Part shown: piece after piece, positions 1 through 64,000 of the stretch
How the letters are laid out: each line of letters begins with the position of its first letter
Position numbering within the stretch: the stretch's first letter is position 1
Source: a virus
DNA length: 64,000 nucleotides
Virus record (IMG/VR): IMGVR_UViG_3300027917_000048
Location: 1-64,000 of that record
Strand: one strand, 5' to 3'
Translations under genes and position numbers: made by a program
Notes under the pieces: model-generated
The model's database searches: none
Seen by the model: only the letters and a program-made list of their open reading frames with translations
What the model was told of the DNA's origin: nothing

Positions 1-10
1 CCCCCCCCTA

Positions 11-150
11 TACCCCCTAAATAAATCACCGAAATATTCTTATTGTTTATTTACATCTCTGTATATTATTTAAAATAAAAAACCCACTCCAAGTATCGAG
101 TAGGTTATTTAAATTGAAATTTAGCCTGAATTTTCTTTATTTGGGGGGTA
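11..150. repeat. Inverted repeat flanking the late terminator
   Basis: Positions 11-25 (TACCCCCTAAATAAA) pair with 136-150 (TTTATTTGGGGGGTA) over 15 positions, with one T-G wobble at 18/143. The right arm starts directly after the stop codon of the first gene and the pair encloses the terminator hairpin at 81-106. The first eight bases of the window are a C run. Whether this is a genome end, a structured 3-prime RNA or an assembly edge cannot be told from the sequence. No gene is seen in 1-150. Confidence 0.5.
71..106 (-). terminator. Factor-independent terminator of the leftward late operon
   Basis: Arms 81-89 and 98-106 form a 9-bp stem with an 8-base loop. Read leftward, the stem is followed by a T-rich tract (TTTTATTTTA, 80-71). 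One position (85/102) is a G-U wobble only in the leftward RNA and a C-A mismatch in the rightward RNA, which fixes the strand. It lies about 45 bases past the stop codon of the last leftward gene. Confidence 0.8.
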
Positions 151-360
151 TTATTCTACAAGTATGATAACTTTCTTTTCTTCTTTGTCTATAATAAACA
201 TATCATTTACGCCTATTATATCAAGTACGTATTTATCTATCTTTACTCTTTCTGCATCTTCTAGTGCTTTATATCTGGCGGGGAATTCTAGAAATACTTC
301 GTAGTCTTCATATTTATCATCTATTGCTTTTAGCGTGTTTATAAATTTAATTAGTTTCAT
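151..360 (-). CDS. Small acidic hypothetical protein
   Basis: A 69-residue protein, rich in acidic and lysine residues, with no membrane segment or recognised domain. It is the last gene of the leftward late unit, just before the terminator. The start ATG is preceded by an AGGAG-like site (minus-strand AAAAGGAGAAATAC before ATG), so it is translated in its own right. Position next to the lysis and receptor-binding genes does not assign a role. Function unknown. Confidence 0.65.
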   Translation of the reverse strand: MKLIKFINTLKAIDDKYEDYEVFLEFPARYKALEDAERVKIDKYVLDIIGVNDMFIIDKEEKKVIILVE

Positions 361-373
361 TGTATTTCTCCTT

Positions 374-1063
374 TTATAAATTAATACCTAGTGTAAATTT
401 GGATGATGTAACATTATCTAACATTGGTGGATCATCATCGTGGTGGGTTGGAGTACCACTACTGTTATAGTAGTTTTGACTTATTTCGTCCCAAAAATCA
501 TCTCCTAGTTTTAAGTAAGCTACCAGTCCACCGGGAAATTCACTTGGTCTTTTTCCTTTTGATAATTGTTCAATGTCAGCAGCATCTAAGGCAACATTCC
601 ATACCCCCACTTCTGCTACAGCCCCGTAGCATTTTTGGGTAAGACCTATGGTATTTCCTATGGCAAATCTGTCAGTATTATCTGGAGATTTATTTGAAGT
701 GCTTGGTGTACCTCCTGTTCCATTTATAAAAGCTCTGTGATTAACAGCACTTGTTTCTACTACTGCTAAGTGCGTCCATTCACCAAAATCTACTGTTATT
801 TCTGGAGAGTATGCTACTGTTGTGGTTAAATCACTTACACGAAACTCTACCCGTTCATCTCCGGGTGAGCCAGAAGAGCCTCCAAAAAACCTTAATAACC
901 AGTGTTCTAATCCACTAGAATCTTTATCGCCTAAAGACATTACTTCATTAGTATTTTGCCATTGCAGAAATTTGAACCAGCATGAAAAAGTAAAAGGTGC
1001 TGAAGTTACTGGAGGAGAATCTGTATATACTGCTGAATTAACTGGACGAAAATCATATGCCAT
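374..1063 (-). CDS. LamG/concanavalin-A-like lectin-domain virion protein
   Basis: A 229-residue protein whose middle part follows the laminin-G-3 pattern of a beta-sandwich lectin: a TFSCWFKF strand near residues 24-31, WTHLAVV near 96, then RAFINGT, an IGN turn and the EVGVWNVALDAADIEQL segment. Such modules on phage particles usually bind glycans or capsid surfaces. The last residues (SSKFTLGINL) resemble the C-terminus of the 341-residue protein at 3732-4757 (ATKLLIGVNL), suggesting a shared anchoring or processing tail. Likely a surface adhesin or decoration protein; the exact location on the virion is not known. Confidence 0.7.
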   Translation of the reverse strand: MAYDFRPVNSAVYTDSPPVTSAPFTFSCWFKFLQWQNTNEVMSLGDKDSSGLEHWLLRFFGGSSGSPGDERVEFRVSDLTTTVAYSPEITVDFGEWTHLAVVETSAVNHRAFINGTGGTPSTSNKSPDNTDRFAIGNTIGLTQKCYGAVAEVGVWNVALDAADIEQLSKGKRPSEFPGGLVAYLKLGDDFWDEISQNYYNSSGTPTHHDDDPPMLDNVTSSKFTLGINL

Positions 1064-1548
1064 TATTTACTCTCTACTATCTTTAGTTTTATAGATTCTG
1101 ATAAGTCATCTGGTGTTACCCATATATCATCTGTAGGTACTAAATCTACGCCAATATGTTTAAAGCAACTATCTGTAAAACTACTGCATATATGTGATGT
1201 TACACTTAAAGATTGTGGTTTAGGACCAGCAAATAAATATCTAAGTGCAACATAAATTAGCCGGAAAAAGTTATACATCTTTCCAACATTACCCCATGCA
1301 AAAGATATTAGTTTCATCTTATCTGTCTTACTTAAACTCTCTATTGTTTCAAATACCTGATATTCATCTACTCCTTCTAAGAAACTTTCCCAATCTTTTT
1401 CTACAGTCCCGAAAGCTGCTGTTTCAAACACACGCCATTCTCCTCCCTGCTTATATCTTATAGCTGCGTGTGTCCATTTAATACCCCACCATCTAACAAA
1501 CCTATTAAAAAGGTGATCTCTATAGGTCACTACTACCTGTGTTTTCAT
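1063..1548 (-). CDS. Permuted papain-fold (NlpC/P60-like) hydrolase
   Basis: A protein of 161 residues from the ATG at 1548. The open frame extends 7 codons upstream to a GTG, but the AAGGAGGA site at 1553-1560 sits five bases before the ATG, so the shorter form is chosen. The order histidine first (WTHAAIRY), then GKMYNFF, then cysteine (SHICSSF) matches circularly permuted NlpC/P60 or YiiX-like enzymes, with a likely Cys-His pair. Family members cleave amide bonds in peptidoglycan or lipids. It follows the GH25 lysozyme directly, so a second cell-wall-cutting activity (amidase or endopeptidase) in lysis or entry is the best guess. Confidence 0.6.
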   Translation of the reverse strand: MKTQVVVTYRDHLFNRFVRWWGIKWTHAAIRYKQGGEWRVFETAAFGTVEKDWESFLEGVDEYQVFETIESLSKTDKMKLISFAWGNVGKMYNFFRLIYVALRYLFAGPKPQSLSVTSHICSSFTDSCFKHIGVDLVPTDDIWVTPDDLSESIKLKIVESK

Positions 1549-1559
1549 TACGTCCTCCT

Positions 1560-2594
1560 TTACTGGCACAAAATATTCTTTAGCTGTAATAGCAATGTTT
1601 CTAAGGCAGATAGTCTTGTCTCCAAATTCAGTATCTGTTGTTCTAGAGAGGTTACTCTACTACCCAGCCCTGTGACTTCTTCCCCAAGTTTTGCATGTAT
1701 TTCTTTTGCTTGCAAGTCAAACTGTTGCAAATTGTATACCTCCAACTTTAGAAAGTTTATTTCCTCTTCTAACCTTGCAAGTTCCTCATCACATGAACAA
1801 TCTCCGTTTCCCGGCGGGGTTGTTGGGAATTTAAGTACTTCTTTTAGATATGCTAAATCGCCAAAGAAATAATTATGATCAACATTTCCACTTGCACCAA
1901 CTACTGGTTCTACCCAACTGTGGGCAGGATAAATACCATTCTGCCAGAATAAAGTTTTTTCTTTAGTCCACCCTAAAGGTAAAGTCGGATAAGATACAGA
2001 AGACCAATGTGCAACCCATTGCCAATAGTTAGTAATCCAGCTTACAGAACCTATCAATGAGTTCCAGTAATAAGGGGAAGAATAAACTCCACCTTGAAAC
2101 CCTAAGCCCTCTATTGTCTGTAAAGATGCTAGAAGTCTATTTCTTCTCTGATCTAAAGTAACTCCGTCACTACTTTCTACATCATCCCAAATAATGGGAA
2201 CATATTCTATAGCATCTAGGAATCCTAAACTGCCTAGAGTATTTACACAATGTTTAGCTTGGTCTGCTCCACCATAGTTTCCTCTGAAGAAATGGTATGG
2301 CGTTACTATCAACCCAGCTTCTAAAGCTGTTTTATATTTATATTCAAAAGTTGGGTCTACGAAACCAGTACCCTCTGTAGCTTTTAGAATGACAAAATCA
2401 ATGCCATTTGCTTTTAGAGTTGGAAAATCTATTTTTTCATTTGCGTTCCAATGTGATAAATCCAGACCTCTTAGCGTAACTCCAGAGGGTGCTGTTAATG
2501 TCCTTACAAATCTGCTAAACGAACTAACAGGTATCTCAAATTTATCCGCATTTTCTATTAGGCGGGTATTTGGATTAAAATCCTGATAAACCAT
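1560..2594 (-). CDS. Endolysin, GH25 muramidase with C-terminal coiled coil
   Basis: A 344-residue protein. Residues about 40-250 are a glycoside hydrolase family 25 (Chalaropsis-type lysozyme) domain: GLDLSHW with Asp45, KATEG near 71, and the catalytic DxE as Asp138-Val-Glu140 (WDDVES). Family members hydrolyse the beta-1,4 MurNAc-GlcNAc bond of peptidoglycan. Residues about 270-344 are a heptad-type coiled coil beginning CSCDEE instead of the usual SH3 or LysM wall-binding repeats, and residues 1-38 are an extra N-terminal piece. The coil suggests multimerisation or attachment to the virion, so it could be a lysis enzyme, a virion lysin, or both. No signal peptide is seen. Confidence 0.88.
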   Translation of the reverse strand: MVYQDFNPNTRLIENADKFEIPVSSFSRFVRTLTAPSGVTLRGLDLSHWNANEKIDFPTLKANGIDFVILKATEGTGFVDPTFEYKYKTALEAGLIVTPYHFFRGNYGGADQAKHCVNTLGSLGFLDAIEYVPIIWDDVESSDGVTLDQRRNRLLASLQTIEGLGFQGGVYSSPYYWNSLIGSVSWITNYWQWVAHWSSVSYPTLPLGWTKEKTLFWQNGIYPAHSWVEPVVGASGNVDHNYFFGDLAYLKEVLKFPTTPPGNGDCSCDEELARLEEEINFLKLEVYNLQQFDLQAKEIHAKLGEEVTGLGSRVTSLEQQILNLETRLSALETLLLQLKNILCQ

Positions 2595-2621
2595 TTTATA
2601 TTCCTTCCTTTATTTAATTTT

Positions 2622-2861
2622 CTAATAAACTGCTACAATATCTGTAGCTGTAGTATCTGTAGAATAAACTCTTCTAACCTGAAGAGGATGTACAATTCCA
2701 GCAGCTAAAGCAACGAATGTCACCGTTTCCCCGCTGGCTAAGTCTACTTTAACATCTCCACTAGCACCAACATAAAGTCCTCTACTAACTTTGGCTAAAT
2801 CTGCCGAATCGCTAGGCGTAACTGCTACAGCATAATCTGAAGGATCAATTAAACCACTCAT
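2622..2861 (-). CDS. Head spike base-like protein (RCAP_Rcc01079 type)
   Basis: A 79-residue protein with the pattern ITPSDSADL-like (VTPSDSADLAKVSRGLYVGASGDVKVDL), GETVTFV and HPLQVRRVYSTDTTAT. This pattern is recalled from the small spike base protein of the Rhodobacter capsulatus gene transfer agent and many phage homologues. In the transfer agent that protein anchors head spikes at capsid vertices. Its start ATG overlaps the stop of the preceding 52-residue gene (TAATG), so the two are translationally coupled. Lectin-like and fibre proteins in the same block could be partners. Assignment rests on motif memory only. Confidence 0.65.
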   Translation of the reverse strand: MSGLIDPSDYAVAVTPSDSADLAKVSRGLYVGASGDVKVDLASGETVTFVALAAGIVHPLQVRRVYSTDTTATDIVAVY

Positions 2862-3019
2862 TATTTTTTCTCCTTTTTCTTTCTTAGTATGTATTTACAA
2901 AGAGCAATGGCATCGGATTTACCCTTACCCTTATTCATTTGAGTTTTTACACATCTTTCCATAAAGGCTGTGTTTTCTTTATTATCCCCACCGAGCTTTT
3001 TATCAACACCGTAAGGCAT
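2861..3019 (-). CDS. Small basic phage protein (MPYGVDKKLGGD family)
   Basis: A 52-residue protein, too short for common gene-length limits. It reads MPYGVDKKLGGD at the start, then FMERCVKTQM, SDAIALCKYI and a lysine-rich tail. This layout (LGGDxxENxxFMERCV...SxAIAxCK) recurs in small proteins of many phages near head or tail genes, with no known function. An AAAGGAG site lies seven bases before the ATG, and the stop overlaps the next start as TAATG. Two conserved cysteines are present. Confidence 0.7.
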   Translation of the reverse strand: MPYGVDKKLGGDNKENTAFMERCVKTQMNKGKGKSDAIALCKYILRKKKEKK

Positions 3020-3020
3020 A

Positions 3021-3398
3021 TTATTTCTCCTTTGGGTATTTAGGTTCTAAACCTAAGTCGATAATTTGTTTAGTTAATATTGTAATACCCTCTTTTAATT
3101 CCTCTATTTCTTTTTCTAATTCCTCTATTTTTGTCTCCATGCGAGTTACAAGGACCTTACACTCATCAAATTGATTTTTAACTTCTACCATTAATTCAGT
3201 ATAGAAGTCTTGTAAATTTCCAGCTGCATCTACGTATTTAGAAACTATGTCTGCACTAATATCTTCAGCCTCTCGCATAGCTTTCTTTTTATCTAGTTCC
3301 TCCATCTTTATTTGCCTTCTTATAGCATACGCCCCAGGAATGGCAGCTAAAAATGCAGTTAGTATCGGTAAGTATGTCAAAATTTGTTCCCAAGTCAT
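3021..3398 (-). CDS. Membrane-anchored coiled-coil protein
   Basis: About 125 residues from the ATG at 3398, which overlaps the upstream stop (TAATG). An in-frame ATG seven codons earlier (3419) is possible but lacks a good ribosome site. Residues about 8-27 (YLPILTAFLAAIPGAYAI) form one membrane segment, followed by a charged helix and a strong coiled coil near the C-terminus (METKIEELEKEIEELKEGI). It sits between a multi-span membrane protein and the endolysin, so it may be a holin partner, antiholin or spanin-like factor. No family is recognised. Confidence 0.55.
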   Translation of the reverse strand: MTWEQILTYLPILTAFLAAIPGAYAIRRQIKMEELDKKKAMREAEDISADIVSKYVDAAGNLQDFYTELMVEVKNQFDECKVLVTRMETKIEELEKEIEELKEGITILTKQIIDLGLEPKYPKEK

Positions 3399-3721
3399 TA
3401 TGCACCGTTGCCCCTCCATCCAGAGCGATAGATGTAATATAGATATATGTACATTGTAATTAATCCCAAAAATTTAGAAAGGGATGCCCAATAAGAAAAT
3501 ACTCTTTCTGCTAATGATACTGGAATAAACAGATAATCATACCAATAGCCAAAAAAGAACAAATAAAAAAGGAGTGATTGAAATAACCATATTAATATTG
3601 GTATACCGAAGTAAAGACTATTCATTTTTCTAGATACTATGTGAGAAAAAAATATAGCACCTATAATTAGAAAAAAGTTAATCCATCTTACTGTAATTAT
3701 ATCAAATACTCCGTCAAACAT
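3398..3721 (-). CDS. Holin-like three-span membrane protein
   Basis: A 107-residue hydrophobic protein with membrane segments at about residues 12-30, 38-60 and 82-99 and a short positively charged tail (RSGWRGNGA). Size, topology and position one small gene cluster away from the GH25 lysozyme fit a class I-like holin that permeabilises the membrane at lysis. No sequence family is recognised, and other membrane proteins in the window (58738-59046, 43459-43635, 47183-47383) are rival candidates. Confidence 0.5.
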   Translation of the reverse strand: MFDGVFDIITVRWINFFLIIGAIFFSHIVSRKMNSLYFGIPILIWLFQSLLFYLFFFGYWYDYLFIPVSLAERVFSYWASLSKFLGLITMYIYLYYIYRSGWRGNGA

Positions 3722-3731
3722 TTTATATCTC

Positions 3732-4757
3732 CTATAAATTTACCCCTATTAATAATTTGGTTGCTAAAGGTTTTGATACAGAAGTGGTTACTACATTACT
3801 ATATTGACTGTAATCAGAACCATCATATGCTCTAACTCTATAGCTCCAAGTTCCAGCATCCTGTCCTGAAATATCCTGACTTGTTAAAGCACCGGAATAT
3901 TTCAATGCCCACTCTTCTTCCTCGTATTGTTCCCAAAGCTGGTAACTAGTAGCTCCACCAACAGTACTCCAACTAACTGTATAATCACTTTTACTTAAAG
4001 GATTATCAATAGCATAGAGCGTTGGAGCACCTATTCCACTAAAATCAGCATAATCCCAAAGAATAGTTAATGTAGGTTCTTTTCCATTAGTTAATTTTGA
4101 ATAAGCACGACGATAAGAACCAAAATTACTGCTACTGTCTTGAAAAAGAACAATTAAAGTGTTTCCTCTTTCCCAACCGACTCTATCTACTATTTCCTGC
4201 ACAACCCAACGTATGTCTACACTGTTATATTGATTTTCTGCTACCCAAGCACTTATATCACTCCATAAAGCATAAGCTGTAGTAGTTGGTGCTAAAATTA
4301 AATCTGCGTAGGTTTCTGGTACTTCTGGACTATCTTCATCTAATGCAACTATGTTAGCATTAACTGTAGTAGAGGAATCATTATCTGATGCTGTAAATGT
4401 TATATAAGCTTCTCTAATAATTGCTCCTTGAGGTACTTGTACATTTTCAAAAGCTAGGAGCGTTATTATAGAACCTTTGCTCCCACCAAGATGTCCACCT
4501 GGGTGTACTTTATTGGGATTTTTCTCATCAGTCTCATCACCAGCAAAATAATTAACATTATCTCCAACATCTGGTAATTCTGTATAAAAAGATAATACAA
4601 CTACTTCAGCAACTATTTGGGCGTAACGTTGTTCTACTGTATCAGATTGTGGAGTAACAGCTACTTCAGCAACTATTTGAGCATACCGTTGTTCTACAAT
4701 ACTTGGGGAATACACTACCTCTAATGGTACTTGTGCTACATAACCTGAAATTGTCAC
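3732..4757 (-). CDS. Virion fibre/adhesion protein with fibronectin-III-like C-terminal domain
   Basis: A 341-residue protein. Near the N-terminus a unit of about 15 residues (VEQRYAQIVAEV plus neighbours) occurs twice in tandem, at about residues 21-34 and 41-54, and the two copies are also nearly identical in DNA. Residues about 56-235 form a beta-rich domain (ITLLAFENVQVPQGAIIREAYITF... WVVQEIVDR) resembling DNRLRE-type surface modules. Residues about 240-330 follow a fibronectin-III pattern (YTVSWSTVGGATSYQLWEQY... WSYRVRAYDGSDYSQYS). The C-terminus ATKLLIGVNL resembles that of the LamG protein at 374-1063. Probably a tail-tip or surface adhesin. Confidence 0.6.
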   Translation of the reverse strand: MTISGYVAQVPLEVVYSPSIVEQRYAQIVAEVAVTPQSDTVEQRYAQIVAEVVVLSFYTELPDVGDNVNYFAGDETDEKNPNKVHPGGHLGGSKGSIITLLAFENVQVPQGAIIREAYITFTASDNDSSTTVNANIVALDEDSPEVPETYADLILAPTTTAYALWSDISAWVAENQYNSVDIRWVVQEIVDRVGWERGNTLIVLFQDSSSNFGSYRRAYSKLTNGKEPTLTILWDYADFSGIGAPTLYAIDNPLSKSDYTVSWSTVGGATSYQLWEQYEEEEWALKYSGALTSQDISGQDAGTWSYRVRAYDGSDYSQYSNVVTTSVSKPLATKLLIGVNL

Positions 4758-4758
4758 T

Positions 4759-5811
4759 CTAATCCTCCATCTTCATCCCAAATTCAGCGGAATTTATCTC
4801 ATCGGATGTCCACCCACTGGTTGTTGCTGGACTTACCTCATTTAATACAAACTTATAACCATATGTATCTGTAAGAGTCATTACAGAATTCATTGGGTAA
4901 TTTACACCACCTATTCTTGCAGCTGCTTTGAATGTCCTATCCCCACCAGTACCTCTATTACCATAAAAGGATTGTTGTATTCCATGTATAATGCCAGAAG
5001 GTATTGTTTCAAAAGAGTAGGTATCATATGCACCAGAAACAGTAGTATAAACATAATCAGATGTATTTGGTTCAATTTCGTCTACACAAGCATAATTATC
5101 TCCGGCAGAAGGTGTCCAATCGGTATTACTTCCAACCCCATTAGGCATTAATAATTTTACATTTACATCCCCAAGAAAATCATTATTTATAGTTCCCTCT
5201 GAATTACAAATATAAATATCATCAAATCTAATATCCCCACTATAATATGGACAACCCCATAAACGGTAAAAATCAACATAATCTGTTGTACCGTTTTTAG
5301 TATTTAAACCAGTAACATCTAATATTTTCTTACCATCAATTCTTATTTCTACGCTACCATTAGTATCATGTATATATGCTTTTATTTCTAAATAAAACCA
5401 TTTATATCTAGGAAGAACGCCGTTGGCTGTTTCTGTTAGGTAAGTTCCATTTACTTGACCTCTCACTACTCTTATACCGTGTTGTGGAGCTGCGAATTCA
5501 AACATTAAATAATCAGTTTCTCCCTGTTTACCAAAACCAACCCCATTGCTATAATTATTATAAGCTTGTCCTATTAAGCTAAGATAAACAGCTGCACCAA
5601 AAATGATAGTTGAATCTGTATTAACTAGACATTGAGTTAAATGTCCTCTGTCCCAACCATCGCCTTCCCACATACGAAAGGCGGAACTACCATATCTTCC
5701 AGTAGCATTACCATAGTTCATGCTTTGTTGCCAATAATAACTACAGTACTTATTCAGTAAAGCTGCATCAGAAGTTCTGTCATCAAATGATTCTGCCCAA
5801 AGTAGTGTCAT
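4759..5811 (-). CDS. Lectin-like virion protein, copy B of a tandem pair
   Basis: A 350-residue protein paralogous to its upstream neighbour. Both begin MTLL-(W/F)-x-ESF, contain a concanavalin-A-like sandwich in the first 200 residues (YLEIKAYIHDTNGSVEIRIDGKKIL; RFDDIYICNSEGTINNDFLGDV) and share a second domain (NTDWTPSAGDNYACVDE... DYVYTT.SGAYDTYSF) ending in FGMKMED. The lectin part likely contacts carbohydrate on the host or virion. The gene follows the preceding one after a single base, consistent with tandem duplication inside the late operon. Confidence 0.65.
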   Translation of the reverse strand: MTLLWAESFDDRTSDAALLNKYCSYYWQQSMNYGNATGRYGSSAFRMWEGDGWDRGHLTQCLVNTDSTIIFGAAVYLSLIGQAYNNYSNGVGFGKQGETDYLMFEFAAPQHGIRVVRGQVNGTYLTETANGVLPRYKWFYLEIKAYIHDTNGSVEIRIDGKKILDVTGLNTKNGTTDYVDFYRLWGCPYYSGDIRFDDIYICNSEGTINNDFLGDVNVKLLMPNGVGSNTDWTPSAGDNYACVDEIEPNTSDYVYTTVSGAYDTYSFETIPSGIIHGIQQSFYGNRGTGGDRTFKAAARIGGVNYPMNSVMTLTDTYGYKFVLNEVSPATTSGWTSDEINSAEFGMKMED

Positions 5812-5812
5812 A

Positions 5813-6898
5813 TTATTGCTCCGATTTCATACCAAATTCAGCAGAGTTAACATCAGCAATTGTCCATTGAGAGCTTGTTTCTGGATTCAAACTGGAAACT
5901 TCTTGAACATATGTACCAGAATCTTGCAGATAGTGTAATACATCCCCGTCATAAGTAGTAGATGTTGGTCTGAAAGCAAACCTGCTTTTCTTAAAACCAG
6001 CATTGGTTTTCCAAGTGTATGCAGACATTTGTATACCATGCACAGCACCGGAGACAACAGCTAAATTATCAAAAGAATATGTATCATAAACACCGGATGC
6101 TGTTGATTCAACATAATCTGCTGTATCTACATAAAGATCATTAACACATTCATAGTTACTTCCAGTAGATGGTGTCCAACCAGTATGAGCACCAGCACCA
6201 TTTGGTTTTAGGTTTACTACAGCAACATCGCCTAGAAAATCATTAGCAACTGTTCCACTATCGTCACATACATATATATCATCAAAACGTTGATTTCCAG
6301 CACCAACTGGAATATTATAACCAATTCCACCAATATGAAAAGTATTTGGTAAACTAGTTCCATTACGGGTATCTACATCTGTTAATTCTATTACTGGTTT
6401 TCCATTAATTCTTATTTCTACACTCCCAACAGTGTCATCGAAATGAATTTTACCTTCAATATAAAACCATGTAGATTGTGGGATAACAGCATCACCACTA
6501 CTTCCTATAAGAGTACCATTTGGTGCTCCTCTTCTAACATTAATACTATTTGTGCCTCTAATAAAATTAATACTGATATGGGCTGTACTACTTCCCGTAG
6601 TAAACTTAAATCCCATATTATTAGTACCATCTAAAGATTCATTAGGGTCTAATTCATCGAAATAATAAGCTGAACCAAAAATCAAGGTATCGTATGATGC
6701 ACCTAAATATTTACCAATATTGGCTCTTTCATAACCATTGGTGTTCCAAAAGCGCATAGCACCAGAACCCCTTCTGCCTCCAGTAGTAAGTATTTGTGGC
6801 ATACTAGCACTACTAGTACCCCAATATGTCCATTTAGACCATATTAACGAACTTGCATCATCATCAGTATTAAAGCTTTCTGTAAATAAAAGTGTCAT
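5813..6898 (-). CDS. Lectin-like virion protein, copy A of a tandem pair
   Basis: A 361-residue protein with the same two-domain plan as the next gene: an N-terminal jelly-roll (FYIEGKIHFDDTVGSVEIRINGKPVIEL; RFDDIYVCDDSGTVANDFLGDV) and a C-terminal module (HTGWTPSTGSNYECVNDLYVDTADYVEST) ending FGMKSEQ. Identity with the paralogue is patchy in the first 150 residues and high in the C-terminal half, so the receptor-facing part seems to have diverged. Likely a fibre or decoration subunit near the tail tip. Confidence 0.65.
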   Translation of the reverse strand: MTLLFTESFNTDDDASSLIWSKWTYWGTSSASMPQILTTGGRRGSGAMRFWNTNGYERANIGKYLGASYDTLIFGSAYYFDELDPNESLDGTNNMGFKFTTGSSTAHISINFIRGTNSINVRRGAPNGTLIGSSGDAVIPQSTWFYIEGKIHFDDTVGSVEIRINGKPVIELTDVDTRNGTSLPNTFHIGGIGYNIPVGAGNQRFDDIYVCDDSGTVANDFLGDVAVVNLKPNGAGAHTGWTPSTGSNYECVNDLYVDTADYVESTASGVYDTYSFDNLAVVSGAVHGIQMSAYTWKTNAGFKKSRFAFRPTSTTYDGDVLHYLQDSGTYVQEVSSLNPETSSQWTIADVNSAEFGMKSEQ

Positions 6899-6911
6899 AA
6901 TTTTTCTCCAT

Positions 6912-8057
6912 TTATCCTATAAATCCGTAGGAAGAATTTGCTTGTGTTCCACTACCAGCTCCTCCTCCTGTAGCAACTATATCAGTTATACTTAGACTAA
7001 TCCAAGGATAATGATCTGCTTTATATGTCCAACCGCTTGTAGGAGCAGGTCTTTCTATCCATCTCCAATTAGAGCCTCCCGGTAATAGATTTTTAGTGGC
7101 TTCATTAAACATTATAAACCCAAAAGTATTAACTCCTGTTTCTCCGGGGATAATGGCTGAGGTTACAGGAGATATATACAATCTATAAGTAGTTCCAGTA
7201 CTTAATACAGGATCAGTTGCTGTATCCCAACCAAGATGTATGGTATCAGCATCGTAATGATCAATATAGGCGTTATCTAAAACAGTAATTGATGCTAACT
7301 CCCCATCACTAGAATCTGCTAATGTTATTTTAAAAGGACCGTCTTGAGTAAATGAGTCTGGATAAAAATTGAATACTCCACCAACAGCTGTAGCTTGGAA
7401 TGGTAATTCAAATTCTACTCCCCATTCCTCAGGATAAGATAATTCTCTATACGGTAATCCTATTAAACAAAATCCTTGAACTTCTCCATCACTATAAATA
7501 AGAGATGCTGGTGAATCCCAACTATATTTATTCCAGTATGAAGTTGACCACCAGAATTGTCCCGGATAAGAATTCCAAAAAGTACTTTCTGTGTTTATTT
7601 CAACAAAATTAGTTGATGTTGGTATACTAGAGCCACTTGGAGTTATTATTAAAGCTGCTATCTCTCCCTTTGTTACATTTAACGGAGTTTCTAAATCGAT
7701 CCAATTCCAACCACTAGATAAAGTGTGTGGCTGAAAAGTTTGCCATTGAGAATTACTATACATTGTAGTGTTAACATGTGTGTCTGGATTAAATGCTGGT
7801 TTAGCATCTTCACTTAATCCTGGAGTTCCACTAATAGTAGTAAATCCAATAGCATAATCAGGGTTGCCCTGATATTCAATTATATAAAGCCCTATTCCAC
7901 TAACTGTGCCAGTTTTATTAAATTGAAAACCAAGACCCATTGAATCATCTTCATCGTTTAATACATCACCATATTCTAAAGACGTTTCATTATAAAAATA
8001 AAAATAATTATATGCGCCTCTGCCATGAGGTCCATAGTCTATAGTATTTAATCTCAT
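6912..8057 (-). CDS. Beta-rich tail fibre-associated protein, unknown family
   Basis: A 381-residue protein rich in aromatic, glycine and threonine residues, with no membrane segments. Repeated beta-strand patterns (GLGFQFNKTGTVSGIGLYI; SSGWNWIDLETPLNVTKGEIAALIITPSG; WGVEFELPFQATAVGGVFNFY) look like two carbohydrate-binding-type sandwiches. The start overlaps the upstream fibre gene by 4 bases (ATGA), so they are probably made together. Position in the fibre block argues for a receptor-binding or fibre-tip protein. No family is named with confidence. Confidence 0.5.
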   Translation of the reverse strand: MRLNTIDYGPHGRGAYNYFYFYNETSLEYGDVLNDEDDSMGLGFQFNKTGTVSGIGLYIIEYQGNPDYAIGFTTISGTPGLSEDAKPAFNPDTHVNTTMYSNSQWQTFQPHTLSSGWNWIDLETPLNVTKGEIAALIITPSGSSIPTSTNFVEINTESTFWNSYPGQFWWSTSYWNKYSWDSPASLIYSDGEVQGFCLIGLPYRELSYPEEWGVEFELPFQATAVGGVFNFYPDSFTQDGPFKITLADSSDGELASITVLDNAYIDHYDADTIHLGWDTATDPVLSTGTTYRLYISPVTSAIIPGETGVNTFGFIMFNEATKNLLPGGSNWRWIERPAPTSGWTYKADHYPWISLSITDIVATGGGAGSGTQANSSYGFIG

Positions 8058-9259
8058 AGTTTTACCCTCACCTGTACCACTAAACCTTCTCCACCAGTAA
8101 CTGGTGCTTGATCAATATAACAAGTAAATACATCATTTAATGAAAAACCAGAGACATCTACAGGAGAAGATAAATCATCTAAACTACCTGGATTTATTTG
8201 TGGTCTATTTGCTTGATTTGTAAAAACTGTTGTACCATTCTTATGAATATCTACAATTATTGCACTAGTTACCGGAGTAGTTGATACCGATGCAACAACA
8301 TTTTCTATAGTACCAGCCCAAGGAGTTAACATTCTAACTGGTATAGCTGCACCACCACTAGCTAACATTGTCCACCCACTAGTAATCTGTTGATAAAAAC
8401 CAATGACTCTAACTGCATCTGCACCAGCAGGTAGTGGAGTAGGTGTCCACTGAGAGCCATTATAAGTTAATACATCATCTGTAGTTGGTGCTAATGCTGA
8501 AATAGTAACTCCTTTAATTAAATCAGCATCATGTGATAAGTCTAATATATCACTCTCTGTGTGAGTATGAGAGCCTATCATTACCTGTACATCTTCATTT
8601 CCACCATCGTTTAAGGTAGAAACCAATATGCCACTTCCAGCTACTATCTTATCTTCTAGGAAACCCTCTGTGGTATCGTTTGAACTTACTCTTACTTTCC
8701 AGTCAGTACCTCCAGAAAAAACTACAGTACTAAATTCTAAAGCCGTTTCTATGTTATTAACTGTAACAAACTTATTAGCTTGGCTAGAATAAGAACTTGG
8801 AGTATCATCCAAATCTACAAATTCTTTTTTACCACTGATAGTTATTTCTACTTCATTTCCCCCAACATCTACGGCTGAAATAAAATCACTTTTGAAATCC
8901 AATAAAGTAACGCCACTGGCTACTGGAGTATCGTTATTATAAACAATCACCCCGGCAACAGAACCACCCGGCTCTAATTCTTCTATTCTCCACCTAATAT
9001 GATTTAAGTTATCTAAGAGAGTAGCACTTACTAATACTCCGCTAGGATCGTAAGGATTTCCAGAAACAAATCCCGGTATTGCAGCTTCTGTTGTATCATA
9101 AGCTACTCTTGTTTGTGGAAGCATACCAGTAAAGCCACCGGGAGGTCCTCCCAACCCACCACTAGCTGATATTATTCCTCCCAAATTAATGGGAGCAGCT
9201 TTTAATTTTCTCTCTAAAGCATTAAAATATTCAAAGAAATTGTAATCGTATAAAGGCAT
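8054..9259 (-). CDS. Tail fibre protein
   Basis: A 401-residue protein with fibre-type segments: SVAGVIVYNNDTPVASGVTLLDF, the repeat-like FVDLDDTPSSYSSQANKFVTVNN, DVQVMIGSHTHTESDIL and DVLTYNGSQWTPTPLP, all typical of trimeric phage fibre shafts. The last 130 residues form a compact beta domain (NVVASVSTTPVTSAIIVDIHKNGTTVF...), probably the tip. An N-terminal glycine/proline-rich linker follows a short helical head (FEYFNALERKLKAA) that could attach to the tail hub protein encoded just upstream, whose stop overlaps this start. Confidence 0.7.
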   Translation of the reverse strand: MPLYDYNFFEYFNALERKLKAAPINLGGIISASGGLGGPPGGFTGMLPQTRVAYDTTEAAIPGFVSGNPYDPSGVLVSATLLDNLNHIRWRIEELEPGGSVAGVIVYNNDTPVASGVTLLDFKSDFISAVDVGGNEVEITISGKKEFVDLDDTPSSYSSQANKFVTVNNIETALEFSTVVFSGGTDWKVRVSSNDTTEGFLEDKIVAGSGILVSTLNDGGNEDVQVMIGSHTHTESDILDLSHDADLIKGVTISALAPTTDDVLTYNGSQWTPTPLPAGADAVRVIGFYQQITSGWTMLASGGAAIPVRMLTPWAGTIENVVASVSTTPVTSAIIVDIHKNGTTVFTNQANRPQINPGSLDDLSSPVDVSGFSLNDVFTCYIDQAPVTGGEGLVVQVRVKL

Positions 9260-12200
9260 TATATATAATCATCCACTCTTATTATATTAATTTCGGAATC
9301 CGGTAAACCGATTGAATAGTCTCTCCAGTAATTTTCATCTGGATTTTTTTGATAAAATGATTTTACCCCACTAACTGTATAAAAAAAGTAAGTACCTTCT
9401 GGAACATAATTAGTAGTCTCAAAGTGGGTTATTAATCCGCTAATAGCAACACCGCTGGCGACAGTAACCATATTAACCCAAGGAGTATCTAAATAGTATT
9501 CACTAGCTAATATACCTTCTCTATTAGATATGCCTATATATCTTTCATAATCTTTTGGATTAAATTCTCCACTTACTGTTGGGAATGTACCGGGCTTAGG
9601 TAAATCAAACACCCTAGCTTCAAATACTGGTTTTGGATCAGCATGGGTATAGAACGTATCTACTTCGTTTTGTATAGTAGCCCAAAAATCTAAGCTATCT
9701 GTACCATCATCGGGAGGTATATCATAAATAACTGTTGGAGAACCTTTAGATATATCTACTTTACATGGTTTTTGGGTAGTTTTTATTACCTCAAAAATTC
9801 CTATAGTTTGTTCTAATGATTCATCTGTAGCTGTTATTTTTGTTCCTAAATCTGTTGTAGACGTATGTTTTAATATAGTACCTTCAGGATAGTTATCAAT
9901 TACTGTACCACTACCCAACCTAGTAAAAGTATACGATCTAGTAACAATATACTGTCCAACAGGTCTTGGAGAATCTTCAAGAGATTGTTGTATTATAGTA
10001 TTTGGTGGACAAATTTGATCATATTTTGTAAAAGCTAAAATATATGAACTAGATGCTATTGTTGTATATAATTGTCCAGTTAAATCATCAGCAAACTCAG
10101 CCCCTAGAAACCCAGCCGTACTACAATCACTGAAGTCAGTAAATGTTCTATAACCAAAGGAAGCTCCCCAAGCTGGAGCGAGCCTAATTTGTCGCCAATG
10201 TCCTGCATCTGTATCGTCTGGATCAATATAACCACTCCTTTCCCATCCGGGTGTTGTATATTTACCATGTATTTGACTAAATTGACCAACACCTACAAAA
10301 GATTTATTAGAGATTATGTCAGGTTCTTTACCAATAGTTTCTGGACCTCCAGCTGCTGGATACCACCCCTCTGATTCGTGCCACCAATTACCACCATCAG
10401 ATGCTGTAAAATAAAATAAAGATAAATCTGGATAAGAAATGCCAAGGCTAAATCCTCTATAATAGTCATTTACATAAGCAAAACCATTAGACACCACATG
10501 ATGTGATACAAATCCAATAGCATATGATTTACCAATATTTGTATTGGATACCGGGTAGTATGTACACGCACTATTGCCTAAAACACTATCACTAAAACCG
10601 GAATAATAATCGGCATTAGCTGGCAAAGCATCTTCAAATTTATATAATGTATTAGGTCCTACTTTATAAGAAGCTCCGTATTCTGTTACAACCCAAGCAG
10701 CTGCTCTAATTTCGGTTGTTGTAGGTTCGGTGTGCCAACCAAAATAATAAAAATCCTCTAAATCTGTCCCAGCTAACCAACTAAGTCCATATACCAATGC
10801 CTTTCCTGTTGAAAAGAAATTTGCAGTACCTCCAGCCCCTTTATAACCAGAACCATCGCCATTCCATACCGTATTAGTAGTAAAAGAGCTGGAAATTAAA
10901 TTTAATGTAGACATTCTTGTATGTCCGGCGGTATACCAAGCAATGGCAAGAGTATCTCCTATAATTCCACTACCATCTATCCTAAGATTTGTTCCAATTG
11001 ACCTGCTACTTATAGTATTTAATGAGGAATCTCCAAGAGTATATGTATAATGAAATAAAAAAGTTTCTGTAGGATAGGCATTATTTTCAAAAATCGCTAT
11101 TATATCAAAAACAGTACTTGTTCTTTGGTGAATATTCCAATTTATGTTATAAAGGTCTACTGAAGAACCTCCGTAGTTAGACCATTCTGGTTGCATTGCT
11201 ATATCCCAAGTGGTTGTAGTAAGGGTATTCATGTCCACTTTAGATAAAACTCCTTTATATGTTGGATAAGTATCAATACAAAAATAATACCAAGTATTTC
11301 CTTCTTGATCAGTAATGGGATGAGTTTCATAATTTCCTTGAAAACCGCTTTGGTAAGATATTTCTGAACTAAGAATCGTTCCGTAACCGAATCCCATATT
11401 TACTGTTTTTGAATCTGGAATAAATGGATCACCATTCCAACTAGTAGTTTTATTTATTGTTTTATAACCTCCCCCATTCTGTCTGAATTCACTTACAGCA
11501 TCGGGTATGTATCCAGGAGCTGGTGCATAACCAGAAACTGAAATTATATTATATTCGCCTGTAGACTCTAAATCATAAATACTGTATAGATTATCATAAT
11601 CTCCAGCCCCACCGCTCATTGTAACTTGCTCGGCTCTGATTAGAGTTTGTGCTCCAGTTAATTGTAATACCCAAGATAAACCAGATGGTACAACTCCAGA
11701 AGCCATTATTCCAGACACAGGTACATAATTATAGCCAACAACGATATTATCATTCATATCTGTACTACAAGCAACGGCTCTTAAGTCCATATTAGAATAA
11801 GTAGTACCATCCACCCCTCTTAAATTTGGTGGTATGTATTTATTCCACGAACCTAGCTCAGAGCTTCTTGTATATAAATATCCGTCGTTAGATACAGCTG
11901 CAAAATTTCCATTTCTTATCGCTAAATCTATTATATCTAAATCATCTAAGCCAGAGCTATCATTTCCCCAAGAAGATGAGTTTACATATTTTCTCCAAAT
12001 ACCATCACCAGCAGTACCTATATAAACGTAAAAGCCATCCTCAGTTGTTGGATAATTAGAGAAATAAGTAAACAATCTAGGACATTTCTTATTTATAGTT
12101 ACTTTATAAACCAGTCCGTTTTGATCCATTGTAGCTGATAGTCCTGTAATCAATCCTCTTCCTGCCCAATATTTAGTAGTTACTTTTAGAATTTCGCCTA

Positions 12201-13038
12201 ACTGAAGATTATAATCATTTACTACTAATAAAGTTTTTTCATCCTTTATTTGAGTAAACTCTTTTAACATCATTTGTGCCAGCTCTAGTGCCTGATCATT
12301 GCTGAATATTGAACTGTTAGATAATACTACAGCTCTTTTATCATTAGCATCGTAATTCCAAGGAGTGGGTACAGAAATATCTACAAAGACTTCCCCGTAA
12401 GTTGGGTTGGTATTTCCCCAAACAACTGCTCTATTCCTAAGTCTTTCGTCATCAAGTTCTCTACCAATTTCTTGAATATCACCACTATCAATACTGTGAT
12501 CTGGACTATTTACATCTTTATTAAGATCACCTATTATGGCATCCCCATCGCTATCAAAGTACATATACCAACCAGATTGTTGCAATAAAGTAGTAATAGT
12601 ATTGAAAGCAGAATCAAACCCTAAAGAAGTGTTATTAGATAGTGGAGAACCATTCCCACTTACAGTAAAGGTATAAGATATTCCAGCTTCCGTAAGAAAT
12701 TTCTCTATCCAATATCTACCATACGATAAATAATCTATCGTATAACTATCAGTAATAAAATAATCTGATAATTTTTTAGAACCATCTGTAGCTCTTATAT
12801 TTATAGTGCCTGTGTTAGCTGATTCTGCTGTAGAATCTATGTAGAACTTTCCTTTTTTATTTCCATTTTCCCAAATTTCAATTACATCCCAAGGTTTTAA
12901 TGTTCTATTAATATTTAAAGGTACGATTAATTCCAAAGTTCCTATACCATTACAAATGTCATTCTCTCTATTATAGGAAATTGTAGAATTAGATATATCC
13001 GTTCCATCGTGTTTTACAACGACATTTAAAATACCCAT
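9259..13038 (-). CDS. Large tail-tip protein: gp27/Tal-like hub domain fused to a beta-rich region
   Basis: A 1259-residue protein. Residues about 1-330 resemble the hub proteins of phage tails (late-control-D/gp27/Tal type: ILNVVVKHDGTDIS, GTLELIVPLN, RLRNRAVVWGNT, LQLGEILKVTTKYWAGRGLITGL). The same layout occurs in the separate 347-residue protein encoded just upstream. Residues about 330-1000 contain repeated W/Y-G strand motifs (VYIGTAGDGIWRKY, AVACSTDMNDNIVVGYN, TFDIIAIF-like) suggestive of a beta-propeller. The last 250 residues are beta-rich. Probably the tail-associated tip protein that contacts the host, with the propeller as a binding surface. Confidence 0.7.
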   Translation of the reverse strand: MGILNVVVKHDGTDISNSTISYNRENDICNGIGTLELIVPLNINRTLKPWDVIEIWENGNKKGKFYIDSTAESANTGTINIRATDGSKKLSDYFITDSYTIDYLSYGRYWIEKFLTEAGISYTFTVSGNGSPLSNNTSLGFDSAFNTITTLLQQSGWYMYFDSDGDAIIGDLNKDVNSPDHSIDSGDIQEIGRELDDERLRNRAVVWGNTNPTYGEVFVDISVPTPWNYDANDKRAVVLSNSSIFSNDQALELAQMMLKEFTQIKDEKTLLVVNDYNLQLGEILKVTTKYWAGRGLITGLSATMDQNGLVYKVTINKKCPRLFTYFSNYPTTEDGFYVYIGTAGDGIWRKYVNSSSWGNDSSGLDDLDIIDLAIRNGNFAAVSNDGYLYTRSSELGSWNKYIPPNLRGVDGTTYSNMDLRAVACSTDMNDNIVVGYNYVPVSGIMASGVVPSGLSWVLQLTGAQTLIRAEQVTMSGGAGDYDNLYSIYDLESTGEYNIISVSGYAPAPGYIPDAVSEFRQNGGGYKTINKTTSWNGDPFIPDSKTVNMGFGYGTILSSEISYQSGFQGNYETHPITDQEGNTWYYFCIDTYPTYKGVLSKVDMNTLTTTTWDIAMQPEWSNYGGSSVDLYNINWNIHQRTSTVFDIIAIFENNAYPTETFLFHYTYTLGDSSLNTISSRSIGTNLRIDGSGIIGDTLAIAWYTAGHTRMSTLNLISSSFTTNTVWNGDGSGYKGAGGTANFFSTGKALVYGLSWLAGTDLEDFYYFGWHTEPTTTEIRAAAWVVTEYGASYKVGPNTLYKFEDALPANADYYSGFSDSVLGNSACTYYPVSNTNIGKSYAIGFVSHHVVSNGFAYVNDYYRGFSLGISYPDLSLFYFTASDGGNWWHESEGWYPAAGGPETIGKEPDIISNKSFVGVGQFSQIHGKYTTPGWERSGYIDPDDTDAGHWRQIRLAPAWGASFGYRTFTDFSDCSTAGFLGAEFADDLTGQLYTTIASSSYILAFTKYDQICPPNTIIQQSLEDSPRPVGQYIVTRSYTFTRLGSGTVIDNYPEGTILKHTSTTDLGTKITATDESLEQTIGIFEVIKTTQKPCKVDISKGSPTVIYDIPPDDGTDSLDFWATIQNEVDTFYTHADPKPVFEARVFDLPKPGTFPTVSGEFNPKDYERYIGISNREGILASEYYLDTPWVNMVTVASGVAISGLITHFETTNYVPEGTYFFYTVSGVKSFYQKNPDENYWRDYSIGLPDSEINIIRVDDYI

Positions 13039-13039
13039 A

Positions 13040-14083
13040 TTAAATCCTTAATTCTAAGTTTGTAAAATAACCCTCTCTACCCCATTGGTGTTCAGCCATG
13101 TAAATATACCAATTACCAGAAAGTCCTAAGAAATCCTCATCTACTGTAACTACTTTTCTAGCTAATAGTTTTGAATTTCCTTCTGTTTGGAATTGAGCTG
13201 ATACTCCTAATCTATTATAGAGTGCTAGGTTATAACTAGCTGAATTGGTTGCCATGCTTTGATTATCAATAATGCTTGATACTAAAGCCATTGCTTTATA
13301 AAACTGTGTTGGAGTTGTTGGTAAAATATTTTCCATAGTATCTGTAAGAGGATTGTATGATGTCGCACTTTTAGCTTCTGCATAAATTCCTGTAGCTCCA
13401 TGCACCACTACTCTATTTCTCAAATCTCTATCAGATTCAGTTTTTATTGAATTTAAAACTATACTATCATTTAATGTTACACCAGAAATTGGGGTATCAG
13501 CTTCATCGCCTACTTGTCCAGAAGTACCATCCATAGGATAAGGTTTTCTATTTCTGAACTGTATAGCACCAGTTTCGTCTATCCACAATTGCCATGCTAA
13601 AAGGTCTGCTATAGTTTTACAAAAGTCATAAGCTCCTACTAGTTTTACCTCTACATCGTTTCCTGATTTAGTTGCAAAGCTAAAGGCACTTCCACCAGAA
13701 GGAGTATTAACCGTCCCAGTTAATCCTGCTAAAGATAAAATATTATGAATCAAATCCTCTGCTTTAATGTTATGCCACTTATAAGAATCATCTGGATTAG
13801 TCGGTACAATGAAAAAATCTATCGCTCTTACCAGATCATCTTTAGCTATAATTGTATATAAATCATCTGGCACTTGTCTCACTATATTTTTAACATAGCC
13901 CTTGAAAACTCTATTATAATCGCCAACATATCCTAAGTCTATAGTAATATTATCACCTATATTTACTGTTTTACTGGTTGCTACGATTTGTGCGGTGGCT
14001 GTACTACTATTATGACTATTAGATACAGTAATACTTAATGGGTTTGTTATTCCAGTAACACTGGCATAGAGAGTTTTAGACAT
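13040..14083 (-). CDS. Baseplate hub/tail-tip protein (gp27/gpD-like)
   Basis: A 347-residue protein with the domain order of phage hub proteins: an N-terminal beta domain (SITVSNSHNSSTATAQIVATS; GDNITIDLGYVGDYNRVFKGYVKNI), a helical middle (NIKAEDLIHNILSLAGL; FCKTIADLLAWQLWIDETGAIQFRNR) and a C-terminal part with RDLRNRVVVHGAT and SKLLARKVVTVDEDFLGLSGNWYI. Hub trimers cap the tail tube and link it to the fibres. The gene overlaps the upstream 120-residue gene by 8 bases. It appears homologous to the first third of the following 1259-residue protein. Confidence 0.65.
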   Translation of the reverse strand: MSKTLYASVTGITNPLSITVSNSHNSSTATAQIVATSKTVNIGDNITIDLGYVGDYNRVFKGYVKNIVRQVPDDLYTIIAKDDLVRAIDFFIVPTNPDDSYKWHNIKAEDLIHNILSLAGLTGTVNTPSGGSAFSFATKSGNDVEVKLVGAYDFCKTIADLLAWQLWIDETGAIQFRNRKPYPMDGTSGQVGDEADTPISGVTLNDSIVLNSIKTESDRDLRNRVVVHGATGIYAEAKSATSYNPLTDTMENILPTTPTQFYKAMALVSSIIDNQSMATNSASYNLALYNRLGVSAQFQTEGNSKLLARKVVTVDEDFLGLSGNWYIYMAEHQWGREGYFTNLELRI

Positions 14084-14438
14084 CTTCCCACAGCTCCAAG
14101 TCTACAATAAATACTGGTGCATCTTCATCTAAATCTGGTCTAAGAGTTTGGCAAGAAACAAAGGGAACTTGATCAGAAGCTACTGATTTAATTAGATAAT
14201 CTTTAGCTCCGTAAGGACCAGAAAGAGTATAAAAAATTCCAGATACAGTCATAGCAGCTAGAGCCGATTCGTCAGCTGTACCAACTATATAAGCATTTAC
14301 ATTTCTTATTTCTTCCTCATGTCCAAAATTATGAACTATAGTGCCTCCACCCAAGGGATTTAATCTTGCTGAAATTTGTTCCCAGCTTTTATTACTTGCT
14401 TGTGGAAAAATTCTTACACTACCTAAATACCAAGCCAT
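14076..14438 (-). CDS. Small tail-tip/distal tail protein
   Basis: A 120-residue protein between the tape measure and the hub proteins. It has a beta-rich pattern (GGGTIVHNFGHEEEIRNVNAYIVGTADESALAAM; GPYGAKDYLIKSVASDQVPFVSCQTLRPDLDEDAPVFIVDLELWED). Proteins of this size and place usually form the ring between tube and hub, as Dit or LysM-type baseplate proteins do. No specific family is identified, and the role comes from synteny and fold-like pattern only. Confidence 0.5.
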   Translation of the reverse strand: MAWYLGSVRIFPQASNKSWEQISARLNPLGGGTIVHNFGHEEEIRNVNAYIVGTADESALAAMTVSGIFYTLSGPYGAKDYLIKSVASDQVPFVSCQTLRPDLDEDAPVFIVDLELWEDV

Positions 14439-14446
14439 AAGTCCTC

Positions 14447-17400
14447 CTAGACTACTATACTCTTAGTTACGCTTGCAGCTGTATCTTCAAATCTAATCAT
14501 ATCTGTATATAAGTAAGGTTTAATTACTTGTGCTAATACCCTTCCATCTACTATTAAGTTCGCAGTATAGTTTGATGAAATTTTTAGATTAGTTGAAAAT
14601 CCACTAAGATTTGAAATCTTTTGATTTAATAAATCTAACATACCACTAAAATCCGTTGCTAAATCAGATGTTGGTTGCTGTGGTCCGAGCATTTGGTACT
14701 GTGGTTGTAATGTCATTATATCAGCGAAATTAGAGAGCTTATCAGCTGCTGAATCTAATTTACTAAAATTAAATTGTGGTCCAATACCAGCACCCTGACC
14801 AATAGTAGAAATACCACCACCACTTATTAATTGTTGTAGAATTTCTGGAATACTTTCAAAATTAAATAGATTTTTTGCAAAGATACCAGTTACATTCTGT
14901 AACTCTCTTATAAAACCAGCTATTTGTTCTCCACCCGGTATAATGGAGAAAATATCTGGAGGAGGAGCCTCCGAACCCTGTCCAATTACTCTACCCGGTC
15001 TTTCTAGTCCAGTTTGAGAATATACCAATTCTTCTTCTAATTGCCCTATTAAGTTGCTAACTCCCTGATCAAATACTTCTACACTCTGTCCAAACTTATC
15101 TACAGATGTTTCCTGTTTATTAGCATAGTCCTGTAGATTCTTTTCTCCACCAATTAATGCTGGTCTTAGATAATCTTCTAAATTCTTTTCTCCACCAATT
15201 AATGCAGCTCCATAATCCGGTGGTTTGTATTCTGGTCCGTATTCTGGAAGTTCAAATTTTGGATAAAAAGCCTCGAATTCTGTAGGTCTATCGGCTCTTT
15301 GTGCTCCAAAGTTTTCAAACATAAATTGTTCGAGAGTGCCTCCCCAATCTTCACCTGGGTCTAATGATTTTATTTCTCTAGCTGCGTCTGATAAATCATC
15401 AGCTGCACCAGATAAAGCACCAGCAGCTCCTCCAAGTCCTCCACCACCCTCATCAAATCCAAGCTCATATCCTTGGAATGGTACATAGAAGCTGGCATCT
15501 GTTGGTAGGTTATAAACACCTTGAAGTTGTTTTTCATTAACATCAATTAGATCATTCATTGCTAATTGCATAGCAAGGTTATCTAAGTGAAGTACATCTG
15601 TACCATCTTGGAAAATAATACCAATAGTTTCTAGTGTTGGTTGCCAATATGAACCAAAGGCATCCTTTAGAAATGCCAATTGTCTATTATAAGAAGCTTC
15701 AAAAGCTGCTTGGGTCATGTCTACGCTTTGTATTCTAAATCTACTAGGTTCTGGCGTAGGAGGAGCAATTGCCTCCTCTCCTCTTAATTTTTCTATGGCT
15801 TCTGGAAATAATGAAAGTACTACATCAAATTCTGATTTAAGAGCTGCACCAGCAGCTTCAGCAAAAGCAACTCCCAATAAAGTACCGCTTTCAATTACTT
15901 CTTGTAAAGTAGTATTACCTGGAATCAGCCCTAATTCAACATATTCTCGAATTCTTTCTTCTAACATTCTTAGAGCTTCTTCTCTTACAATCTCAAACTC
16001 TTGTGGTTTAATATCAAGTACTTCTGGAGCTTCTGTAGCAAACTGAATTAATGGTTGTCGTTGTGCTTCCCTGATTTGATTGAAAACCTGTTCTAGTTCA
16101 AAAGCAGCTTGTTTTAATTCCTCTTCTTTTATTAAGACAAGTTCAGTATCGCCTTCAGCAGTTAAATCTCTAATTTGATCTTTTAGATCAGCTATGCCAC
16201 TAGTAAGGTTTGTAATTATATTTATTTCTTCAGAACTGGTTCTTGAAACTACATCTAAAACTAATAAAAGAGAATCAGCACTATTACCAAGAACATCATC
16301 CATAGCAGTAAATATCTGCATAATGGCTTCGCCCTCTTGCCCCATTCTTTCCATAGATTCATTATATTGTTTTATTGTAATATCGCCATTTATTAATTCT
16401 TCATTAAATTCTGTTTGAGCTACTTTTATTTCACTTTTTAGAAGATCGCCGTATTCTTTCATATTTTCTGTTAATTCTGATTTAAATACAGTACCTTCCG
16501 GTTCTACCCCTTTCCCCAAGTCTTCTAATGCTTTATTTGTTTCTAAAATTTCTGCTCTTAGTTCTTTATATCCTTCTATCTGCAATTTTATATCTTCATC
16601 AGAAACTAATATACCATATCCGGGTAAACCTAACTCACCTGCTCTTTCACGAACCCCACCAGTACCTCCTCTATCATAAGCTGTAATTAGTTGTTCCATA
16701 GCACCACCAGCAAATTGCGTTGCTGTTAGTTCATCTCCCCATCTAGTAGGAATACCAACTAATTCCCTAATAAAGTTTTCAGTACTTTTTTCCCAAAGAA
16801 TGAGTCCTGTTGTCCACTCACTGCCTATTGTTCTTTGTAAATCTCTATTTAATTTTTCTTGTTTTTCAAGTAATCTTTCTTCTCTAGTTTGATCAGGCGT
16901 TTCAGGTTCTTCTATAGCTCCAGCAAATATTCCTTTAAAAGCATCTTTTAATTCACCGGAAGTACCAGCTTCGGCTAAACCATTAATTACAGCTTCAGCA
17001 ATAGTAGAACCTATAATAGCTCCCAACGGTCCTCCTATTATAGAAATCTTACCAATTAGAAATCCAGCAATACCTCCACCAATTTGTCCACCAAGACCGT
17101 CCCAATCATCGTCTGCTACATTCATAAAAGCTAGAACGCCCTGTCCCATTAACATTCCAATATTAGCTGCGTTGTTTGTTACCCACCCACCAAATGCCTG
17201 TCCCATAGTTTTACCATATATGGAATAATTCTGATAATCACTTATTGGCATTGGTTGTGTGTTTGGTCTTAACTGTTGTCCAAAAGAAGTTCTTCCAAGT
17301 AACCCTCCAGCAAGACCACCAATTTGTCCCGGTAATTGCCTAAGTCTGCCAGTACTTGAACCGTAAGCTAATAAACCACCACCAGCTACTAAATAAGGGG

Positions 17401-20400
17401 CAGCTTTGCCCATTACAGAAACAAAATCACCAATTTTATCAACTACAGAATCTAAAATATCAATAAAGAATTTTAATAAATCTAATACCCCACCTTCTGT
17501 ACCCATAGTATTAGCCAGTTCTTGGAAGCTTGTAGCTAGGTTAGTTAGCGAAGTCTGTACTGTATCCATCTTTACGCCCAAAGCATCGTAAGCGTCAGCT
17601 TGTGCTTCAGCTGATACAGTAACTAATCCTTGTACTTCATCTAAGCTTTTTAGGAAAGTGGTGAACTGTGCTCCTCTTCTTGCTCCTCTACCTCCTAAAG
17701 CAGTACCAATTCTATTTAATTCAGCATCATCAATGAGTCCAGCATCCATTAATTCTTTTATGTCATACATAACTGACATAAAGTTCCTAGAATCGCCGTT
17801 CAAATCTTCGACAGCAATTCCAAATTTGGCTAACTCCTCTCTAGCATTATCTGTTTGAAAACCAGATACAAATGCTCTTACAGCATTACCAGCCTGTGTA
17901 GCTGATAATTCTGTATTAGCTGCAACTACAGCAACAATAGCATTTAGCTCATCAAAGCTAAGTCCAACACCCTCAGCTGCTGTTGCCATAATAGCAAAAG
18001 AAGTTGCTAAAGTATCTACAGTAACATTAGCTGCTTTAGATACTGCAACCCATTTATTTAATAATTCAGCACCCTGATCTAAATTGTACCCAACTTGTAG
18101 CAAACCAGCAACCAAAGTGTCCATAGCCTCGGCTTGATCTAAAGTTGATAGTTTAGATAATACCAAAGAATCTACTAATAATTGATTTGCTACAGCAGTT
18201 CTTTCAGTTTCTGTAGCTAAACTTCCTGTAGCACGGTAGGCTAGAGCATATCCCTCGATAACTCCATTTAAACTTTCTCCAGTAGCTTTAGCTGCTGAAA
18301 CAGCATCTGAAAATACTCCCTGTAATTCTGCTGTATTTTTTCCTAGTACTACGCCTATATCAGCAAGTTTAGATTCATTATCTATTGAAATTTGAATAAG
18401 GTCTTGCAATTTTCTTAGAGGACCGTATACAGCTGTAATGGCAACAGCCCACTTAAAGCTTTCTCCTACATTTCTAGCAATACCACCAGCAAAGGTTCTA
18501 AATCTTCTTTGTGTATCTGTAAGTACTTTTCCGAACTCAGTAACATGAAGAGTAAGTTTTTGTGTAGCTCCTCCCTGACTGTCCATCGCAAAGTCTAAAC
18601 GAGTAATGCCAGTAGATGCCTCTGTGGTCATTTTCTTTAGCTGGGAAATTTCAAAACCATATTTCTCCAGCATTTTATTTACATTATCTATAGCACCAAC
18701 TCTTCCAGCCAGTTGATCTGTAAAGTCTTGCATAGATACTTTTACTTCATCTACAGGCAACTGTTTCATTACGTTGCCCATCTGATCAAAGTAAACTACA
18801 TATGCTTTTGTAGTGCCTCCAGCAGCTTTTATTGTACCAGTTAGTTGTGTTATTTCATCATTTATTTCTTTTATTCTAACAGAGGAGAGTCCTTTTCCTT
18901 CATCAAAAGTCTCTCCAGTAATAGATTCTATGGCACTTTCTGGTACTTGAAATGATTCTAAATCTTTTATAAAATCTTCTAATGGATTAGTTGCTGTAGC
19001 TTCGCTAAGACTTCTGAAGCTTTCTCCCAAATCATTTATTACAAAGACAAGCTTCTTAGATGCATCTTCTCCATATTGGACAGTAGTAGAATATTGTGTA
19101 AGGTTATCTGCAACATCTGATATATTAATCTTACTGAAATCTGTAGCACCCTGATCAAAAGTCTCTCCTACTAGGTCATCTATTACATTTTGTGGTATTC
19201 CCTGTTGTGCTAATACAGCTATAAATCTTTCTACTGGAGGAATAGTATCTTCTGTAGCTTCTTTAAAATTGATAAGTTTTCTTGTTACTTCATCTATTTC
19301 AAAAGAAAAATTTCTACCAAATCCAGCTAAATCTCTCGAAGTTACATTTAAAGCTTCGGCTCCTGCTTTTGATTTACTGTAAGTACCACTTAATCTATTT
19401 AATTCAGCATCTAGATGTATAAAGGTACTTATTACTTCTTCTATAGATTCTTTTGCTATTCCAAGATTTTCTAAATTATCTCTTAATCTTACTATCTGTT
19501 CAGAGTTTTTTCTTAGCACTACGAAGCTGTTTGCAAATTTTTCAATTTCTTCGTTTGGTAATCCTAATTCACTAAGTTCTTGAAATAATCTTGCTGGAGA
19601 TTCAATTTTTCCAAGATCATCGAAATGTCTAAGTATTCTTTCTATAGATTCTTCTGGTAATCCGACCCCTCTAAGACCTTCCTCCAGAAACTGCATTTCT
19701 AAATTAAAGTTTGATAAAGCATACCCAGTACTACTTAATTGATCTTCAAATCCTTTTAGCTTTTCTGTAAAAGTTTCTGCTGAAATAGCATTAGTATTAA
19801 TTTGGTTTGTTAATTCTTCAAAAGGAAGGGCTTCTTCTGTTCTAATTGCATTAAAAGCATCGCTTAGAGCTTTTACCGTATTAATTTGTTGCTCAGATAT
19901 TACTGTTCTATTTTCTAAATCTTTTATAAAAGCCACAAAAGCTTTTATATTCTCTATTGGGAAAGCATCAATTCCTGTCAGTCTTTTGAATTCTTCACCA
20001 ATTCTTTGTATATTTACATCTTCTAGATTACTTATAGATTCACCAAGTTTACGAATATCCCTAGTTGCTATAGAAGAGGTATCAGTTATTATATTAAAAG
20101 CTTTCTCTAATACAGAAATAGTTTCTTGTGATTTACCAGCTGATATATCAAATTTAGATAAAGCTTCTGCAAAAGATTTTATATTTTCTACTGGAAAAGT
20201 CGATCCTGTTTTGCTTATTTCTTTGAATTCTTCTGATAATTTAGATAAATCAGTATCTGAAAGTTTTAGAATTTCTTCACCAAGAACAGAAATTAATCTT
20301 GGTATTTCTCCCAAGTCTCTTAAATTTTCTATAGCTTTTATAATATTTTCAAGTACTTCTACTCTGCTTGGGTCTTTACTTAATATTTCCTCAATATTTT

Positions 20401-21325
20401 CTGAAAAAGATTTTAAATTTTCTACTGGAAAGTCGCTAACACCAGTTAATTTTTCATACTCTTCAGCTACTTTTGATAAATCAACTCTACTTAAACGAGC
20501 AATACTATCCTGTAATTCAAGAATAATCTCTTTTGCTGTTTCTATTCTTTCTGGTTCAGCAATTTCAATTTCTATTTCGCCCTGTTTTCTTACATTTTCC
20601 AAAGCAGTTTGAAGAGTACTTAATTGAATATCAACACTATCAGCAGCTCTTTTTCCTACCTTTAGAAGATTTTCAATTTCTCTTAAACCTAAATCTGTAT
20701 CAGAAAGCTTTTTATACTCTTGAGCTACTTTCCCTATATCCACTTTTGATAAAGAATTTAAAGTATCTATAGCTTTTGTCCAACCAATATCTATTTGAGC
20801 AGCTGCATCAGCCAAGTCATCAAGACGTAAAATCTGTTCTTGGCTAAGACCAGATATACTATCCAGTTCTTGCAGAACAGATACAAAAGCCCTAATATCT
20901 TCAATAGGGTATGCTACTTTAGTTATTTTTTCCAGCTCTATTGATAAATCACGTAAATCAGCATCATTAAGATTTTGTATTTCATCAGCTAGCTGTTTAG
21001 TAGCTTCTGTTGTATCTTTTCCTACTGTTTCAGAGTATAGTTTCCATCCCCTAGTTGCTTCAGCAACGCCTCTATTTCTTCCAACAGATGGTCCTAAATC
21101 AACAACGCTCCCAACGCCGCTTTTTATTCTTTCAATTGCTTTTTCAATTTGTTCTAAACTTGGTACTACATCTAAAGCACCCGCTAGTGCATCCCCCAAA
21201 AGTTCAATCAATGAAGAAGTACTTTCAGCTGCCTTACCAGCATTTGTTAGAGCTGACTCTGCTTTCTTTAAAACTTCAATAAGCTCTTCTAATTTTTGTT
21301 GTTGTGCATAAATTGGCTCTGCCAT
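14447..21325 (-). CDS. Tail tape measure protein
   Basis: At 2292 residues this is the longest gene in the window. Residues about 1-900 are long helices with two repeat families: about five copies of an 80-residue unit containing (Y/F)-x-x-(L/I)-(T/S)-x-x-x-(F)-P-(I/V)-E-(N/D)-(I/L)-(K/R)-(A/S)-F between residues 130 and 465, then shorter (L/I/V)-P-x-E-x-I units. About residues 950-1260 form the phage-tail-minor/TP901 core (GLSFDELNAIVAVVAANTELSATQAGNAVRAFV; GGRGARRGAQF). Glycine-rich hydrophobic stretches near 1340-1450 (PYLVAGGGLLAYG; GGIAGFLIGK) could enter the membrane during DNA ejection. At about 0.15 nm per residue the length predicts a tail near 340 nm. Confidence 0.93.
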   Translation of the reverse strand: MAEPIYAQQQKLEELIEVLKKAESALTNAGKAAESTSSLIELLGDALAGALDVVPSLEQIEKAIERIKSGVGSVVDLGPSVGRNRGVAEATRGWKLYSETVGKDTTEATKQLADEIQNLNDADLRDLSIELEKITKVAYPIEDIRAFVSVLQELDSISGLSQEQILRLDDLADAAAQIDIGWTKAIDTLNSLSKVDIGKVAQEYKKLSDTDLGLREIENLLKVGKRAADSVDIQLSTLQTALENVRKQGEIEIEIAEPERIETAKEIILELQDSIARLSRVDLSKVAEEYEKLTGVSDFPVENLKSFSENIEEILSKDPSRVEVLENIIKAIENLRDLGEIPRLISVLGEEILKLSDTDLSKLSEEFKEISKTGSTFPVENIKSFAEALSKFDISAGKSQETISVLEKAFNIITDTSSIATRDIRKLGESISNLEDVNIQRIGEEFKRLTGIDAFPIENIKAFVAFIKDLENRTVISEQQINTVKALSDAFNAIRTEEALPFEELTNQINTNAISAETFTEKLKGFEDQLSSTGYALSNFNLEMQFLEEGLRGVGLPEESIERILRHFDDLGKIESPARLFQELSELGLPNEEIEKFANSFVVLRKNSEQIVRLRDNLENLGIAKESIEEVISTFIHLDAELNRLSGTYSKSKAGAEALNVTSRDLAGFGRNFSFEIDEVTRKLINFKEATEDTIPPVERFIAVLAQQGIPQNVIDDLVGETFDQGATDFSKINISDVADNLTQYSTTVQYGEDASKKLVFVINDLGESFRSLSEATATNPLEDFIKDLESFQVPESAIESITGETFDEGKGLSSVRIKEINDEITQLTGTIKAAGGTTKAYVVYFDQMGNVMKQLPVDEVKVSMQDFTDQLAGRVGAIDNVNKMLEKYGFEISQLKKMTTEASTGITRLDFAMDSQGGATQKLTLHVTEFGKVLTDTQRRFRTFAGGIARNVGESFKWAVAITAVYGPLRKLQDLIQISIDNESKLADIGVVLGKNTAELQGVFSDAVSAAKATGESLNGVIEGYALAYRATGSLATETERTAVANQLLVDSLVLSKLSTLDQAEAMDTLVAGLLQVGYNLDQGAELLNKWVAVSKAANVTVDTLATSFAIMATAAEGVGLSFDELNAIVAVVAANTELSATQAGNAVRAFVSGFQTDNAREELAKFGIAVEDLNGDSRNFMSVMYDIKELMDAGLIDDAELNRIGTALGGRGARRGAQFTTFLKSLDEVQGLVTVSAEAQADAYDALGVKMDTVQTSLTNLATSFQELANTMGTEGGVLDLLKFFIDILDSVVDKIGDFVSVMGKAAPYLVAGGGLLAYGSSTGRLRQLPGQIGGLAGGLLGRTSFGQQLRPNTQPMPISDYQNYSIYGKTMGQAFGGWVTNNAANIGMLMGQGVLAFMNVADDDWDGLGGQIGGGIAGFLIGKISIIGGPLGAIIGSTIAEAVINGLAEAGTSGELKDAFKGIFAGAIEEPETPDQTREERLLEKQEKLNRDLQRTIGSEWTTGLILWEKSTENFIRELVGIPTRWGDELTATQFAGGAMEQLITAYDRGGTGGVRERAGELGLPGYGILVSDEDIKLQIEGYKELRAEILETNKALEDLGKGVEPEGTVFKSELTENMKEYGDLLKSEIKVAQTEFNEELINGDITIKQYNESMERMGQEGEAIMQIFTAMDDVLGNSADSLLLVLDVVSRTSSEEINIITNLTSGIADLKDQIRDLTAEGDTELVLIKEEELKQAAFELEQVFNQIREAQRQPLIQFATEAPEVLDIKPQEFEIVREEALRMLEERIREYVELGLIPGNTTLQEVIESGTLLGVAFAEAAGAALKSEFDVVLSLFPEAIEKLRGEEAIAPPTPEPSRFRIQSVDMTQAAFEASYNRQLAFLKDAFGSYWQPTLETIGIIFQDGTDVLHLDNLAMQLAMNDLIDVNEKQLQGVYNLPTDASFYVPFQGYELGFDEGGGGLGGAAGALSGAADDLSDAAREIKSLDPGEDWGGTLEQFMFENFGAQRADRPTEFEAFYPKFELPEYGPEYKPPDYGAALIGGEKNLEDYLRPALIGGEKNLQDYANKQETSVDKFGQSVEVFDQGVSNLIGQLEEELVYSQTGLERPGRVIGQGSEAPPPDIFSIIPGGEQIAGFIRELQNVTGIFAKNLFNFESIPEILQQLISGGGISTIGQGAGIGPQFNFSKLDSAADKLSNFADIMTLQPQYQMLGPQQPTSDLATDFSGMLDLLNQKISNLSGFSTNLKISSNYTANLIVDGRVLAQVIKPYLYTDMIRFEDTAASVTKSIVV

Positions 21326-21328
21326 ATA

Positions 21329-21628
21329 TTAGCCCTCTATATCATCAATAAGGAATTCAGTCCTATAAGGGTCTACAGCTTCCTTAGTACCATAAACTCT
21401 ATCTATCCATTCCTCTATTTCTTCAGAAGTACCATCCCAAATAGTTAACTCTGGAGGTCTTTTATCTTTCGGCATTTCATGTAAACTAGAAACTTGTAAT
21501 CTTTTTCTAATAACATAAGAAATAGTGTATGGTAATTCTGTGAGAGTAGTTATTTTATTATCCAGTGGAATTTGTAATGCTTTAGCTATCTCCCACAAAC
21601 TAGCTATTGCATTACTTCTGGCAATTTT
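21329..21628 (-). CDS. Tail assembly chaperone extension (GT part), made by -1 frameshift
   Basis: This frame has no proper start: its first plausible codon is a TTG at 21598 without a ribosome site. In the -1 frame it is open back to the slippery run at 21634-21625, so it is best read as the extension of the 243-residue upstream gene. A shift on T TTA AAA adds 99 residues (through IARSNAIASLWEIAKALQ to the end) and gives a 335-residue fusion. This is the G/GT arrangement of long-tailed phages, in which both products chaperone the tape measure encoded four bases downstream. Confidence 0.85.
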   Translation of the reverse strand, partial: KIARSNAIASLWEIAKALQIPLDNKITTLTELPYTISYVIRKRLQVSSLHEMPKDKRPPELTIWDGTSEEIEEWIDRVYGTKEAVDPYRTEFLIDDIEG

Positions 21629-22335
21629 TTTAAATTTTCTGTACTAATATTTATAGAATTATATGCTGTAAATAGTTGATCTTTGAAATCAGAAATAAGA
21701 TTTTCAAATTCCTCTGCTGATTTGAAATACCTTATTTTATATTCTTGATCACGAAAAGTAGCTTGTGTTAAAACCATAGCCTGAAAAGCATCGTACATTC
21801 TTCTTTCACATAATTCAGCTATAATTGCGTTCTCTGCTTCTAATGCTAATTCCCCTTTAGGTAAACTATGTAAATGTTTTCTTTCTTTCTTTACTTCTTC
21901 ATCCAACCTTTCTTTAAGTTTACCTTCTCTAATAGTTGGATAATCATCAACTTCTTTTTGATATTTCTCATGTTGTTCAAGAGTAGCATCACTTTTTGGT
22001 TCTACAGGCAATGGCATCATAAGTTCTTTAGTAACTCTTTGTACAATATCTCTTAATTTAAATTGAATTACCAGCTCTATTAAATTTGAATCTCTCATAT
22101 TTTTCCAATCAGGTATATAAGCAACCCTTTCGTCACTATCTGGAGTTTTTAATAAATTACGTAATTTAGCACTCTCTCTAAGAGCGTAAGTTCTAGCTAT
22201 GTTTGTTTCAGCATCCCCAACTAATCTTACATATACTGTCTCTATAGTAGTACCAAAAGCATCTTTTATTGGTACTGGTGTACCCCATTTGAAAAGTATG
22301 GAAATATCTACATCATTCTTATCTATTTCTTGCAT
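21604..22335 (-). CDS. Tail assembly chaperone (G-like)
   Basis: A 243-residue helical, charged protein (KLKERLDEEVKKERKHLHSLPKGE) placed between the tail tube gene and the tape measure, as lambda gpG is. AAGGAGAGG lies five bases before its ATG, giving strong initiation. Near its 3-prime end it carries in-frame overlapping slippery heptamers, and most ribosomes should end at TAG 21604-21606 while a minority shift to make the longer GT form. The protein is expected to act in assembly and be absent from the virion. Confidence 0.75.
   Translation of the reverse strand: MQEIDKNDVDISILFKWGTPVPIKDAFGTTIETVYVRLVGDAETNIARTYALRESAKLRNLLKTPDSDERVAYIPDWKNMRDSNLIELVIQFKLRDIVQRVTKELMMPLPVEPKSDATLEQHEKYQKEVDDYPTIREGKLKERLDEEVKKERKHLHSLPKGELALEAENAIIAELCERRMYDAFQAMVLTQATFRDQEYKIRYFKSAEEFENLISDFKDQLFTAYNSINISTENLKKLPEVMQ
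21625..21634 (-). promoter_or_regulatory. Programmed -1 ribosomal frameshift site
   Basis: Read leftward the sequence is T TTA AAA AAA. Relative to the 22335 start, position 21634 is a third codon base, so T TTA AAA (21634-21628) is a correctly phased X XXY YYZ heptamer. A AAA AAA (21631-21625) is a second phased heptamer three bases on. No stop separates the -1 frame from the downstream open frame. A stimulatory structure was not identified. Confidence 0.88.
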
Positions 22336-22357
22336 AATCCTCTCCTTATATTAAGAT

Positions 22358-22407
22358 AAAAGGAGCTATACATACAATGTTTTAATTGCTGTTGTATAGC
22401 TCCTTTT
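22358..22407. terminator. Strong hairpin between tail tube and chaperone genes
   Basis: Perfect 15-bp inverted repeat, arms 22358-22372 (AAAAGGAGCTATACA) and 22393-22407, loop 20 bases. The leftward RNA has an A-run before and UUUU after the stem, so it can act as a partial terminator or 3-prime stabiliser of the abundant tube-protein mRNA, lowering chaperone and tape-measure expression. The left arm of the leftward RNA includes an AAAGGAG ribosome-site-like sequence that is sequestered in the stem. Confidence 0.75.
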
Positions 22408-22446
22408 GTGTTTCTCCTTTACCGTATAGCTTTAATGTTATTCAGT

Positions 22447-23640
22447 TTATGCTGGCAGACCTTCATATACAATACACTGAGCTGTTTCGCTCTGCCAATT
22501 AAATACCTGTTGGGCATTTTCATTAACATTGATTGTATAGGAGTCTCCAGTAACTCTCAGGTTAGGAACTTTTATCGTCTTCATGGGAGTACCCGATACT
22601 GTAGTATCACAAGGATCATACAGAGTAATCTGAAGATCAAGTCCTGAAACTGCACAAGCAGCTGTCAGCTCGAATTCAGTATCACCAGAGGCAATACTTT
22701 GATTCAAGAACAGGTCAATTAATTCAGTATCTGTATCCAGTACAGTGATGCTCCCTTCAACAGTAGGAACTTGAGATTGGTATCCAACCACAACCCTATT
22801 ACCCATTTCCCTAACGGGAACTGAATTTAGAGTACCATTGATCGTAACCGATTGTACTCTAGGAATGTCGTTAGCCAAAATGCTAATCTTAACATCCTGA
22901 CCACGAATTGCAGCTGGGATCGTACTATCACCTACGTCGTTCCAATTAGTACCAGCAGGATTGGCATGATAAACTGCCAAGCCTTGAGAAGTTCTAGAAT
23001 CAAAAGTAGTTACCGTAGTACCAGAAACACTGTATTCACCAGTGGCTGGACCGGAAGCTACCTCTTCAAGATAAGAGCCGTCAAGGATAAAGGACAGTAA
23101 CCAATTACCATTCTTTAGCTGAATTGGAGTTTCTGAAAGTGAGAATGAAGTAGTACCTGTGGTAAATCTGTCCACCTGTATATCATTCTTAAACCATCTT
23201 TTCTCAGAACCTACACCAGTATAATCCTCTGTTGATTCTCCAGTAACTGAGTAAGAATATGTGAAGTCTCTGATTTGCAAACGTCGTGCATGTGCAGACT
23301 TTACGTAATCAGCTGCCGAGGCATCTTTAACATAAAGAATTGCATCAATCTCAGATAGACTTTCAATATCTACACCACCTGCTGGATAAGAACTATAATC
23401 AGTACCAGTCAGAATAGAGAATATTTTAACACTTACATCAAAGGCTGAAAATGTAAGAGTAATATTCGGTTGATCCGTAACAGTACCTGCGTGCTGTTGG
23501 CTACCAAGTTCATCAACATTGGTAACAGGCACATCGGTATCCATACTGAATCTCTGTACTCTGGTGGCAAAGAAAGAATCAACTGGTCCGACAATTCGGA
23601 GAGCTAGTTCCTTTGAGGGAATTGCTAGTCGTTTCGCCAT
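22447..23640 (-). CDS. Major tail tube protein
   Basis: A 397-residue beta-rich protein directly before the tail chaperones, the usual place of the tube subunit. The N-terminal part has VTNVDELGSQQHAGTVTDQPNITLTFSAFDVSVKIFSILTG, typical of tube beta-barrel strands and loops. The C-terminal part is a second beta domain (VPTVEGSITVLDTDTELIDLFL; LQITLYDPCD). GC content by eye is higher than in flanking genes and a strong hairpin follows, both fitting high expression. No contractile sheath gene lies next to it. Confidence 0.78.
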   Translation of the reverse strand: MAKRLAIPSKELALRIVGPVDSFFATRVQRFSMDTDVPVTNVDELGSQQHAGTVTDQPNITLTFSAFDVSVKIFSILTGTDYSSYPAGGVDIESLSEIDAILYVKDASAADYVKSAHARRLQIRDFTYSYSVTGESTEDYTGVGSEKRWFKNDIQVDRFTTGTTSFSLSETPIQLKNGNWLLSFILDGSYLEEVASGPATGEYSVSGTTVTTFDSRTSQGLAVYHANPAGTNWNDVGDSTIPAAIRGQDVKISILANDIPRVQSVTINGTLNSVPVREMGNRVVVGYQSQVPTVEGSITVLDTDTELIDLFLNQSIASGDTEFELTAACAVSGLDLQITLYDPCDTTVSGTPMKTIKVPNLRVTGDSYTINVNENAQQVFNWQSETAQCIVYEGLPA

Positions 23641-23653
23641 TAATTAAATCCTC

Positions 23654-24106
23654 CTAAATTTGTTCGTAAATTGCTACAAATGAAACTGTAGCACGCCAAT
23701 ATAAATCGCTAACTAAGTTGGGATCAACTCTAATGATTTCCATCTTAATGCGATCTGGAATTAAAATCCCAATTTTGGTTGGAGTTACCGCAGGAGGAAA
23801 ACCCTCATCATAATCGTAAACTGGTATTTTATTTTCCACTTCATTTAAAATTCTATAACCGTATTCATCTCTTTGGGATTTATTTTCCCCAAAAATATCT
23901 ATATCCCATATTCTATATTTTATTCCATATATATTTCCCAACTCAAATGGTCCTATATTAATATCACTACCTTCTACAGAAATTGAAGGTAATTGTAAAT
24001 TACGTGTTGGAAAACCATCTGTAATATGTATAAAGGGTGCATCAGAAAAGATGTCATCCTTTAACCAATAATAAATTGATAAATCCTGTTTCCTCTCTAA
24101 ATACAT
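23654..24106 (-). CDS. Tail completion/terminator-like protein
   Basis: A 150-residue protein immediately upstream of the tube gene. It has the alpha/beta pattern of tail terminators (LKDDIFSDAPFIHITDGFPTRNLQLPSISVEGSDINI; YRIWDIDIFGENKSQRDEYGYRILNEVENKIPVYDYDEGFPP) and ends in a beta strand (LYWRATVSFVAIYEQI). Such proteins form the ring that ends tube growth and docks the tail to the head. Assigned from size, fold-like pattern and synteny. Confidence 0.6.
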   Translation of the reverse strand: MYLERKQDLSIYYWLKDDIFSDAPFIHITDGFPTRNLQLPSISVEGSDINIGPFELGNIYGIKYRIWDIDIFGENKSQRDEYGYRILNEVENKIPVYDYDEGFPPAVTPTKIGILIPDRIKMEIIRVDPNLVSDLYWRATVSFVAIYEQI

Positions 24107-24117
24107 ATCCTATTCCT

Positions 24118-25299
24118 CTAGTCCCAATTTGAAGGTAATTTTGCCCACTGTCCTGTTCTTGGATCACGCCTTGAAACTTGAGTACCCCACTCTCTTTGAT
24201 AACCCTCAAATCTACCTATATCTGTTTCTGCTTGTGCTAACATACCTCTTCCTACTGGAGTACCCTCTTCTATGGCTTTAGCCACTATTAATACAGTTTC
24301 TTCAAAAACCTCCCTTTCCACTTTTTCATATACTGTTTCAATAGGAGTTTCGATCCAATCCCTTTCTTCCTCTTCTCTAATTTTTTCAGCAAGATCGTCT
24401 AAAAATTCTTGAGCTATTCTTGAATAAATTTCCCATAATTGCCTAAAAGCTTCTAGTATAGCTATTTCTGCATTTCTTCTAAAATGTGTAGGACCATAAA
24501 CTGGATAAGGAACTCCATCAGTATCAATACCCATATCTACATTAGCATTTCCATGTTCGATTAAATACCAAAAAGGAGCTTTTGATTGCCCACCGGGAAT
24601 ATTAGAAAGTCTACCAAAAACAGTTTCTCTATACTTTCCTCTATATCTTTCAGTTACGTCCCGTCTTTGTTCTACTTTTTTAAAGTACTTACTTACACTT
24701 ACACCCTCTCTTCCTACTCCATATATTTTCTCTTTCCATATTTTTGAAGAAACTTTCGCAGCTTTATCTTTATCAAGAGCAGTAGCTTTTATTTTTCCAA
24801 GACCAGATTGTGTTCTGTATGCTTCTATGGCTCTTCCCCAATCTTCCACTTTACCTAGAACATCTAAATTAATTTTCACCTGTACTTGCTTAGTACTTTC
24901 GTGCGGAATTATGCCAATTATTTCTTCTTCATGTATCTCTAATGCTGTTAAAAAATGATCTACATAAAGGTCATAATTAAATTCTTCTGAAGCTACTATT
25001 GCTTTTACCGCCTCTGTTGAAAGAAATAATATAGCTTTTTCTTGTATATTTTCAACACAAGCAATGAAGGTTCTTTTCCAAACCCAATCATCTACCCATC
25101 TAGTATCAATTGCAAATGCTAAATCATAAGCAGTTATCCCCTCACTAAATGCTTCCGATTCTAAATCTCTCAAATATTCTTCAGCTTGTTCTATAGCTAC
25201 AGACATATTGCGAGCCTGTTCTTTAAAGACATCTTCTAAAGAACGTGCATTTACTACTTCAAATACTCCTTTAATAAAATTAGGGGTTTCGTCAGGCAT
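24118..25299 (-). CDS. Head-tail region protein, possibly HK97-gp10-like
   Basis: A 393-residue, mostly helical and highly charged protein. Near its middle a segment PFWYLIEHGNANVDMGIDTDGVPYPVYGPTHFRRNAEIAILEAF resembles the region of HK97-gp10-type neck proteins where an aromatic-rich WY..E.G motif precedes a helix, but the protein is far longer than the usual 120-150 residues. It lies between head-closure and tail-terminator genes. It may be a neck protein with an added helical N-terminal domain. Assignment is tentative. Confidence 0.45.
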   Translation of the reverse strand: MPDETPNFIKGVFEVVNARSLEDVFKEQARNMSVAIEQAEEYLRDLESEAFSEGITAYDLAFAIDTRWVDDWVWKRTFIACVENIQEKAILFLSTEAVKAIVASEEFNYDLYVDHFLTALEIHEEEIIGIIPHESTKQVQVKINLDVLGKVEDWGRAIEAYRTQSGLGKIKATALDKDKAAKVSSKIWKEKIYGVGREGVSVSKYFKKVEQRRDVTERYRGKYRETVFGRLSNIPGGQSKAPFWYLIEHGNANVDMGIDTDGVPYPVYGPTHFRRNAEIAILEAFRQLWEIYSRIAQEFLDDLAEKIREEEERDWIETPIETVYEKVEREVFEETVLIVAKAIEEGTPVGRGMLAQAETDIGRFEGYQREWGTQVSRRDPRTGQWAKLPSNWD

Positions 25300-25301
25300 T
25301 T

Positions 25302-25583
25302 CTATCTATTTTTCTTCGGGTCTTCGTACCTCAAGTATTCTATATCTCCAAAAATTACTCTCAAAATGGAGCGTGTATATTCATTTACCAAGTCTAGGAT
25401 TAATTTTCTAACCAGTTGAAATTCTTCAGAATCCCTGTCCATTCCATGAGATTCAAAAATCTCCTCAAGATCATTAAGTCCTATTGCTAGAAACCTTAGT
25501 TTCTTTTTATCAACAAACCTTAATACATCTAATACATCCAATCCTTGGATTACAACACCTTCCGTCCCTCTATTCTCGTCCAT
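25302..25583 (-). CDS. Small helical neck-region protein, unknown
   Basis: A 93-residue charged protein with predicted helices (LDVLDVLRFVDKKKLRFLAIGLNDLEEIFESHG; EFQLVRKLILDLVNEYTRSILRVIF). No motif is recognised. It is separated by only a few bases from head-closure and neck genes on both sides and is expected to be co-translated with them; a structural or assembly role is inferred only from place. Confidence 0.6.
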   Translation of the reverse strand: MDENRGTEGVVIQGLDVLDVLRFVDKKKLRFLAIGLNDLEEIFESHGMDRDSEEFQLVRKLILDLVNEYTRSILRVIFGDIEYLRYEDPKKNR

Positions 25584-25586
25584 TGT

Positions 25587-26027
25587 TTACTCCCTTTCTA
25601 TTAAGTCTATTAGTACTCTATTTAATTCTGGTACTCCTCTATAAATTTTTGATTGTACTTCAAAGTTTTTTCCGTCTACAATTACGTGGTCTAGCCTTTC
25701 TATTGCTGTTAGAAGTTCATCAGTATACTTAACTTGAATTCTACAATCTCCTTCAAATATCTGACCTCCAGTAACCCAATTCATTTGATCCGCATTACCC
25801 CATGTAATGTGTGCCTTTACAGTGTAGGAAGAAAGATTTGGTATCCAATACAGTCCAGAACAAGTAGTGCAAAATGAATTCACACTAGTATTTGTTACCG
25901 GATCGAGTCCACAACCAGATGCTGTACAAGCTATTGATGAAACCGTAACAAAGGTGACATTTCTTCCAATAGCATCTCTTATTGCATCTACCGTGTCTTC
26001 TGTATTGCTAGGGAAACTTATTGTCAT
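25587..26027 (-). CDS. Head closure protein with four-cysteine motif
   Basis: A 146-residue protein. It contains C-x4-C (CTASGC) followed by C-x2-C (CTTC) within residues about 34-57 and the phrase DPVTNTSVNSFCTTCSGLYWI, recalled from phage head-closure/neck proteins where the cysteines form a small metal site. The rest is a beta barrel (AHITWGNADQMNWVTGGQIFEGDCRIQV; IVDGKNFEVQSKIYRG). Such proteins form the ring closing the portal after packaging. The gene overlaps its upstream neighbour by one base. Confidence 0.65.
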   Translation of the reverse strand: MTISFPSNTEDTVDAIRDAIGRNVTFVTVSSIACTASGCGLDPVTNTSVNSFCTTCSGLYWIPNLSSYTVKAHITWGNADQMNWVTGGQIFEGDCRIQVKYTDELLTAIERLDHVIVDGKNFEVQSKIYRGVPELNRVLIDLIERE

Positions 26028-26320
26028 TATCTTCCTACTTCATGGATACGCACTATCGCAGCTTCTCCGTGACCTGTCCAAACACCGCCAACATTTTCCA
26101 AGAAAGCTTGGAAAATCCACTCCCCAAACGGCTTTAGCCAATCAGTATCGGGAACTTGATAAGTGACGTATCTATTTCCTAGATTACTGGCAGTTACGTA
26201 CCCGGAAGTAACTTTATCGGGCTTCAGATAATAGATCATATATCCAGAAGCACCGCTAATATCATTAACACAATCAAGTTTAATTAGGGGGGTATCTCCT
26301 TCATAAAACTTATTTGCCAT
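26027..26320 (-). CDS. Small beta-sandwich virion protein
   Basis: A 97-residue protein with an immunoglobulin-like strand pattern: EGDTPLIKLDCVNDISGASGYMIYYLKPD, YVTYQVPDTDWLKPFGEWIFQAFLENVGGVWTGHGEAAIVRIHEV. Similar short proteins in other phages sit near neck or tail-fibre genes and resemble baseplate BppU-N domains. Function is not known; a structural subunit is likely. Confidence 0.5.
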   Translation of the reverse strand: MANKFYEGDTPLIKLDCVNDISGASGYMIYYLKPDKVTSGYVTASNLGNRYVTYQVPDTDWLKPFGEWIFQAFLENVGGVWTGHGEAAIVRIHEVGR

Positions 26321-26491
26321 TTAAACCTCTTCTAAATCCACCTGAGATATTAATCCTAATTCTGATCTTACAGTACTAACCAAAAGCATTTCCTCTATAA
26401 TATTAGAGGACAGAGATATTTCAGTATTTATTGGAGAGAGTAACTCCATTACTTTATTTATCTCAGATGTTAATTCAATTTCTTCTATCAT
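26321..26491 (-). CDS. Small helical protein, unknown
   Basis: A 56-residue open frame (MIEEIELTSEINKVMELL at the start) that fills the gap between two annotated-size genes. Its ATG overlaps the stop of the 61-residue gene upstream (ATGA) and its stop abuts the next start, the packing seen throughout the operon. The amphipathic helix with MELLS and TEISL echoes the neighbouring 61-residue protein (MELIS, TEIISL), so the two may be paralogues. Role unknown. Confidence 0.55.
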   Translation of the reverse strand: MIEEIELTSEINKVMELLSPINTEISLSSNIIEEMLLVSTVRSELGLISQVDLEEV

Positions 26492-26673
26492 TTTCCGACC
26501 TTAGATATTAATTCCATTACTGGATGAACGGCACTAATCAAAGAAATTATTTCTGTTTTAGCAGTTACAATTATTTCTTCTATTCCTTTTATTAGTCTTC
26601 CTAAAGAACCTATACTAAGAGCTGAAACTTTTCCAGTCCTACCATGTGATGCAATTGAATCTGCTGTTGGCAT
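26488..26673 (-). CDS. Small amphipathic-helix protein, unknown
   Basis: A 61-residue protein with an N-terminal serine/glycine-rich part (ADSIASHGRTGKVSALSIGSLGRL) and a long amphipathic helix rich in isoleucine (IEEIIVTAKTEIISLISAVHPVMELISKVG). It lies in a string of small structural-region genes. It may interact with the membrane or act as a helical assembly adaptor; no family is recognised. Confidence 0.55.
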   Translation of the reverse strand: MPTADSIASHGRTGKVSALSIGSLGRLIKGIEEIIVTAKTEIISLISAVHPVMELISKVGK

Positions 26674-26674
26674 T

Positions 26675-27358
26675 TTAATATTCCTTTAGCTGGTAGGCAG
26701 TTAGCCTACTATTTAGATCATAAGTAGCAGTAAGTTGCCATTTCTTTCTTTCGACGGTAAGCGTATCATCAGTATATTGAGTTATAACTGCTGAAATCAA
26801 GTTGTCGTTTGAATCAAATGCCATTCCACTCCACTTAGTATTCTCTCCAGATACTCCCAAAGAATCCCCAATGCTAACCAATAAATCACCCAAAGCTTTT
26901 CCTGTACTTCCAGCAACTGTATGATCAGCTGTCTGTGCATCCCAAACATTATCAGCAACGTTAAACAATTCATCATGTTCTTCTTGGGTAAGAGCACTAC
27001 CACCAGTTGAAACTATAGTGGCATTTGCAGATTGTACCAATACAACCTGTACATCATGGGTGTAGGCTATAGGATTACCAGCTGGTCCTCCTACTAGGTT
27101 TCCACCACCAATATTAGCGACATACGCTCCTTCCCAAAAATGTAATTGCCATCCGTTCTGCAACTCAACAGTAATACCTACAGTTACTCCCGGTCCGAGA
27201 GTTTCTTTCCCAGCTGCGTTAGCTATTTTTGAGAAAGCCATACCCTCATTAGATGCTTCAGCTGCTCTTATTTCATCTATCAATTCCTGAATATCTACAT
27301 CTGTTTGTGGACTGGTTATTTCTATGAGAGTATTCTGGAAGTCAAACACATAAGCCAT
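26675..27358 (-). CDS. Conserved phage structural protein (VDNVWD-type), unknown role
   Basis: A 227-residue protein. The first 110 residues are beta-rich (YVFDFQNTLIEITSPQTDVDIQELIDEIRAAEASNEGMAFSKI; GGGNLVGGPAGNPIAYTHDVQVVLVQSA). A linker with LTQEEHDELFNVADNVWD and the C-terminal strands (GMAFDSNDNLISAVITQYTDD) follow. This combination is recalled from virion proteins of many environmental siphoviruses, often encoded near beta-helix proteins as here. Possibly part of a head fibre or upper-collar structure. Confidence 0.6.
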   Translation of the reverse strand: MAYVFDFQNTLIEITSPQTDVDIQELIDEIRAAEASNEGMAFSKIANAAGKETLGPGVTVGITVELQNGWQLHFWEGAYVANIGGGNLVGGPAGNPIAYTHDVQVVLVQSANATIVSTGGSALTQEEHDELFNVADNVWDAQTADHTVAGSTGKALGDLLVSIGDSLGVSGENTKWSGMAFDSNDNLISAVITQYTDDTLTVERKKWQLTATYDLNSRLTAYQLKEY

Positions 27359-27382
27359 GTTTTGTCTCCCTTCTCTCTAATT

Positions 27383-29119
27383 TTATGATACGATTGTATC
27401 CGTAGTTCTGATTGCCGTAATAGTGATACCACCTGATACCAGTTGAGCCGTAGTTTCAAATGGAATGATACCATACTGTCTTACTCTTGCAACCAAATAT
27501 CTATTAGATGCGTAAGTCAATTGTTGTTGTATTTGTGTAGCACCAGAAATTGTCTCTTCATCTATATAAGGTACATAACAAGTATCTGTTGGTCCTACGT
27601 ATTCTTTTGATGTAGTAGCATCTAAGAAAACTCTATTTGCTCCCCAAGATGAATAAGTGTATCTCTCTTCACTTATTCCTGTATCCACCACTCTAATTAC
27701 ACCAGATGCTGGAGTATCCGCAGGAAAAGCTGTGGTAATATAGATTTTATCTGCACCAGATGAAATAGTTCCAGAAACTACAAATTGAGATTTATCAATA
27801 GTTCGTGAACCCTGTCCAGTAGACTTAGCTACCAGAACTCTGTCTCCAACTCCAGCTTCCCATTCAAGTCCCCCAACAGTAATCGGTGCTTGTGTGGGTG
27901 GGTTTCTTGTAGTACCAGCACTATCAATAAGCTGATAGTTCTCTGAGTCATCTGCATCCATATTTTCGATCCAGATACCTCTAGCACCAAAGAAAGTACC
28001 ACCAGCAAATGAACCAAAGGGAGCTGCTTTAATTGGAGCATATGTACCTTCTTGTCCTACAACAGTGACGTATTGTTCACCATCCATACCATCAATTTCT
28101 GTAGTTTCTCCATCCCTAGCTACGTATTTAAGTCTTTCGTATACTTCATCCAGAGGTCTTCCACCACAATTGATGCTATAATCATAGTTTTGAACACCCG
28201 CTCCGTCACCAATATCCTTTGAATACGGACCTGCTGTACCAATTACAACGTCTGTCCAAGTTGTAACAGTTCCTTCAGCTGTTTGATTGTTTAGATCATT
28301 AGCTGTGGCTAAAGGCACAGCCTGTCTACCACCAGGACCTAAGTCAATCTCAAACCAGTCCCACAAGTGAGTCCAAGCTCTATCATAAACTTGAACATAA
28401 CCTGTGTCACCACCAGCTAGGGGTGTACCCAATTCTGTACCTGCTTCTTTGATAAGCACAAGAATATCAATATGTCCTGTATCCCACCAAGCAGATGTAC
28501 CAGTACCCCATTGTGACATTCTAACATCATCTCTAACAATATATAAAGTAGGAGTACCATAAAGAGTACCCAATGTATATAGGTTAGTCCATAAATTCTC
28601 TCCGGTAGCTGAATTACCATTAGCATCACCATCTGCTGAGCTACTTGAAATAGTCATTACAGATGGATCAGTAATAGAGCTTGTGGTTCTAATCCACCAT
28701 TTAGCTTCTGAGGCATTAATTTCTTCCCAATATAATAGCTCCCCTATAGGTGTGGCATCATCGTTTACTGTTTTACCAATATCAGATGCTTGTGCCATAG
28801 TGGAAATTCCATCCAAATATAGAACAGCAATCTCGCCATCCCATCCATTTGTTTGAATTGCACCACCCTTTAGAGTTTGTATCGTTTTCTCATCAATAAA
28901 CCAACCATTAATAAGTGTATAGTCAGTAGGAGTCTGTGCCGACATTGGTACAGGATTGTCCATCTGGTCTAGCTCATCAAAGGTATCTTGTAAAAACGAA
29001 TACAGAGCGTTTACAGAGAGCATATCAGCTTTCGGATGGGGAGGTGTCTCTGCCCCATCATATCTAATAATTTTATTTACATAGTCTATTGTAAAATCGC
29101 CAGTACTAATAGCTGCCAT
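27383..29119 (-). CDS. Large virion protein, unknown family
   Basis: A 578-residue protein with the N-terminal pattern FTIDYVNKIIRYDGAETPPHPKADMLSVNALYSFLQDTFDELDQMDNPVPMSAQTPTDYTLINGWFID, recalled from environmental phage structural proteins. The middle is beta-rich with many WDTG, GGDTGYVQVYDR and DGxDGE turns. The C-terminal 50 residues (YLVARVRQYGIIPFE... SGGITITAIRTTDTIVS) match in pattern the end of the 562-residue protein encoded next to it, suggesting a shared attachment domain. Likely a head or collar surface protein. Confidence 0.6.
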   Translation of the reverse strand: MAAISTGDFTIDYVNKIIRYDGAETPPHPKADMLSVNALYSFLQDTFDELDQMDNPVPMSAQTPTDYTLINGWFIDEKTIQTLKGGAIQTNGWDGEIAVLYLDGISTMAQASDIGKTVNDDATPIGELLYWEEINASEAKWWIRTTSSITDPSVMTISSSSADGDANGNSATGENLWTNLYTLGTLYGTPTLYIVRDDVRMSQWGTGTSAWWDTGHIDILVLIKEAGTELGTPLAGGDTGYVQVYDRAWTHLWDWFEIDLGPGGRQAVPLATANDLNNQTAEGTVTTWTDVVIGTAGPYSKDIGDGAGVQNYDYSINCGGRPLDEVYERLKYVARDGETTEIDGMDGEQYVTVVGQEGTYAPIKAAPFGSFAGGTFFGARGIWIENMDADDSENYQLIDSAGTTRNPPTQAPITVGGLEWEAGVGDRVLVAKSTGQGSRTIDKSQFVVSGTISSGADKIYITTAFPADTPASGVIRVVDTGISEERYTYSSWGANRVFLDATTSKEYVGPTDTCYVPYIDEETISGATQIQQQLTYASNRYLVARVRQYGIIPFETTAQLVSGGITITAIRTTDTIVS

Positions 29120-29136
29120 TTAATTTTTTCTCCATA

Positions 29137-30825
29137 TTAAGCTGCTATAATGTCTTGCGTCATAACAGCTGTTAAAGTAAATCCACCAGAATCTATTTCT
29201 CCAACAGCATCTATAGGATAATACCTAGTAGAACCAGTTGAGGATTTTCTAATTCTAATGTTAATGGGCATAGTTCCCAAATAATTATATGATTCCTGTG
29301 CCTGTCCTGCCGGAGTAGTATGCTCATTCATTAATTGAGTAACTTCTCCACTAGCTGTATAAATAGCTACAGCTACACCACTAATAGCATTACCAAAAAC
29401 ATCTTCTACATTTACTGTTAAATAAACTGCATTATCAATTGTATAGCCACTACCAACTAGAACGTGTACCGTACCCGGATCAGATGAATTTTCAATAGAT
29501 TCGATTGTAAGCCAATCAGAAGAGCTAGCACCACTAAAAGCAATATCATAATCATTACCAGCAAATTTTAAATTATCATATTGATAAGTTCCAGAAAGGG
29601 TATGTAAGATACCGTGTGGATTATAAGTTGCGTGAGTATTTGCAATAAAGAAACTGTTTTTAATATCTACGCCACTAGGAGTCCAAAAGAAAGAAAATCC
29701 AGTATAATCATTGTCTGTAGTATTTGAAAAAGTTGTGTTTCTGATTACAACTGGTCCGCCCGGATCAAACATTCCGCATTGATCTACAACACAACCATAA
29801 AGTTTATGATCCGAATCACCTAAAGCAGTTACTCCTCCAGCCATATATCTGAAAGTAGTTCCATAAAAATTGATTGCGTTAGCTGCGTTATTAGTATCGC
29901 CTAAACGTACTGTAGTATTATGTAATGCACTTCCTAGAAAAAGACTGGCATTTCGTCCTCTTGATGTATCTCCAGTACCTACCTGTACGCCATCAGTAAA
30001 TGATGTAGCATTGGTGGAATTACTTACTATATCAAGTCTAAAGAAATCATCACCAATAGCATCTACCCAACCACCACTATAATAATATTCTTGACTTACC
30101 CAACGAACAATTCTTTCAGTATCTGTAAAAGTAGTTCCGTTAGTGCTTTGATTGTCTCCAACCTCTAAGCGACCATAGGCATAATAAATGCCATCCCTTT
30201 CTTGTAAAATACCATAGACATTTGTTGAGGTATTCATATCAGCATCTACTACATCTTGCCAACCATCAGTGGATGTGCCATAAATTTTTAATCCCCACCC
30301 AACATCTATTCTATCAATAAATAAGTTATCTGCACGGGAAGAGCCTGTTGTTTCTACGCCTACTCCAAACCTACTAATAGAACTTATATCTGCACCACCA
30401 CCAATAGTAAATGTTGGAGTCTTTCTTGGGTCTAGTACAAACCTTTTCCAACCACCATTGTACCTATCTAAAGCATCCCCACCACCTACAACATAACAAT
30501 TGAAAGTTGTATCGCTGTCACCAACTAGTAAGTATAAACCATTATTAGCAACTAAATCTAAAATACCGGGAGTAGTGACATTTGCCCAAATAAAAACATG
30601 CTGTCCCTCATGTGTGCCACTGGCAGAAAAATCAAAAGAACCTGTACCAGAATAATCATACCAACCATAGCCATCTTTATTGTTGGCTTGGTATCCTACA
30701 GAGCCATTATATTGAATTTTGATTTCTGACCATGATTCGGGTGCAGAAATTGTATCACTGTCCCAATTAGTTGTATTTTCTGCTTCTGTTACATTAGTAC
30801 CATTGAAAATTACCGTAGCTGCCAA
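29137..30825 (-). CDS. Beta-helix virion protein
   Basis: A 562-residue protein. Residues about 250-430 show ladder-like short strands with N/T/G turns (RNASLFLGSALHNTTVRLGDTNNAANAINFYGTTFRYMAGGVTALGDSDHKLYGCVVDQC... VVIRNTTFSNTTDNDYTGFSFF), typical of a right-handed parallel beta helix. Residues about 460-510 look like an Ig/transthyretin-type domain (VYLTVNVEDVFGNAISGVAVAIYTASGE). The end (SGGFTLTAVMTQDIIAA) parallels the 578-residue neighbour. Beta-helix phage proteins often bind or cut polysaccharide; no catalytic pair could be assigned. Confidence 0.6.
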   Translation of the reverse strand: MAATVIFNGTNVTEAENTTNWDSDTISAPESWSEIKIQYNGSVGYQANNKDGYGWYDYSGTGSFDFSASGTHEGQHVFIWANVTTPGILDLVANNGLYLLVGDSDTTFNCYVVGGGDALDRYNGGWKRFVLDPRKTPTFTIGGGADISSISRFGVGVETTGSSRADNLFIDRIDVGWGLKIYGTSTDGWQDVVDADMNTSTNVYGILQERDGIYYAYGRLEVGDNQSTNGTTFTDTERIVRWVSQEYYYSGGWVDAIGDDFFRLDIVSNSTNATSFTDGVQVGTGDTSRGRNASLFLGSALHNTTVRLGDTNNAANAINFYGTTFRYMAGGVTALGDSDHKLYGCVVDQCGMFDPGGPVVIRNTTFSNTTDNDYTGFSFFWTPSGVDIKNSFFIANTHATYNPHGILHTLSGTYQYDNLKFAGNDYDIAFSGASSSDWLTIESIENSSDPGTVHVLVGSGYTIDNAVYLTVNVEDVFGNAISGVAVAIYTASGEVTQLMNEHTTPAGQAQESYNYLGTMPINIRIRKSSTGSTRYYPIDAVGEIDSGGFTLTAVMTQDIIAA

Positions 30826-30826
30826 T

Positions 30827-31030
30827 TTACGCCTCTAATTCAAAATCTGGATTGTTATCCATAAATTCAGATAAAAGCCACCACTCTGTCCAAGTGGACT
30901 GTTTTCCAATAACTTCTACTTCAACATATTCCTCCATTACAGTACCTCCTGTAATATCTGGAGACTCGTGTTGAATTATTTTTATAGAATCTATTTTCTT
31001 TTTCTTACCATTCAATCCCATTACTTTCAT
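30827..31030 (-). CDS. Small acidic protein, unknown
   Basis: A 67-residue protein from the ATG at 31030, which overlaps the stop of the glycosyltransferase gene (ATGA). The frame is open 18 codons further upstream inside that gene, but the ATGA coupling is the usual arrangement here. Short strands (IDSIKIIQHESPDITGG; EEYVEVEVIGK) precede an acidic helical tail with WTEWWLLSEFMDNNPDFELEA. No family recognised. Confidence 0.55.
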   Translation of the reverse strand: MKVMGLNGKKKKIDSIKIIQHESPDITGGTVMEEYVEVEVIGKQSTWTEWWLLSEFMDNNPDFELEA

Positions 31031-32211
31031 ATGTTCATTACTCTCTTGAATATTTCTGCCCATTGATCTGCTATATTCATCCAATTATATTCAGGTCTGG
31101 AAAACTTTTCTATTCCTTTCACAGATAATTCTTCATATAATTCTTTATCTTCATATATTTTTTGTAATTGAGTAGCTACATCTTCTGGTCTAACCACAGT
31201 ACCTACAGTCTCAATTCTCTCGAAAGTTTGGTGCATTGTAGTTGGAATTAATAAACCAATATCTGAATAAATTTCTCTACTAGCACTATTATCTGAAACT
31301 ATTTGTGGTGCTCCAGTAATAGCGTGCTCCATACTAGGTAATCCCCAACCTTCCCCCATACTGGTATTTAAACCAACATCCGTACTATTATAAACTAAAT
31401 TTAAACGATTCTCTGGTATCTTTTGTACTCCTTCTTCCATGCTGGTTAACAAAAGTCTGTGAGACATTCCGTATCTCTCTGCAAGTTTAGGAATATTCCA
31501 GCCAACGTCCCTTATTCCTGCATGGTGGTAGTATCTGATATTTGTTGGTTTATCTTCAGCAAATAGGGAAAATCCTTCTAAAGCTAGGTCTAATCTTTTT
31601 CTTGGTTGATTTCTATTTGCATTTAATACTATGAAAGAATCTTCGCTCCAAAGTTCTTCTACGTTTGGATAAGAGATTTTTCTAAGTTCTGTTTTTGGCA
31701 TCATTAACTTGTAAAAAGTTTCTGTATCTATTCCGTGTGGAATTATTTCAAAATCTATATCTTTTGGTGCGGCTTCCTTGGCAACCTCATATCCAAACTT
31801 AGTATAAACAACAGCTTGAGATACTATATCAAAATTTTCAAACCAACGTTTATCAAACTCTTCCCCATCTACTGGAAAATAAATAACTACTGGAGGTACG
31901 GGATCAAACTGTCTTTTGATTTCATTTAAGTATTCATTAATCATCCAAAGATCATTTAATATGAAAATCATATCTATCTTAGCTGTTTTAAATTCCCGTA
32001 TTCTATCCATCCCATAAACGTTTCCTCTTATTGGTGCAGGAAACATCATCCAATTATAAGGATGAGGATCGCCCCAATAGTTTACCGCTAAGTGCATTAC
32101 CTGAAAAATTTCAGAATCTAGGTTTTTAATGATCGAGTGTGCTACTCTAGAAAATCCTGTAGGTGTTACTCCATCGGAAATCCAGAGGATTCGTTTTCTT
32201 TCTTGTTCCAT
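31027..32211 (-). CDS. GT-B glycosyltransferase (family 4-like)
   Basis: A 394-residue protein with the two-Rossmann GT-B layout. The N-terminal half starts RILWISDGVTPTGFSRVAHSII (glycine-rich acceptor loop) and contains IPHGIDTETF near residue 158. The C-terminal half has FIVLNANRNQPRKRLDLALEGF, the donor-binding NSTDVGLNTSMGEGWGLPSMEHAITGAPQIVSDNSASREI (the E-x7-E-like region) and a C-terminal helix. Such enzymes move a nucleotide-activated sugar to an acceptor in the cytoplasm. It lies among head-connector and surface-fibre genes, so virion protein glycosylation is a reasonable hypothesis. SAM or DNA-modifying motifs are absent. Confidence 0.82.
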   Translation of the reverse strand: MEQERKRILWISDGVTPTGFSRVAHSIIKNLDSEIFQVMHLAVNYWGDPHPYNWMMFPAPIRGNVYGMDRIREFKTAKIDMIFILNDLWMINEYLNEIKRQFDPVPPVVIYFPVDGEEFDKRWFENFDIVSQAVVYTKFGYEVAKEAAPKDIDFEIIPHGIDTETFYKLMMPKTELRKISYPNVEELWSEDSFIVLNANRNQPRKRLDLALEGFSLFAEDKPTNIRYYHHAGIRDVGWNIPKLAERYGMSHRLLLTSMEEGVQKIPENRLNLVYNSTDVGLNTSMGEGWGLPSMEHAITGAPQIVSDNSASREIYSDIGLLIPTTMHQTFERIETVGTVVRPEDVATQLQKIYEDKELYEELSVKGIEKFSRPEYNWMNIADQWAEIFKRVMNI

Positions 32212-32333
32212 TTTTCTCCATTCCTTTCTTTACAAATTTTATTTAAAATCCAAGCCAACAGTACTGTCAATACTGCTGGAGTTAGTATCCTTAGTATACA
32301 GAGTATACAAATTCCAAACCATTCTAAGTGCAT
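32166..32333 (-). CDS. Small single-span membrane protein overlapping the glycosyltransferase start
   Basis: A 55-residue frame whose ATG overlaps the stop of the connector gene (TAATG) and whose last 46 bases overlap the glycosyltransferase gene. Residues about 6-30 (FGICILCILRILTPAVLTVLLAWIL) form one membrane span, followed by a basic tail (NKICKERNGEKWNKKE). Coupling at both ends supports expression. It might hold the transferase at the membrane; this is inference. Confidence 0.5.
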   Translation of the reverse strand: MHLEWFGICILCILRILTPAVLTVLLAWILNKICKERNGEKWNKKENESSGFPME

Positions 32334-32839
32334 TAAAATTTTCCCATATTCTCAAAAGTATTCTGCTTATATCCGGGTAAACTACCTTTTATAGCTTGGG
32401 CTAGTTTACTAGTTGGTGCAGAAAGAATCATACTCAATTCTTCCCAATCTTTCTGTAAAGATATTTGTTTAGAACGTGATCCTTCTAAGTTTGAAAAAGA
32501 TATTTCAGCGTCTTTCCAAGAACTGGCGTTCCAAGAATTATTTTCTAAACTGCCCTCCTTTATAATAATAGATGCCATCAACAATATAGGTCTTTCATCT
32601 TGCATCTCTATTACCGGAGGTTCTGATAAAACAAAAGTATGATTTGAATTTCTTGATACCAAATGTGTAGACATATCTATTAAATACTTTAAATTCCACC
32701 ATCTTCCTAAAGATTTAATAGCCATTTCGAGAGAAACTTCTAACCACTCACTAGCATACCTATAACTAGATGGGTCAATATCTCCTAAGTGTAATCTTAA
32801 CTCTGGTAAAAGATAATCAATCGTAGTAGTTTGTGCCAT
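32333..32839 (-). CDS. Head-tail connector (adaptor) protein
   Basis: A 168-residue protein beginning DYLLPELRLHLGDIDPSSYRYASEWLEVSLEMAIKSLGRWWN, a pattern recalled from head-completion adaptors of environmental siphoviruses, with helices typical of the gp6/gp15-like adaptor fold. A central LMASIIIKEGSLENNSWNASSWKDAEISFSNLEGSR segment also fits. Such proteins form a 12-fold ring under the portal. Location two genes after the major capsid protein supports this. Confidence 0.65.
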   Translation of the reverse strand: MAQTTTIDYLLPELRLHLGDIDPSSYRYASEWLEVSLEMAIKSLGRWWNLKYLIDMSTHLVSRNSNHTFVLSEPPVIEMQDERPILLMASIIIKEGSLENNSWNASSWKDAEISFSNLEGSRSKQISLQKDWEELSMILSAPTSKLAQAIKGSLPGYKQNTFENMGKF

Positions 32840-33355
32840 TTAGTTCACCATTTGTGGGGGTTCTGGTAATCCTTGTACTTCAGATAATCTTCCTTTTATT
32901 AGATTAACTATTTTCTCTGATTTTTCTTCTTTTTCTGCTAGAACTAACAGTCTATATAAAGGAGCTTCTGATGTCATTTTATTTACCCCAGCTTGTAGAG
33001 TAAAAAACTTAGAGGAAATTAATTTCTCAAGTTCTTTATCTGACATATTGTTTGCTTTTTCCTCTTCAGAAACTTCTTTATCTTCTGGTTTAGTGTACTC
33101 AATTAAGTACCCTCTTTCAAAGTGCTGTTTGTTAGCTGAACGTATATATTTATCTTCTTTTGCGTTCCAAACCTCTACAACAGCATTATCAGAGAAATTA
33201 TCTTCCCCGCTTAAAACAATCCCTAATGACTCAAGGTTATTAAAGGGATTTAGAATTTTTACGTACACCTGACCGAGTACAGTTTTTCTATATGATTTGT
33301 ATGGTTTCTCTGTCTGAGTAGAAGAGAAATCAGCCGCTTCCAAGTTAGTGTCCAT
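32840..33355 (-). CDS. Head-region protein, unknown
   Basis: A 171-residue protein directly after the capsid gene. The first 90 residues are beta-rich (GQVYVKILNPFNNLESLGIVLSG; AVVEVWNAKEDKYIRSANKQHFERGYLIEYTKPE) and the remainder is helical and charged (EEEKANNMSDKELEKLISSKFFTLQAGVNKM). It could be a minor capsid, connector-loading or capsid-binding protein. An AAAGGAG site precedes the ATG. No family is named. Confidence 0.55.
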   Translation of the reverse strand: MDTNLEAADFSSTQTEKPYKSYRKTVLGQVYVKILNPFNNLESLGIVLSGEDNFSDNAVVEVWNAKEDKYIRSANKQHFERGYLIEYTKPEDKEVSEEEKANNMSDKELEKLISSKFFTLQAGVNKMTSEAPLYRLLVLAEKEEKSEKIVNLIKGRLSEVQGLPEPPQMVN

Positions 33356-33470
33356 TTATCAATCTCCTTTCCATCTTAAATTTTATGAAGGGAAGTTCCG
33401 TAATCAGTACGGACACCTTTTTGCCTACCTTCCCATCTCGGCATCTCTTTGTGCAAGAGAGTAAAGTCAA
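33356..33470 (-). terminator. Structured intergenic region after the major capsid gene
   Basis: 115 bases without a gene. Outer arms GGGAAG (33391-33396) and CTTCCC (near 33430) enclose a hairpin TCCGTA/TACGGA around 33403-33416, and another short stem (TCTCTT/AAGAGA) lies near 33442-33460. No long T-run follows in leftward reading. This is more like a processing or stabilising structure or a weak attenuator that separates abundant capsid mRNA from downstream genes. Confidence 0.45.
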
Positions 33471-34394
33471 TTAGCTAATCCCACCGATGACATAGATTCC
33501 GTCAGCTTTCCAGATCATAAGACCGAATCTCTGATAGAATTCTAAGTTCCATTGTGGAGGGGTAGGTCGCATATCTGTCCATTCTTTATAGTTTACATCA
33601 CCATAAGTAATGAATTCTCCGACCTTCTCTCCAATAACGAGAACCTTGTCTTCAGGGATAAAGGCGTTATAGTCTTCAAAGTTGTCATAAATCTGATCGA
33701 TGGCAACAATGGGAGCACCATACCAACTTCCAAGCCAACCAGTTCGCATGATTTCCTGTAGCTGAGGATCAAGTCCTCTCCACATAGCATCTGACCCGAC
33801 GGTATTACCGTCATTCCAGAATCCACCAAACTGAGTAATTGGAGTTAGTGCCGCACGAGAACCAACAACAGCTTTAGTTCCAGAAGTAGTGCGATTGACA
33901 TAATCAATAGCGTTCTTCAAAAGAGTAGCTGTAAGCGATCCTCCAGCATCTATGAAGTTATTGGGGGTATTGGAAGCTGTCCAGATTGAAGTAAGAGCTG
34001 TAAATACTTTCTGTTGGAAAGTATCTTTCAGTTTAGCGAGCATTTCACCACGAATCTCTTCAACTGTTCCAATATCTCCGGCGTTCATCTCCCATTCATT
34101 AAACGTAACACCTACGTCTAATCCGTCAAGTAAGTAATTGGCTCTCTCGTACACAGTGATTTCACTTTTCAGATGAATTGATCCGGGTACTAACGTATAA
34201 ACTTTAATACCTTTTCTCAATTTCTTAACAAGGGAATCACCCTCCTTGAGTGAACGAGAATCCAGTAACATACTAACAAAATCGACGGTAATGTGTCCGG
34301 GTTCTAGCCATTCAACAAACATTTGAGCCAAAGCTTCTCTGTTTTCCTTATCCTTTACAGCACTTGCTAAGGCTACCTTTAATTTTTCATCCAT
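33471..34394 (-). CDS. Major capsid protein (HK97 fold)
   Basis: A 307-residue protein, small for a major capsid protein but with the expected features: an N-terminal helical part, the E-loop-like KGIKVYTLVPGSIHLKSEITVYERANYLLDG, a spine helix (TVEEIRGEMLAKLKDTFQQKVFTALTSIW), then KNAIDYVNRTTSGTKAVVGSRAAL and a C-terminal P/A-domain part (GAPIVAIDQIYDNF; DKVLVIGEKVGEFITYGDVNYKEW). It follows protease/scaffold and decoration genes in the usual order. By eye the gene is less AT-rich than its neighbours, as often for the most abundant protein. No long N-terminal delta domain is present, consistent with a separate scaffold. Confidence 0.82.
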   Translation of the reverse strand: MDEKLKVALASAVKDKENREALAQMFVEWLEPGHITVDFVSMLLDSRSLKEGDSLVKKLRKGIKVYTLVPGSIHLKSEITVYERANYLLDGLDVGVTFNEWEMNAGDIGTVEEIRGEMLAKLKDTFQQKVFTALTSIWTASNTPNNFIDAGGSLTATLLKNAIDYVNRTTSGTKAVVGSRAALTPITQFGGFWNDGNTVGSDAMWRGLDPQLQEIMRTGWLGSWYGAPIVAIDQIYDNFEDYNAFIPEDKVLVIGEKVGEFITYGDVNYKEWTDMRPTPPQWNLEFYQRFGLMIWKADGIYVIGGIS

Positions 34395-34418
34395 TTTTAG
34401 CGTATTCCTCCTAAAATT

Positions 34419-34982
34419 TTAGTAATTAATTCGGAAGGTTAAGTTTAGATCACTATCTACTTCCATAACCTGTGCGAAAGTAGCAGAAGCAGAGTACTTC
34501 AGCTTACCAGCATCGGCTTCACTATCTGAACTGGTATCAGCAACAGCCAGAAATGCTCCCGGTACAACGTCAGCACTATAAACATATTCACCAGACCAAA
34601 CAGTAAACACACCCGGACCAAAGGCTAATGCCAAATAACCGGATGGAATAGTTAGTCCTTTCTTATTGCTTAGTGGCGTAAGATGTACGTCAGCATTAAA
34701 TGGTACATTTGCCGCACCATCAAATCCATACCTCAATGAGGTATTGGCAACTGTGGGCATAGGAATAAAGATTGGAGGTTCAGTATTGTCCACAGCAAAG
34801 GTCAAACAAAAGCGAGCTGCCGCAGCTTCTGTAGAATCATCGGGTAACTTCACACCCGGCAAGTCCTCTCTACTACCGTAGTCGTGACTTTGTGAATGAG
34901 AAGTCAAGAGAACCATTCTACCTTCTGGAATGGCTTCTGTAGTTAATACACCCGTAATATCGGTATATTTATTGATTTCCAT
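34419..34982 (-). CDS. Capsid decoration/stabilisation protein
   Basis: A 187-residue beta-rich protein between the protease/scaffold and major capsid genes. It begins with a short helix-free arm (YTDITGVLTTEAIPEGRMVLLTS) and has a compact domain with GYLALAFGPGVFTVWSGEYVYSADVVPGAFLAVADTSSD. This matches the place and style of head decoration proteins (lambda gpD-like or similar) that clamp the expanded shell. Assigned by synteny and fold-like pattern. Confidence 0.6.
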   Translation of the reverse strand: MEINKYTDITGVLTTEAIPEGRMVLLTSHSQSHDYGSREDLPGVKLPDDSTEAAAARFCLTFAVDNTEPPIFIPMPTVANTSLRYGFDGAANVPFNADVHLTPLSNKKGLTIPSGYLALAFGPGVFTVWSGEYVYSADVVPGAFLAVADTSSDSEADAGKLKYSASATFAQVMEVDSDLNLTFRINY

Positions 34983-34998
34983 TATTTATATCTCCTCT

Positions 34999-36003
34999 CT
35001 ATTGAGAAACCGTTTGTTCTTTGAGTGCCTTTCCAAGCTCTCTCCCTACAAGACGTTTCTCCTGTTTATTTCTAGCATTAGGAATTTGTAGTCCAGCTTC
35101 ATCGTCTTCCTCTTCTTCTTCATCTTCTTCCTTAGCAGAAAAAGCGACAATTTCTTGCAACATGAATTCTAGGTCTTCCTGAGCCATAGCGAGTAGACGT
35201 TCTTTATTTTCATAGAAATATTCTTCGTCTTTCTCTACTCCAGCCTCAGTAAACTGTGCCTTGATAGCTTCCAAAGCCTTCTCTTCTTCGATTTCTCGAT
35301 CAATTTCTGCTTTGAATTCTCTCAATTCCTCAAGTTCTGAAGCCTGTCCTTCAAGTCCTTTCAATTGTTCTTTAAGAGTTTCAATTTCTTCCTGAGCTTT
35401 AGACAATAATTCTTTGGTGTCTTCCAATTCCTTTTGTGTTTTCTCTAACTCGTCCAAGTCAGTATCCTCCTTTTTTTCGCTAGCTACTTGTATCACTGGA
35501 GTTCTACCCTTATAAGCTGGTAAATCAACAAGTGTTGCAGCTCTTAGAGTAACTCCATGAAGATTCTCAGTACCGTCATCCTCATAAGAAGATGCCGTAT
35601 ATCCTAATTCCCAACTAATGTTTAAAGGACGCTTATTAATATAAGCTTCTTTAATTATTTTTACATCATCGGGTCTTTCTTCCGACCATAGAGCAGCTAG
35701 TCCTCTTATTTGATTGTCATTTTCTTGCAGATGAGTGATGACTCCTAGAGGTTCAGAGAGTTCGTGTCCCTGCTTAATTCCTCCACGAGCCATTTTTAAC
35801 GGAGTGAAGAACCCCGTTCTGATAACATTTTCAAATTCTTCTTTAGGAATTCTTTGCCTGTTAGCATTTGGTTCATCATCTGTTAGTATAAATTTTAAGT
35901 AATTGAATGAGTGGTTTGCAGCTATAGCAGCTTCAGCTAGCTGCTCATCGTCTTCATCTACAAAATCCACAGTATATTTTTTGATAATAGTTTTTTCATC
36001 CAT
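34999..36003 (-). CDS. Capsid maturation protease fused to scaffold
   Basis: A 334-residue protein. Residues about 35-175 resemble the S78/U35 prohead protease core: GHELSEPLGVITHLQENDNQIRGLAALWSEE (the histidine of GHE is the likely catalytic base) and LNISWELGY, where the usual LSIGF-type serine motif occurs, then GVTLRAATLVDLPAYKGRTPV. Residues about 185-270 are a long coiled coil typical of scaffold, followed by an acidic EEDEEEEEDDEAG tract and a basic end (ARNKQEKRLVGRELGKAL) that could bind capsid subunits. It is the first gene after a promoter and a 5-prime hairpin. Confidence 0.75.
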   Translation of the reverse strand: MDEKTIIKKYTVDFVDEDDEQLAEAAIAANHSFNYLKFILTDDEPNANRQRIPKEEFENVIRTGFFTPLKMARGGIKQGHELSEPLGVITHLQENDNQIRGLAALWSEERPDDVKIIKEAYINKRPLNISWELGYTASSYEDDGTENLHGVTLRAATLVDLPAYKGRTPVIQVASEKKEDTDLDELEKTQKELEDTKELLSKAQEEIETLKEQLKGLEGQASELEELREFKAEIDREIEEEKALEAIKAQFTEAGVEKDEEYFYENKERLLAMAQEDLEFMLQEIVAFSAKEEDEEEEEDDEAGLQIPNARNKQEKRLVGRELGKALKEQTVSQ

Positions 36004-36015
36004 TAGTAACTCCTA

Positions 36016-36037
36016 AATAGGTAAAATTTTACCTATT
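36016..36037 (-). promoter_or_regulatory. Perfect 22-bp palindrome at the 5-prime end of the capsid mRNA
   Basis: Arms AATAGGTAAAA and TTTTACCTATT meet without a spacer. In leftward RNA the hairpin would start about 5 bases after the predicted transcription start (near 36042) and end just before the AGGAG site of the protease/scaffold gene. It may stabilise the mRNA or serve as a DNA operator; the sequence supports either. Confidence 0.6.
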
Positions 36038-36048
36038 CTCTCATTAAT

Positions 36049-36084
36049 ATTATACCACATTTTGATTAAAAGTGGCTAAAATTG
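36049..36084 (-). promoter_or_regulatory. Late promoter for the capsid genes
   Basis: Leftward -10 TATAAT at 36054-36049 preceded by TGG (extended -10) inside AAAATGTGGTATAAT. The octamer CAATTTTA lies at 36084-36077, exactly 22 bases upstream of the -10, as at the second late promoter near 46723. No -35 hexamer matches consensus. The region 36004-36111 holds no gene. Confidence 0.65.
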
Positions 36085-36111
36085 ATTTATTTTCTGAAAT
36101 TTTTGCAAAAT

Positions 36112-37575
36112 TTATTGCTTTTCTTCAGTATTTGTTTCATTTTCTTCAGTATTTCCCACCATACCCGGTGCGTTACTATGGGGTTGTGGTGCAAATTCTT
36201 CTAATCCCATCTCTTCCATAGTATCATTTTCTTTCTCTTTTAGTCTAAACTCCTCATCTATATCATATCCAAATGCTTTTGCATGATGTGTTCTGGACAG
36301 ATTTCCAGATTCGTATAAACTTGTTAATCCATCTACCAAATCTCTAAAGGAAACTAAATTAATAGGTTCAAACTTTAATGTTGGCATTTCGTTTCTGAAT
36401 TTATTTTTCTCCCATACGTTATAAACAATATCAGATAAAATTAATAAAATCTTTTCTCTAATATTTTCCATAGTACGTACTGGTGACATTGTTGCATATT
36501 CAGCATTTGAAGTACCACTTCTAGACGTTTCTCCTGTAATAAGAATTCTAGGGAATCCTAAACCAAAGATAATATCATCATTAACTTCCCTATATTTACT
36601 TTCATCCAATAGAGCTTCTACTGGAGGCATAACCCAATCTATTTGTAAAGTATGGTTAGCAAATAGTTGAAAAATTCTTTCAATATCTTCTTGGGTAGAG
36701 TAACGATGGTACATTTGACTTCTTAATTCTTCAAAGGTTTCTTCTTGATCTTCTGTAACAGGAAACTCATCACTCCCTAAACGGAACAATTGAATAGCAC
36801 TAATTACTCTGGATGCTATTGAATAGTCCATTCTTCTTAGGTTTCTCTTATGTTTTAGAGGCTCTAGTACTGGAGTTAGATATGGAGTAGGATAGGGGGA
36901 ATCCGTAACCACCCTTCTTCGTATTACTAGATCATTTTCTAATAAAACATATTGTTTATTATCTTCTACTGCTTTTACAAATTCAGGATAATAAGTTGTT
37001 AATTCTCTATATAATTCAGGGTCTTCTGTACCATCTTTATATTTTCCCTTATTTTGTATAAAGAAAATTAAATCTCTTGGAATTTTATAGAAATAAGACG
37101 GCTCTGTCATACCAAGTGCATCGTTAATTTTTATCGTGGTGGGATCACGTAACCACATATACACGGGTAAAGTAAGAGTATCATATCTCTTTATTTTCCA
37201 CTCTTGTAGTTCTTTCTTTGTAACTGGTGCGTACTTAATTTCTGGAACAACTAGTCCAGAAAGAAGGTATTCTAAAGAAATTTGTTCTGCGAATTCTTTT
37301 AGTTTTGGAACTAAATTGTCCATTATTTTCTTTTCATTCTCATTTAGTTTGGACGTATCGTATTCGATATTATTAATTCCTATTTCAGTCATTTTATCAA
37401 CAACAGTATTCACCAAAGAATCGTATCTATAGAAAAACCTACAAGCATTTACCAGCTCTTCAAATGTATCTAAATCTAATACTTCCATCTTATCAATCAC
37501 GGAGCTGCTCCAAGGATTGGTAAAAGAAATATTTTGATTAGGTAAAAAAGTTGCTTTAGCTAAAGTATCAGTCAT
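36112..37575 (-). CDS. Portal protein
   Basis: A 487-residue protein from the ATG at 37575, chosen over an upstream GTG because it overlaps the terminase stop (ATGA) and has AGGTGG eight bases before it. Features of portals are present: long helices, a stem-like segment (EYLLSGLVVPEIKYAPVTKKEL), RRMDYSIASRVISAIQLFRLG, and SRSGTSNAEYATMSPVRTMENIREKILLILSDIVY with the following conserved region. The C-terminal 50 residues are acidic and disordered. It forms the 12-subunit DNA entry ring and docks the terminase encoded just upstream. Confidence 0.85.
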   Translation of the reverse strand: MTDTLAKATFLPNQNISFTNPWSSSVIDKMEVLDLDTFEELVNACRFFYRYDSLVNTVVDKMTEIGINNIEYDTSKLNENEKKIMDNLVPKLKEFAEQISLEYLLSGLVVPEIKYAPVTKKELQEWKIKRYDTLTLPVYMWLRDPTTIKINDALGMTEPSYFYKIPRDLIFFIQNKGKYKDGTEDPELYRELTTYYPEFVKAVEDNKQYVLLENDLVIRRRVVTDSPYPTPYLTPVLEPLKHKRNLRRMDYSIASRVISAIQLFRLGSDEFPVTEDQEETFEELRSQMYHRYSTQEDIERIFQLFANHTLQIDWVMPPVEALLDESKYREVNDDIIFGLGFPRILITGETSRSGTSNAEYATMSPVRTMENIREKILLILSDIVYNVWEKNKFRNEMPTLKFEPINLVSFRDLVDGLTSLYESGNLSRTHHAKAFGYDIDEEFRLKEKENDTMEEMGLEEFAPQPHSNAPGMVGNTEENETNTEEKQ

Positions 37576-39128
37576 GTTGTTAACCACCTACTTTTGAACA
37601 ATTTCGTTTGATTTTTAGCAGGAAGAAAGTACTCATGCTCTAGGTAGTACGCCATACTCCCACACAACAAAGCTGCTGTAAAGTGGTCTTCTCCTCTCTG
37701 TCCTCCTCTTGGAGTTAAAGTTTTATATACTAAATCTCCTGTTGGTGTTTTAGAGTAGGTCATTCTCTCTAATTCAGAAACTAATTCTAAATCAGTGGAA
37801 GAATAAATGAACTTATGGTTATTAGAGTACTCCTGTAAAATAGAAACTGAAAAAGGTTTTGTTTTAGATTTTATTTCTTCTCCGTCAGAATCAAACCCTA
37901 GTGAAATCTGTGAAGAAAAATTAATTGGTACTACTCTTTTCTTGTAGTCTTTATGTAAGTATTCTTTTGAATCTTGCAAGCGTTGAATAACGCTTATTCC
38001 TGCTGAACCCCAATCAACTCCTATAGCTATGGGGTTATATATTGTATCTAATTTATCTATTATCTTATCTTGAAGAGCATAAGATACCTTATTCATTTGC
38101 ACCCGACAATGAAATTTTAATTGACCAGATGCTATTGAATAGAAAATAATTATTGCTGTTGGGTCTGTGTATCCTAAATCTATTCCAAAATAAACTTTTT
38201 TAGCACTAGATGGTAATGCTGGAAGTCCAGCTAATTTAGGGATATAATCACCAAAATTCTCTTTTAACTTAATTCCATCAAGCACTAGTTTATATACTGG
38301 ATAAGAATCTATTTGCATTGTATTTCTGTCAAAAATAGAGAATATCGGAGAACCATGCTCCCCTAATACCAAATGAATATAGTCCTCATTATCTTCGCCA
38401 CCATATTTCTCTATTGCATCTTGGTGATCTTTTTCAGTAAATCTAGGATTATCAAATGCAGACACCATATGTTTAGTATAAGATGAATCTTCTTGATCAT
38501 TTACCCAAAGTACATTCTTTTCTCTAATTCCAGTAGGCACTCCAGAACTTAATAACCTGTGTCCTTTAGTAAAAGTATTAAGAATTGGTTGTAATTCTAC
38601 CCAAGTACCCCAAGGATAGTAACCAGATTCATCCAACATTACAAAAGGTACGTGTAAACCAATAACGTTTGCACCTGTTCCAGTAGTACCAGCAATACGA
38701 CAAGTTAATGTACTTTGATTTAATAAAGTTACTTCAAACGTAGAGCTATTAAATCCAGATGTTGGAGAAACAAAATTCCTAAGAAAAGAATTCGATCTAA
38801 AAATTCTTATCAATCCTCTCCATACTGGTTGTAAATGTACTCTACTAGGTACGGTGTAAACAATATCATAGCCGGGAAATACTTTAAATATAAGTATCCA
38901 AGTTATAATAGAAACTAGGGAAACTGTTTTACCAACACTTCTTGCTGTAGCTATGGAAACGTGGTAATGAAAATCACAAAGAATTTGTTTCTGATACCAA
39001 GAGAATTCAAATTCTTCTTCCCATTCCCGTCTATCATAATTATTAATAAATTCGTTGCATAATACCGGGTTACGTAAAATTTCGTAAAGTATTAAATCTT
39101 CGTTAGTTACTTTTTCAATTATTGCCAT
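37572..39128 (-). CDS. terL: Terminase large subunit
   Basis: A 518-residue packaging motor. The ATPase part has a Walker-A-like ATARSVGKT (residues about 59-67), a Walker B FVMLDESG near 162 and the coupling LSSGVPTG motif. The nuclease part has GIDLGYTDPTAIIIF near 316, GVDWGSAG near 370 and the C-terminal metal ligand EDHFTAALL near 480. ATP hydrolysis drives DNA into the prohead and the nuclease cuts concatemers. It overlaps the portal gene by 4 bases. It is preceded by sugar-module genes instead of a clear small subunit, which is unusual. Confidence 0.93.
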   Translation of the reverse strand: MAIIEKVTNEDLILYEILRNPVLCNEFINNYDRREWEEEFEFSWYQKQILCDFHYHVSIATARSVGKTVSLVSIITWILIFKVFPGYDIVYTVPSRVHLQPVWRGLIRIFRSNSFLRNFVSPTSGFNSSTFEVTLLNQSTLTCRIAGTTGTGANVIGLHVPFVMLDESGYYPWGTWVELQPILNTFTKGHRLLSSGVPTGIREKNVLWVNDQEDSSYTKHMVSAFDNPRFTEKDHQDAIEKYGGEDNEDYIHLVLGEHGSPIFSIFDRNTMQIDSYPVYKLVLDGIKLKENFGDYIPKLAGLPALPSSAKKVYFGIDLGYTDPTAIIIFYSIASGQLKFHCRVQMNKVSYALQDKIIDKLDTIYNPIAIGVDWGSAGISVIQRLQDSKEYLHKDYKKRVVPINFSSQISLGFDSDGEEIKSKTKPFSVSILQEYSNNHKFIYSSTDLELVSELERMTYSKTPTGDLVYKTLTPRGGQRGEDHFTAALLCGSMAYYLEHEYFLPAKNQTKLFKSRWLTT

Positions 39129-39790
39129 AAACTATTAAAATCAATTCTTGGAATTATATCCTCACTTAGTTTTGTTTTAGAACTTGCGTTATACAGTTTT
39201 CTTCCAGAACCCTCATAGTACTCTCTTGCTAATTTGTAACCAAGCTCTACTCTCTCTAAATTTTGATGATTATATTTTACTTTACCTGAAAAATAATTGG
39301 GATCAAAATGATTTGGATCGCCTCCCTTATTTATAAATTTCCCCCTATCAACTCTTTCTGTATTAGAATAATCTATAAAATGATCCATACCTATAATATA
39401 TACTGGATCAAGTCCCATATAAAATGCTACCTGTAAAGCTACATTTGTAACTGAATGTCCCTGCCAAATTGGTACTGCTATACTAGGACTGAACTTGGGT
39501 ACATCATTTGTCCAACGAAGTTTATAAGTATTTTCTCCCCTAAGACTGTGGGTGAATTTAGCTTCACACTCAAAAGATTCCATCTCTTCTCTAAATTGAT
39601 CTTCAACTAAATTATCTATTGTTACTAGATATGTTATGGATAAATCTTTTTTTATATACCCTCTATTTAGACCAAAAACTATTTCCCCCTTTAATTTAGA
39701 AACATCTATATTATTGAGGCTCGGACCATTGCACGCAATAAATCCTCGTCTACCTTTGTGGATGTTTTTGAATCGTGTAATCCCTTCCAA
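39119..39790 (-). CDS. GPSL-motif transferase-like protein (DUF115/GT42-like)
   Basis: A 223-residue protein. The start is TTG at 39790 with GGAGG four bases upstream, giving an 85-base overlap with the preceding gene. Near the N-terminus is RGFIACNGPSLNNIDVSKLKGEIVFGLNRGY, the pattern shared by DUF115/MptE-like proteins and GT42 sialyltransferases (NGPSL for nucleotide-sugar binding). GLDPVYIIGMDHFIDY follows near 130 and a C-terminal LAREYYEGSGRKLYNAS helix-strand. As the gene follows the CMP-sugar synthetase, transfer of the activated nonulosonate is the leading hypothesis. The acceptor is unknown. Confidence 0.6.
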   Translation of the reverse strand: MEGITRFKNIHKGRRGFIACNGPSLNNIDVSKLKGEIVFGLNRGYIKKDLSITYLVTIDNLVEDQFREEMESFECEAKFTHSLRGENTYKLRWTNDVPKFSPSIAVPIWQGHSVTNVALQVAFYMGLDPVYIIGMDHFIDYSNTERVDRGKFINKGGDPNHFDPNYFSGKVKYNHQNLERVELGYKLAREYYEGSGRKLYNASSKTKLSEDIIPRIDFNSLWQ

Positions 39791-40440
39791 ATTACCTCCG
39801 CAATCTCGAAATCACTTTCATAATTAATATCTACAGCCTCTATATAATTTATTGGTACTCCTCTAAAATTATTTGGATCAATTCTTTTTTTATTCTCAAA
39901 AGCATATTTAGTTTTAAAAGCATACAGTCCGGTATGTTCTACAAAAGTATAAGGCAGTTCTTTTGAATTTAAAAGTTTTCCGTCTTTATAATAATCTGGA
40001 GTTAAACTTTCAGTTGGATGTTTTTTACTCCAAGTATATAACTTTTCTGATGTAGCTGTAAAACTAGAATTATAGCCAGTTACTACATTTCCAATACATT
40101 CATCAATAGTTTTTGGTTTTATGAAAGGAGATGTTGGTACTACTTGTACTATAATATCATATTGAGGTAAACTTTGTGCTTGCCAATAAGCTAAATCATC
40201 TCCTGTTATAAAATTATTGGCTAAATATTGGGGACGTTTTAATGGCTTAGCTCCACAAGCTATACCAACTTTTAGAATTATATCGTCTTCGCTATCTATA
40301 TAAACATCATTTACTAATTTAGCATCACAGGCATTTTTTATAGCATGACAAATTAATGGTTTACCTCCAAGTTTTCTTAAATTCTTGTTTGGTAATCTTT
40401 CGCTTTTACCTTTTGCATGTACTACAGCAGCTACTCTCAT
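39706..40440 (-). CDS. neuA: NeuA-type CMP-nonulosonate (acylneuraminate) cytidylyltransferase
   Basis: A 244-residue protein from the ATG at 40440, which overlaps the preceding stop (ATGA) and has GGGAG six bases upstream; an 18-codon extension is rejected. The N-terminus is VAAVVHAKGKSERLPNKNLRKLGGKPLICHAI, the nucleotide-binding signature of CMP-sialic acid synthetases. VYIDSEDD and the QVVPTSPFIKPKTIDECI motif follow. The reaction is CTP plus nonulosonate to CMP-nonulosonate plus pyrophosphate. It is about the family length. Neighbours NeuB and the GPSL protein complete a synthesis-activation-transfer route. Confidence 0.85.
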   Translation of the reverse strand: MRVAAVVHAKGKSERLPNKNLRKLGGKPLICHAIKNACDAKLVNDVYIDSEDDIILKVGIACGAKPLKRPQYLANNFITGDDLAYWQAQSLPQYDIIVQVVPTSPFIKPKTIDECIGNVVTGYNSSFTATSEKLYTWSKKHPTESLTPDYYKDGKLLNSKELPYTFVEHTGLYAFKTKYAFENKKRIDPNNFRGVPINYIEAVDINYESDFEIAEVIWKGLHDSKTSTKVDEDLLRAMVRASII

Positions 40441-41012
40441 GTATACTCCCTTTCCAATATTGCTATTGCGTCTGATATATGTACTATTCTCCAAGGTTCT
40501 TCATAATCCATTGCATATCTAACAGCAGTTACAACCCCTTCCTCTGTTTTATCATAGTCATCAAAAATAATATATTTAGTTACTCTATTTTTTAACATAT
40601 TCCAATCTAACAGAGGATTTGGGTCACGATGATCTCCGTCTATAAAACCACAACTAAATCTATAATTCCCCCAAACCATTTCTTCAGAGGGTATTTGATA
40701 AACTCGTATTTTGTTTTCCACTCCCCAAATACTGGCATTATCATAAATATCTCTAGGATTTGGTTCAATACACCATATATCCCCATCCAATTTAAATTCT
40801 TTTTTAGTAAGAGCTGCTGTAATAGCAGAGCCTCCGTGTAAAGAACCTATCTCTACATAATCACCGTGTCCAGCATTTCTTATTGCCTGACATAATAAAC
40901 CAGTAGCATGTGAACTTTGTACTAACTTGTTTCCTAGTTTATCCTTTATCTCCTTATGCAAACGTCTACCATAATAGTATCCGTCATTTAGGGGGAAGAA
41001 AAATTTATCCAT
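40437..41012 (-). CDS. Class I SAM-dependent methyltransferase (Methyltransf_24-like)
   Basis: A 191-residue protein with the Rossmann motif I YVEIGSLHGGSAITAAL near residues 52-68, IWCIEPNPRD as motif II, and FIDGDHRDPNPLLDWNMLKNR with the acidic metal/substrate residues seen in cephalosporin-hydroxylase/TylF-like sugar O-methyltransferases. IIFDDYD follows. It is flanked by a second methyltransferase and by NeuA with short overlaps, so methylation of the nonulosonate or of a glycan carrying it is likely. Confidence 0.75.
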   Translation of the reverse strand: MDKFFFPLNDGYYYGRRLHKEIKDKLGNKLVQSSHATGLLCQAIRNAGHGDYVEIGSLHGGSAITAALTKKEFKLDGDIWCIEPNPRDIYDNASIWGVENKIRVYQIPSEEMVWGNYRFSCGFIDGDHRDPNPLLDWNMLKNRVTKYIIFDDYDKTEEGVVTAVRYAMDYEEPWRIVHISDAIAILEREYT

Positions 41013-41553
41013 TATCTATCACCTTGAAAGCAAAACTTGAATAAGAATCCTCTAACCAATAATAGCTTATCAGTTCAACTGGTATACCGAATTCTATAAA
41101 AGCCCTGAACTCGTCTGAGTAACTTTTAGAAATAAATTCATCAAAATATAAAACCGTACCCGGCACTATTCTTTCAAAGAGATTTAAAGTCCATAGTACA
41201 TTACGTGTTGAGTAATAAAGGTCTGCATCGAAATTTATAAAAGCTGCTTTCTCTTTGTGCTCTATTAAGAAATGACCAATCGTAATATCAAAGTTACCCT
41301 TTACTGTTACTACATTTTTTGGCAAGTCTGGAACAATTCCTCTTAAATCAAATGTACCCTTTTTATATTTACCATACCAATCTTCAGGTAAACCAGCAAA
41401 ACTATCAAAGCCGTAAATAGTTCTATCTGGTAATAGTTTAGAAAGTATTTTAGTAGTAGCTCCTTTATACACACCAAACTCTAGAATAAGCCCATCTAAA
41501 GTTATGCTTCTTATAGCTCTCCTAAATACATCTAATCTATTTTGTCCAATCAC
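41005..41553 (-). CDS. TylF/MycF-like O-methyltransferase
   Basis: A 182-residue protein, start GTG at 41553 with AGGA upstream, overlapping NeuB by 17 bases. It shows the TylF (macrocin-O-methyltransferase) pattern: LILEFGVYKGATTKILSKLLPDRTIYGFDSFAGLPEDW, then GNFDITIGHFLIEH, AAFINFDADLYYSTRNVLWTL and GTVLYFDEF. Family members add methyl groups to sugar hydroxyls using S-adenosylmethionine and a metal. The context suggests a sugar acceptor within the nonulosonate pathway. Confidence 0.78.
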   Translation of the reverse strand: MIGQNRLDVFRRAIRSITLDGLILEFGVYKGATTKILSKLLPDRTIYGFDSFAGLPEDWYGKYKKGTFDLRGIVPDLPKNVVTVKGNFDITIGHFLIEHKEKAAFINFDADLYYSTRNVLWTLNLFERIVPGTVLYFDEFISKSYSDEFRAFIEFGIPVELISYYWLEDSYSSFAFKVIDNG

Positions 41554-42430
41554 TAGAGCTTCCTAAGTAAGTATTTCCATAAGTTTGTTTCTGTAAAAAT
41601 TCCTCTTCCACTTTACTCATACCAAATTCTGTCTTGAAAACAACATCTGGTAAGTTATATTCAACAGAAGAATCCTTACTCTCTTCAATCATTTGTTTGA
41701 ATTCTTTTGGCTCTAGACTACATTCTATATGATGTACAAAAGAATGTCTAGATAAACAAAAATGTCTTTCTATTAAATATGGATCATATTTTTTAGCAAC
41801 AACTACAGAGGGTACTATCCCCTCTTCATGTCCAGAGTACCCTATCTTTACTTTGGAAGTTTCAAATTCATCTTTTAATTTCTGAATATTTCCTAATCTT
41901 AATTTACTAATTGGGCAGGGATATTCAGCCACGCAATGTTGTAAAACTACTCTTCTATCTCCCAAAGTTTCTAAGAGATTGTCTATCTCTTTTAGGGTAG
42001 AGCCTCCCACTGAAACTACTAGTTGTTTGGTCTTGGGTACTTGTTTCCCTAATTCTTGTATAAAAGCATAGTCCCTTGCACTTGAAGATGCTATCTTATA
42101 TTTGGGAAGTTTATATTCTAACATAAATTCCAAAGATGGAATATCCTGTACAGTAGCAAACCACTTTATTTTTAATCGCTTACACAGTGAATCAAATCTA
42201 TCAAAGTCCTCTTTGCCAAATTCAAATATTTTCCTGTAATCCCAATACGTTTTTCCATAGGGGGATAGGTAAAATCTATCCAACTTTTCCTTAGAGTAAT
42301 AAGTTTCAACGTCCTTCTTCTGCATCTTAATGAAGTCTGCACCCGCAATTCTTGCTTCTCTAACCATTTCTTCAAGTACATTATAATTTCCCATATGGTT
42401 TGTTGTAAATTCTGCTACAAACTGTGTCAT
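41537..42430 (-). CDS. neuB: NeuB-type nonulosonate (sialic acid) synthase lacking the SAF domain
   Basis: A 297-residue TIM-barrel enzyme. Matches to NeuB: FVAEFTTNHMGNYNVLEEMVREARIAGADFIKMQ at the N-terminus, YKIASSSARDYAFIQEL, VVSVGGSTLKEIDNLL, HCVAEYPCP, GYSGHEEG with His201 and IERHFCL with His223 (the two metal-binding histidines). The reaction is condensation of phosphoenolpyruvate with an N-acyl amino sugar to a nine-carbon acid. The usual C-terminal antifreeze-like (SAF) domain is missing; the protein ends soon after FKTEFGMSKVEEEFL. No NeuC or other precursor enzyme is present, so substrate must come from the host. Confidence 0.85.
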   Translation of the reverse strand: MTQFVAEFTTNHMGNYNVLEEMVREARIAGADFIKMQKKDVETYYSKEKLDRFYLSPYGKTYWDYRKIFEFGKEDFDRFDSLCKRLKIKWFATVQDIPSLEFMLEYKLPKYKIASSSARDYAFIQELGKQVPKTKQLVVSVGGSTLKEIDNLLETLGDRRVVLQHCVAEYPCPISKLRLGNIQKLKDEFETSKVKIGYSGHEEGIVPSVVVAKKYDPYLIERHFCLSRHSFVHHIECSLEPKEFKQMIEESKDSSVEYNLPDVVFKTEFGMSKVEEEFLQKQTYGNTYLGSSSDWTK

Positions 42431-42648
42431 ATAACCTCCTCTTCATAATCACACTTATCGCACTTAAGCCAAATATCAGTCCAACCCCTACCATCTTCAT
42501 CATCATAACAAACTAACGTCCTGTGTACTAAACCATAACCACAAACACACGGTTTAGGATAACCATTTTCTTCACTACACATAAAACATTTTTTATCACC
42601 CTTATCGTGGTCATAAAAATAATATTCCCATTCTCCCGGCTCTACCAT
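42427..42648 (-). CDS. Small zinc-binding protein
   Basis: A 73-residue protein with cysteine pairs CFMC, CVC and CDKC (KCFMCSEENGYPKPCVCGYGLVHR... LKCDKCDYEEEV), consistent with one or two zinc ribbons. It overlaps NeuB by 4 bases and the RraA-like gene by 7, so it is translated with the sugar module. It is not a known sugar enzyme; it could be an adaptor or simply one of the many small zinc proteins this phage carries. Confidence 0.6.
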   Translation of the reverse strand: MVEPGEWEYYFYDHDKGDKKCFMCSEENGYPKPCVCGYGLVHRTLVCYDDEDGRGWTDIWLKCDKCDYEEEVI

Positions 42649-43298
42649 CTCCCAAACTCCTTATAAACTTTTTTCCCTATTCCAACACTATCATTTTCAA
42701 TAATTGCATCTCTTATCTCTTGTTCATAGTCTAATTTTATTGGCAACAAGTTAATTACGTCTTCTAATAGCTCCCATCGTATTACTAAAATAGCATCTTC
42801 ATCCGCAAAAATATAATCGTAGGGAGTAATAAAAATATTTCCTATAACTATTTCCTCCAGATAGTTAGTAATACCCCACCTATCAGCAGAGTCTTGTGGC
42901 TGTACACCTTTAGCCCAAATAGGAAAACCATAGCTTTCTATTCTTCTAATATCTCTAGTCCAACCCTGTATTACTGCACCGACAGCACCTTTCTTTTTTA
43001 GAAATAGTGACATTATATCTCCAAAATGAGCACGACTATTATCATTAGCTTGTAAAATATAAACATCCCCCGGCATTATTTCATCTATCATCTCTGCTAC
43101 TCTTTCGTGATTAGGCGAAGATGTTTTATCTCCTCTGGCTGTAAAAGCTTTCCCAAATATAAATCCATTTGCACTAGAAAATCTTGGCTTTACTAGAGGT
43201 TTTATATCATTAGGAAGTACAAAATTCTCTTTATACTTTAAATCAAACTTTATAATGTCGTATATAGCACCGCTGTATGCCCTTGAATCAATCTTCAT
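42642..43298 (-). CDS. RraA/HMG-aldolase-family protein
   Basis: A 218-residue protein from the ATG at 43298 (AAAGGAG six bases upstream; 11 extra upstream codons rejected). The central part HFGDIMSLFLKKKGAVGAVIQGWTRDIRRIESYGFPIWAKGVQPQDS follows the RraA pattern (GD, GAxGxVxxGxxRD, P(V/I)xA), where the R-D residues bind metal and pyruvate-like ligands. Family members are 4-hydroxy-4-methyl-2-oxoglutarate or oxaloacetate-type aldolases, or RNase E inhibitors. As the first gene of the sugar block it may act on a keto-acid sugar, but its substrate is unknown. Confidence 0.7.
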   Translation of the reverse strand: MKIDSRAYSGAIYDIIKFDLKYKENFVLPNDIKPLVKPRFSSANGFIFGKAFTARGDKTSSPNHERVAEMIDEIMPGDVYILQANDNSRAHFGDIMSLFLKKKGAVGAVIQGWTRDIRRIESYGFPIWAKGVQPQDSADRWGITNYLEEIVIGNIFITPYDYIFADEDAILVIRWELLEDVINLLPIKLDYEQEIRDAIIENDSVGIGKKVYKEFGRW

Positions 43299-43449
43299 GT
43301 TTTTCTCCTTTCCAGTTTTCCCACATTTCATCTGCTATTCTGCCTATGTCCTGTGCCGTCATTCCTTCTATCTTATATTCTTTTGGTCGCCTGAATAATC
43401 TCCATAAAGTAAAAATAATTACAATCCCTAGTACAACCAACCATTCCAT
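43288..43449 (-). CDS. Small single-span membrane protein
   Basis: A 53-residue frame starting at the ATG 43449, six bases after AGGAG; an ATG two codons earlier sits directly on the ribosome site and is less likely. Residues 2-17 (EWLVVLGIVIIFTLWR) make one membrane span, followed by a basic and then acidic tail (TAQDIGRIADEMWENWKGEKHED). It overlaps the RraA-like start by 11 bases. Function unknown. Confidence 0.6.
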   Translation of the reverse strand: MEWLVVLGIVIIFTLWRLFRRPKEYKIEGMTAQDIGRIADEMWENWKGEKHED

Positions 43450-43458
43450 TTTCATCTC

Positions 43459-43635
43459 CTATAGTCCTGATAAGAATAACACAGCAATTGCTAGTACAAC
43501 TGCTGTTGCCATTACGCCCTTAAAAAAGTCAAATTTATTTTGAGCTGAATAATAAAGTCCTACCCAAACAAGAATTGCTAAGAACAAAGGAAGTACCTTA
43601 TTCAATACTATATCTTGAATATTGTCTGTTATCAT
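43459..43635 (-). CDS. Small two-span membrane protein
   Basis: A 58-residue frame whose ATG overlaps the upstream stop (ATGA). Two hydrophobic segments, about residues 15-30 (LPLFLAILVWVGLYYS) and 41-57 (VMATAVVLAIAVLFLSG), give a hairpin topology resembling small class II holins, though it is far from the endolysin. Function unknown. Confidence 0.58.
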   Translation of the reverse strand: MITDNIQDIVLNKVLPLFLAILVWVGLYYSAQNKFDFFKGVMATAVVLAIAVLFLSGL

Positions 43636-43865
43636 TTAGCATCTCCATGAAACCCGTAATCTTCAATCACTCTGAAAATATCAGATATTGGGTATTTGTA
43701 AATCTTTTCACCATTCACAAATACACATAGAAAGCTTCCTTTTTCATAAAGATTTATAGTATTTGCGTGTATTATCGGCTGTGATTGCAATTTCAAGTGT
43801 ATTGTTACACCGTGCGTGTTTATATCCACCGCATCAAAGCCGTCGTTTAGCAACAGTTCACTCAT
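43632..43865 (-). CDS. Small hypothetical protein
   Basis: A 77-residue protein of mixed alpha/beta character (FDAVDINTHGVTIHLKLQSQPIIHANTINLY; GSFLCVFVNGEKIYKYPISDIFRVIEDYG). It has no signal, membrane segment or recognised motif. One-base overlap with the metalloprotease gene upstream and ATGA with the next gene show tight coupling. Function unknown. Confidence 0.6.
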   Translation of the reverse strand: MSELLLNDGFDAVDINTHGVTIHLKLQSQPIIHANTINLYEKGSFLCVFVNGEKIYKYPISDIFRVIEDYGFHGDAK

Positions 43866-44308
43866 TACTTAACTCCTTTCACAATGTTAAATATTTCTTT
43901 CATAGTAAATTGTTTAGTATCCAGTAACCAATTAGCACCAGTTATAAAAGCACCCCACTCTTCAGCTTCTGCTAATTTAGTTAGTGCGATTATGTCAGCA
44001 TTGTGTTCATTGTTTACACAATTTTTACCTTGTAATACGTGCCCCCACTCGTGGGCTAAAGTATATTTCCATAAAGCAGACTTCTCTGTTTTCCATTTAG
44101 GGGAAAGATAAACGGTGCTGGTACACACTAATGGATCACCAACAGCGAGTGTGGCACTCCACCAAGTACCTATATCCCTAAACTGCCAGTTGGTAGCAAC
44201 ACCAAAGTATGGTTGCATCTTCTCAGCAAAATCATCAGCAGACTCCACAGAAAAGGGAGATACTATTGAAATACTTAGAAGAATTAAACTAATGAACAGT
44301 TGGCTCAT
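43865..44308 (-). CDS. Secreted zinc metalloprotease-like protein (HEWGH)
   Basis: A 147-residue protein. Residues 1-23 look like a cleavable signal peptide (MSQLFISLILLSISIVSPFS then VESA). The zinc-protease helix is LAHEWGHVLQG with His86, Glu87 and His90, and NNEHNAD (Glu101, Asp105) eleven residues later can give the third ligand. A cysteine pair (Cys62, Cys96) could form a disulfide outside the cell. The protein is minimal in size for such an enzyme. Possible roles are cell-envelope protein cleavage at lysis or defence against surface proteins; the target is unknown. Confidence 0.7.
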   Translation of the reverse strand: MSQLFISLILLSISIVSPFSVESADDFAEKMQPYFGVATNWQFRDIGTWWSATLAVGDPLVCTSTVYLSPKWKTEKSALWKYTLAHEWGHVLQGKNCVNNEHNADIIALTKLAEAEEWGAFITGANWLLDTKQFTMKEIFNIVKGVK

Positions 44309-44498
44309 TAAAAGTTACCCTGTAGTATGAAGTCTCTTCTAAATCCATTTTTTCCAATTGAGGGTCTTTATCCAAATATCTCATAAAACCAATATAGTCT
44401 AATTCAGCTTGGTTGTCACAATACTTATAAATAAAGTACCCTATTAGCATAATAAACTCTTTTTCTAATCTCTCTACCTGCCTAGCCTCTTCTGTCAT
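44289..44498 (-). CDS. Small hypothetical protein
   Basis: A 69-residue protein, helical at the N-terminus (EEARQVERLEKEFIMLIGYFIYKYCDN) then acidic (FMRYLDKDPQLEKMDLEE). It overlaps the metalloprotease gene by 20 bases and the upstream gene by 4. No recognised motif; it could be a binding partner or regulator of either neighbour, but nothing in the sequence shows this. Confidence 0.55.
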   Translation of the reverse strand: MTEEARQVERLEKEFIMLIGYFIYKYCDNQAELDYIGFMRYLDKDPQLEKMDLEETSYYRVTFNEPTVH

Positions 44499-44722
44499 TC
44501 ACGCATCTCCTCGTTAAATTTATTTATGGTATTAGCATGTGCTCTAATTTCTCCTATATAATTATCATTTGCTTCGTTTAACATTTCTCTATAGTTTGCT
44601 ATTATATTTTTGTAAGTAGAAATTATTGAATCCCATTGAGCTATTGTAGCTGCTGTTCCAACAAGATACCCTATCATAAAAACAAGTATTCCTCCTAAAA
44701 TTACAAATCCGTCTTCCATCAC
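44495..44722 (-). CDS. Membrane-anchored helical protein
   Basis: A 75-residue protein with one N-terminal membrane span (FVILGGILVFMIGYLVGTAATIA, residues about 6-28) and a long charged helix after it (YKNIIANYREMLNEANDNYIGEIRAHANTINKF). This architecture resembles i-spanins or antiholins, but no outer partner is evident. It is coupled to both neighbours through 4-base overlaps. Confidence 0.55.
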   Translation of the reverse strand: MMEDGFVILGGILVFMIGYLVGTAATIAQWDSIISTYKNIIANYREMLNEANDNYIGEIRAHANTINKFNEEMRE

Positions 44723-45660
44723 TTACTCCTTTCCTCTAAATCTTTTATTAGTTTATCTACTCCAGCATTTTCTCTAAAAAAATTTCTTTTGTATTTAATT
44801 CTATCTATTGTCCTGTCTGCATAAGCTTGTTCACAAGTATTTAATACTTGTGATAAATTAATTGGATAAGTAGTTAAAGAATATTCTGGAAAAAGAACAT
44901 CCGTAGCTCCATAGGTGTTTGTACCAACAAAAAAAGTTCCGCTAAAAGCTGCGTCATAAACTGCACGACCAGTGGTTAATCTATAAGATAAATCCACAAA
45001 TATCTTACTCCTATCCATTAAGTGATCAAAGCGTTGAATAGATGCTCTTGTAAATTTTTTAGTATTAGTAATTATAGGGTAATCTAGTTTATCCTTATAA
45101 AATTCGTAAAGTTCTGTATTTAGAATCATTACACAAATAGAATACTTTCTTCTCTTTAATTCTGTAAATAATTCTAAGGTTTCTACTACATTTCTATTTG
45201 TATCTAAACAAGTAAAAAAATCTATATCTTTTATCTTAGATATTGGTTTTTCAAATTCTGTATGATAACAGCGTAATGGTAATCTTTCAACTGGTTTTGA
45301 AAAAGGATTATACCAAACTGGTTGTTCCCAAATGAATTTATCACAAGGCTCGAAAGTTTTATGAAAAAACCTTGATGTATTTTTAGGTCCATCTAGCTTA
45401 TATAGTTTACCTAGATGGTTATCAGCATCAAACTCTATCCAAAAGTTTCGAGCCTCTTTTTTTAATTTATTTGGTAAATCCTTCCAAGCATTATATTGAT
45501 CTAATTTCCAAACGCAATGTAGAATTACATTATCGCCTGTAAAATCAGTATCTTTAGCTTCTAAGTAGTTTAAATACTTAGCACCCATATGCTTTTGTAT
45601 TACGTAGATAGGATAAAACGCTTTTGTATCTACCCCAATCCTTGAAATTATATACCACAT
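44719..45660 (-). CDS. Glycosyltransferase-like protein (GT-B, C-terminal donor domain)
   Basis: A 313-residue protein. The second half has the GT-B donor-site pattern in reduced form: SKIFVDLSYRLTTGRAVYDAAFSGTFFVGTNTYGATDVLFPEYSLTTYPI, comparable to the E-x7-E region of GT4 enzymes (acidic residues replaced or shifted), followed by a C-terminal helix. The first half has alternating strands and helices (YIISRIGVDTKAFYPIYVIQKHMG; FFTCLDTNRNVVETLELFTELKRRKYSICVMI). A third sugar-transfer gene in the same late unit as NeuB/NeuA. It may be active or a degenerate, sugar-binding relative. Confidence 0.6.
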   Translation of the reverse strand: MWYIISRIGVDTKAFYPIYVIQKHMGAKYLNYLEAKDTDFTGDNVILHCVWKLDQYNAWKDLPNKLKKEARNFWIEFDADNHLGKLYKLDGPKNTSRFFHKTFEPCDKFIWEQPVWYNPFSKPVERLPLRCYHTEFEKPISKIKDIDFFTCLDTNRNVVETLELFTELKRRKYSICVMILNTELYEFYKDKLDYPIITNTKKFTRASIQRFDHLMDRSKIFVDLSYRLTTGRAVYDAAFSGTFFVGTNTYGATDVLFPEYSLTTYPINLSQVLNTCEQAYADRTIDRIKYKRNFFRENAGVDKLIKDLEERSK

Positions 45661-46364
45661 TATATTATGCTTTCTGGAAGAACCTCTGGTTTATTAGATG
45701 CTAAACTAGTAGCCCATAAGCCTCTAGTATCCACACTAAACTTATGATTACACAAAACCTCAGGCTCTTTTCCTCCTTTCCTTCTATTACAAGTAAAAGT
45801 TAATACATTATCTACTTCTGGATATTGTACCCAAATAGTAGCCAAGAGCATATCACACTTAGGGCAAATAATGTACCTCATTTTTTGATCAGCAAATCTC
45901 TGTGCTTTCTCTTTTAGGGTTTCAACAGTTTGAATAACATCTTCTCTATCATCTGATTTTCTTACTTTACGACTAATTTTTAAATCAGTTTGCTGATTAG
46001 ATATATCTCTTCTTAAATCTGAAATGATCTTCTGTATCTTATCAACAGTCATAATATTATCTGCTCCAATATTCTGACGTTCTTCATAAGCCATTAATTC
46101 AAAGTCTTCTAATGAAATTAAGCCTTGTGCCAAAGCTCTTAGTATTAAAAGATCATTTGACTTCATATCAGAAAGATCATAGTCTTCGGTTAATTCATTT
46201 ATTTTTTGTTGTATCCGTTCCTCAAAATCTTCACCAAGAGGTTCAGCCTTATACTCTTCTTTTCTTTCTTCTATAATTTCTAAGAATTCTTCTTCACTCA
46301 AGTCTTTGTATTGAGGAAGATTTCTAAGGCTTTTCGGACTTATTGCTCTCTTGTGTTTCGACAA
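45660..46364 (-). CDS. Zinc-ribbon, coiled-coil protein; possible terminase small subunit
   Basis: A 234-residue protein starting at TTG 46364, seven bases after AAAGGAG. A basic, helical N-terminal half (KHKRAISPKSLRNL; NDLLILRALAQGLISLEDFELMAYEERQ; KIQKIISDLRRDISNQQTDLKISRKVRKSDD) precedes a zinc ribbon: CPKC near residue 169, then FTCNRRKGGKEPEVLCNHKF. Terminase small subunits in some phages combine DNA-binding helices and coiled coils, and this is the only candidate upstream of TerL. The distance of 6 kb from TerL and the ribbon leave other DNA- or RNA-binding roles open. Confidence 0.4.
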   Translation of the reverse strand: MSKHKRAISPKSLRNLPQYKDLSEEEFLEIIEERKEEYKAEPLGEDFEERIQQKINELTEDYDLSDMKSNDLLILRALAQGLISLEDFELMAYEERQNIGADNIMTVDKIQKIISDLRRDISNQQTDLKISRKVRKSDDREDVIQTVETLKEKAQRFADQKMRYIICPKCDMLLATIWVQYPEVDNVLTFTCNRRKGGKEPEVLCNHKFSVDTRGLWATSLASNKPEVLPESII

Positions 46365-46506
46365 ACTGTTCTCCTTTTAAGAAATCTAAAACTTCTTTAT
46401 TAGCATTTTCGATTTTTTTCATGCTAGAGTGTAACTTACTTCCACTACTCCAATCTGTTTTCATACCTCTTCCCCACCAATTCCTTCCCTTAATTTTAGG
46501 TTTCAT
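46324..46506 (-). CDS. Small basic protein
   Basis: A 60-residue protein, rich in lysine, glycine and tryptophan at its N-terminus (KPKIKGRNWWGRGMKTDW) with a helical C-terminus (MKKIENANKEVLDFLKG). AAGGAGGT lies three bases before the ATG, one of the best ribosome sites in the window. It overlaps the next gene by 41 bases. A nucleic-acid-binding role is plausible from charge alone. Confidence 0.55.
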   Translation of the reverse strand: MKPKIKGRNWWGRGMKTDWSSGSKLHSSMKKIENANKEVLDFLKGEQFVETQESNKSEKP

Positions 46507-46515
46507 TGTACCTCC

Positions 46516-46698
46516 TTATAAGCTACAACTGCTCCAACCACAGCTAGGACAAGTTTCGCACCTTCCTACTCTAATGAGTAGGGAATAGCAAATGGGACAT
46601 TCGTAAAACTTATCTAGCATTGTATCCGTTCTTTCTATCTCCTCAAATTGATCTGTAAATCTATATAACTGTTCATTGACTTTAGGTTCTTCTTGCAT
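46516..46698 (-). CDS. Small zinc-ribbon protein
   Basis: A 60-residue protein. The C-terminal half is a compact zinc ribbon (CPIC then CETCPSCGWSSC), close in pattern to the C-terminal tail of B12-dependent ribonucleotide reductases (NrdJ), where CxxCGxSxC delivers electrons. Here it stands alone and could be a remnant, a redox shuttle or a transcription regulator. It is the first gene after the promoter at 46723-46758. Confidence 0.6.
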   Translation of the reverse strand: MQEEPKVNEQLYRFTDQFEEIERTDTMLDKFYECPICYSLLIRVGRCETCPSCGWSSCSL

Positions 46699-46722
46699 TT
46701 AATATATACTCCTCTATAGTTA

Positions 46723-46758
46723 ATTATACCACATTTTCTTATTTTAGGTATAAAATTG
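46723..46758 (-). promoter_or_regulatory. Late promoter, same type as the capsid promoter
   Basis: Leftward AAAATGTGGTATAAT (-10 at 46728-46723, extended TGG) with CAATTTTA at 46758-46751, 22 bases upstream of the -10, as at 36049-36084. Predicted start near 46716 gives an 18-base leader with GAGGAG before the zinc-ribbon gene. Between 46699 and 46760 no gene is present. Confidence 0.65.
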
Positions 46759-46760
46759 GG

Positions 46761-46955
46761 TTATTTTTTATGTAATTCTAATACAAATTCATTTAGTTTA
46801 TCATAATTTGACAATAGGTATTCCTCCGTAGTATCTTCTATTTCTTTGAAACATTCTTTATGAAACCACAAATTCACGTATGGTATATCTATCGCATACA
46901 TGAATATTGGTTCTTCTTCCTTTATTACTTTTTCGCATTTGAAACATATTTTCAT
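46761..46955 (-). CDS. Small zinc-binding protein (CxxC...HxxC)
   Basis: A 64-residue protein starting ICFKCEKVIKEEEPIFMYAI and continuing LWFHKECFKEIE. CxxC and HxxC are spaced like one LIM/PHD-type zinc site. It is the second of a run of small zinc proteins at the head of the leftward unit, with a 4-base overlap to its upstream neighbour. It may act in host takeover through protein contacts. Confidence 0.6.
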   Translation of the reverse strand: MKICFKCEKVIKEEEPIFMYAIDIPYVNLWFHKECFKEIEDTTEEYLLSNYDKLNEFVLELHKK

Positions 46956-47179
46956 ACTACCTTCCCCAAAAATCTTTGCAGACTTTGGTACATTGTATTT
47001 GTAATTAGCTTCTCGTCTTTGGTTGCCATAAATTGCAACAACCTGTTAACATCAGAACGTAGCATGGGTACATAAACTATATCGTGTTTATCTCTACAAG
47101 TATCGGCTTTTGTAGGATCGGGATATATTTTATTACACCAGCTACATTTATATCTACCGTTTGGTAATTTTATAGCCAC
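46952..47179 (-). CDS. C2H2-like zinc-finger protein
   Basis: A 75-residue protein with PNGRYKCSWCNKIYPDPTKADTCRDKHDIVYVPM: CxxC, then C and H with finger-like spacing. The remainder is helical (SDVNRLLQFMATKDEKLITNTMYQSLQRFLG). The finger followed by HDxxYVPxxxxDxxRLxQF is recalled from small proteins in several phages. DNA binding is likely; a regulator of early-to-late switching is a possible role. Confidence 0.62.
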   Translation of the reverse strand: MAIKLPNGRYKCSWCNKIYPDPTKADTCRDKHDIVYVPMLRSDVNRLLQFMATKDEKLITNTMYQSLQRFLGKVV

Positions 47180-47182
47180 TAT

Positions 47183-47383
47183 TTAATTATCCTTTCTAAG
47201 TTGTCGTCTTAGTAGTTTACCAAAACCAACTACATAAGTTATATTAATTGCGTAAATAAAACACCATAACATTATTGTTGCCATAATAACTTCTGCTAAT
47301 GGTGGAAAGTAATCTATATAGAAAAAGAACATCAGAATAAAACTAAATACAATATAAATTAAATATAAAATAAAAGTTTTCAT
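47183..47383 (-). CDS. Two-span membrane protein
   Basis: A 66-residue protein with hydrophobic segments at about residues 4-23 (FILYLIYIVFSFILMFFFYI) and 31-55 (EVIMATIMLWCFIYAINITYVVGFG), ending in a basic tail (KLLRRQLRKDN). Topology could fit a superinfection or holin-type protein. It is produced from the first part of the leftward unit. No family recognised. Confidence 0.55.
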   Translation of the reverse strand: MKTFILYLIYIVFSFILMFFFYIDYFPPLAEVIMATIMLWCFIYAINITYVVGFGKLLRRQLRKDN

Positions 47384-47384
47384 T

Positions 47385-47648
47385 TTATCCGAATGGACCT
47401 AATTTTGTTTGAGAAACTTTTTTATATTCTTTTGTTCTCTTTTTTGTATAAGAAATCATATTCTCAACTTCTTCCCAAATATCCCAATATTCTCCTCCTT
47501 CTTGTAGTTCAGGAAAAGTCTTACCGCACCATTTTAGTATCTCAGACATTTGTTCTACTGTAGATGATAAAAGAACTACTCTTTTATTTAATTCTATGTC
47601 CTTTTGTTTTTGTTTTTCTTTCATTGTTTCAAAATCTTCATATCTCAT
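47385..47648 (-). CDS. Helical hypothetical protein, first leftward gene
   Basis: An 87-residue charged helical protein (FETMKEKQKQKDIELNKRVVLLSSTVEQMSEILKW; EYWDIWEEVENMISYTKKRTKEYKK). The ATG at 47648 lies eight bases after AAAGGA; an ATG three codons earlier touches that site and is less likely. It directly follows the tRNA-Trp gene in the leftward transcript and its start region overlaps the rightward promoter at 47651-47679. Confidence 0.6.
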   Translation of the reverse strand: MRYEDFETMKEKQKQKDIELNKRVVLLSSTVEQMSEILKWCGKTFPELQEGGEYWDIWEEVENMISYTKKRTKEYKKVSQTKLGPFG

Positions 47649-47650
47649 AC

Positions 47651-47679
47651 TTGACATCCTTTCAAATTTATGTTATACT
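47651..47679 (+). promoter_or_regulatory. Near-consensus rightward promoter upstream of the early operon
   Basis: TTGACA (47651-47656), 17-base spacer, TATACT (47674-47679) with TGT before it (extended -10). Predicted start near 47686, so the RNA would run antisense through tRNA-Trp and on towards the DNA polymerase gene. It matches the host vegetative sigma consensus at 11 of 12 hexamer positions. Confidence 0.7.
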
Positions 47680-47681
47680 TA

Positions 47682-47755
47682 CAGACGGGATAGGACTCGA
47701 ACCTACAACCACTTGTTTTGGAGACAAGCACTTTACCAAATTAAGCTACCCATCT
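47682..47755 (-). tRNA. tRNA-Trp (anticodon CCA)
   Basis: A 74-base tRNA read leftward. Acceptor stem AGATGGG/CCCGTCT (one U-G pair), D arm GCTT...AAGT, anticodon arm CTTGT-CTCCAAA-ACAAG with anticodon CCA, T arm GTAGG-TTCGAGT-CCTAT, discriminator G and no encoded CCA. The predicted transcription start of the promoter at 47767-47762 falls on base 1 of the tRNA (47755), so it may need no 5-prime trimming. It is the first element of the leftward unit. Confidence 0.9.
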
Positions 47756-47761
47756 ATTTTA

Positions 47762-47770
47762 ATTATACCA
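47762..47770 (-). promoter_or_regulatory. Promoter of tRNA-Trp and the leftward unit
   Basis: Leftward TGGTATAAT: extended -10 with TATAAT at 47767-47762, in the family AAATATGGTATAAT. A TTACAA 17 bases upstream matches the -35 consensus at only three positions. Its start point would be 47755, the 5-prime base of tRNA-Trp. Confidence 0.62.
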
Positions 47771-47799
47771 TATTTCTGCATTTATTGTAACATATTAAC

Positions 47800-47821
47800 A
47801 TTAATAGAATATTAATAGAAC
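47800..47821. repeat. Two tandem 11-base repeats between divergent promoters
   Basis: ATTAATAGAAT (47800-47810) is directly followed by ATTAATAGAAC (47811-47821), then a partial third ATTAGAG. The pair lies between the leftward promoter at 47762-47770 and the rightward promoter at 47861-47870. A regulator binding here could control both directions. The stretch 47756-48030 otherwise holds promoters and the early leader, with no gene. Confidence 0.5.
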
Positions 47822-47860
47822 ATTAGAGTTTCCAGAAACATGATCACGAAATTACATTTT

Positions 47861-47870
47861 GTGGTATAAT
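47861..47870 (+). promoter_or_regulatory. Second early rightward promoter
   Basis: GTGGTATAAT with the extended -10 TGG and TATAAT at 47865-47870; no good -35 is present. Predicted start A at 47877 gives a leader of about 150 bases with a small AATCAG/CTGATT hairpin near 47944-47960 before the DNA polymerase gene. Confidence 0.58.
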
Positions 47871-48030
47871 ATAAGTAGAAGGTAAAAAAACAAAAAATTG
47901 AATACCCTTAAGCTTGCGAAGACAAGACTTGAATAAAAAAGATAATCAGTAACCCTGATTAATAAAAATAAGGAAAGGTTTTAATAAAAAAGAAGTTCTT
48001 AATTGGGGTACGTTGTACAAAAGGAGAGGT

Positions 48031-49929
48031 ATGGGTTACATTCTAGTGAGTACTCAAAAACATTTAGCTGATCTTCAAATTGATCTTTCTCTAGCTGATG
48101 TTATTTATTTAGATACTGAAACTACAGGACTTGATACTTTAACAGATAAAATTATTTTATTACAAATTAGAGCTAATGAAAAAACTTATATAGTTAATTG
48201 TAAAGAGGTAGCTTCTAATTATGTAAAATATATTATAGAGCTGATTAAAGATTCTAATAAGACCTGTGTTATACAGAACGCTAAATTTGATATTAAGATT
48301 ATTAAGTCTAATACTGGTATCTTATTAGATAATGTTTATTGTACCTTTATATCTGAAATAATAGCTACAAATAGCTGGACATGCAATAGATACCCCGGAT
48401 TAAAATATCTTGTTAAAAAATATTTAGATATAAATATAGAGAAAGACATTAGATTAGATTTTACCGATCCTAATTTAGTCCTTACAGAAGAACATTTTGA
48501 ATATGCAGCTAATGACCTAGCTTATCTTAGTACTATTCGTAATAGACAGCTGGAAGAAATTATAAGATCAAAACAAGAAAAAATTTTAGAATTGGAAATG
48601 AAATTCTTACCAGTTCTAGCTCAAATGGAATTAAATGGTGTCTATTTTAATGTAGATAAATGGAATAAAATTGCAAATAGTTATCAAGAAAAAGCAAATG
48701 AACAAGAAAAAATAGTTAAAGACTTTTTCATGGATAAAGTAGACTTTTCTAAATACCCAAATTTATTAGAAGCTACTAGAGCAATAGGTATCTATAAAGA
48801 TAAAGATGGTAAAAACCTAAGAGCTAAATTTAGAAAAGAAGAATTAGAAAAAATAAAAGATGTTAGCTTTGCTAAGAAATATATTTATGAGAATTTAAAT
48901 ATAGATTCTAATTCTCAAATGAAAAATATTTTGTGGCTTGCTGGTATTCAAGTACAAGATACATTAGCAGCTACGTTGAAGAAACAATATACAAAGTTTC
49001 CTGTTACAGAAAATATTGTAAAATATAGAGAATTTGCAAAAAGAGTTACAACATACGGTGAGGAATTTACCTCCAGAGTTCATCCAAGAACGGGTCGTAT
49101 TCACGCCGAATATCACCAATACGGAACAGCATCTGGCAGATTGGCTTGTAAGAACCCCAATATGCAAAATATTCCTGCTGAAGATGAATATCGTGCTTGT
49201 TTCGAGGCTGAATCTGGAAATAAATTCCTCACTATAGACTACTCACAACAAGAGTATAGAATTATAGGTGAGTTTACTGGAGAACAAGCAATTATAGATG
49301 CGTATAATGCTGGCAAAGATATGCACGTTGTTACAGCAGCTCTAGTAAATAATATCTCCATAGAGGAAGTTACTAAAGAACAGAGGCGAGGAGCTAAAGC
49401 TGTTAACTTTGGTTTATTTTATGGTGCTAATGAGTACGGTTTGAAATATAGACTTGGCATAACACTGAAAGAATCTATTAGAATAATGACTTCTGTTTTC
49501 GGTGGGATGCCAAGATTCGTTTCTTTTAGAGCTGCCTTTGAAAATAAAGTAATTGATATGGGCTATTCTGTAACAATGGCTGGAAGAAGAAGGTACTTTG
49601 AAACAAAGTCTGATTTTATAGATGGTGGAGAATATTTAAAATATATTGGAAAAATAAAAAGAGAAGGGTTCAACCATCCAATTCAGGGTACTGGTGCTGA
49701 TATGACAAAGCTAGCTATGTGCTATTGTCATTATAATAATCCATTTGGAGAAAAATTTAAATTAGTTACACAAGGGCATGATGAAATTGGGTTTGAAGTT
49801 TCTGAAGATATTGCAAAAGAAGCTGATGAATTCGCTAAAGGTGAGATGATAAAAGCTGGAGAAAAATTCATTAAGTCGATGCCCGTAGAAGTAGAAGGAG
49901 TAATAAAAAATCATTGGAGTAAGGGATAA
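48031..49929 (+). CDS. polA: DNA polymerase, family A, with 3-prime to 5-prime exonuclease
   Basis: A 632-residue protein from the ATG at 48031, four bases after AGGAGAGG-type sequence; a TTG six codons upstream is rejected. The exonuclease domain (residues about 20-190) has YLDTETTGLD, NAKFD and YAANDLAYL, the DEDDy set. Polymerase motif A is TIDYSQQEYRI, motif B is RRGAKAVNFGLFYGA (phenylalanine at the E. coli Phe762 position, so strong discrimination against dideoxynucleotides) and motif C is TQGHDEIGFEV. No 5-prime nuclease domain. It replicates phage DNA with the RecA, SSB, helicase and primase encoded in the same operon. Confidence 0.95.
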   Translation: MGYILVSTQKHLADLQIDLSLADVIYLDTETTGLDTLTDKIILLQIRANEKTYIVNCKEVASNYVKYIIELIKDSNKTCVIQNAKFDIKIIKSNTGILLDNVYCTFISEIIATNSWTCNRYPGLKYLVKKYLDINIEKDIRLDFTDPNLVLTEEHFEYAANDLAYLSTIRNRQLEEIIRSKQEKILELEMKFLPVLAQMELNGVYFNVDKWNKIANSYQEKANEQEKIVKDFFMDKVDFSKYPNLLEATRAIGIYKDKDGKNLRAKFRKEELEKIKDVSFAKKYIYENLNIDSNSQMKNILWLAGIQVQDTLAATLKKQYTKFPVTENIVKYREFAKRVTTYGEEFTSRVHPRTGRIHAEYHQYGTASGRLACKNPNMQNIPAEDEYRACFEAESGNKFLTIDYSQQEYRIIGEFTGEQAIIDAYNAGKDMHVVTAALVNNISIEEVTKEQRRGAKAVNFGLFYGANEYGLKYRLGITLKESIRIMTSVFGGMPRFVSFRAAFENKVIDMGYSVTMAGRRRYFETKSDFIDGGEYLKYIGKIKREGFNHPIQGTGADMTKLAMCYCHYNNPFGEKFKLVTQGHDEIGFEVSEDIAKEADEFAKGEMIKAGEKFIKSMPVEVEGVIKNHWSKG

Positions 49930-49941
49930 AAGGAGAGAGCT

Positions 49942-50142
49942 ATGAAAAAGGCGTGTGTAGTAAGACATATAGATACAAAAGAATATTATAAATTTACTTT
50001 GGGTAAGAAAAAAGAAATAGTAGTTATTGATGAAAGAGATTATACTCTTAAAGATTTAATAGTTTCTTTATTGCCATTAGAGGAGGTACAGCATTTGGAT
50101 AACGATTACTATGTAGTATTACAAGGTGAGTATGACGACTAG
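49942..50142 (+). CDS. Small hypothetical protein
   Basis: A 66-residue protein with alternating strands (CVVRHIDTKEYYKFTLGKKKEIVVIDERDY; LPLEEVQHLDNDYYVVLQG). AAAGGAGAG precedes its ATG and it overlaps the recombinase gene by 11 bases. No motif recognised; its place between polymerase and RecA suggests an accessory role in replication, without direct evidence. Confidence 0.6.
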   Translation: MKKACVVRHIDTKEYYKFTLGKKKEIVVIDERDYTLKDLIVSLLPLEEVQHLDNDYYVVLQGEYDD

Positions 50143-51148
50143 TATTGTTGATAAATTAAAAAAGAAATATGAGCACATTTTGTTAGATAGAGAAATTGAT
50201 GATACCGTTGAGACTATATCAACAGGCTCTCCTTCGCTGGATGTGTCTACTGGTGTTGGAGGTATTCCTAAAAGAAGAGTCACAACGGTTTATGGTGCTG
50301 AGAGTTCTGGAAAAACAACATTGTGTTTAGAAATTGCTAGAAATGCTATTGAGGGAGGAGATAATGTAGCATATATTGATGTAGAACAGGGGTTGGATTA
50401 TAATTATGTAGAAACTTTAGTGGGCAAATTTGATATGGATAAGCTACTTATTGCTCAACCAGAGACATCAGAGGAGGCTCTTGGTTTAGTTGAAGTACTT
50501 ATCAAGGGGGATAGAAAATTAGGAATAGAACCCGGACAATATAAACTTATAATTATAGATTCAGTAGCTGCTTTAGCACCAGAGGTAGAGAAAGAAAAAG
50601 AATTAACAGACCATAATGTAGCACTAACAGCACGCATTTTAACATCTTTCTTTAGAAGAAATGTATACGATCTAAGAGAGAATGATGTAGCACTTTTATT
50701 TGTTAATCAGGTAAGAGCAAAAATAGGTGGTTATGTCAAAGGCTACGAATTACCCGGAGGACATGCCCTAAAGCATTATTCATCAATGATTATCTTTTTG
50801 TCAGCTGGACAGAAAATTAAACAAGGAGATGAAATAATAGGGATGCAATGCAAATTCACTGTCAAGAAAAATAAACTTTCCCCACCTTTTAGAAGCTTTG
50901 ATTTTCCTCTTATATTTGGAGAGGGAATAGATTATTATAGGGATTTAGTTTTCTTTGCAGAAGAGATGGGAGTATTGAGAAAACGAGCAGCTTATTATTA
51001 TTATAATGATACCCAATTAGGACAGGGTATTGAAAAATCAATAGTGTACCTAAAAGAACATAAGGAGGTAGAAAAAGAGATCAAAGAAAAATGTTTGAGT
51101 AATGTTAATAAAACAAAAGAAAAGCTTGACAATGATGATGAAGTGTGA
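50132..51148 (+). CDS. recA: RecA-like recombinase
   Basis: A 338-residue protein from the ATG at 50132 (an upstream GTG two codons earlier is possible). Residues about 30-240 are the RecA core: ISTGSPSLDVSTGVGGIPKRRVTTVYGAESSGKTT with the Walker A, NVAYIDVEQGLD, YKLIIIDSVAALAPEVE as Walker B and the L2-like NQVRAKIGGYVKGYELPGGHALKHYSS. It forms filaments on single-stranded DNA for strand exchange, linking replication and recombination. A consensus promoter for the following genes is embedded in its last 25 bases. Confidence 0.9.
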   Translation: MTTSIVDKLKKKYEHILLDREIDDTVETISTGSPSLDVSTGVGGIPKRRVTTVYGAESSGKTTLCLEIARNAIEGGDNVAYIDVEQGLDYNYVETLVGKFDMDKLLIAQPETSEEALGLVEVLIKGDRKLGIEPGQYKLIIIDSVAALAPEVEKEKELTDHNVALTARILTSFFRRNVYDLRENDVALLFVNQVRAKIGGYVKGYELPGGHALKHYSSMIIFLSAGQKIKQGDEIIGMQCKFTVKKNKLSPPFRSFDFPLIFGEGIDYYRDLVFFAEEMGVLRKRAAYYYYNDTQLGQGIEKSIVYLKEHKEVEKEIKEKCLSNVNKTKEKLDNDDEV

Positions 51149-51154
51149 TATAAT
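51126..51154 (+). promoter_or_regulatory. Perfect consensus promoter at the end of recA
   Basis: TTGACA (51126-51131), 17-base spacer, TATAAT (51149-51154), with TGA before the -10 (extended form). Predicted start near 51161, some 20 bases before the next ATG with AAAGGAG in between. It should express the downstream SSB region strongly with the host housekeeping sigma factor. Confidence 0.85.
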
Positions 51155-51182
51155 ACAGGAAATTTGAGGAAAGGAGTAAAAA

Positions 51183-51509
51183 ATGGCAAAAGAGCACTTT
51201 ACTTGGGACACGAGATACGATGAATTGAGTATAGGTGATTTATTTAAAATGATAGAATATATAGCAGAGGAAGATTGGGACGGTCACTACACTATATTTA
51301 AGTTCACTACTAATTTTAGAGGTTGTTTTGGGAGTGTAAATACAATCAACGATATTAATAAATTTCCACCCTTTGATGATTTACGCACATTACTTTTATA
51401 TATGATTACAAAACAACCAAGGTTCGATGATCTTTTGTACAATAATATAAATGATGATCATTTTATTAGAGAGTTAAATCCTGATGTAATAGGAGTTTGG
51501 ATAGATTAA
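51183..51509 (+). CDS. Hypothetical protein, first gene after a strong promoter
   Basis: A 108-residue acidic protein (LSIGDLFKMIEYIAEEDWDGHYTIFKFTTNFRGCFGSVNTINDI; FDDLRTLLLYMITKQPRFDDL). No domain is recognised. AAGGAGT lies before its ATG. The strong upstream promoter makes high early expression likely, which would suit a host-takeover or replication accessory factor; this is inference. Confidence 0.6.
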   Translation: MAKEHFTWDTRYDELSIGDLFKMIEYIAEEDWDGHYTIFKFTTNFRGCFGSVNTINDINKFPPFDDLRTLLLYMITKQPRFDDLLYNNINDDHFIRELNPDVIGVWID

Positions 51510-51520
51510 AGGAGTAAAAT

Positions 51521-51808
51521 ATGAAACGTACTGTAGGTGTGGAACGGACATTTTATATTAGCGATTACAATGTAATCAAGCCTATGGAAATCTTAACAGA
51601 TATTCCTGAGGAATTGGCAACGGACGAGAAATTTATTGGTAAGGTAAGGTTCATACAGTTGCTAAACTTAGAGCTTACTTTCAAGAAATATCTTATCCTA
51701 AAAGAAAAAACAGATCAATTAAGTCCAATGGATGCAATAGCTTATTTAGAAGAGCTAAAAGCAAAAGCAATGGACGAATTAAATCAAATACTAAATAAGG
51801 AGAATTAA
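51521..51808 (+). CDS. Hypothetical replication-region protein
   Basis: A 95-residue helical protein (VIKPMEILTDIPEELATDEKFIGKVRFIQLLNLELTFKKYL; MDAIAYLEELKAKAMDELNQIL). It has an AAGGAGT ribosome site and ends one base before the SSB gene start. It has no recognised motif; position suggests a partner of the ssDNA-binding protein. Confidence 0.6.
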   Translation: MKRTVGVERTFYISDYNVIKPMEILTDIPEELATDEKFIGKVRFIQLLNLELTFKKYLILKEKTDQLSPMDAIAYLEELKAKAMDELNQILNKEN

Positions 51809-51809
51809 C

Positions 51810-52601
51810 ATGTCATTTTTTGAGAGAACATCTGGTGCAGGTAACTTTAAGAAGACGGAGTACTTAAAGCTAACTCCCGGAACACATATAATTAGAATAA
51901 TTGAAGAGGCTGGTAGAAAGTATTACCAGCATTGGATGGGGGCTGGTGTCGAATGTCTAGGAGAAGATTGTCCACAGTGTAAATTGAATCGTCAGATTAT
52001 TGATGATATTGGTGGCGAATATGAATCAGCATATAAGGAGGCAAGAAAAGTAGAAGGATTTGTTCCTCGTCAGCCTCGAGGTGCTGTGAATGTATTAGAT
52101 CGTACTCCAATTAAAATTTGTACTAATTGTGGGCATGAAAATAGACCAATAAGTAATGTACATCCAGCTGTATGTTCTGAGTGCGGACAATCAATATTGA
52201 GCATAGAGCCTCACGTTACAAATAAAGTTAAAGTTTTTAGTAGAGCTGCAACTGTTTTTGAACAAATTGATGATTTAGATAAGTCAGTACTTGATGAAAA
52301 CAAAGAACCAGTTGGTGTTAGAAATTTTGATATTGCTCTACACGTTGTCGGTAATCAAACCGTACCAGTACCTACAGAGAATAGGGACGTAGTTGAGTTT
52401 GAAGAAGAATCTCTATTTGATCTAGATCGTGTAGCTGTTAGCTTAACGGTTGAAGAAATGGAAAAAAGAATGAGGGGAGTTTCTTTATCAGAGATTTTTA
52501 AGACAAGAAGTAGTGCATCTGAATCTGCGACAGAATCTGTTATACAGCCAAGTGAGGAAAAGGTCGCAGAAATTCAATCTGAGATAAGCGATTTATTCTA
52601 G
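51810..52601 (+). CDS. ssb: Single-stranded DNA-binding protein with zinc ribbons
   Basis: A 263-residue protein. The N-terminal FFERTSGAGNFKKTEYLKLTPGTHIIRIIEE with YYQHWMG and CLGEDCPQC resembles phage SSBs of the gp32-like zinc type. A second ribbon CTNCGHENRP...CSECGQ occurs near residues 108-129. The OB-like core is followed by a serine-rich linker and an acidic C-terminus (SEEKVAEIQSEISDLF), typical of SSBs that recruit partner enzymes. It coats ssDNA at the fork. Two separate Cys clusters are more than classic gp32 has. Confidence 0.68.
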   Translation: MSFFERTSGAGNFKKTEYLKLTPGTHIIRIIEEAGRKYYQHWMGAGVECLGEDCPQCKLNRQIIDDIGGEYESAYKEARKVEGFVPRQPRGAVNVLDRTPIKICTNCGHENRPISNVHPAVCSECGQSILSIEPHVTNKVKVFSRAATVFEQIDDLDKSVLDENKEPVGVRNFDIALHVVGNQTVPVPTENRDVVEFEEESLFDLDRVAVSLTVEEMEKRMRGVSLSEIFKTRSSASESATESVIQPSEEKVAEIQSEISDLF

Positions 52602-52636
52602 ATTATCCTGCTTATCTCAATATATAGCCCGGTGTT

Positions 52637-52666
52637 TGTGGGGTTGCACCTAAAATAAACCCCACA
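52637..52666 (+). terminator. Hairpin after the ssb gene
   Basis: TGTGGGGTT (52637-52645) and AACCCCACA (52658-52666) form a perfect 9-bp stem with a 12-base loop, followed by the weakly T-rich TCAATTTATATTT. It probably acts as an attenuator or 3-prime stabiliser, allowing more SSB than helicase to be made. Confidence 0.6.
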
Positions 52667-52689
52667 TCAATTTATATTTAGGAGATTGG

Positions 52690-54081
52690 ATGTTACATAA
52701 TTTTAACTCAGAAGAACAAGAAGAGGCTATTTTAAATATTTTAGTAAATTTTCCAGATAAATATTTTTCATTATCTTCTTTAAAATCCTATATGTTTAGT
52801 AGTTTACCAAGAGTTAGAATATTTGAATTCATAGAACAATCACATACTAATCAAACACCAGTTAATTTTCACATATTAACACAGTCAATTTCTTATCAAA
52901 ATAATGAAGATGCTGTTGGTGGAAAAGAATACTTGGAAAAACTAAAAGGATTGAAGGATATTAATCCAGATAATATTAGAGATTATGAAAAAATAGTAGT
53001 AGATGCTTGGAAGAGCAGAAGTGTTATAAAAATTTGTTCAACAGCACCAACAACTGTACAGAGTGTTTCTGAAATACAAAGCGTAATAAGTTATATAAGA
53101 AAGGGATTAGATAAATTAGATTTAGGATCATCTAATGATGGTATTTTTTCTATGGAAGAAATAGCACCATTAGTTTTAGAGGGAATAATAGAAAGACACG
53201 GTACTCCCGGAATACCGGGAATAAGCACAGGACTGAGGGGTTTAGATAAAATTACTGCTGGCAAAATGGGTGGAGATTTTTGGTTAGTTGCTGGTCGTCC
53301 GGGTATGGGGAAAACAGCATTAATGTGTAACATGCTATTATCGGATGCTAAACAAAATAAAAAGGGAATTCTTTTTTCTTTAGAAATGAATAAACAACTT
53401 ATTGTAGAAAGAATGTTATCAATAACTACCGGAATTCCATTATACCCTAATATTAGAATGGGCGATTTAAATGAAGAAGAGCTTGATTTAATAAAAGAAT
53501 ATTTAAATTTGTTTCAACTATATCCAATTTATTTAGATACTAATTTCATAGCAAGTATGGAATATTTAGAAACAATGATAAGAAAGTATAAACATCTACA
53601 CGATATAGATACTGTTTATATTGATTATATTCAATTACTGGCAGAAAGAGAAGCTGATCAAACTCATGCAATTGGTAAGATTTCTAGAAAATGTAAATTA
53701 TTAGCCGAGGAACTTGATATTACCATAATAGCTGCATCGCAATTAAATCGGTTACTAGAAGGGCGTAGCGATAAACGTCCTATTCTTCCAGACTTGAGAC
53801 AATCCGGCAATCTTGAGGAGGATGGTGATATAATTATAGCTCTCTATAGGGATAAGAAATATAATTTAAAGACTCCTGATCCTAATTTAATGGAAGCTAT
53901 TGTGTTGAAACAACGTAACGGTCCTACAAAAACTGTTTTATTGGACTTTAAAGAAGAGACAAATAAAGTAAAAGATAGGGAAGGTATACATGATGACAAA
54001 CAAACAAAAGAGGAAGGGGAGCAGGTGGGAGAAACAGCTAGAGCAGCTGTTGAACCGAGGGTTGGAGAATTCTTCCAGTGA
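52690..54081 (+). CDS. dnaB: Replicative DnaB-type DNA helicase
   Basis: A 463-residue protein. The N-terminal helical domain (residues 1-110) is followed by the RecA-like motor: GLRGLDKITAGKMGGDFWLVAGRPGMGKTALMCNML (Walker A), ILFSLEMNKQLIVERMLS, VYIDYIQLLAER (Walker B) and AASQLNRLLEGRSDKRPILPDLRQSGNLEEDGDIIIALYRD with the arginine finger. It unwinds the fork 5-prime to 3-prime as a hexamer. The last 92 bases overlap the next gene in another frame, giving an unusual acidic and basic tail (DDKQTKEEGEQVGETARAAVEP). Confidence 0.92.
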   Translation: MLHNFNSEEQEEAILNILVNFPDKYFSLSSLKSYMFSSLPRVRIFEFIEQSHTNQTPVNFHILTQSISYQNNEDAVGGKEYLEKLKGLKDINPDNIRDYEKIVVDAWKSRSVIKICSTAPTTVQSVSEIQSVISYIRKGLDKLDLGSSNDGIFSMEEIAPLVLEGIIERHGTPGIPGISTGLRGLDKITAGKMGGDFWLVAGRPGMGKTALMCNMLLSDAKQNKKGILFSLEMNKQLIVERMLSITTGIPLYPNIRMGDLNEEELDLIKEYLNLFQLYPIYLDTNFIASMEYLETMIRKYKHLHDIDTVYIDYIQLLAEREADQTHAIGKISRKCKLLAEELDITIIAASQLNRLLEGRSDKRPILPDLRQSGNLEEDGDIIIALYRDKKYNLKTPDPNLMEAIVLKQRNGPTKTVLLDFKEETNKVKDREGIHDDKQTKEEGEQVGETARAAVEPRVGEFFQ

Positions 54082-54430
54082 GTTTAAAAAGACCCCTTCT
54101 TCTGGTGCTTTAGGCACTATAGTTGGTGAACCAAATTTTACCGGAGATGTTAGAGGTAGGGTACACGGCATACCTCAAAAAATAAAAATAGAAGCTAAAG
54201 TCGGTTATGGTGGAGCTAAACAAATGACCGTCTATAAGGAGTGGTTTGATAAGATTGCTGAGGAAGCTGCACAAGATTATTCTATACCTCTAGTAGCTTG
54301 TAGGTTTTCTGGTTCTAGAGGAGGCGTACAAAATTTTATAGCTATGGATATAGATATATTTATACAGCTGATGAATTTGATTTCACAAATGCAAGAAGAT
54401 TTAGATACTGCTTATGAAGGAGAGGAATAA
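53990..54430 (+). CDS. PD-(D/E)XK nuclease, Holliday-junction-resolvase-like
   Basis: A 146-residue protein starting inside the helicase gene (GGGAAGG six bases before the ATG). RKGSRWEKQLEQLL (Glu14), TPSSGALGT, FTGDVRG (Asp53) and KIKIEAKVGYGG (Glu68-x-Lys70) form the PD-(D/E)XK active site. The order G-x-x-W/F-E, SGA, D, E-x-K matches archaeal-type Hjc/RecU resolvases that cut recombination junctions before packaging. The 92-base overlap with dnaB is long and both frames look real. Confidence 0.72.
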   Translation: MMTNKQKRKGSRWEKQLEQLLNRGLENSSSEFKKTPSSGALGTIVGEPNFTGDVRGRVHGIPQKIKIEAKVGYGGAKQMTVYKEWFDKIAEEAAQDYSIPLVACRFSGSRGGVQNFIAMDIDIFIQLMNLISQMQEDLDTAYEGEE

Positions 54431-54431
54431 T

Positions 54432-54770
54432 ATGGATTTAGATGAAAAGTTTTTTGAATATTTAACAGAAAAAGGATTCAATGAACGTTGGTTTTATCTG
54501 GCAAGTTTGCAAAATTTATTGCTATTCGTTGTATCTGGTTTTCCAAATAATATAGTAGCCAGTATGACGGGACTTGGAGAAGAATATGTAGAAATAGCCT
54601 GTCAAAACTTTTTAGGTTTTAGTGGTTGGGAAGTTGATTTAAACTATAGTCCTTGGTATAAGTATAAGAATAATCTCTTGACAAAAGAAGAAGATTCTGA
54701 TATAATAGAGATATGCGAGAAGTACAGCAAATACCGAAAGGAGCTAGAAGAGTACTATGACAACGAATAA
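54432..54770 (+). CDS. Hypothetical helical protein
   Basis: A 112-residue protein from the ATG at 54432, six bases after AAGGAGAGG; an ATG six codons earlier overlaps this site and is rejected. Sequence is helical with FFEYLTEKGFNERWFYLASLQNLLLFVVSGF and VASMTGLGEEYVEIACQNF, resembling an HTH-like bundle, but no family is assigned. It contains a consensus promoter near its end. Confidence 0.58.
   Translation: MDLDEKFFEYLTEKGFNERWFYLASLQNLLLFVVSGFPNNIVASMTGLGEEYVEIACQNFLGFSGWEVDLNYSPWYKYKNNLLTKEEDSDIIEICEKYSKYRKELEEYYDNE
54678..54706 (+). promoter_or_regulatory. Perfect consensus promoter inside a coding region
   Basis: TTGACA (54678-54683), 17-base spacer, TATAAT (54701-54706), TGA before the -10. 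Start near 54713 would drive the coiled-coil gene at 54757, the Fe-S nuclease and the sigma-like regulator. Confidence 0.8.
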
Positions 54771-55107
54771 TCTACCAGATTTTGATGAAATGTTTGCAGT
54801 TACTGTTCAGATTAAAGACTTGACTTATAGAAAATTAATTTTAGAGAATGAAATTTCTGAAGGAGAATCAAAAGCAATTGAATATAATATGGAACATAAA
54901 GAAGTAAATGGTAAACCAGCTTCTATGGAGTATGCTAAACTGGTATGGAAACCAGTTGGCTTGAAAGGTGAGCTGGTAGGAAAGAGAGCTGAATTAGCTC
55001 TAGTAGAGTCTAAATTAGCCGAAGCTAAGGCATTATTTGATGTCTATAAGTCTATGATTGCCGTATGGCAAACAGATTCAGCAAATAAAAGAGCAGTTTC
55101 ATTATGA
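54757..55107 (+). CDS. Coiled-coil hypothetical protein
   Basis: A 116-residue protein of long charged helices (MFAVTVQIKDLTYRKLILENEISEGESKAIEYNMEHK; LKGELVGKRAELALVESKLAEAKALFDVYKSM), likely a helical hairpin. It overlaps the upstream gene by 14 bases and the nuclease by 4 bases (ATGA). It could be a partner of the Cas4/RecB-like nuclease, by coupling only. Confidence 0.6.
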   Translation: MTTNNLPDFDEMFAVTVQIKDLTYRKLILENEISEGESKAIEYNMEHKEVNGKPASMEYAKLVWKPVGLKGELVGKRAELALVESKLAEAKALFDVYKSMIAVWQTDSANKRAVSL

Positions 55108-55838
55108 TTTTATTATCAGCTTCCTCCATTAAAGACTTCATTGCTTGCGAAAGGAAGTATTGGTATCGTAGGTTTGCAAGTGATCTTGCAGAACCAAGTG
55201 AAGCTCTTATTAGGGGAAAAATTGTACACGAAATTATTGAAAAATATTGGGATAATGAAGAAGCTGGGTTTCTTTATTTATCAAGTCTAGTTGATAATAC
55301 GTTTGATTCAGTAAAAGCACACAGGCATTTAGATTCTTTTTATAATAATTTTAGAAATCTTTGTGGGAAAGACGATTCTATAGAAGAAAGATTTAAAATA
55401 AATTATATTAATGAGACAAATGAAAAAGTAAATGATGTAAAAATAATTGGAATGTTTGATAGAGTACTTCCAACTGGAGTTATATTTGATTGGAAAACTA
55501 ATAGAAGTACTCCAAAGAGTTTAGACAATGATCCACAATTTCTTTTATACTATCATGCTTACCATACGTTGCACAATAAACCACCAGCATCTCTTTATTT
55601 TGCATCTCTTACATCTTCTAGGCTAGTGAGATTTAACTTCGATCCTTATAAACTAGATTTATTATTATATGAAATTATTCCAAATATGTTAAGAAATATT
55701 AGAGAGAAAATTTTTCCACCTTCTGGAATATTTAAATATAATACTTGTAGTTTTTGTCCATTTAAGGAACACTGTCATAAATATTTAAAATTGGAGAAAC
55801 CAAATGAGTTGGATAGTACGGAATTTAATTTTAGATAG
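55104..55838 (+). CDS. Cas4/RecB-family Fe-S exonuclease
   Basis: A 244-residue protein. LSASSIKDFIACERKYWYRR gives Cys15 of the Fe-S cluster; RGKIVHEIIE (His42), GMFDRV (Asp119) and FDWKTN (Asp129, Lys131) form the RecB-type PD-(D/E)XK site with the QFLLYYHAYH helix. CSFCPFKEHC supplies Cys215, Cys218 and Cys224, completing the four-cysteine 4Fe-4S cluster. Family members resect DNA ends. No CRISPR array or other cas gene is present, so it likely serves phage recombination with RecA. Confidence 0.82.
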   Translation: MILLSASSIKDFIACERKYWYRRFASDLAEPSEALIRGKIVHEIIEKYWDNEEAGFLYLSSLVDNTFDSVKAHRHLDSFYNNFRNLCGKDDSIEERFKINYINETNEKVNDVKIIGMFDRVLPTGVIFDWKTNRSTPKSLDNDPQFLLYYHAYHTLHNKPPASLYFASLTSSRLVRFNFDPYKLDLLLYEIIPNMLRNIREKIFPPSGIFKYNTCSFCPFKEHCHKYLKLEKPNELDSTEFNFR

Positions 55839-56319
55839 ATGGATAATAAACTCAAGATTACATGAGACTGTATATGATCCATATATGAAACTTCCTCTTA
55901 TTTCTGAAGAAGCTGATGTAGATGATGCGTACCTTTTATATACAGATAATGATGATAAAGTAGGCGACGATATTGTATATACTTTTATGAACATAGAAGA
56001 TGATGAATATACTTTACTTAAACAGGTAGAAGAAAAAATAGAAGAATTAGTTAATAGCGGACAAATTTCCGAATTAGAATTAAAAGTTATACAAAAAGTA
56101 TCAGATGGAAACTCATATAAGGAGGTAGCTGAAATATTAAATATTAGCAGAATTTCTGTAAGAAAAATTTTTAGCACATCATGTAATAAAATTGCTTTTG
56201 CTTTGGGAGGAGTGTTTACAAATGAAGGATATGCAGAATATATAGCAGATAAACACGGTCTTTCAGACCAAAAGATAGAGGAAATGATGGAGCTATTGGA
56301 ATCAAATAGGAGATTATAA
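55804..56319 (+). CDS. Sigma-region-4-like helix-turn-helix regulator
   Basis: A 171-residue protein. Residues about 75-140 (VEEKIEELVNSGQISELELKVIQKVSDGNSYKEVAEILNISRISVRKIFSTSCNKIAFALG) match sigma-70 region 4 or LuxR-type helix-turn-helix domains. The acidic N-terminal part has no clear region 2. GGAG lies seven bases before its ATG, with a 35-base overlap of the nuclease gene. It could be an anti- or alternative sigma factor that activates the TGTGGTATAAT promoters, several of which lack a -35 box. This link is inference. Confidence 0.65.
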   Translation: MSWIVRNLILDRWIINSRLHETVYDPYMKLPLISEEADVDDAYLLYTDNDDKVGDDIVYTFMNIEDDEYTLLKQVEEKIEELVNSGQISELELKVIQKVSDGNSYKEVAEILNISRISVRKIFSTSCNKIAFALGGVFTNEGYAEYIADKHGLSDQKIEEMMELLESNRRL

Positions 56320-56325
56320 AATTTT

Positions 56326-57015
56326 ATGGCTAAAGAAAAATTAGTACTTCGTTGTATACATAGACACACTATAGAAGAACACCCAAAATGTTTTAAAAAA
56401 GGTCTGGTAAAATACGATTTTAAAAGTGATAGAGATTGGGAAAAGAAAACAGGAGTACCTTGGTATCAATTTCCCGGTTATAAAATAGGATATTTTGATA
56501 TTGAAACAGACAACTTATTTGCTGATTTTGGTATTATGTTAACTTGGTGTTTGAAAGAAAAAGACGGAAAAATTTACCACGATCAAGTAACTAAAAAAGA
56601 ATTGTTTAATGGAGAAAGTGATAAAAGAATTGTTAAAAGTTTATTAGATAAAATGAAAGAATATAAAATAGTTGTAGGATATAATTCAGATAGGTTTGAT
56701 ATTCCATTCCTACGTGCAAGAGCAATGAGACATGGATTTGAATTTCCCGGTTATGGAGAATTATATACTTGGGATTTATATTGGACAGCTCGTTCCAAGT
56801 TACGACTAACTAGAAAAACTTTAGATAATGTATGCGATTTCTTAGGTATCGTTGGTAAAACCCCAATTAGTAAAGATGATTGGAGAGCTGCTAAATACGG
56901 AGATGAAAAGGCACTAAAAACTGTGCTAGAACATAACAAAGGAGATGTTGAAATTTTAGAAGAATTACATAATAAAATAGAATTTACTAGAAAGTGGATA
57001 AGGAGAAGTGTATAA
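56326..57015 (+). CDS. DnaQ/RNase-H-fold 3-prime to 5-prime exonuclease
   Basis: A 229-residue protein with DEDD exonuclease motifs: YFDIETDNLFADFG (Exo I, DxE), VVGYNSDRFDIPFLRARA (Exo II) and EHNKGDVEILEELH (Exo III). It resembles YprB-like or polymerase-B-type proofreading folds. The N-terminal 50 residues (IHRHTIEEHPKCFKKGLVKYDFKSDRDWEKK) are an extra segment. Because the polymerase already carries proofreading, this separate enzyme may process recombination or RNA ends. Confidence 0.78.
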   Translation: MAKEKLVLRCIHRHTIEEHPKCFKKGLVKYDFKSDRDWEKKTGVPWYQFPGYKIGYFDIETDNLFADFGIMLTWCLKEKDGKIYHDQVTKKELFNGESDKRIVKSLLDKMKEYKIVVGYNSDRFDIPFLRARAMRHGFEFPGYGELYTWDLYWTARSKLRLTRKTLDNVCDFLGIVGKTPISKDDWRAAKYGDEKALKTVLEHNKGDVEILEELHNKIEFTRKWIRRSV

Positions 57016-57314
57016 TGTCAAATAGCCTAGAAAAAGAATTTGAAAGTCATAACGCTTTTACTTATATCACAGAAATGTCTCTAAAAAAAGAAGAGAATGG
57101 AAAATGGTACGTAAAACAAATAATCACACAAAGTTACAGTGATGATTTAAAGTCTTGGGAGAAAGTCAGTACCGAATTCGAGGCTAAAAGTTTTAGTTTA
57201 GAAAAAGCAATTGCAGAAGTATCCGTACTTTCTACTCTTTATTTACAGGCTGTTGATTATAATTTATTTTCAGAATCCGATTTAGAACTTGAGGAAGGAG
57301 ATTATCTACAGTAA
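57015..57314 (+). CDS. Hypothetical protein
   Basis: A 99-residue protein from the ATG at 57015, which overlaps the previous stop (TAATG). Beta-rich then acidic (AFTYITEMSLKKEENGKWYVKQIITQSYSDDLKSWEKVSTEF; SESDLELEEGDYLQ). The stop overlaps the methylase start in the same TAATG manner, so the two are co-translated. No family recognised. Confidence 0.6.
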   Translation: MSNSLEKEFESHNAFTYITEMSLKKEENGKWYVKQIITQSYSDDLKSWEKVSTEFEAKSFSLEKAIAEVSVLSTLYLQAVDYNLFSESDLELEEGDYLQ

Positions 57315-57910
57315 TGGCTATAATCCGTACTGATAAACAGCTCAGAGAAAGACCAGAACATGATTTTTATCCTACACCACATGGTCTTGCTAGGGAAGCT
57401 CTTAAATTAATTTACCCTTGGGGTATAGGAGAAATAGTAGTAGACCCCGGAGCTGGTGAAGGTAATTGGGGTAAGGTACTTAGAGAATTTACTAGCAAAC
57501 CATATTTAGTTGGCATTGATTTAGATTTTAAAGAAAAACCTTACGGATATGATGATTGGCGTTTTGAGGATTTCTCAGATACAAACTTGTTTTATGCTGA
57601 TACTATTATTGGAAATCCTCCGTATAAACAGGCTGAGATGTTTGTCAGGAAAGGTTTGAATATGCTTAAGCCCGGAGGTTATCAACTCTTTCTACTTAGA
57701 ATTGCTTTTCTTGCTGGACAAAAAAGAGGAGATGGTTTATGGAAAGAACATCCACCTTGGAAAGTTTGGACTTGTTCTAGACGACCAAGTTTTACACCGG
57801 GAGATAGAAGAACAGGAGATACAGATTTTGCTATCTTTCTGTGGAAGAAAGGACATCAAGGAACATTTGAGGGAGATTGGTTATCTTGGGAGTATGATGA
57901 AGATGAATAA
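57314..57910 (+). CDS. DNA adenine-type (N6) methyltransferase
   Basis: A 198-residue protein with the SAM-binding VVDPGAGEGNWGKVL (residues 42-56), YLVGIDLD as motif II and the catalytic NPPY at 101-104. YPTPHGLAREAL near the N-terminus is the typical PTP motif of phage adenine methylases. It would methylate phage DNA, for example to escape restriction, or compensate a modification. No target recognition domain or partner endonuclease is visible, so it is a solitary methylase. Confidence 0.8.
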   Translation: MAIIRTDKQLRERPEHDFYPTPHGLAREALKLIYPWGIGEIVVDPGAGEGNWGKVLREFTSKPYLVGIDLDFKEKPYGYDDWRFEDFSDTNLFYADTIIGNPPYKQAEMFVRKGLNMLKPGGYQLFLLRIAFLAGQKRGDGLWKEHPPWKVWTCSRRPSFTPGDRRTGDTDFAIFLWKKGHQGTFEGDWLSWEYDEDE

Positions 57911-58106
57911 AATAATCATTTCTAGAATACCTAATTTAAATGTTTTAATTATAAAATTAGTACCGGGAAGTAGATTTTTTATTTCAACTAAAGACAGCTT
58001 TATTATTAGTATTCCCAATTTATCTGCTCTAATAAAGCACTTAATAAAAGGAGGCTTTATAAGTATAAAAGTTTTAGAAGGAATAATATCTGAATTAAAG
58101 GAGTAA
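57894..58106 (+). CDS. Small hydrophobic-core protein, unknown
   Basis: A 70-residue protein; clustered ATGs at 57894, 57897 and 57903 follow GGGAG. A pattern of short strands is repeated twice (IIISRIPNLNVLIIKLVPGSRFFIST; FIISIPNLSALIKHLIKGGFISIKVLEGII). The frame stays open 192 bases further upstream inside the methylase gene, but that part has no ribosome site and is taken as a shadow. No family recognised. Confidence 0.6.
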   Translation: MMKMNKIIISRIPNLNVLIIKLVPGSRFFISTKDSFIISIPNLSALIKHLIKGGFISIKVLEGIISELKE

Positions 58107-58108
58107 GT

Positions 58109-58741
58109 ATGCTAAAAAGGATAAAGTTTAAGAAACAAAAACCAGAAATAAATGAATGGCTTTTTCCTAAAACTACTACTATATTAGTTTCTGGAAAAGC
58201 TGGGGTAGGTAAGACAACAGTAGCTAATAATCTACGTAATTATTTAGATGCTGAACAAATAACTCCATACGCTTTAGTAGTTCCTTTTGCTTTGGGAGTA
58301 AAAGAAGTAGCTAAATCTATGGGTTGGGATTCAAAAAAAGATACAAGAGGAAGAAAATTATTACAAGATATTGGAAACTTAGGAAGAGAATATAATGAAA
58401 ATGCTTGGGTAGATTATCTTATGGATTATATAGGAAACAATCTACCACAAGAAATGATTGATATAATAATAATTGATGATTGGAGGTTTCCAAATGAATC
58501 TGATTATTTTTTGAATAGACCTGAATTATATACAACATTTATGATTAATGTTCAATCTCCCAAAAGGGAGGTATTAAAGGGTACTAGCTATTACAAGGAT
58601 GTTTCTGAAACTTCTTTAGACGGCTATAATAAGTTTAATTATATTATAGAAAATCACGGAACATTAGAAGATTTAGAAACAAAATCGGTCAATGTCTTAT
58701 ATGACATTATAGAAGAATCTAAGAAAGGAGGTAAACCATGA
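58109..58741 (+). CDS. Deoxynucleoside monophosphate kinase
   Basis: A 210-residue P-loop kinase. Walker A is SGKAGVGKTTVAN (Gly29-Thr36), then ALGVKEVAKSMGWDSKKDTRGRKLLQDIGNLGREYNENAW, the lid/substrate region typical of phage dNMP kinases (T4 gp1-like), and IIIDDWRFPNESDYF. It phosphorylates deoxynucleoside monophosphates from degraded host DNA to supply replication. A neighbouring IMPDH/GMPR gene supports a nucleotide-supply role for this block. Confidence 0.82.
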   Translation: MLKRIKFKKQKPEINEWLFPKTTTILVSGKAGVGKTTVANNLRNYLDAEQITPYALVVPFALGVKEVAKSMGWDSKKDTRGRKLLQDIGNLGREYNENAWVDYLMDYIGNNLPQEMIDIIIIDDWRFPNESDYFLNRPELYTTFMINVQSPKREVLKGTSYYKDVSETSLDGYNKFNYIIENHGTLEDLETKSVNVLYDIIEESKKGGKP

Positions 58742-59046
58742 CACCAGAACAATTAGTACAACTGGTTGCAGTACTTTTGTCCCTGTTAGTAGCATACATT
58801 CCCGGCTTTTCTAAGTGGTTTGATGGACTATCTTTGTCAAAGAAACTACTTTTACAGGCTGGACTTTTGGCTCTAACGGTGGCTGTAATGTACGGTCTAT
58901 CTTGTTTAGGTCTATATGCTGTCTTTGCTTGTACTTGGGCAGGAGTTTGGGCAGCTGTAGTTCTTTGGGCAAAAGCATTGTTACTAAATCAGGGTATTTA
59001 TCAGACATTGGTACGTTTGCCAAAGAAAGCTTTAGGAAGAGAATAA
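58738..59046 (+). CDS. Three-span membrane protein, holin-like
   Basis: A 102-residue protein with AAAGGAGG before the ATG. Segments about residues 6-22 (LVQLVAVLLSLLVAYIP), 37-60 (LLLQAGLLALTVAVMYGLSCLGLY) and 62-83 (VFACTWAGVWAAVVLWAKALLL) are hydrophobic, with a basic C-terminus (VRLPKKALGRE). Similar small proteins (VAxLLSLxxxYIPGxxxWF) are often annotated as phage holins or tail-region membrane proteins. In the early operon a superinfection or replication-membrane role is also possible. Confidence 0.6.
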   Translation: MTPEQLVQLVAVLLSLLVAYIPGFSKWFDGLSLSKKLLLQAGLLALTVAVMYGLSCLGLYAVFACTWAGVWAAVVLWAKALLLNQGIYQTLVRLPKKALGRE

Positions 59047-59055
59047 CTTATAGTA

Positions 59056-59117
59056 TTGGGGGTAGTACAAGCCGCATTCCTGTATGATGGAAGTGACCCT
59101 TATTAGACTACCCCCAA
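59056..59117 (+). ncRNA. Structured leader upstream of the IMPDH/GMPR gene
   Basis: A perfect 11-bp stem TTGGGGGTAGT (59056-59066) and ACTACCCCCAA (59107-59117) encloses 40 bases, in which CATTCC and GGAAGTG form a second stem with an 8-base loop. No T-run follows, so it is not a classic terminator. It ends right before the AAAGGA ribosome site of a purine-nucleotide gene, a place where metabolite-sensing leaders occur. No known riboswitch consensus is recognised. Confidence 0.5.
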
Positions 59118-59129
59118 GAAAGGATTAAT

Positions 59130-60098
59130 ATGAAAGGATTGGATTTTGATGATATTCTACTATTACCAAGAGGATCAACAGTAAACTCTAGAGATAGTGC
59201 AGATATATCGGTACAATTGGGAGAGGATTTAACTTTAGATATACCCATCATAGCATCGCCAATGAAGGGAATAGTTAGTGTTGGCTTAATAAAAGAAATG
59301 GATAAATTGGGTGGAATAGGAATTTTACATAAATTTTATGATGATTGGGAACAGTGGAATGAGGATTTAGTCTCATTAAAGAATGTAAAATTTGGAGCAG
59401 CTATTGGATTAAATGAGGGTTCTAAATCTCAAGTTGCTATTAATCATGGTGCTAAAATTCTATGTATAGATGTAGCTAATGGTTATTTAGAAACTGTTTT
59501 GAGATTTACGGAAAAAGTATCTGCTTATATTGCTAATGGTAACTTTGATACTTTACTTATGGTTGGAAATATAGTAACAGCAGACGGAGCTAGAAACCTA
59601 TCTTTAGCTGGTGCTGATCTAATTAGGGTTGGTATAGGCTCTGGAAACCTATGTACTACTAGAAATGTAACCGGAGTTGGTATGCCACAATTGACAGCTA
59701 TAAAAAATACCAGCTCTATAAATGATAAATATAATACCCTTCCTAGATTTATAGCAGATGGAGGTATCCGCAATTCGGGAGATGCTGTGAAAGCACTTGT
59801 CTTTGGTGCTGATGCAGTTATGCTTGGCTCTCTATTAGCTACTACCTATGAGTCAGCTAACAACGGCATCATATATGGCATGGCTAGTAGACGTATGCAG
59901 GATGAATACTATCACGGTATCAAGTCAGTTGAGGGGATAGAACAATCGGTTACACCTGTTCGCCCTCTTGCAGAATTTATTGATGAATTCACTTATGGTA
60001 TCAAATCAGCTTGCACATACCTCAATGCACCCAATCTTAGAAGATTAAGAAATGCCAATTATGTAGAGGTTAGTCATAATTCAATCAAGAAACTTTAA
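59130..60098 (+). CDS. IMP dehydrogenase/GMP reductase family protein
   Basis: A 322-residue TIM-barrel protein without CBS domains. FDDILLLP at the start, DIPIIASPM, GGIGILHKF, IDVANGY, the catalytic loop GIGSGNLCTTRNVTGVGMPQLTA (Cys175) and FIADGGIRNSGDAVKALVFGADAVMLGSLL bind phosphate and NAD(P). The TGVG after CTTR is GMP-reductase-like, while ADGGIRxSGD is IMPDH-like, so direction of the IMP-XMP or GMP-IMP reaction is not decided. It would adjust guanine nucleotide pools during replication. A structured leader precedes it. Confidence 0.85.
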   Translation: MKGLDFDDILLLPRGSTVNSRDSADISVQLGEDLTLDIPIIASPMKGIVSVGLIKEMDKLGGIGILHKFYDDWEQWNEDLVSLKNVKFGAAIGLNEGSKSQVAINHGAKILCIDVANGYLETVLRFTEKVSAYIANGNFDTLLMVGNIVTADGARNLSLAGADLIRVGIGSGNLCTTRNVTGVGMPQLTAIKNTSSINDKYNTLPRFIADGGIRNSGDAVKALVFGADAVMLGSLLATTYESANNGIIYGMASRRMQDEYYHGIKSVEGIEQSVTPVRPLAEFIDEFTYGIKSACTYLNAPNLRRLRNANYVEVSHNSIKKL

Positions 60099-60126
60099 TG
60101 TTATATTAATCTTATTTTAATGTTTA

Positions 60127-60144
60127 TGTGGTATATTTAACACA
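60127..60144 (+). promoter_or_regulatory. Promoter giving a leaderless mRNA
   Basis: ATGTGGTATATT with extended TGG and the -10 TATATT at 60132-60137. The predicted transcription start at 60144 is the A of the next ATG, and there is no ribosome site between. It belongs to the TGTGGTATAAT family of this phage. Confidence 0.5.
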
Positions 60145-60704
60145 TGAAGGTACTAGTTGCTTGTGAATTTAGCGGAATAGTGAGGGATGCCTTTAGCAAA
60201 AAGGGACATTATTCTATGTCCTGTGATTTTCTAGACACTGAGAGAGAAGGCAATCATTATAAAGGAGATGTCCGAGACATTATAAACGATGGTTGGGACA
60301 TGATGATTGCCTTCCCTCCCTGTACCCATTTAGCTTCAAGTGGTGCTAGATGGTTCAAATACAAACAGAAAGAACAAAAAGAAGCTCTTGATTTTGTAAG
60401 ACTATTGTTAGATGCACCTATCAAGAAAATAGCACTAGAAAATCCAGTAGGAGTGATCAGTACTAAGATAAGGAAACCAGATCAGATTATTCAGCCTTGG
60501 CAGTTTGGACATGACGCAAGTAAGCGTACTTGTTTGTGGCTAAAGAACCTACCGCTATTAGCTCCCACAAATATTATTATAAAAGAAAGGTATGCTAATC
60601 AGACTCCTAGCGGACAGAATAAATTAGGACCTTCACCAGATAGAAGTAAACTTAGAAGTATTACTTATCAAGGAATAGCTGATGCAATGGCAGAACAATG
60701 GTAA
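60144..60704 (+). CDS. Cytosine-C5-methyltransferase-like protein
   Basis: A 186-residue protein. LVACEFSGIVRDAFSKKGHYSMSCDFLDTE is the SAM-binding start, DVRDIINDGWDMMIAFPPCTHLASSGARWF holds the catalytic PPC (Cys60), and IALENPVGV is the ENV-type motif (Glu99). It lacks the target recognition and C-terminal parts of classic C5 methylases (usually over 300 residues), so target specificity is unclear. Alternatives in this family modify cytosine or other bases in phage DNA. No ribosome site precedes the ATG; it may be translated from a leaderless mRNA. Confidence 0.7.
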   Translation: MKVLVACEFSGIVRDAFSKKGHYSMSCDFLDTEREGNHYKGDVRDIINDGWDMMIAFPPCTHLASSGARWFKYKQKEQKEALDFVRLLLDAPIKKIALENPVGVISTKIRKPDQIIQPWQFGHDASKRTCLWLKNLPLLAPTNIIIKERYANQTPSGQNKLGPSPDRSKLRSITYQGIADAMAEQW

Positions 60705-60706
60705 TT

Positions 60707-60779
60707 GTCCTAGTAGCTTAATGGATAAAGCAACGGTCTTCTAAACCGTAGACTATAGGTTCGAGTCCTATCTAGGACG
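60707..60779 (+). tRNA. tRNA-Arg (anticodon TCT)
   Basis: A 73-base tRNA. Acceptor GTCCTAG/CTAGGAC, D arm GCTT...AAGC, anticodon arm ACGGT-CTTCTAA-ACCGT with TCT, T arm ATAGG-TTCGAGT-CCTAT, discriminator G, no encoded CCA. It reads AGA, a codon common in AT-rich phage genes such as those here. It starts two bases after the methylase stop, so it is probably cut from the mRNA. Its T arm differs from that of tRNA-Trp by one base. Confidence 0.92.
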
Positions 60780-60793
60780 CAAAGGAAAGGAAA

Positions 60794-61114
60794 ATGAAAC
60801 CACTAAAAGAAATAAAGAACAAGAAAAGGTTTGTTATCAGAACCATTAGAAATGGAAAAGTAAAAATTTTTGGGTATTGGTTTAAACCAAGAGAGGAGTA
60901 TAATGGAGAATTAGACGGACAAAGATGGGCATTTGGGATTTATCGTTCTGGAAATTTAATGTTAGGTATTGTTTATCTTTGGGGTACAGAAGAATTATAT
61001 AATTCTATAGACGATTTAGATCAGTACACAGCATTATATAAATCGTTACCAAATTTAAAAAATGGATTTTTTCATTGGAGTTGGTGGGATGTTATTGAAC
61101 AGGAGATAGAATGA
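60794..61114 (+). CDS. Hypothetical protein
   Basis: A 106-residue basic, aromatic protein (KRFVIRTIRNGKVKIFGYWFKPREEYNGELDGQRWAFGIYRSG; LPNLKNGFFHWSWWDVIEQE). GGAAAGG precedes its ATG, directly after tRNA-Arg. No family is recognised. Confidence 0.6.
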   Translation: MKPLKEIKNKKRFVIRTIRNGKVKIFGYWFKPREEYNGELDGQRWAFGIYRSGNLMLGIVYLWGTEELYNSIDDLDQYTALYKSLPNLKNGFFHWSWWDVIEQEIE

Positions 61115-61242
61115 AAATCGTGGAATACCTTATTATAGGAATATTAATACTTACTTTACCTGCACAATGGTTAGCTTTGAAAATTTCAGATTTTATTTTA
61201 TGGATACAATTATTAATTAAAAGGAGATGGAATGGAAGCTAA
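61111..61242 (+). CDS. Small membrane protein
   Basis: A 43-residue frame whose ATG overlaps the preceding stop (ATGA) and follows AGGAG by five bases. Residues about 5-21 (YLIIGILILTLPAQWLA) are hydrophobic, followed by an amphipathic part (ISDFILWIQLLIKRRW). It overlaps the next gene by 11 bases. Function unknown. Confidence 0.55.
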   Translation: MKIVEYLIIGILILTLPAQWLALKISDFILWIQLLIKRRWNGS

Positions 61243-61420
61243 GGATGAAATTTTAGCAGAGGAAATAAGAACAAAGATAGACGAATTAAACCATCTTATA
61301 CACGAGTCTATTAGAGATAGAGGGTTACGAGTTGATATGGAAATAAATGAGTTTTTTATAGCAGGATATAGAGAAAGATTAACACAAATAGATTGTAGAA
61401 TTTATAAGGAGGTGCTATAA
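61232..61420 (+). CDS. Small helical protein before the serine protease
   Basis: A 62-residue acidic helical protein (AEEIRTKIDELNHLIHESIRDRGLRVDMEINEFFIAGYRERLTQID). AAAGGAG lies before the ATG and its stop overlaps the protease start (TAATG), so it is co-translated with the protease and may be a partner or inhibitor. No direct evidence for this. Confidence 0.58.
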   Translation: MEAKDEILAEEIRTKIDELNHLIHESIRDRGLRVDMEINEFFIAGYRERLTQIDCRIYKEVL

Positions 61421-62421
61421 TGTACAAAGAAGTTTTAAATGCTAAGAATTTTGGTAAAGAAGAGTTATTAGAAAGACCAAATGTAGTTGGCGTAGCTGTT
61501 GGTAAAAAAGTCACAGATGGGGAAACTACAGATGATCTTAGCGTGGTTGTATTAGTAGAAAAGAAATTAACTCCCAATGCTTTAACAGAATTAGATTTAG
61601 TTCCTCAGTCTGTTTTGGGAGTGCCCACTGATGTTGTTGAAGTAGGTAAGTTAGAAGCTTTAGTTGATCGTAAAGCACGACATAGACCAGCACCCGGAGG
61701 AGTAAGCATAGGTCACTTTGCTATTACTGCTGGTACTTTAGGAGCTGTTGTATTGGATGCCATTACTGGAGAAAGGGTTATTCTTTCTAATAACCATGTG
61801 CTTGCTAATAGTAATGATGCCATGATAGGAGATACCATTATTCAGCCGGGTTATTATGACGGTGGTAGAACAAGTACAGACACTATTGGTTATTTATTGA
61901 GATTTAAAGAAATTGATTTTGGCGAAGAACCTGCTGACTGTCCTATTGCAGAAGGTAGTGCTAAAGTATTAAATTCAGTAGCTAAGTTTGTAGGCTCTAA
62001 GCATCGTTTGAGTGCAGCTAGGATTCAAGCAGGTGCTGTAAACTATGTTGATGCCGCATTAGCACAGCCAATTAATGATGGTGCTATATCAAATGAGATT
62101 TTGGACATTGGTGTAATTGATGGTACAGTCTCTCCATATATTGGTATGTTTATTCGCAAGTCGGGCAGGACTACCGGATATACTCATGGTAGCGTATTAA
62201 TGTTACATGGTACAGTTAATGTTAGTTATGGTGGAGATAGGATGGCTAGATTTGAAGAACAAATTATTGCCGGAGCTATGTCTGCTGGTGGAGACTCTGG
62301 ATCGTTAGGAGTTGCTGAAGAAGAAAATAAAGCTTTTGGTTTGTTATATGCAGGTTCATCTCAAGCTACTATTTTTAATCCTATTGATAAAGTTATTGAA
62401 GCTCTAACAATTAAATTCTAA
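61420..62421 (+). CDS. Chymotrypsin-fold (PA clan) serine protease
   Basis: A 333-residue protein. Catalytic triad candidates: His126 in VILSNNHVLAN, Asp211 in NYVDAALAQ and Ser293 in SAGGDSGSLGV, with the order His-Asp-Ser and the GDSGS motif of trypsin-like enzymes. An N-terminal 90-residue part (RPNVVGVAVGKKVTDGETTDDLSVVVLVEKKL) resembles Nal1-like bacterial proteases. No signal peptide, so it acts in the cytoplasm or in the virion. Possible roles are cleaving host proteins, processing phage proteins or anti-defence. Phage proteases of this clan outside capsid maturation are uncommon. Confidence 0.78.
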   Translation: MYKEVLNAKNFGKEELLERPNVVGVAVGKKVTDGETTDDLSVVVLVEKKLTPNALTELDLVPQSVLGVPTDVVEVGKLEALVDRKARHRPAPGGVSIGHFAITAGTLGAVVLDAITGERVILSNNHVLANSNDAMIGDTIIQPGYYDGGRTSTDTIGYLLRFKEIDFGEEPADCPIAEGSAKVLNSVAKFVGSKHRLSAARIQAGAVNYVDAALAQPINDGAISNEILDIGVIDGTVSPYIGMFIRKSGRTTGYTHGSVLMLHGTVNVSYGGDRMARFEEQIIAGAMSAGGDSGSLGVAEEENKAFGLLYAGSSQATIFNPIDKVIEALTIKF

Positions 62422-62435
62422 AAGGAGAAATGAAA

Positions 62436-62657
62436 ATGGATACATGGATTGGAGATTGGATAGAGGATAAAAATAAATTAAAAGATTTGACAGAACAGCG
62501 TGCTGTAGAAGATGTTTGGGCTATGCACTATAGCCCTGATTATACAGATAGAGAAATGAAATATGCTATGAAAGTAGCATCTAAACATCTTGGTTTAGAT
62601 TCAATAGAGTTTATCGCATTACTACAAGTTAATTACAATGCCTATAAAGTGTCCTAG
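62436..62657 (+). CDS. Small acidic protein
   Basis: A 73-residue protein from the ATG at 62436, eight bases after AAAGGAG; an ATG two codons earlier is also possible. Features: WIGDWIEDKNKLKDL, a helix EMKYAMKVASKHLGLDSIEFIALLQVNYNAYK. No family recognised. Its last 20 bases overlap the next zinc-ribbon gene. Confidence 0.55.
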   Translation: MDTWIGDWIEDKNKLKDLTEQRAVEDVWAMHYSPDYTDREMKYAMKVASKHLGLDSIEFIALLQVNYNAYKVS

Positions 62658-62826
62658 ATGTAAAGGCTGTGGTGTCTATAAAACAATAGACAATAAGATA
62701 TATATAGCTTGTGGTTTTTGTCAAAAATATTATCATATAAAACCCGGAGGAAATTATGAAGTGTCCGATAGATCGTGGGATACTAAAAGAGATAACAGTG
62801 TACGGAGAAACGTACCTGATGTGTAG
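62638..62826 (+). CDS. Small zinc-ribbon protein
   Basis: A 62-residue protein with CPRCKGCG and CGFCQKYYHI, two CxxC pairs forming a zinc ribbon near residues 5-30. The C-terminal 24 residues overlap the next gene in another frame. There is no strong ribosome site, so translation probably depends on the upstream gene. Confidence 0.5.
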   Translation: MPIKCPRCKGCGVYKTIDNKIYIACGFCQKYYHIKPGGNYEVSDRSWDTKRDNSVRRNVPDV

Positions 62827-62992
62827 GGACTGTCAAGAATCTGGAGAGAATACTTATTGGAAATTTCCAGAAGATAGTGAGAGTTATTTTGCAATAGAGA
62901 GAATAGAAGATATTGTAGAATATAAAAATGAAATAAGGAGAAAGTCTTTAAAGAAATACTATAATGTTACTGATGTAGAAGATGAAGATTAA
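62756..62992 (+). CDS. Small zinc-ribbon protein
   Basis: A 78-residue protein with CPIDRG and CRDCQE (CP-x-D followed by CxxC), like the zinc ribbons of transcription factors or primases, then an acidic and basic helical tail (ERIEDIVEYKNEIRRKSLKKYYN). GGAGG lies five bases before its ATG. It overlaps the preceding gene by 71 bases. Confidence 0.58.
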   Translation: MKCPIDRGILKEITVYGETYLMCRDCQESGENTYWKFPEDSESYFAIERIEDIVEYKNEIRRKSLKKYYNVTDVEDED

Positions 62993-63161
62993 GAATAGAA
63001 ATAGAAATAAAAGAAAAAATCCAAGAGACAGGATGCAAGTTGATAATAGAAACATCTTTCAACTTGAACGTATCAAAAGAAAAAGAATAGATCAGATAAG
63101 GAAAAAACAAAGGAAACAAAAAGATGAAAGAGTCTCTGCTGGAGAAATTGATTGGGAATGA
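62982..63161 (+). CDS. Small highly basic protein
   Basis: A 59-residue frame filling the gap before the primase: MKIKNRNRNKRKNPRDRMQ, then LERIKRKRIDQIRKKQRKQKDE and an acidic end EIDWE. It overlaps the zinc-ribbon gene by 11 bases and the primase by 38. The ribosome site is weak (GAAG), so a later start at the internal ATG (63033) is possible. A nucleic-acid-binding role fits the charge. Confidence 0.45.
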   Translation: MKIKNRNRNKRKNPRDRMQVDNRNIFQLERIKRKRIDQIRKKQRKQKDERVSAGEIDWE

Positions 63162-64000
63162 GTTTCATGTTGTTGGGGACGGCAGATGGGCAACTACAGA
63201 GGAACACGACTCCCTTGTAATTGACAGGGAGCGTGACCTTTTTTTCTGGAATAGCAAATCTATTTATGGTAATGCCATTGATTGGCTTACTAGAATAAAG
63301 GGATATTCTTATTCTAAAGCTATTAGCTCTCTAGATAATGTGGATAGAATAGTATTATCATCTATGATAGAAGAAAGAATTTCTGAGGAAGATATACCTA
63401 TTCATCCAGAGTTGGTAGAATTATTCTGGCAGGATGGTAAAAAAGAAAGAGAATATTGGTATAGTAGAAAACTAACAGATGAAACTATCGATCTATATAA
63501 ATTAGGATACCACAATGGGTGGTACACTTTGCCAATTTTTATTAATGGTTATTTCAAAAATTTTCAAATGCGTAAAGATAAACCAACCAAAAGAATTTTA
63601 CCCTACTATAGAGGAGTAGGTCCGCTATTAGTCAATGCCGATATTTTAAATTATGTGGAATGTGTAGCAATAACTGAAGGACCAGTAGATGCTCTTTTAC
63701 TTACACAAGAGGGTTTTCCAGCCATCAGTCATACAGGAGGTTCTCATGGTTGGAAGAAAGAATGGTATAAGTATTTTATATATCAAAAAGATATTTTTGT
63801 AATTGCAGATAATGATGCAGCTGGAAAGAATGGTGCAAAGAAAATTGCAGAACAATTGGGCGTATATAAAGTAAAGATACTTATGTTTGATGACAAACCA
63901 GAAAGATATGATACAGTAGACTTCTTTAAAGATGGAAACACTATTGACAAATTTAAAGAAATGTTGTATAATAACTCTAAGTATGTATTTGAATTAGGAT
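63124..64000 (+). CDS. DNA primase (TOPRIM), 3-prime end outside the window
   Basis: Partial, 292 codons, open at the right edge. The TOPRIM part has VAITEGPVDALLL (Glu185) and VIADNDAAGKNGAKKIAEQLG (Asp229, Asp231). The first 70 residues (DSLVIDRERDLFFWNSKSIYGNAIDWLTRIKGYSYSKAI) align by eye with the CHC2 zinc-binding fold of DnaG-type primases, but no cysteine occurs before residue 180, so zinc binding is lost. It would make primers for the helicase-polymerase system. AAAGGA lies nine bases before the ATG. Confidence 0.8.
   Translation, partial: MKESLLEKLIGNEFHVVGDGRWATTEEHDSLVIDRERDLFFWNSKSIYGNAIDWLTRIKGYSYSKAISSLDNVDRIVLSSMIEERISEEDIPIHPELVELFWQDGKKEREYWYSRKLTDETIDLYKLGYHNGWYTLPIFINGYFKNFQMRKDKPTKRILPYYRGVGPLLVNADILNYVECVAITEGPVDALLLTQEGFPAISHTGGSHGWKKEWYKYFIYQKDIFVIADNDAAGKNGAKKIAEQLGVYKVKILMFDDKPERYDTVDFFKDGNTIDKFKEMLYNNSKYVFELG
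63944..63972 (+). promoter_or_regulatory. Perfect consensus promoter inside the primase gene
   Basis: TTGACA (63944-63949), 17-base spacer, TATAAT (63967-63972). Start near 63979, reading out of the window. It is the third exact TTGACA-N17-TATAAT on the plus strand of the early region. Confidence 0.7.

Follow-up and report, generated by a model that had tools for sequence, protein, structure and literature searches.

Gene content and conservation of the block upstream of TerL

The window, a 64,000-nucleotide stretch of DNA, covers most of a 64.8-kb record of an uncultured phage, in which positions 1 to 47.6 kb carry virion and lysis genes on the minus strand and replication genes follow on the plus strand from 48 kb. 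The block of sugar genes examined here lies on the virion strand near this divergence point, with TerL at its end (Table 1). An earlier note, made from the letters of the sequence, had described six genes in tight overlap at 39119–43298, and all of these open reading frames were present on the minus strand directly upstream of TerL. Pfam matches supported its reading of them as a synthase, a CMP-activating enzyme and methyltransferases, and profile and fold matches its reading of the NGPSL protein as a transferase. The gene list was nevertheless incomplete, in that a seventh, 73-codon gene between RraA and NeuB (absent from sister phage L001) had been missed, and a glycosyltransferase-like gene at 44719–45660 probably belongs to the module as well. 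The CMP synthetase and NGPSL genes overlapped by 85 nt, as they also did in the sister phage.

Table 1. Genes of the module and associated glycosyltransferase and terminase genes (positions in the window).
Feature	Position	Strand	Evidence
RraA-like protein, 218 aa	42642–43298	minus	Pfam RraA-like 4e-26; alignment to HMG/CHA aldolase 3noj
73-aa protein with CxxC pairs, no assigned function	42427–42648	minus	
NeuB-family synthase, 297 aa, SAF-less	41537–42430	minus	Pfam NeuB 3.5e-48; aligned to SiaC 2wqp
TylF-like methyltransferase	41005–41553	minus	Pfam TylF 1.6e-12; phrog_6608 5e-27
Methyltransf_24-type SAM methyltransferase	40437–41012	minus	Pfam 8.6e-6
CMP-sugar synthetase (NeuA/PseF/KdsB superfamily), start codon ATG at 40440	39706–40440	minus	Pfam CTP_transf_3 2.3e-16
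NGPSL protein, GT42-like (CstII-like) putative CMP-sugar transferase	39119–39790	minus	Profile and fold
Probable GT-B glycosyltransferase, probable module member	44719–45660	minus	Pfam Glycos_transf_1 1.5e-3; L224 gene order
GT-B glycosyltransferase inside virion gene cluster, possible partner	31027–32211	minus	phrog_2170 5.9e-43
Large terminase (TerL), directly downstream of module	37572–39128	minus	phrog_2 2.4e-14

All six genes were found in L001 in identical order beside TerL, at 64–85% identity. Between the two phages, dN/dS (NG86) was 0.094 for NeuB, 0.081 for NGPSL, 0.157 for the CMP synthetase, 0.186 for RraA, and 0.235 and 0.254 for the two methyltransferases, compared to 0.074 for TerL and 0.084 for the portal. 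These values point to purifying selection comparable to that on virion genes, and the conserved synteny together with dN/dS of 0.08–0.25 places the module genes far from chance. A methyltransferase, the CMP synthetase, NGPSL and TerL were retained in another contig, L006, and Methyltransf_24-type homologues adjoined CMP synthetase and NGPSL genes in both L006 and L224.

The earlier note was also right that the module is co-directed with the virion genes and that the phage carries no enzyme for making the sugar precursor, as no match to Epimerase_2 (PF02350), DegT (PF01041) or Epimerase (PF01370) was found in the record. By these family matches, the record would not hold a complete de novo nonulosonate pathway, and the aldose is presumably host-supplied. 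Late expression of the module, which the note had stated, we infer from gene orientation, a sign of co-direction and not of timing; scans for promoters and terminators returned counts near or below shuffle expectation. The host was not assignable, with the putative major capsid protein (33471–34394) matching Bacillus phages at only 21%. Among isolated phages there were just two distant matches to NeuB and none to NGPSL or RraA.

A SAF-less synthase and its RraA-like partner

Alignment to SiaC (2wqp) showed that NeuB kept E7, K35, K112, S115, H201 and H223, corresponding to SiaC E25, K53, K129, S132, H215 and H236; the first three are the PEP-site Glu and Lys residues and the last two the metal histidines, both of which the earlier note had picked out. 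No match to the SAF (antifreeze-like) domain was found in this protein or anywhere in the record, and PDB 6ncs (290 aa) and most retrieved NeuB homologues are likewise too short for this domain. The position of SiaC D247 was occupied by H234, the second of two adjacent histidines (233–234). This site was a histidine preceded by a second histidine in 14 of 14 subfamily sequences from 10 contigs, the window included, and an aspartate in 177 of the 179 other NeuB sequences gathered from viruses and bacteria. In the SiaC structure, D247 and E134 line the aminosugar site; because E134 was also not conserved across the wider SAF-less group, the His-His pair alone marks the subfamily. Scores against the curated equivalog models NeuB_NnaB and PseI were 143 and 129 bits, below the cut-offs of 400 and 340. 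As judged by the Asp247 position, the window protein would not count as a Neu/Leg/Pse synthase proper. Given the missing SAF domain and the replacement of a near-invariant aspartate, a ManNAc or bacillosamine-type substrate should not be assumed, and the earlier proposal of an ordinary nonulosonate made from such sugars found no support in that form. "Nonulosonate" is still a fair class label for the product.

The module shares a NeuB-family synthase and a CMP synthetase with bacterial Neu/Leg/Pse clusters (NeuB/PseI with NeuA/PseF), and here a transferase follows. It differs from those clusters in lacking precursor enzymes, the SAF domain and D247, and in having an RraA partner, two methyltransferases and a phage location. 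The SAF-less NeuB of Leptospira (6ncs) gave the best profile match (5e-34) and is similar in length (~290 aa), but it has an aspartate at the D247 site and no His-His pair.

RraA lay beside NeuB, on its upstream side, in all 10 His-His subfamily contigs, nine of them viral (window included) and one a bacterial metagenome bin (L105). The two genes were separated by the 73-aa gene in the window and by a TylF-like stretch in L225. In an independent scan of viral contigs for window-type RraA, a CMP synthetase was nearby at 35 of 36 loci, most of which were one fused open reading frame of ~434 codons, and NGPSL adjoined in many; Pfam confirmed both the CMP synthetase and RraA domains in one fused protein. 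Such fusions included L217:7125-8429 and L010:8710-10014, with ~25 more in viral contigs and one in bacterial genome L245. As the 36 loci were redundant, they were reduced to 13 clusters at 90% identity, 11 of which had a CMP synthetase within 1.5 kb, compared to 1 of 34 bacterial RraA loci (p = 5e-8), a control drawn mostly from one class of genomes and so no broad sample of bacteria. The one locus among these with a CMP synthetase was a fusion too, with a TylF-like gene upstream. RraA is thus the most constant partner of both the His-His synthase and the phage CMP synthetase, although the earlier note gave it no role.

Eleven fusion-bearing phage contigs, which may be incomplete, showed no match to NeuB or DHDPS/NanA. 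Since these contigs lack NeuB, RraA appears to track the CMP-sugar step and not one synthase. KdsA was present in 7 of the 11; in the two examined (L226 and L227), it formed a pair with its own KdsB-like gene ~12 kb from the fusion gene.

The RraA-like protein kept the aldolase-type residues G93-D94 and R115-D116, which were conserved in six diverse homologues. It thereby has the metal- and pyruvate-binding residues of an RraA-superfamily aldolase, and such an activity is predicted. The HMG/CHA aldolase 3noj has the same G-D and R-D active-site residues and the same long-form length; it differs in belonging to aromatic catabolism, whereas the window protein is tied to CMP-sugar synthesis. From fold and residues, its reaction may be an aldol or retro-aldol step at that end of an ulosonic acid which resembles pyruvate. 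A role for RraA as a replacement of the synthase was set aside, as NeuB is present and conserved in the module. Curated RraA equivalog models scored 15–36 bits against cut-offs of 136–241 (RraA_entero E = 0.016).

The CMP synthetase matched PDB NeuA 9t4z (1.3e-16) and, below cut-off, the PseF model (1.3e-21). K19, N20, R69, D204 and D210 were invariant in its alignment (A6), and the cytidylyltransferase fold, N-terminal loop motif and conserved aspartates are those expected of a CMP-ulosonate synthetase. In the open-access literature, which was covered in part, we found no paper linking RraA to NeuB or to a cytidylyltransferase.

The putative NGPSL transferase and neighbouring glycosyltransferases

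A profile (A9) built from 25 viral-contig homologues of NGPSL matched the sialyltransferases CstII (8.8e-10) and CstI (2.1e-7) and the Maf protein 5mu5 (6e-5), vs just 0.04 for the pterin enzyme MptE. On this basis we rejected the assignment as an MptE pterin kinase, although Pfam gave MptE-like at 5e-7, below the model cut-off. Single-sequence phmmer against PDB returned no match; the profile alone did. The AlphaFold model (pLDDT 90.5) had CstII 1ro8 as its best PDB fold match (E = 8.5e-4, TM 0.51, 16% identity), with human ST6GALNAC2 third and ST8SiaIII fourteenth. The transferase-like character suggested in the earlier note was thus much strengthened by profile and predicted structure, and the protein is best described as a predicted homologue of GT42-like (CstII-type) sialyltransferases with a modest fold match. 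It resembles C. jejuni CstI/CstII and the DUF115/Maf flagellin glycosyltransferases in its NGPSL nucleotide-site motif and predicted fold, and departs from them in low identity (16%) and a single short domain. With this match, a synthase, an activating enzyme and a transferase are all present.

The combination extends beyond the family of the window phage, as short overlapping NGPSL–CMP synthetase–NeuB operons recurred in the distant, unrelated phages L015 and L019. NGPSL or GT29 genes lay within 5 kb of NeuB at 24 of 63 viral loci vs 1 of 49 bacterial loci (Fisher p = 1.7e-6), the loci being best-scoring matches dereplicated at 80% NeuB identity and not a random sample. NGPSL homologues also occurred without a nearby CMP synthetase (L007, L008), and at L008:7358-10954 three paralogues stood in tandem, one of them fused to glycosyltransferase- and methyltransferase-like parts. 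In the 484-kb phage LR756508 (L003), at least three genes for animal-type GT29 sialyltransferases flanked NeuB at 11247-16068 (Pfam 1e-26 to 1e-32), and a fourth was detected by profile.

The slot upstream of TerL appears to be a variable glycan island, since related phages carried other sugar genes there: in L020 and L024, glycosyltransferase and sugar genes of other kinds lay between TerL and the gene at 45660–46364. By eye, L191 apparently shares the latter gene, followed by CMP synthetase, RraA, NeuB, a HAD-like gene and NGPSL. In L224, a homologue of the 44719–45660 gene was directly upstream of RraA, NeuB, CMP synthetase, phosphatase, methyltransferase and NGPSL, and this adjacency to RraA makes the window gene a probable part of the module. 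The L224 homologue matched Glycos_transf_1 at 7.7e-6; as the AlphaFold model of the window protein (three sequences) was poor (pLDDT 37.7), weak Pfam matches are what support calling this protein a GT-B enzyme. The histidine phosphatase (L224:9510-10004) and HAD-like gene (L191:4346-4720), neither of which occurs in the window module, suggest a phosphorylated intermediate in these siblings.

The GT-B gene within the virion cluster was conserved in L020 and L025, and the TerL slot of L020 was without a NeuB module. Related glycosyltransferases lay beside the portal gene or near TerL in phages S-CBS4 and TJE1, whose islands resemble the window in placing glycosyltransferase and methyltransferase genes there but whose examined regions carried no annotation of a NeuB/RraA/CMP synthetase set. 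In L225, a portal-like gene followed the module (by eye).

Proposed pathway, product and acceptor

We propose that the module encodes a phage pathway that makes a CMP-activated 3-deoxy-2-ulosonic sugar of the nonulosonate class and transfers it, with a virion protein as the most likely acceptor (probability roughly 0.55). Taken separately, the making and transfer of a CMP-ulosonate is likely, and a virion acceptor is about an even call. NeuB would condense PEP with a host-supplied aldose, probably other than ManNAc, and RraA, with its metal-dependent pyruvate-aldolase fold, would act on the same ulosonic acid, perhaps in aldol/retro-aldol tailoring or proofreading. The NeuA/KdsB-type enzyme would then form the CMP-sugar, the TylF-like and Methyltransf_24 enzymes would methylate the sugar or glycan, and the GT42-like NGPSL protein would attach the sugar in terminal position, probably to a glycan initiated by the GT-B enzymes of the phage. 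More tentatively, and less likely than not, the RraA-coupled His-His synthase may represent an undescribed, mainly phage-borne ulosonic-acid pathway in which RraA is an obligate partner of the CMP synthetase and the product decorates virions.

The nature of the product leaves room for another reading, which we consider possible but would not bet on: a different 3-deoxy-ulosonic acid, C8 and Kdo-like or unfamiliar, to whose carbon skeleton RraA contributes, on either acceptor. The His-His substitution in the substrate site, the missing SAF domain, the fusions in contigs without NeuB or DHDPS/NanA matches and the KdsA genes in seven of these contigs all fit such a product; the best matches in the window are nevertheless to the NeuB family and PseF-like proteins, KdsA and KdsB fit no better, and the fusion contigs may be incomplete. 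A reading by Pfam family names, in which RraA regulates RNase E, NGPSL is a pterin pyrophosphokinase (MptE) and the cluster is a chance grouping, deserves hardly any credence given the RraA equivalog scores far under cut-off, the preference of the NGPSL profile for CstII, and the recurrent linkage and fusion of RraA with CMP synthetase.

As to the acceptor, the same chemistry could serve to place the sugar on a host glycan (LPS, capsule or teichoic acid), masking receptors and so preventing superinfection or keeping progeny from re-adsorbing to debris. The host presumably supplies the precursor, and bacterial lipooligosaccharide is a substrate of GT42 enzymes such as CstI/CstII, both in keeping with a host-surface role. 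We consider this role less likely, however, as the module heads the strand that carries TerL, portal and capsid genes, which makes a virion protein the most likely acceptor; the extra GT-B gene in the virion cluster, kept in relatives, and the glycosyltransferases near portal or TerL in S-CBS4 and TJE1 likewise favour a glycan on the phage particle, as does the portal-like gene beside the L225 module. Virion glycosylation is thus favoured over a change of the host surface. A sugar on phage DNA is very improbable: the phage encodes a T4-gp1-like dNMP kinase, but no thymidylate-synthase/hydroxymethylase family match was found in the 64.8-kb record, and the NGPSL transferase matches sialyltransferases.

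The module makes it possible to test whether a phage builds and attaches a sialic-acid-like sugar of its own. On the particle, such a sugar would bear on surface charge, adsorption or recognition; on the host, it would amount to a receptor-masking system. The constant position of RraA beside the His-His NeuB hints at an unusual product and a sugar coat on virus or host cell, and repeated gene fusion ties RraA-like proteins, a group rich in annotations but with few established functions, to the biosynthesis of CMP-sugars. Both the coupling to RraA and the His-His form of the synthase were unexpected here and set the module apart from known NeuB/NeuA clusters.

Elsewhere in the window, positions 43865–44308 encode a small protein, kept in L001, whose start is signal-like and whose HEWGH sequence resembles the HExxH motif, so that it is possibly a secreted metalloprotease. 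The phage also encodes a member of the IMPDH/GMP-reductase family at 59130–60098 and a protease-like protein (phrog_20754) at 61420–62421.
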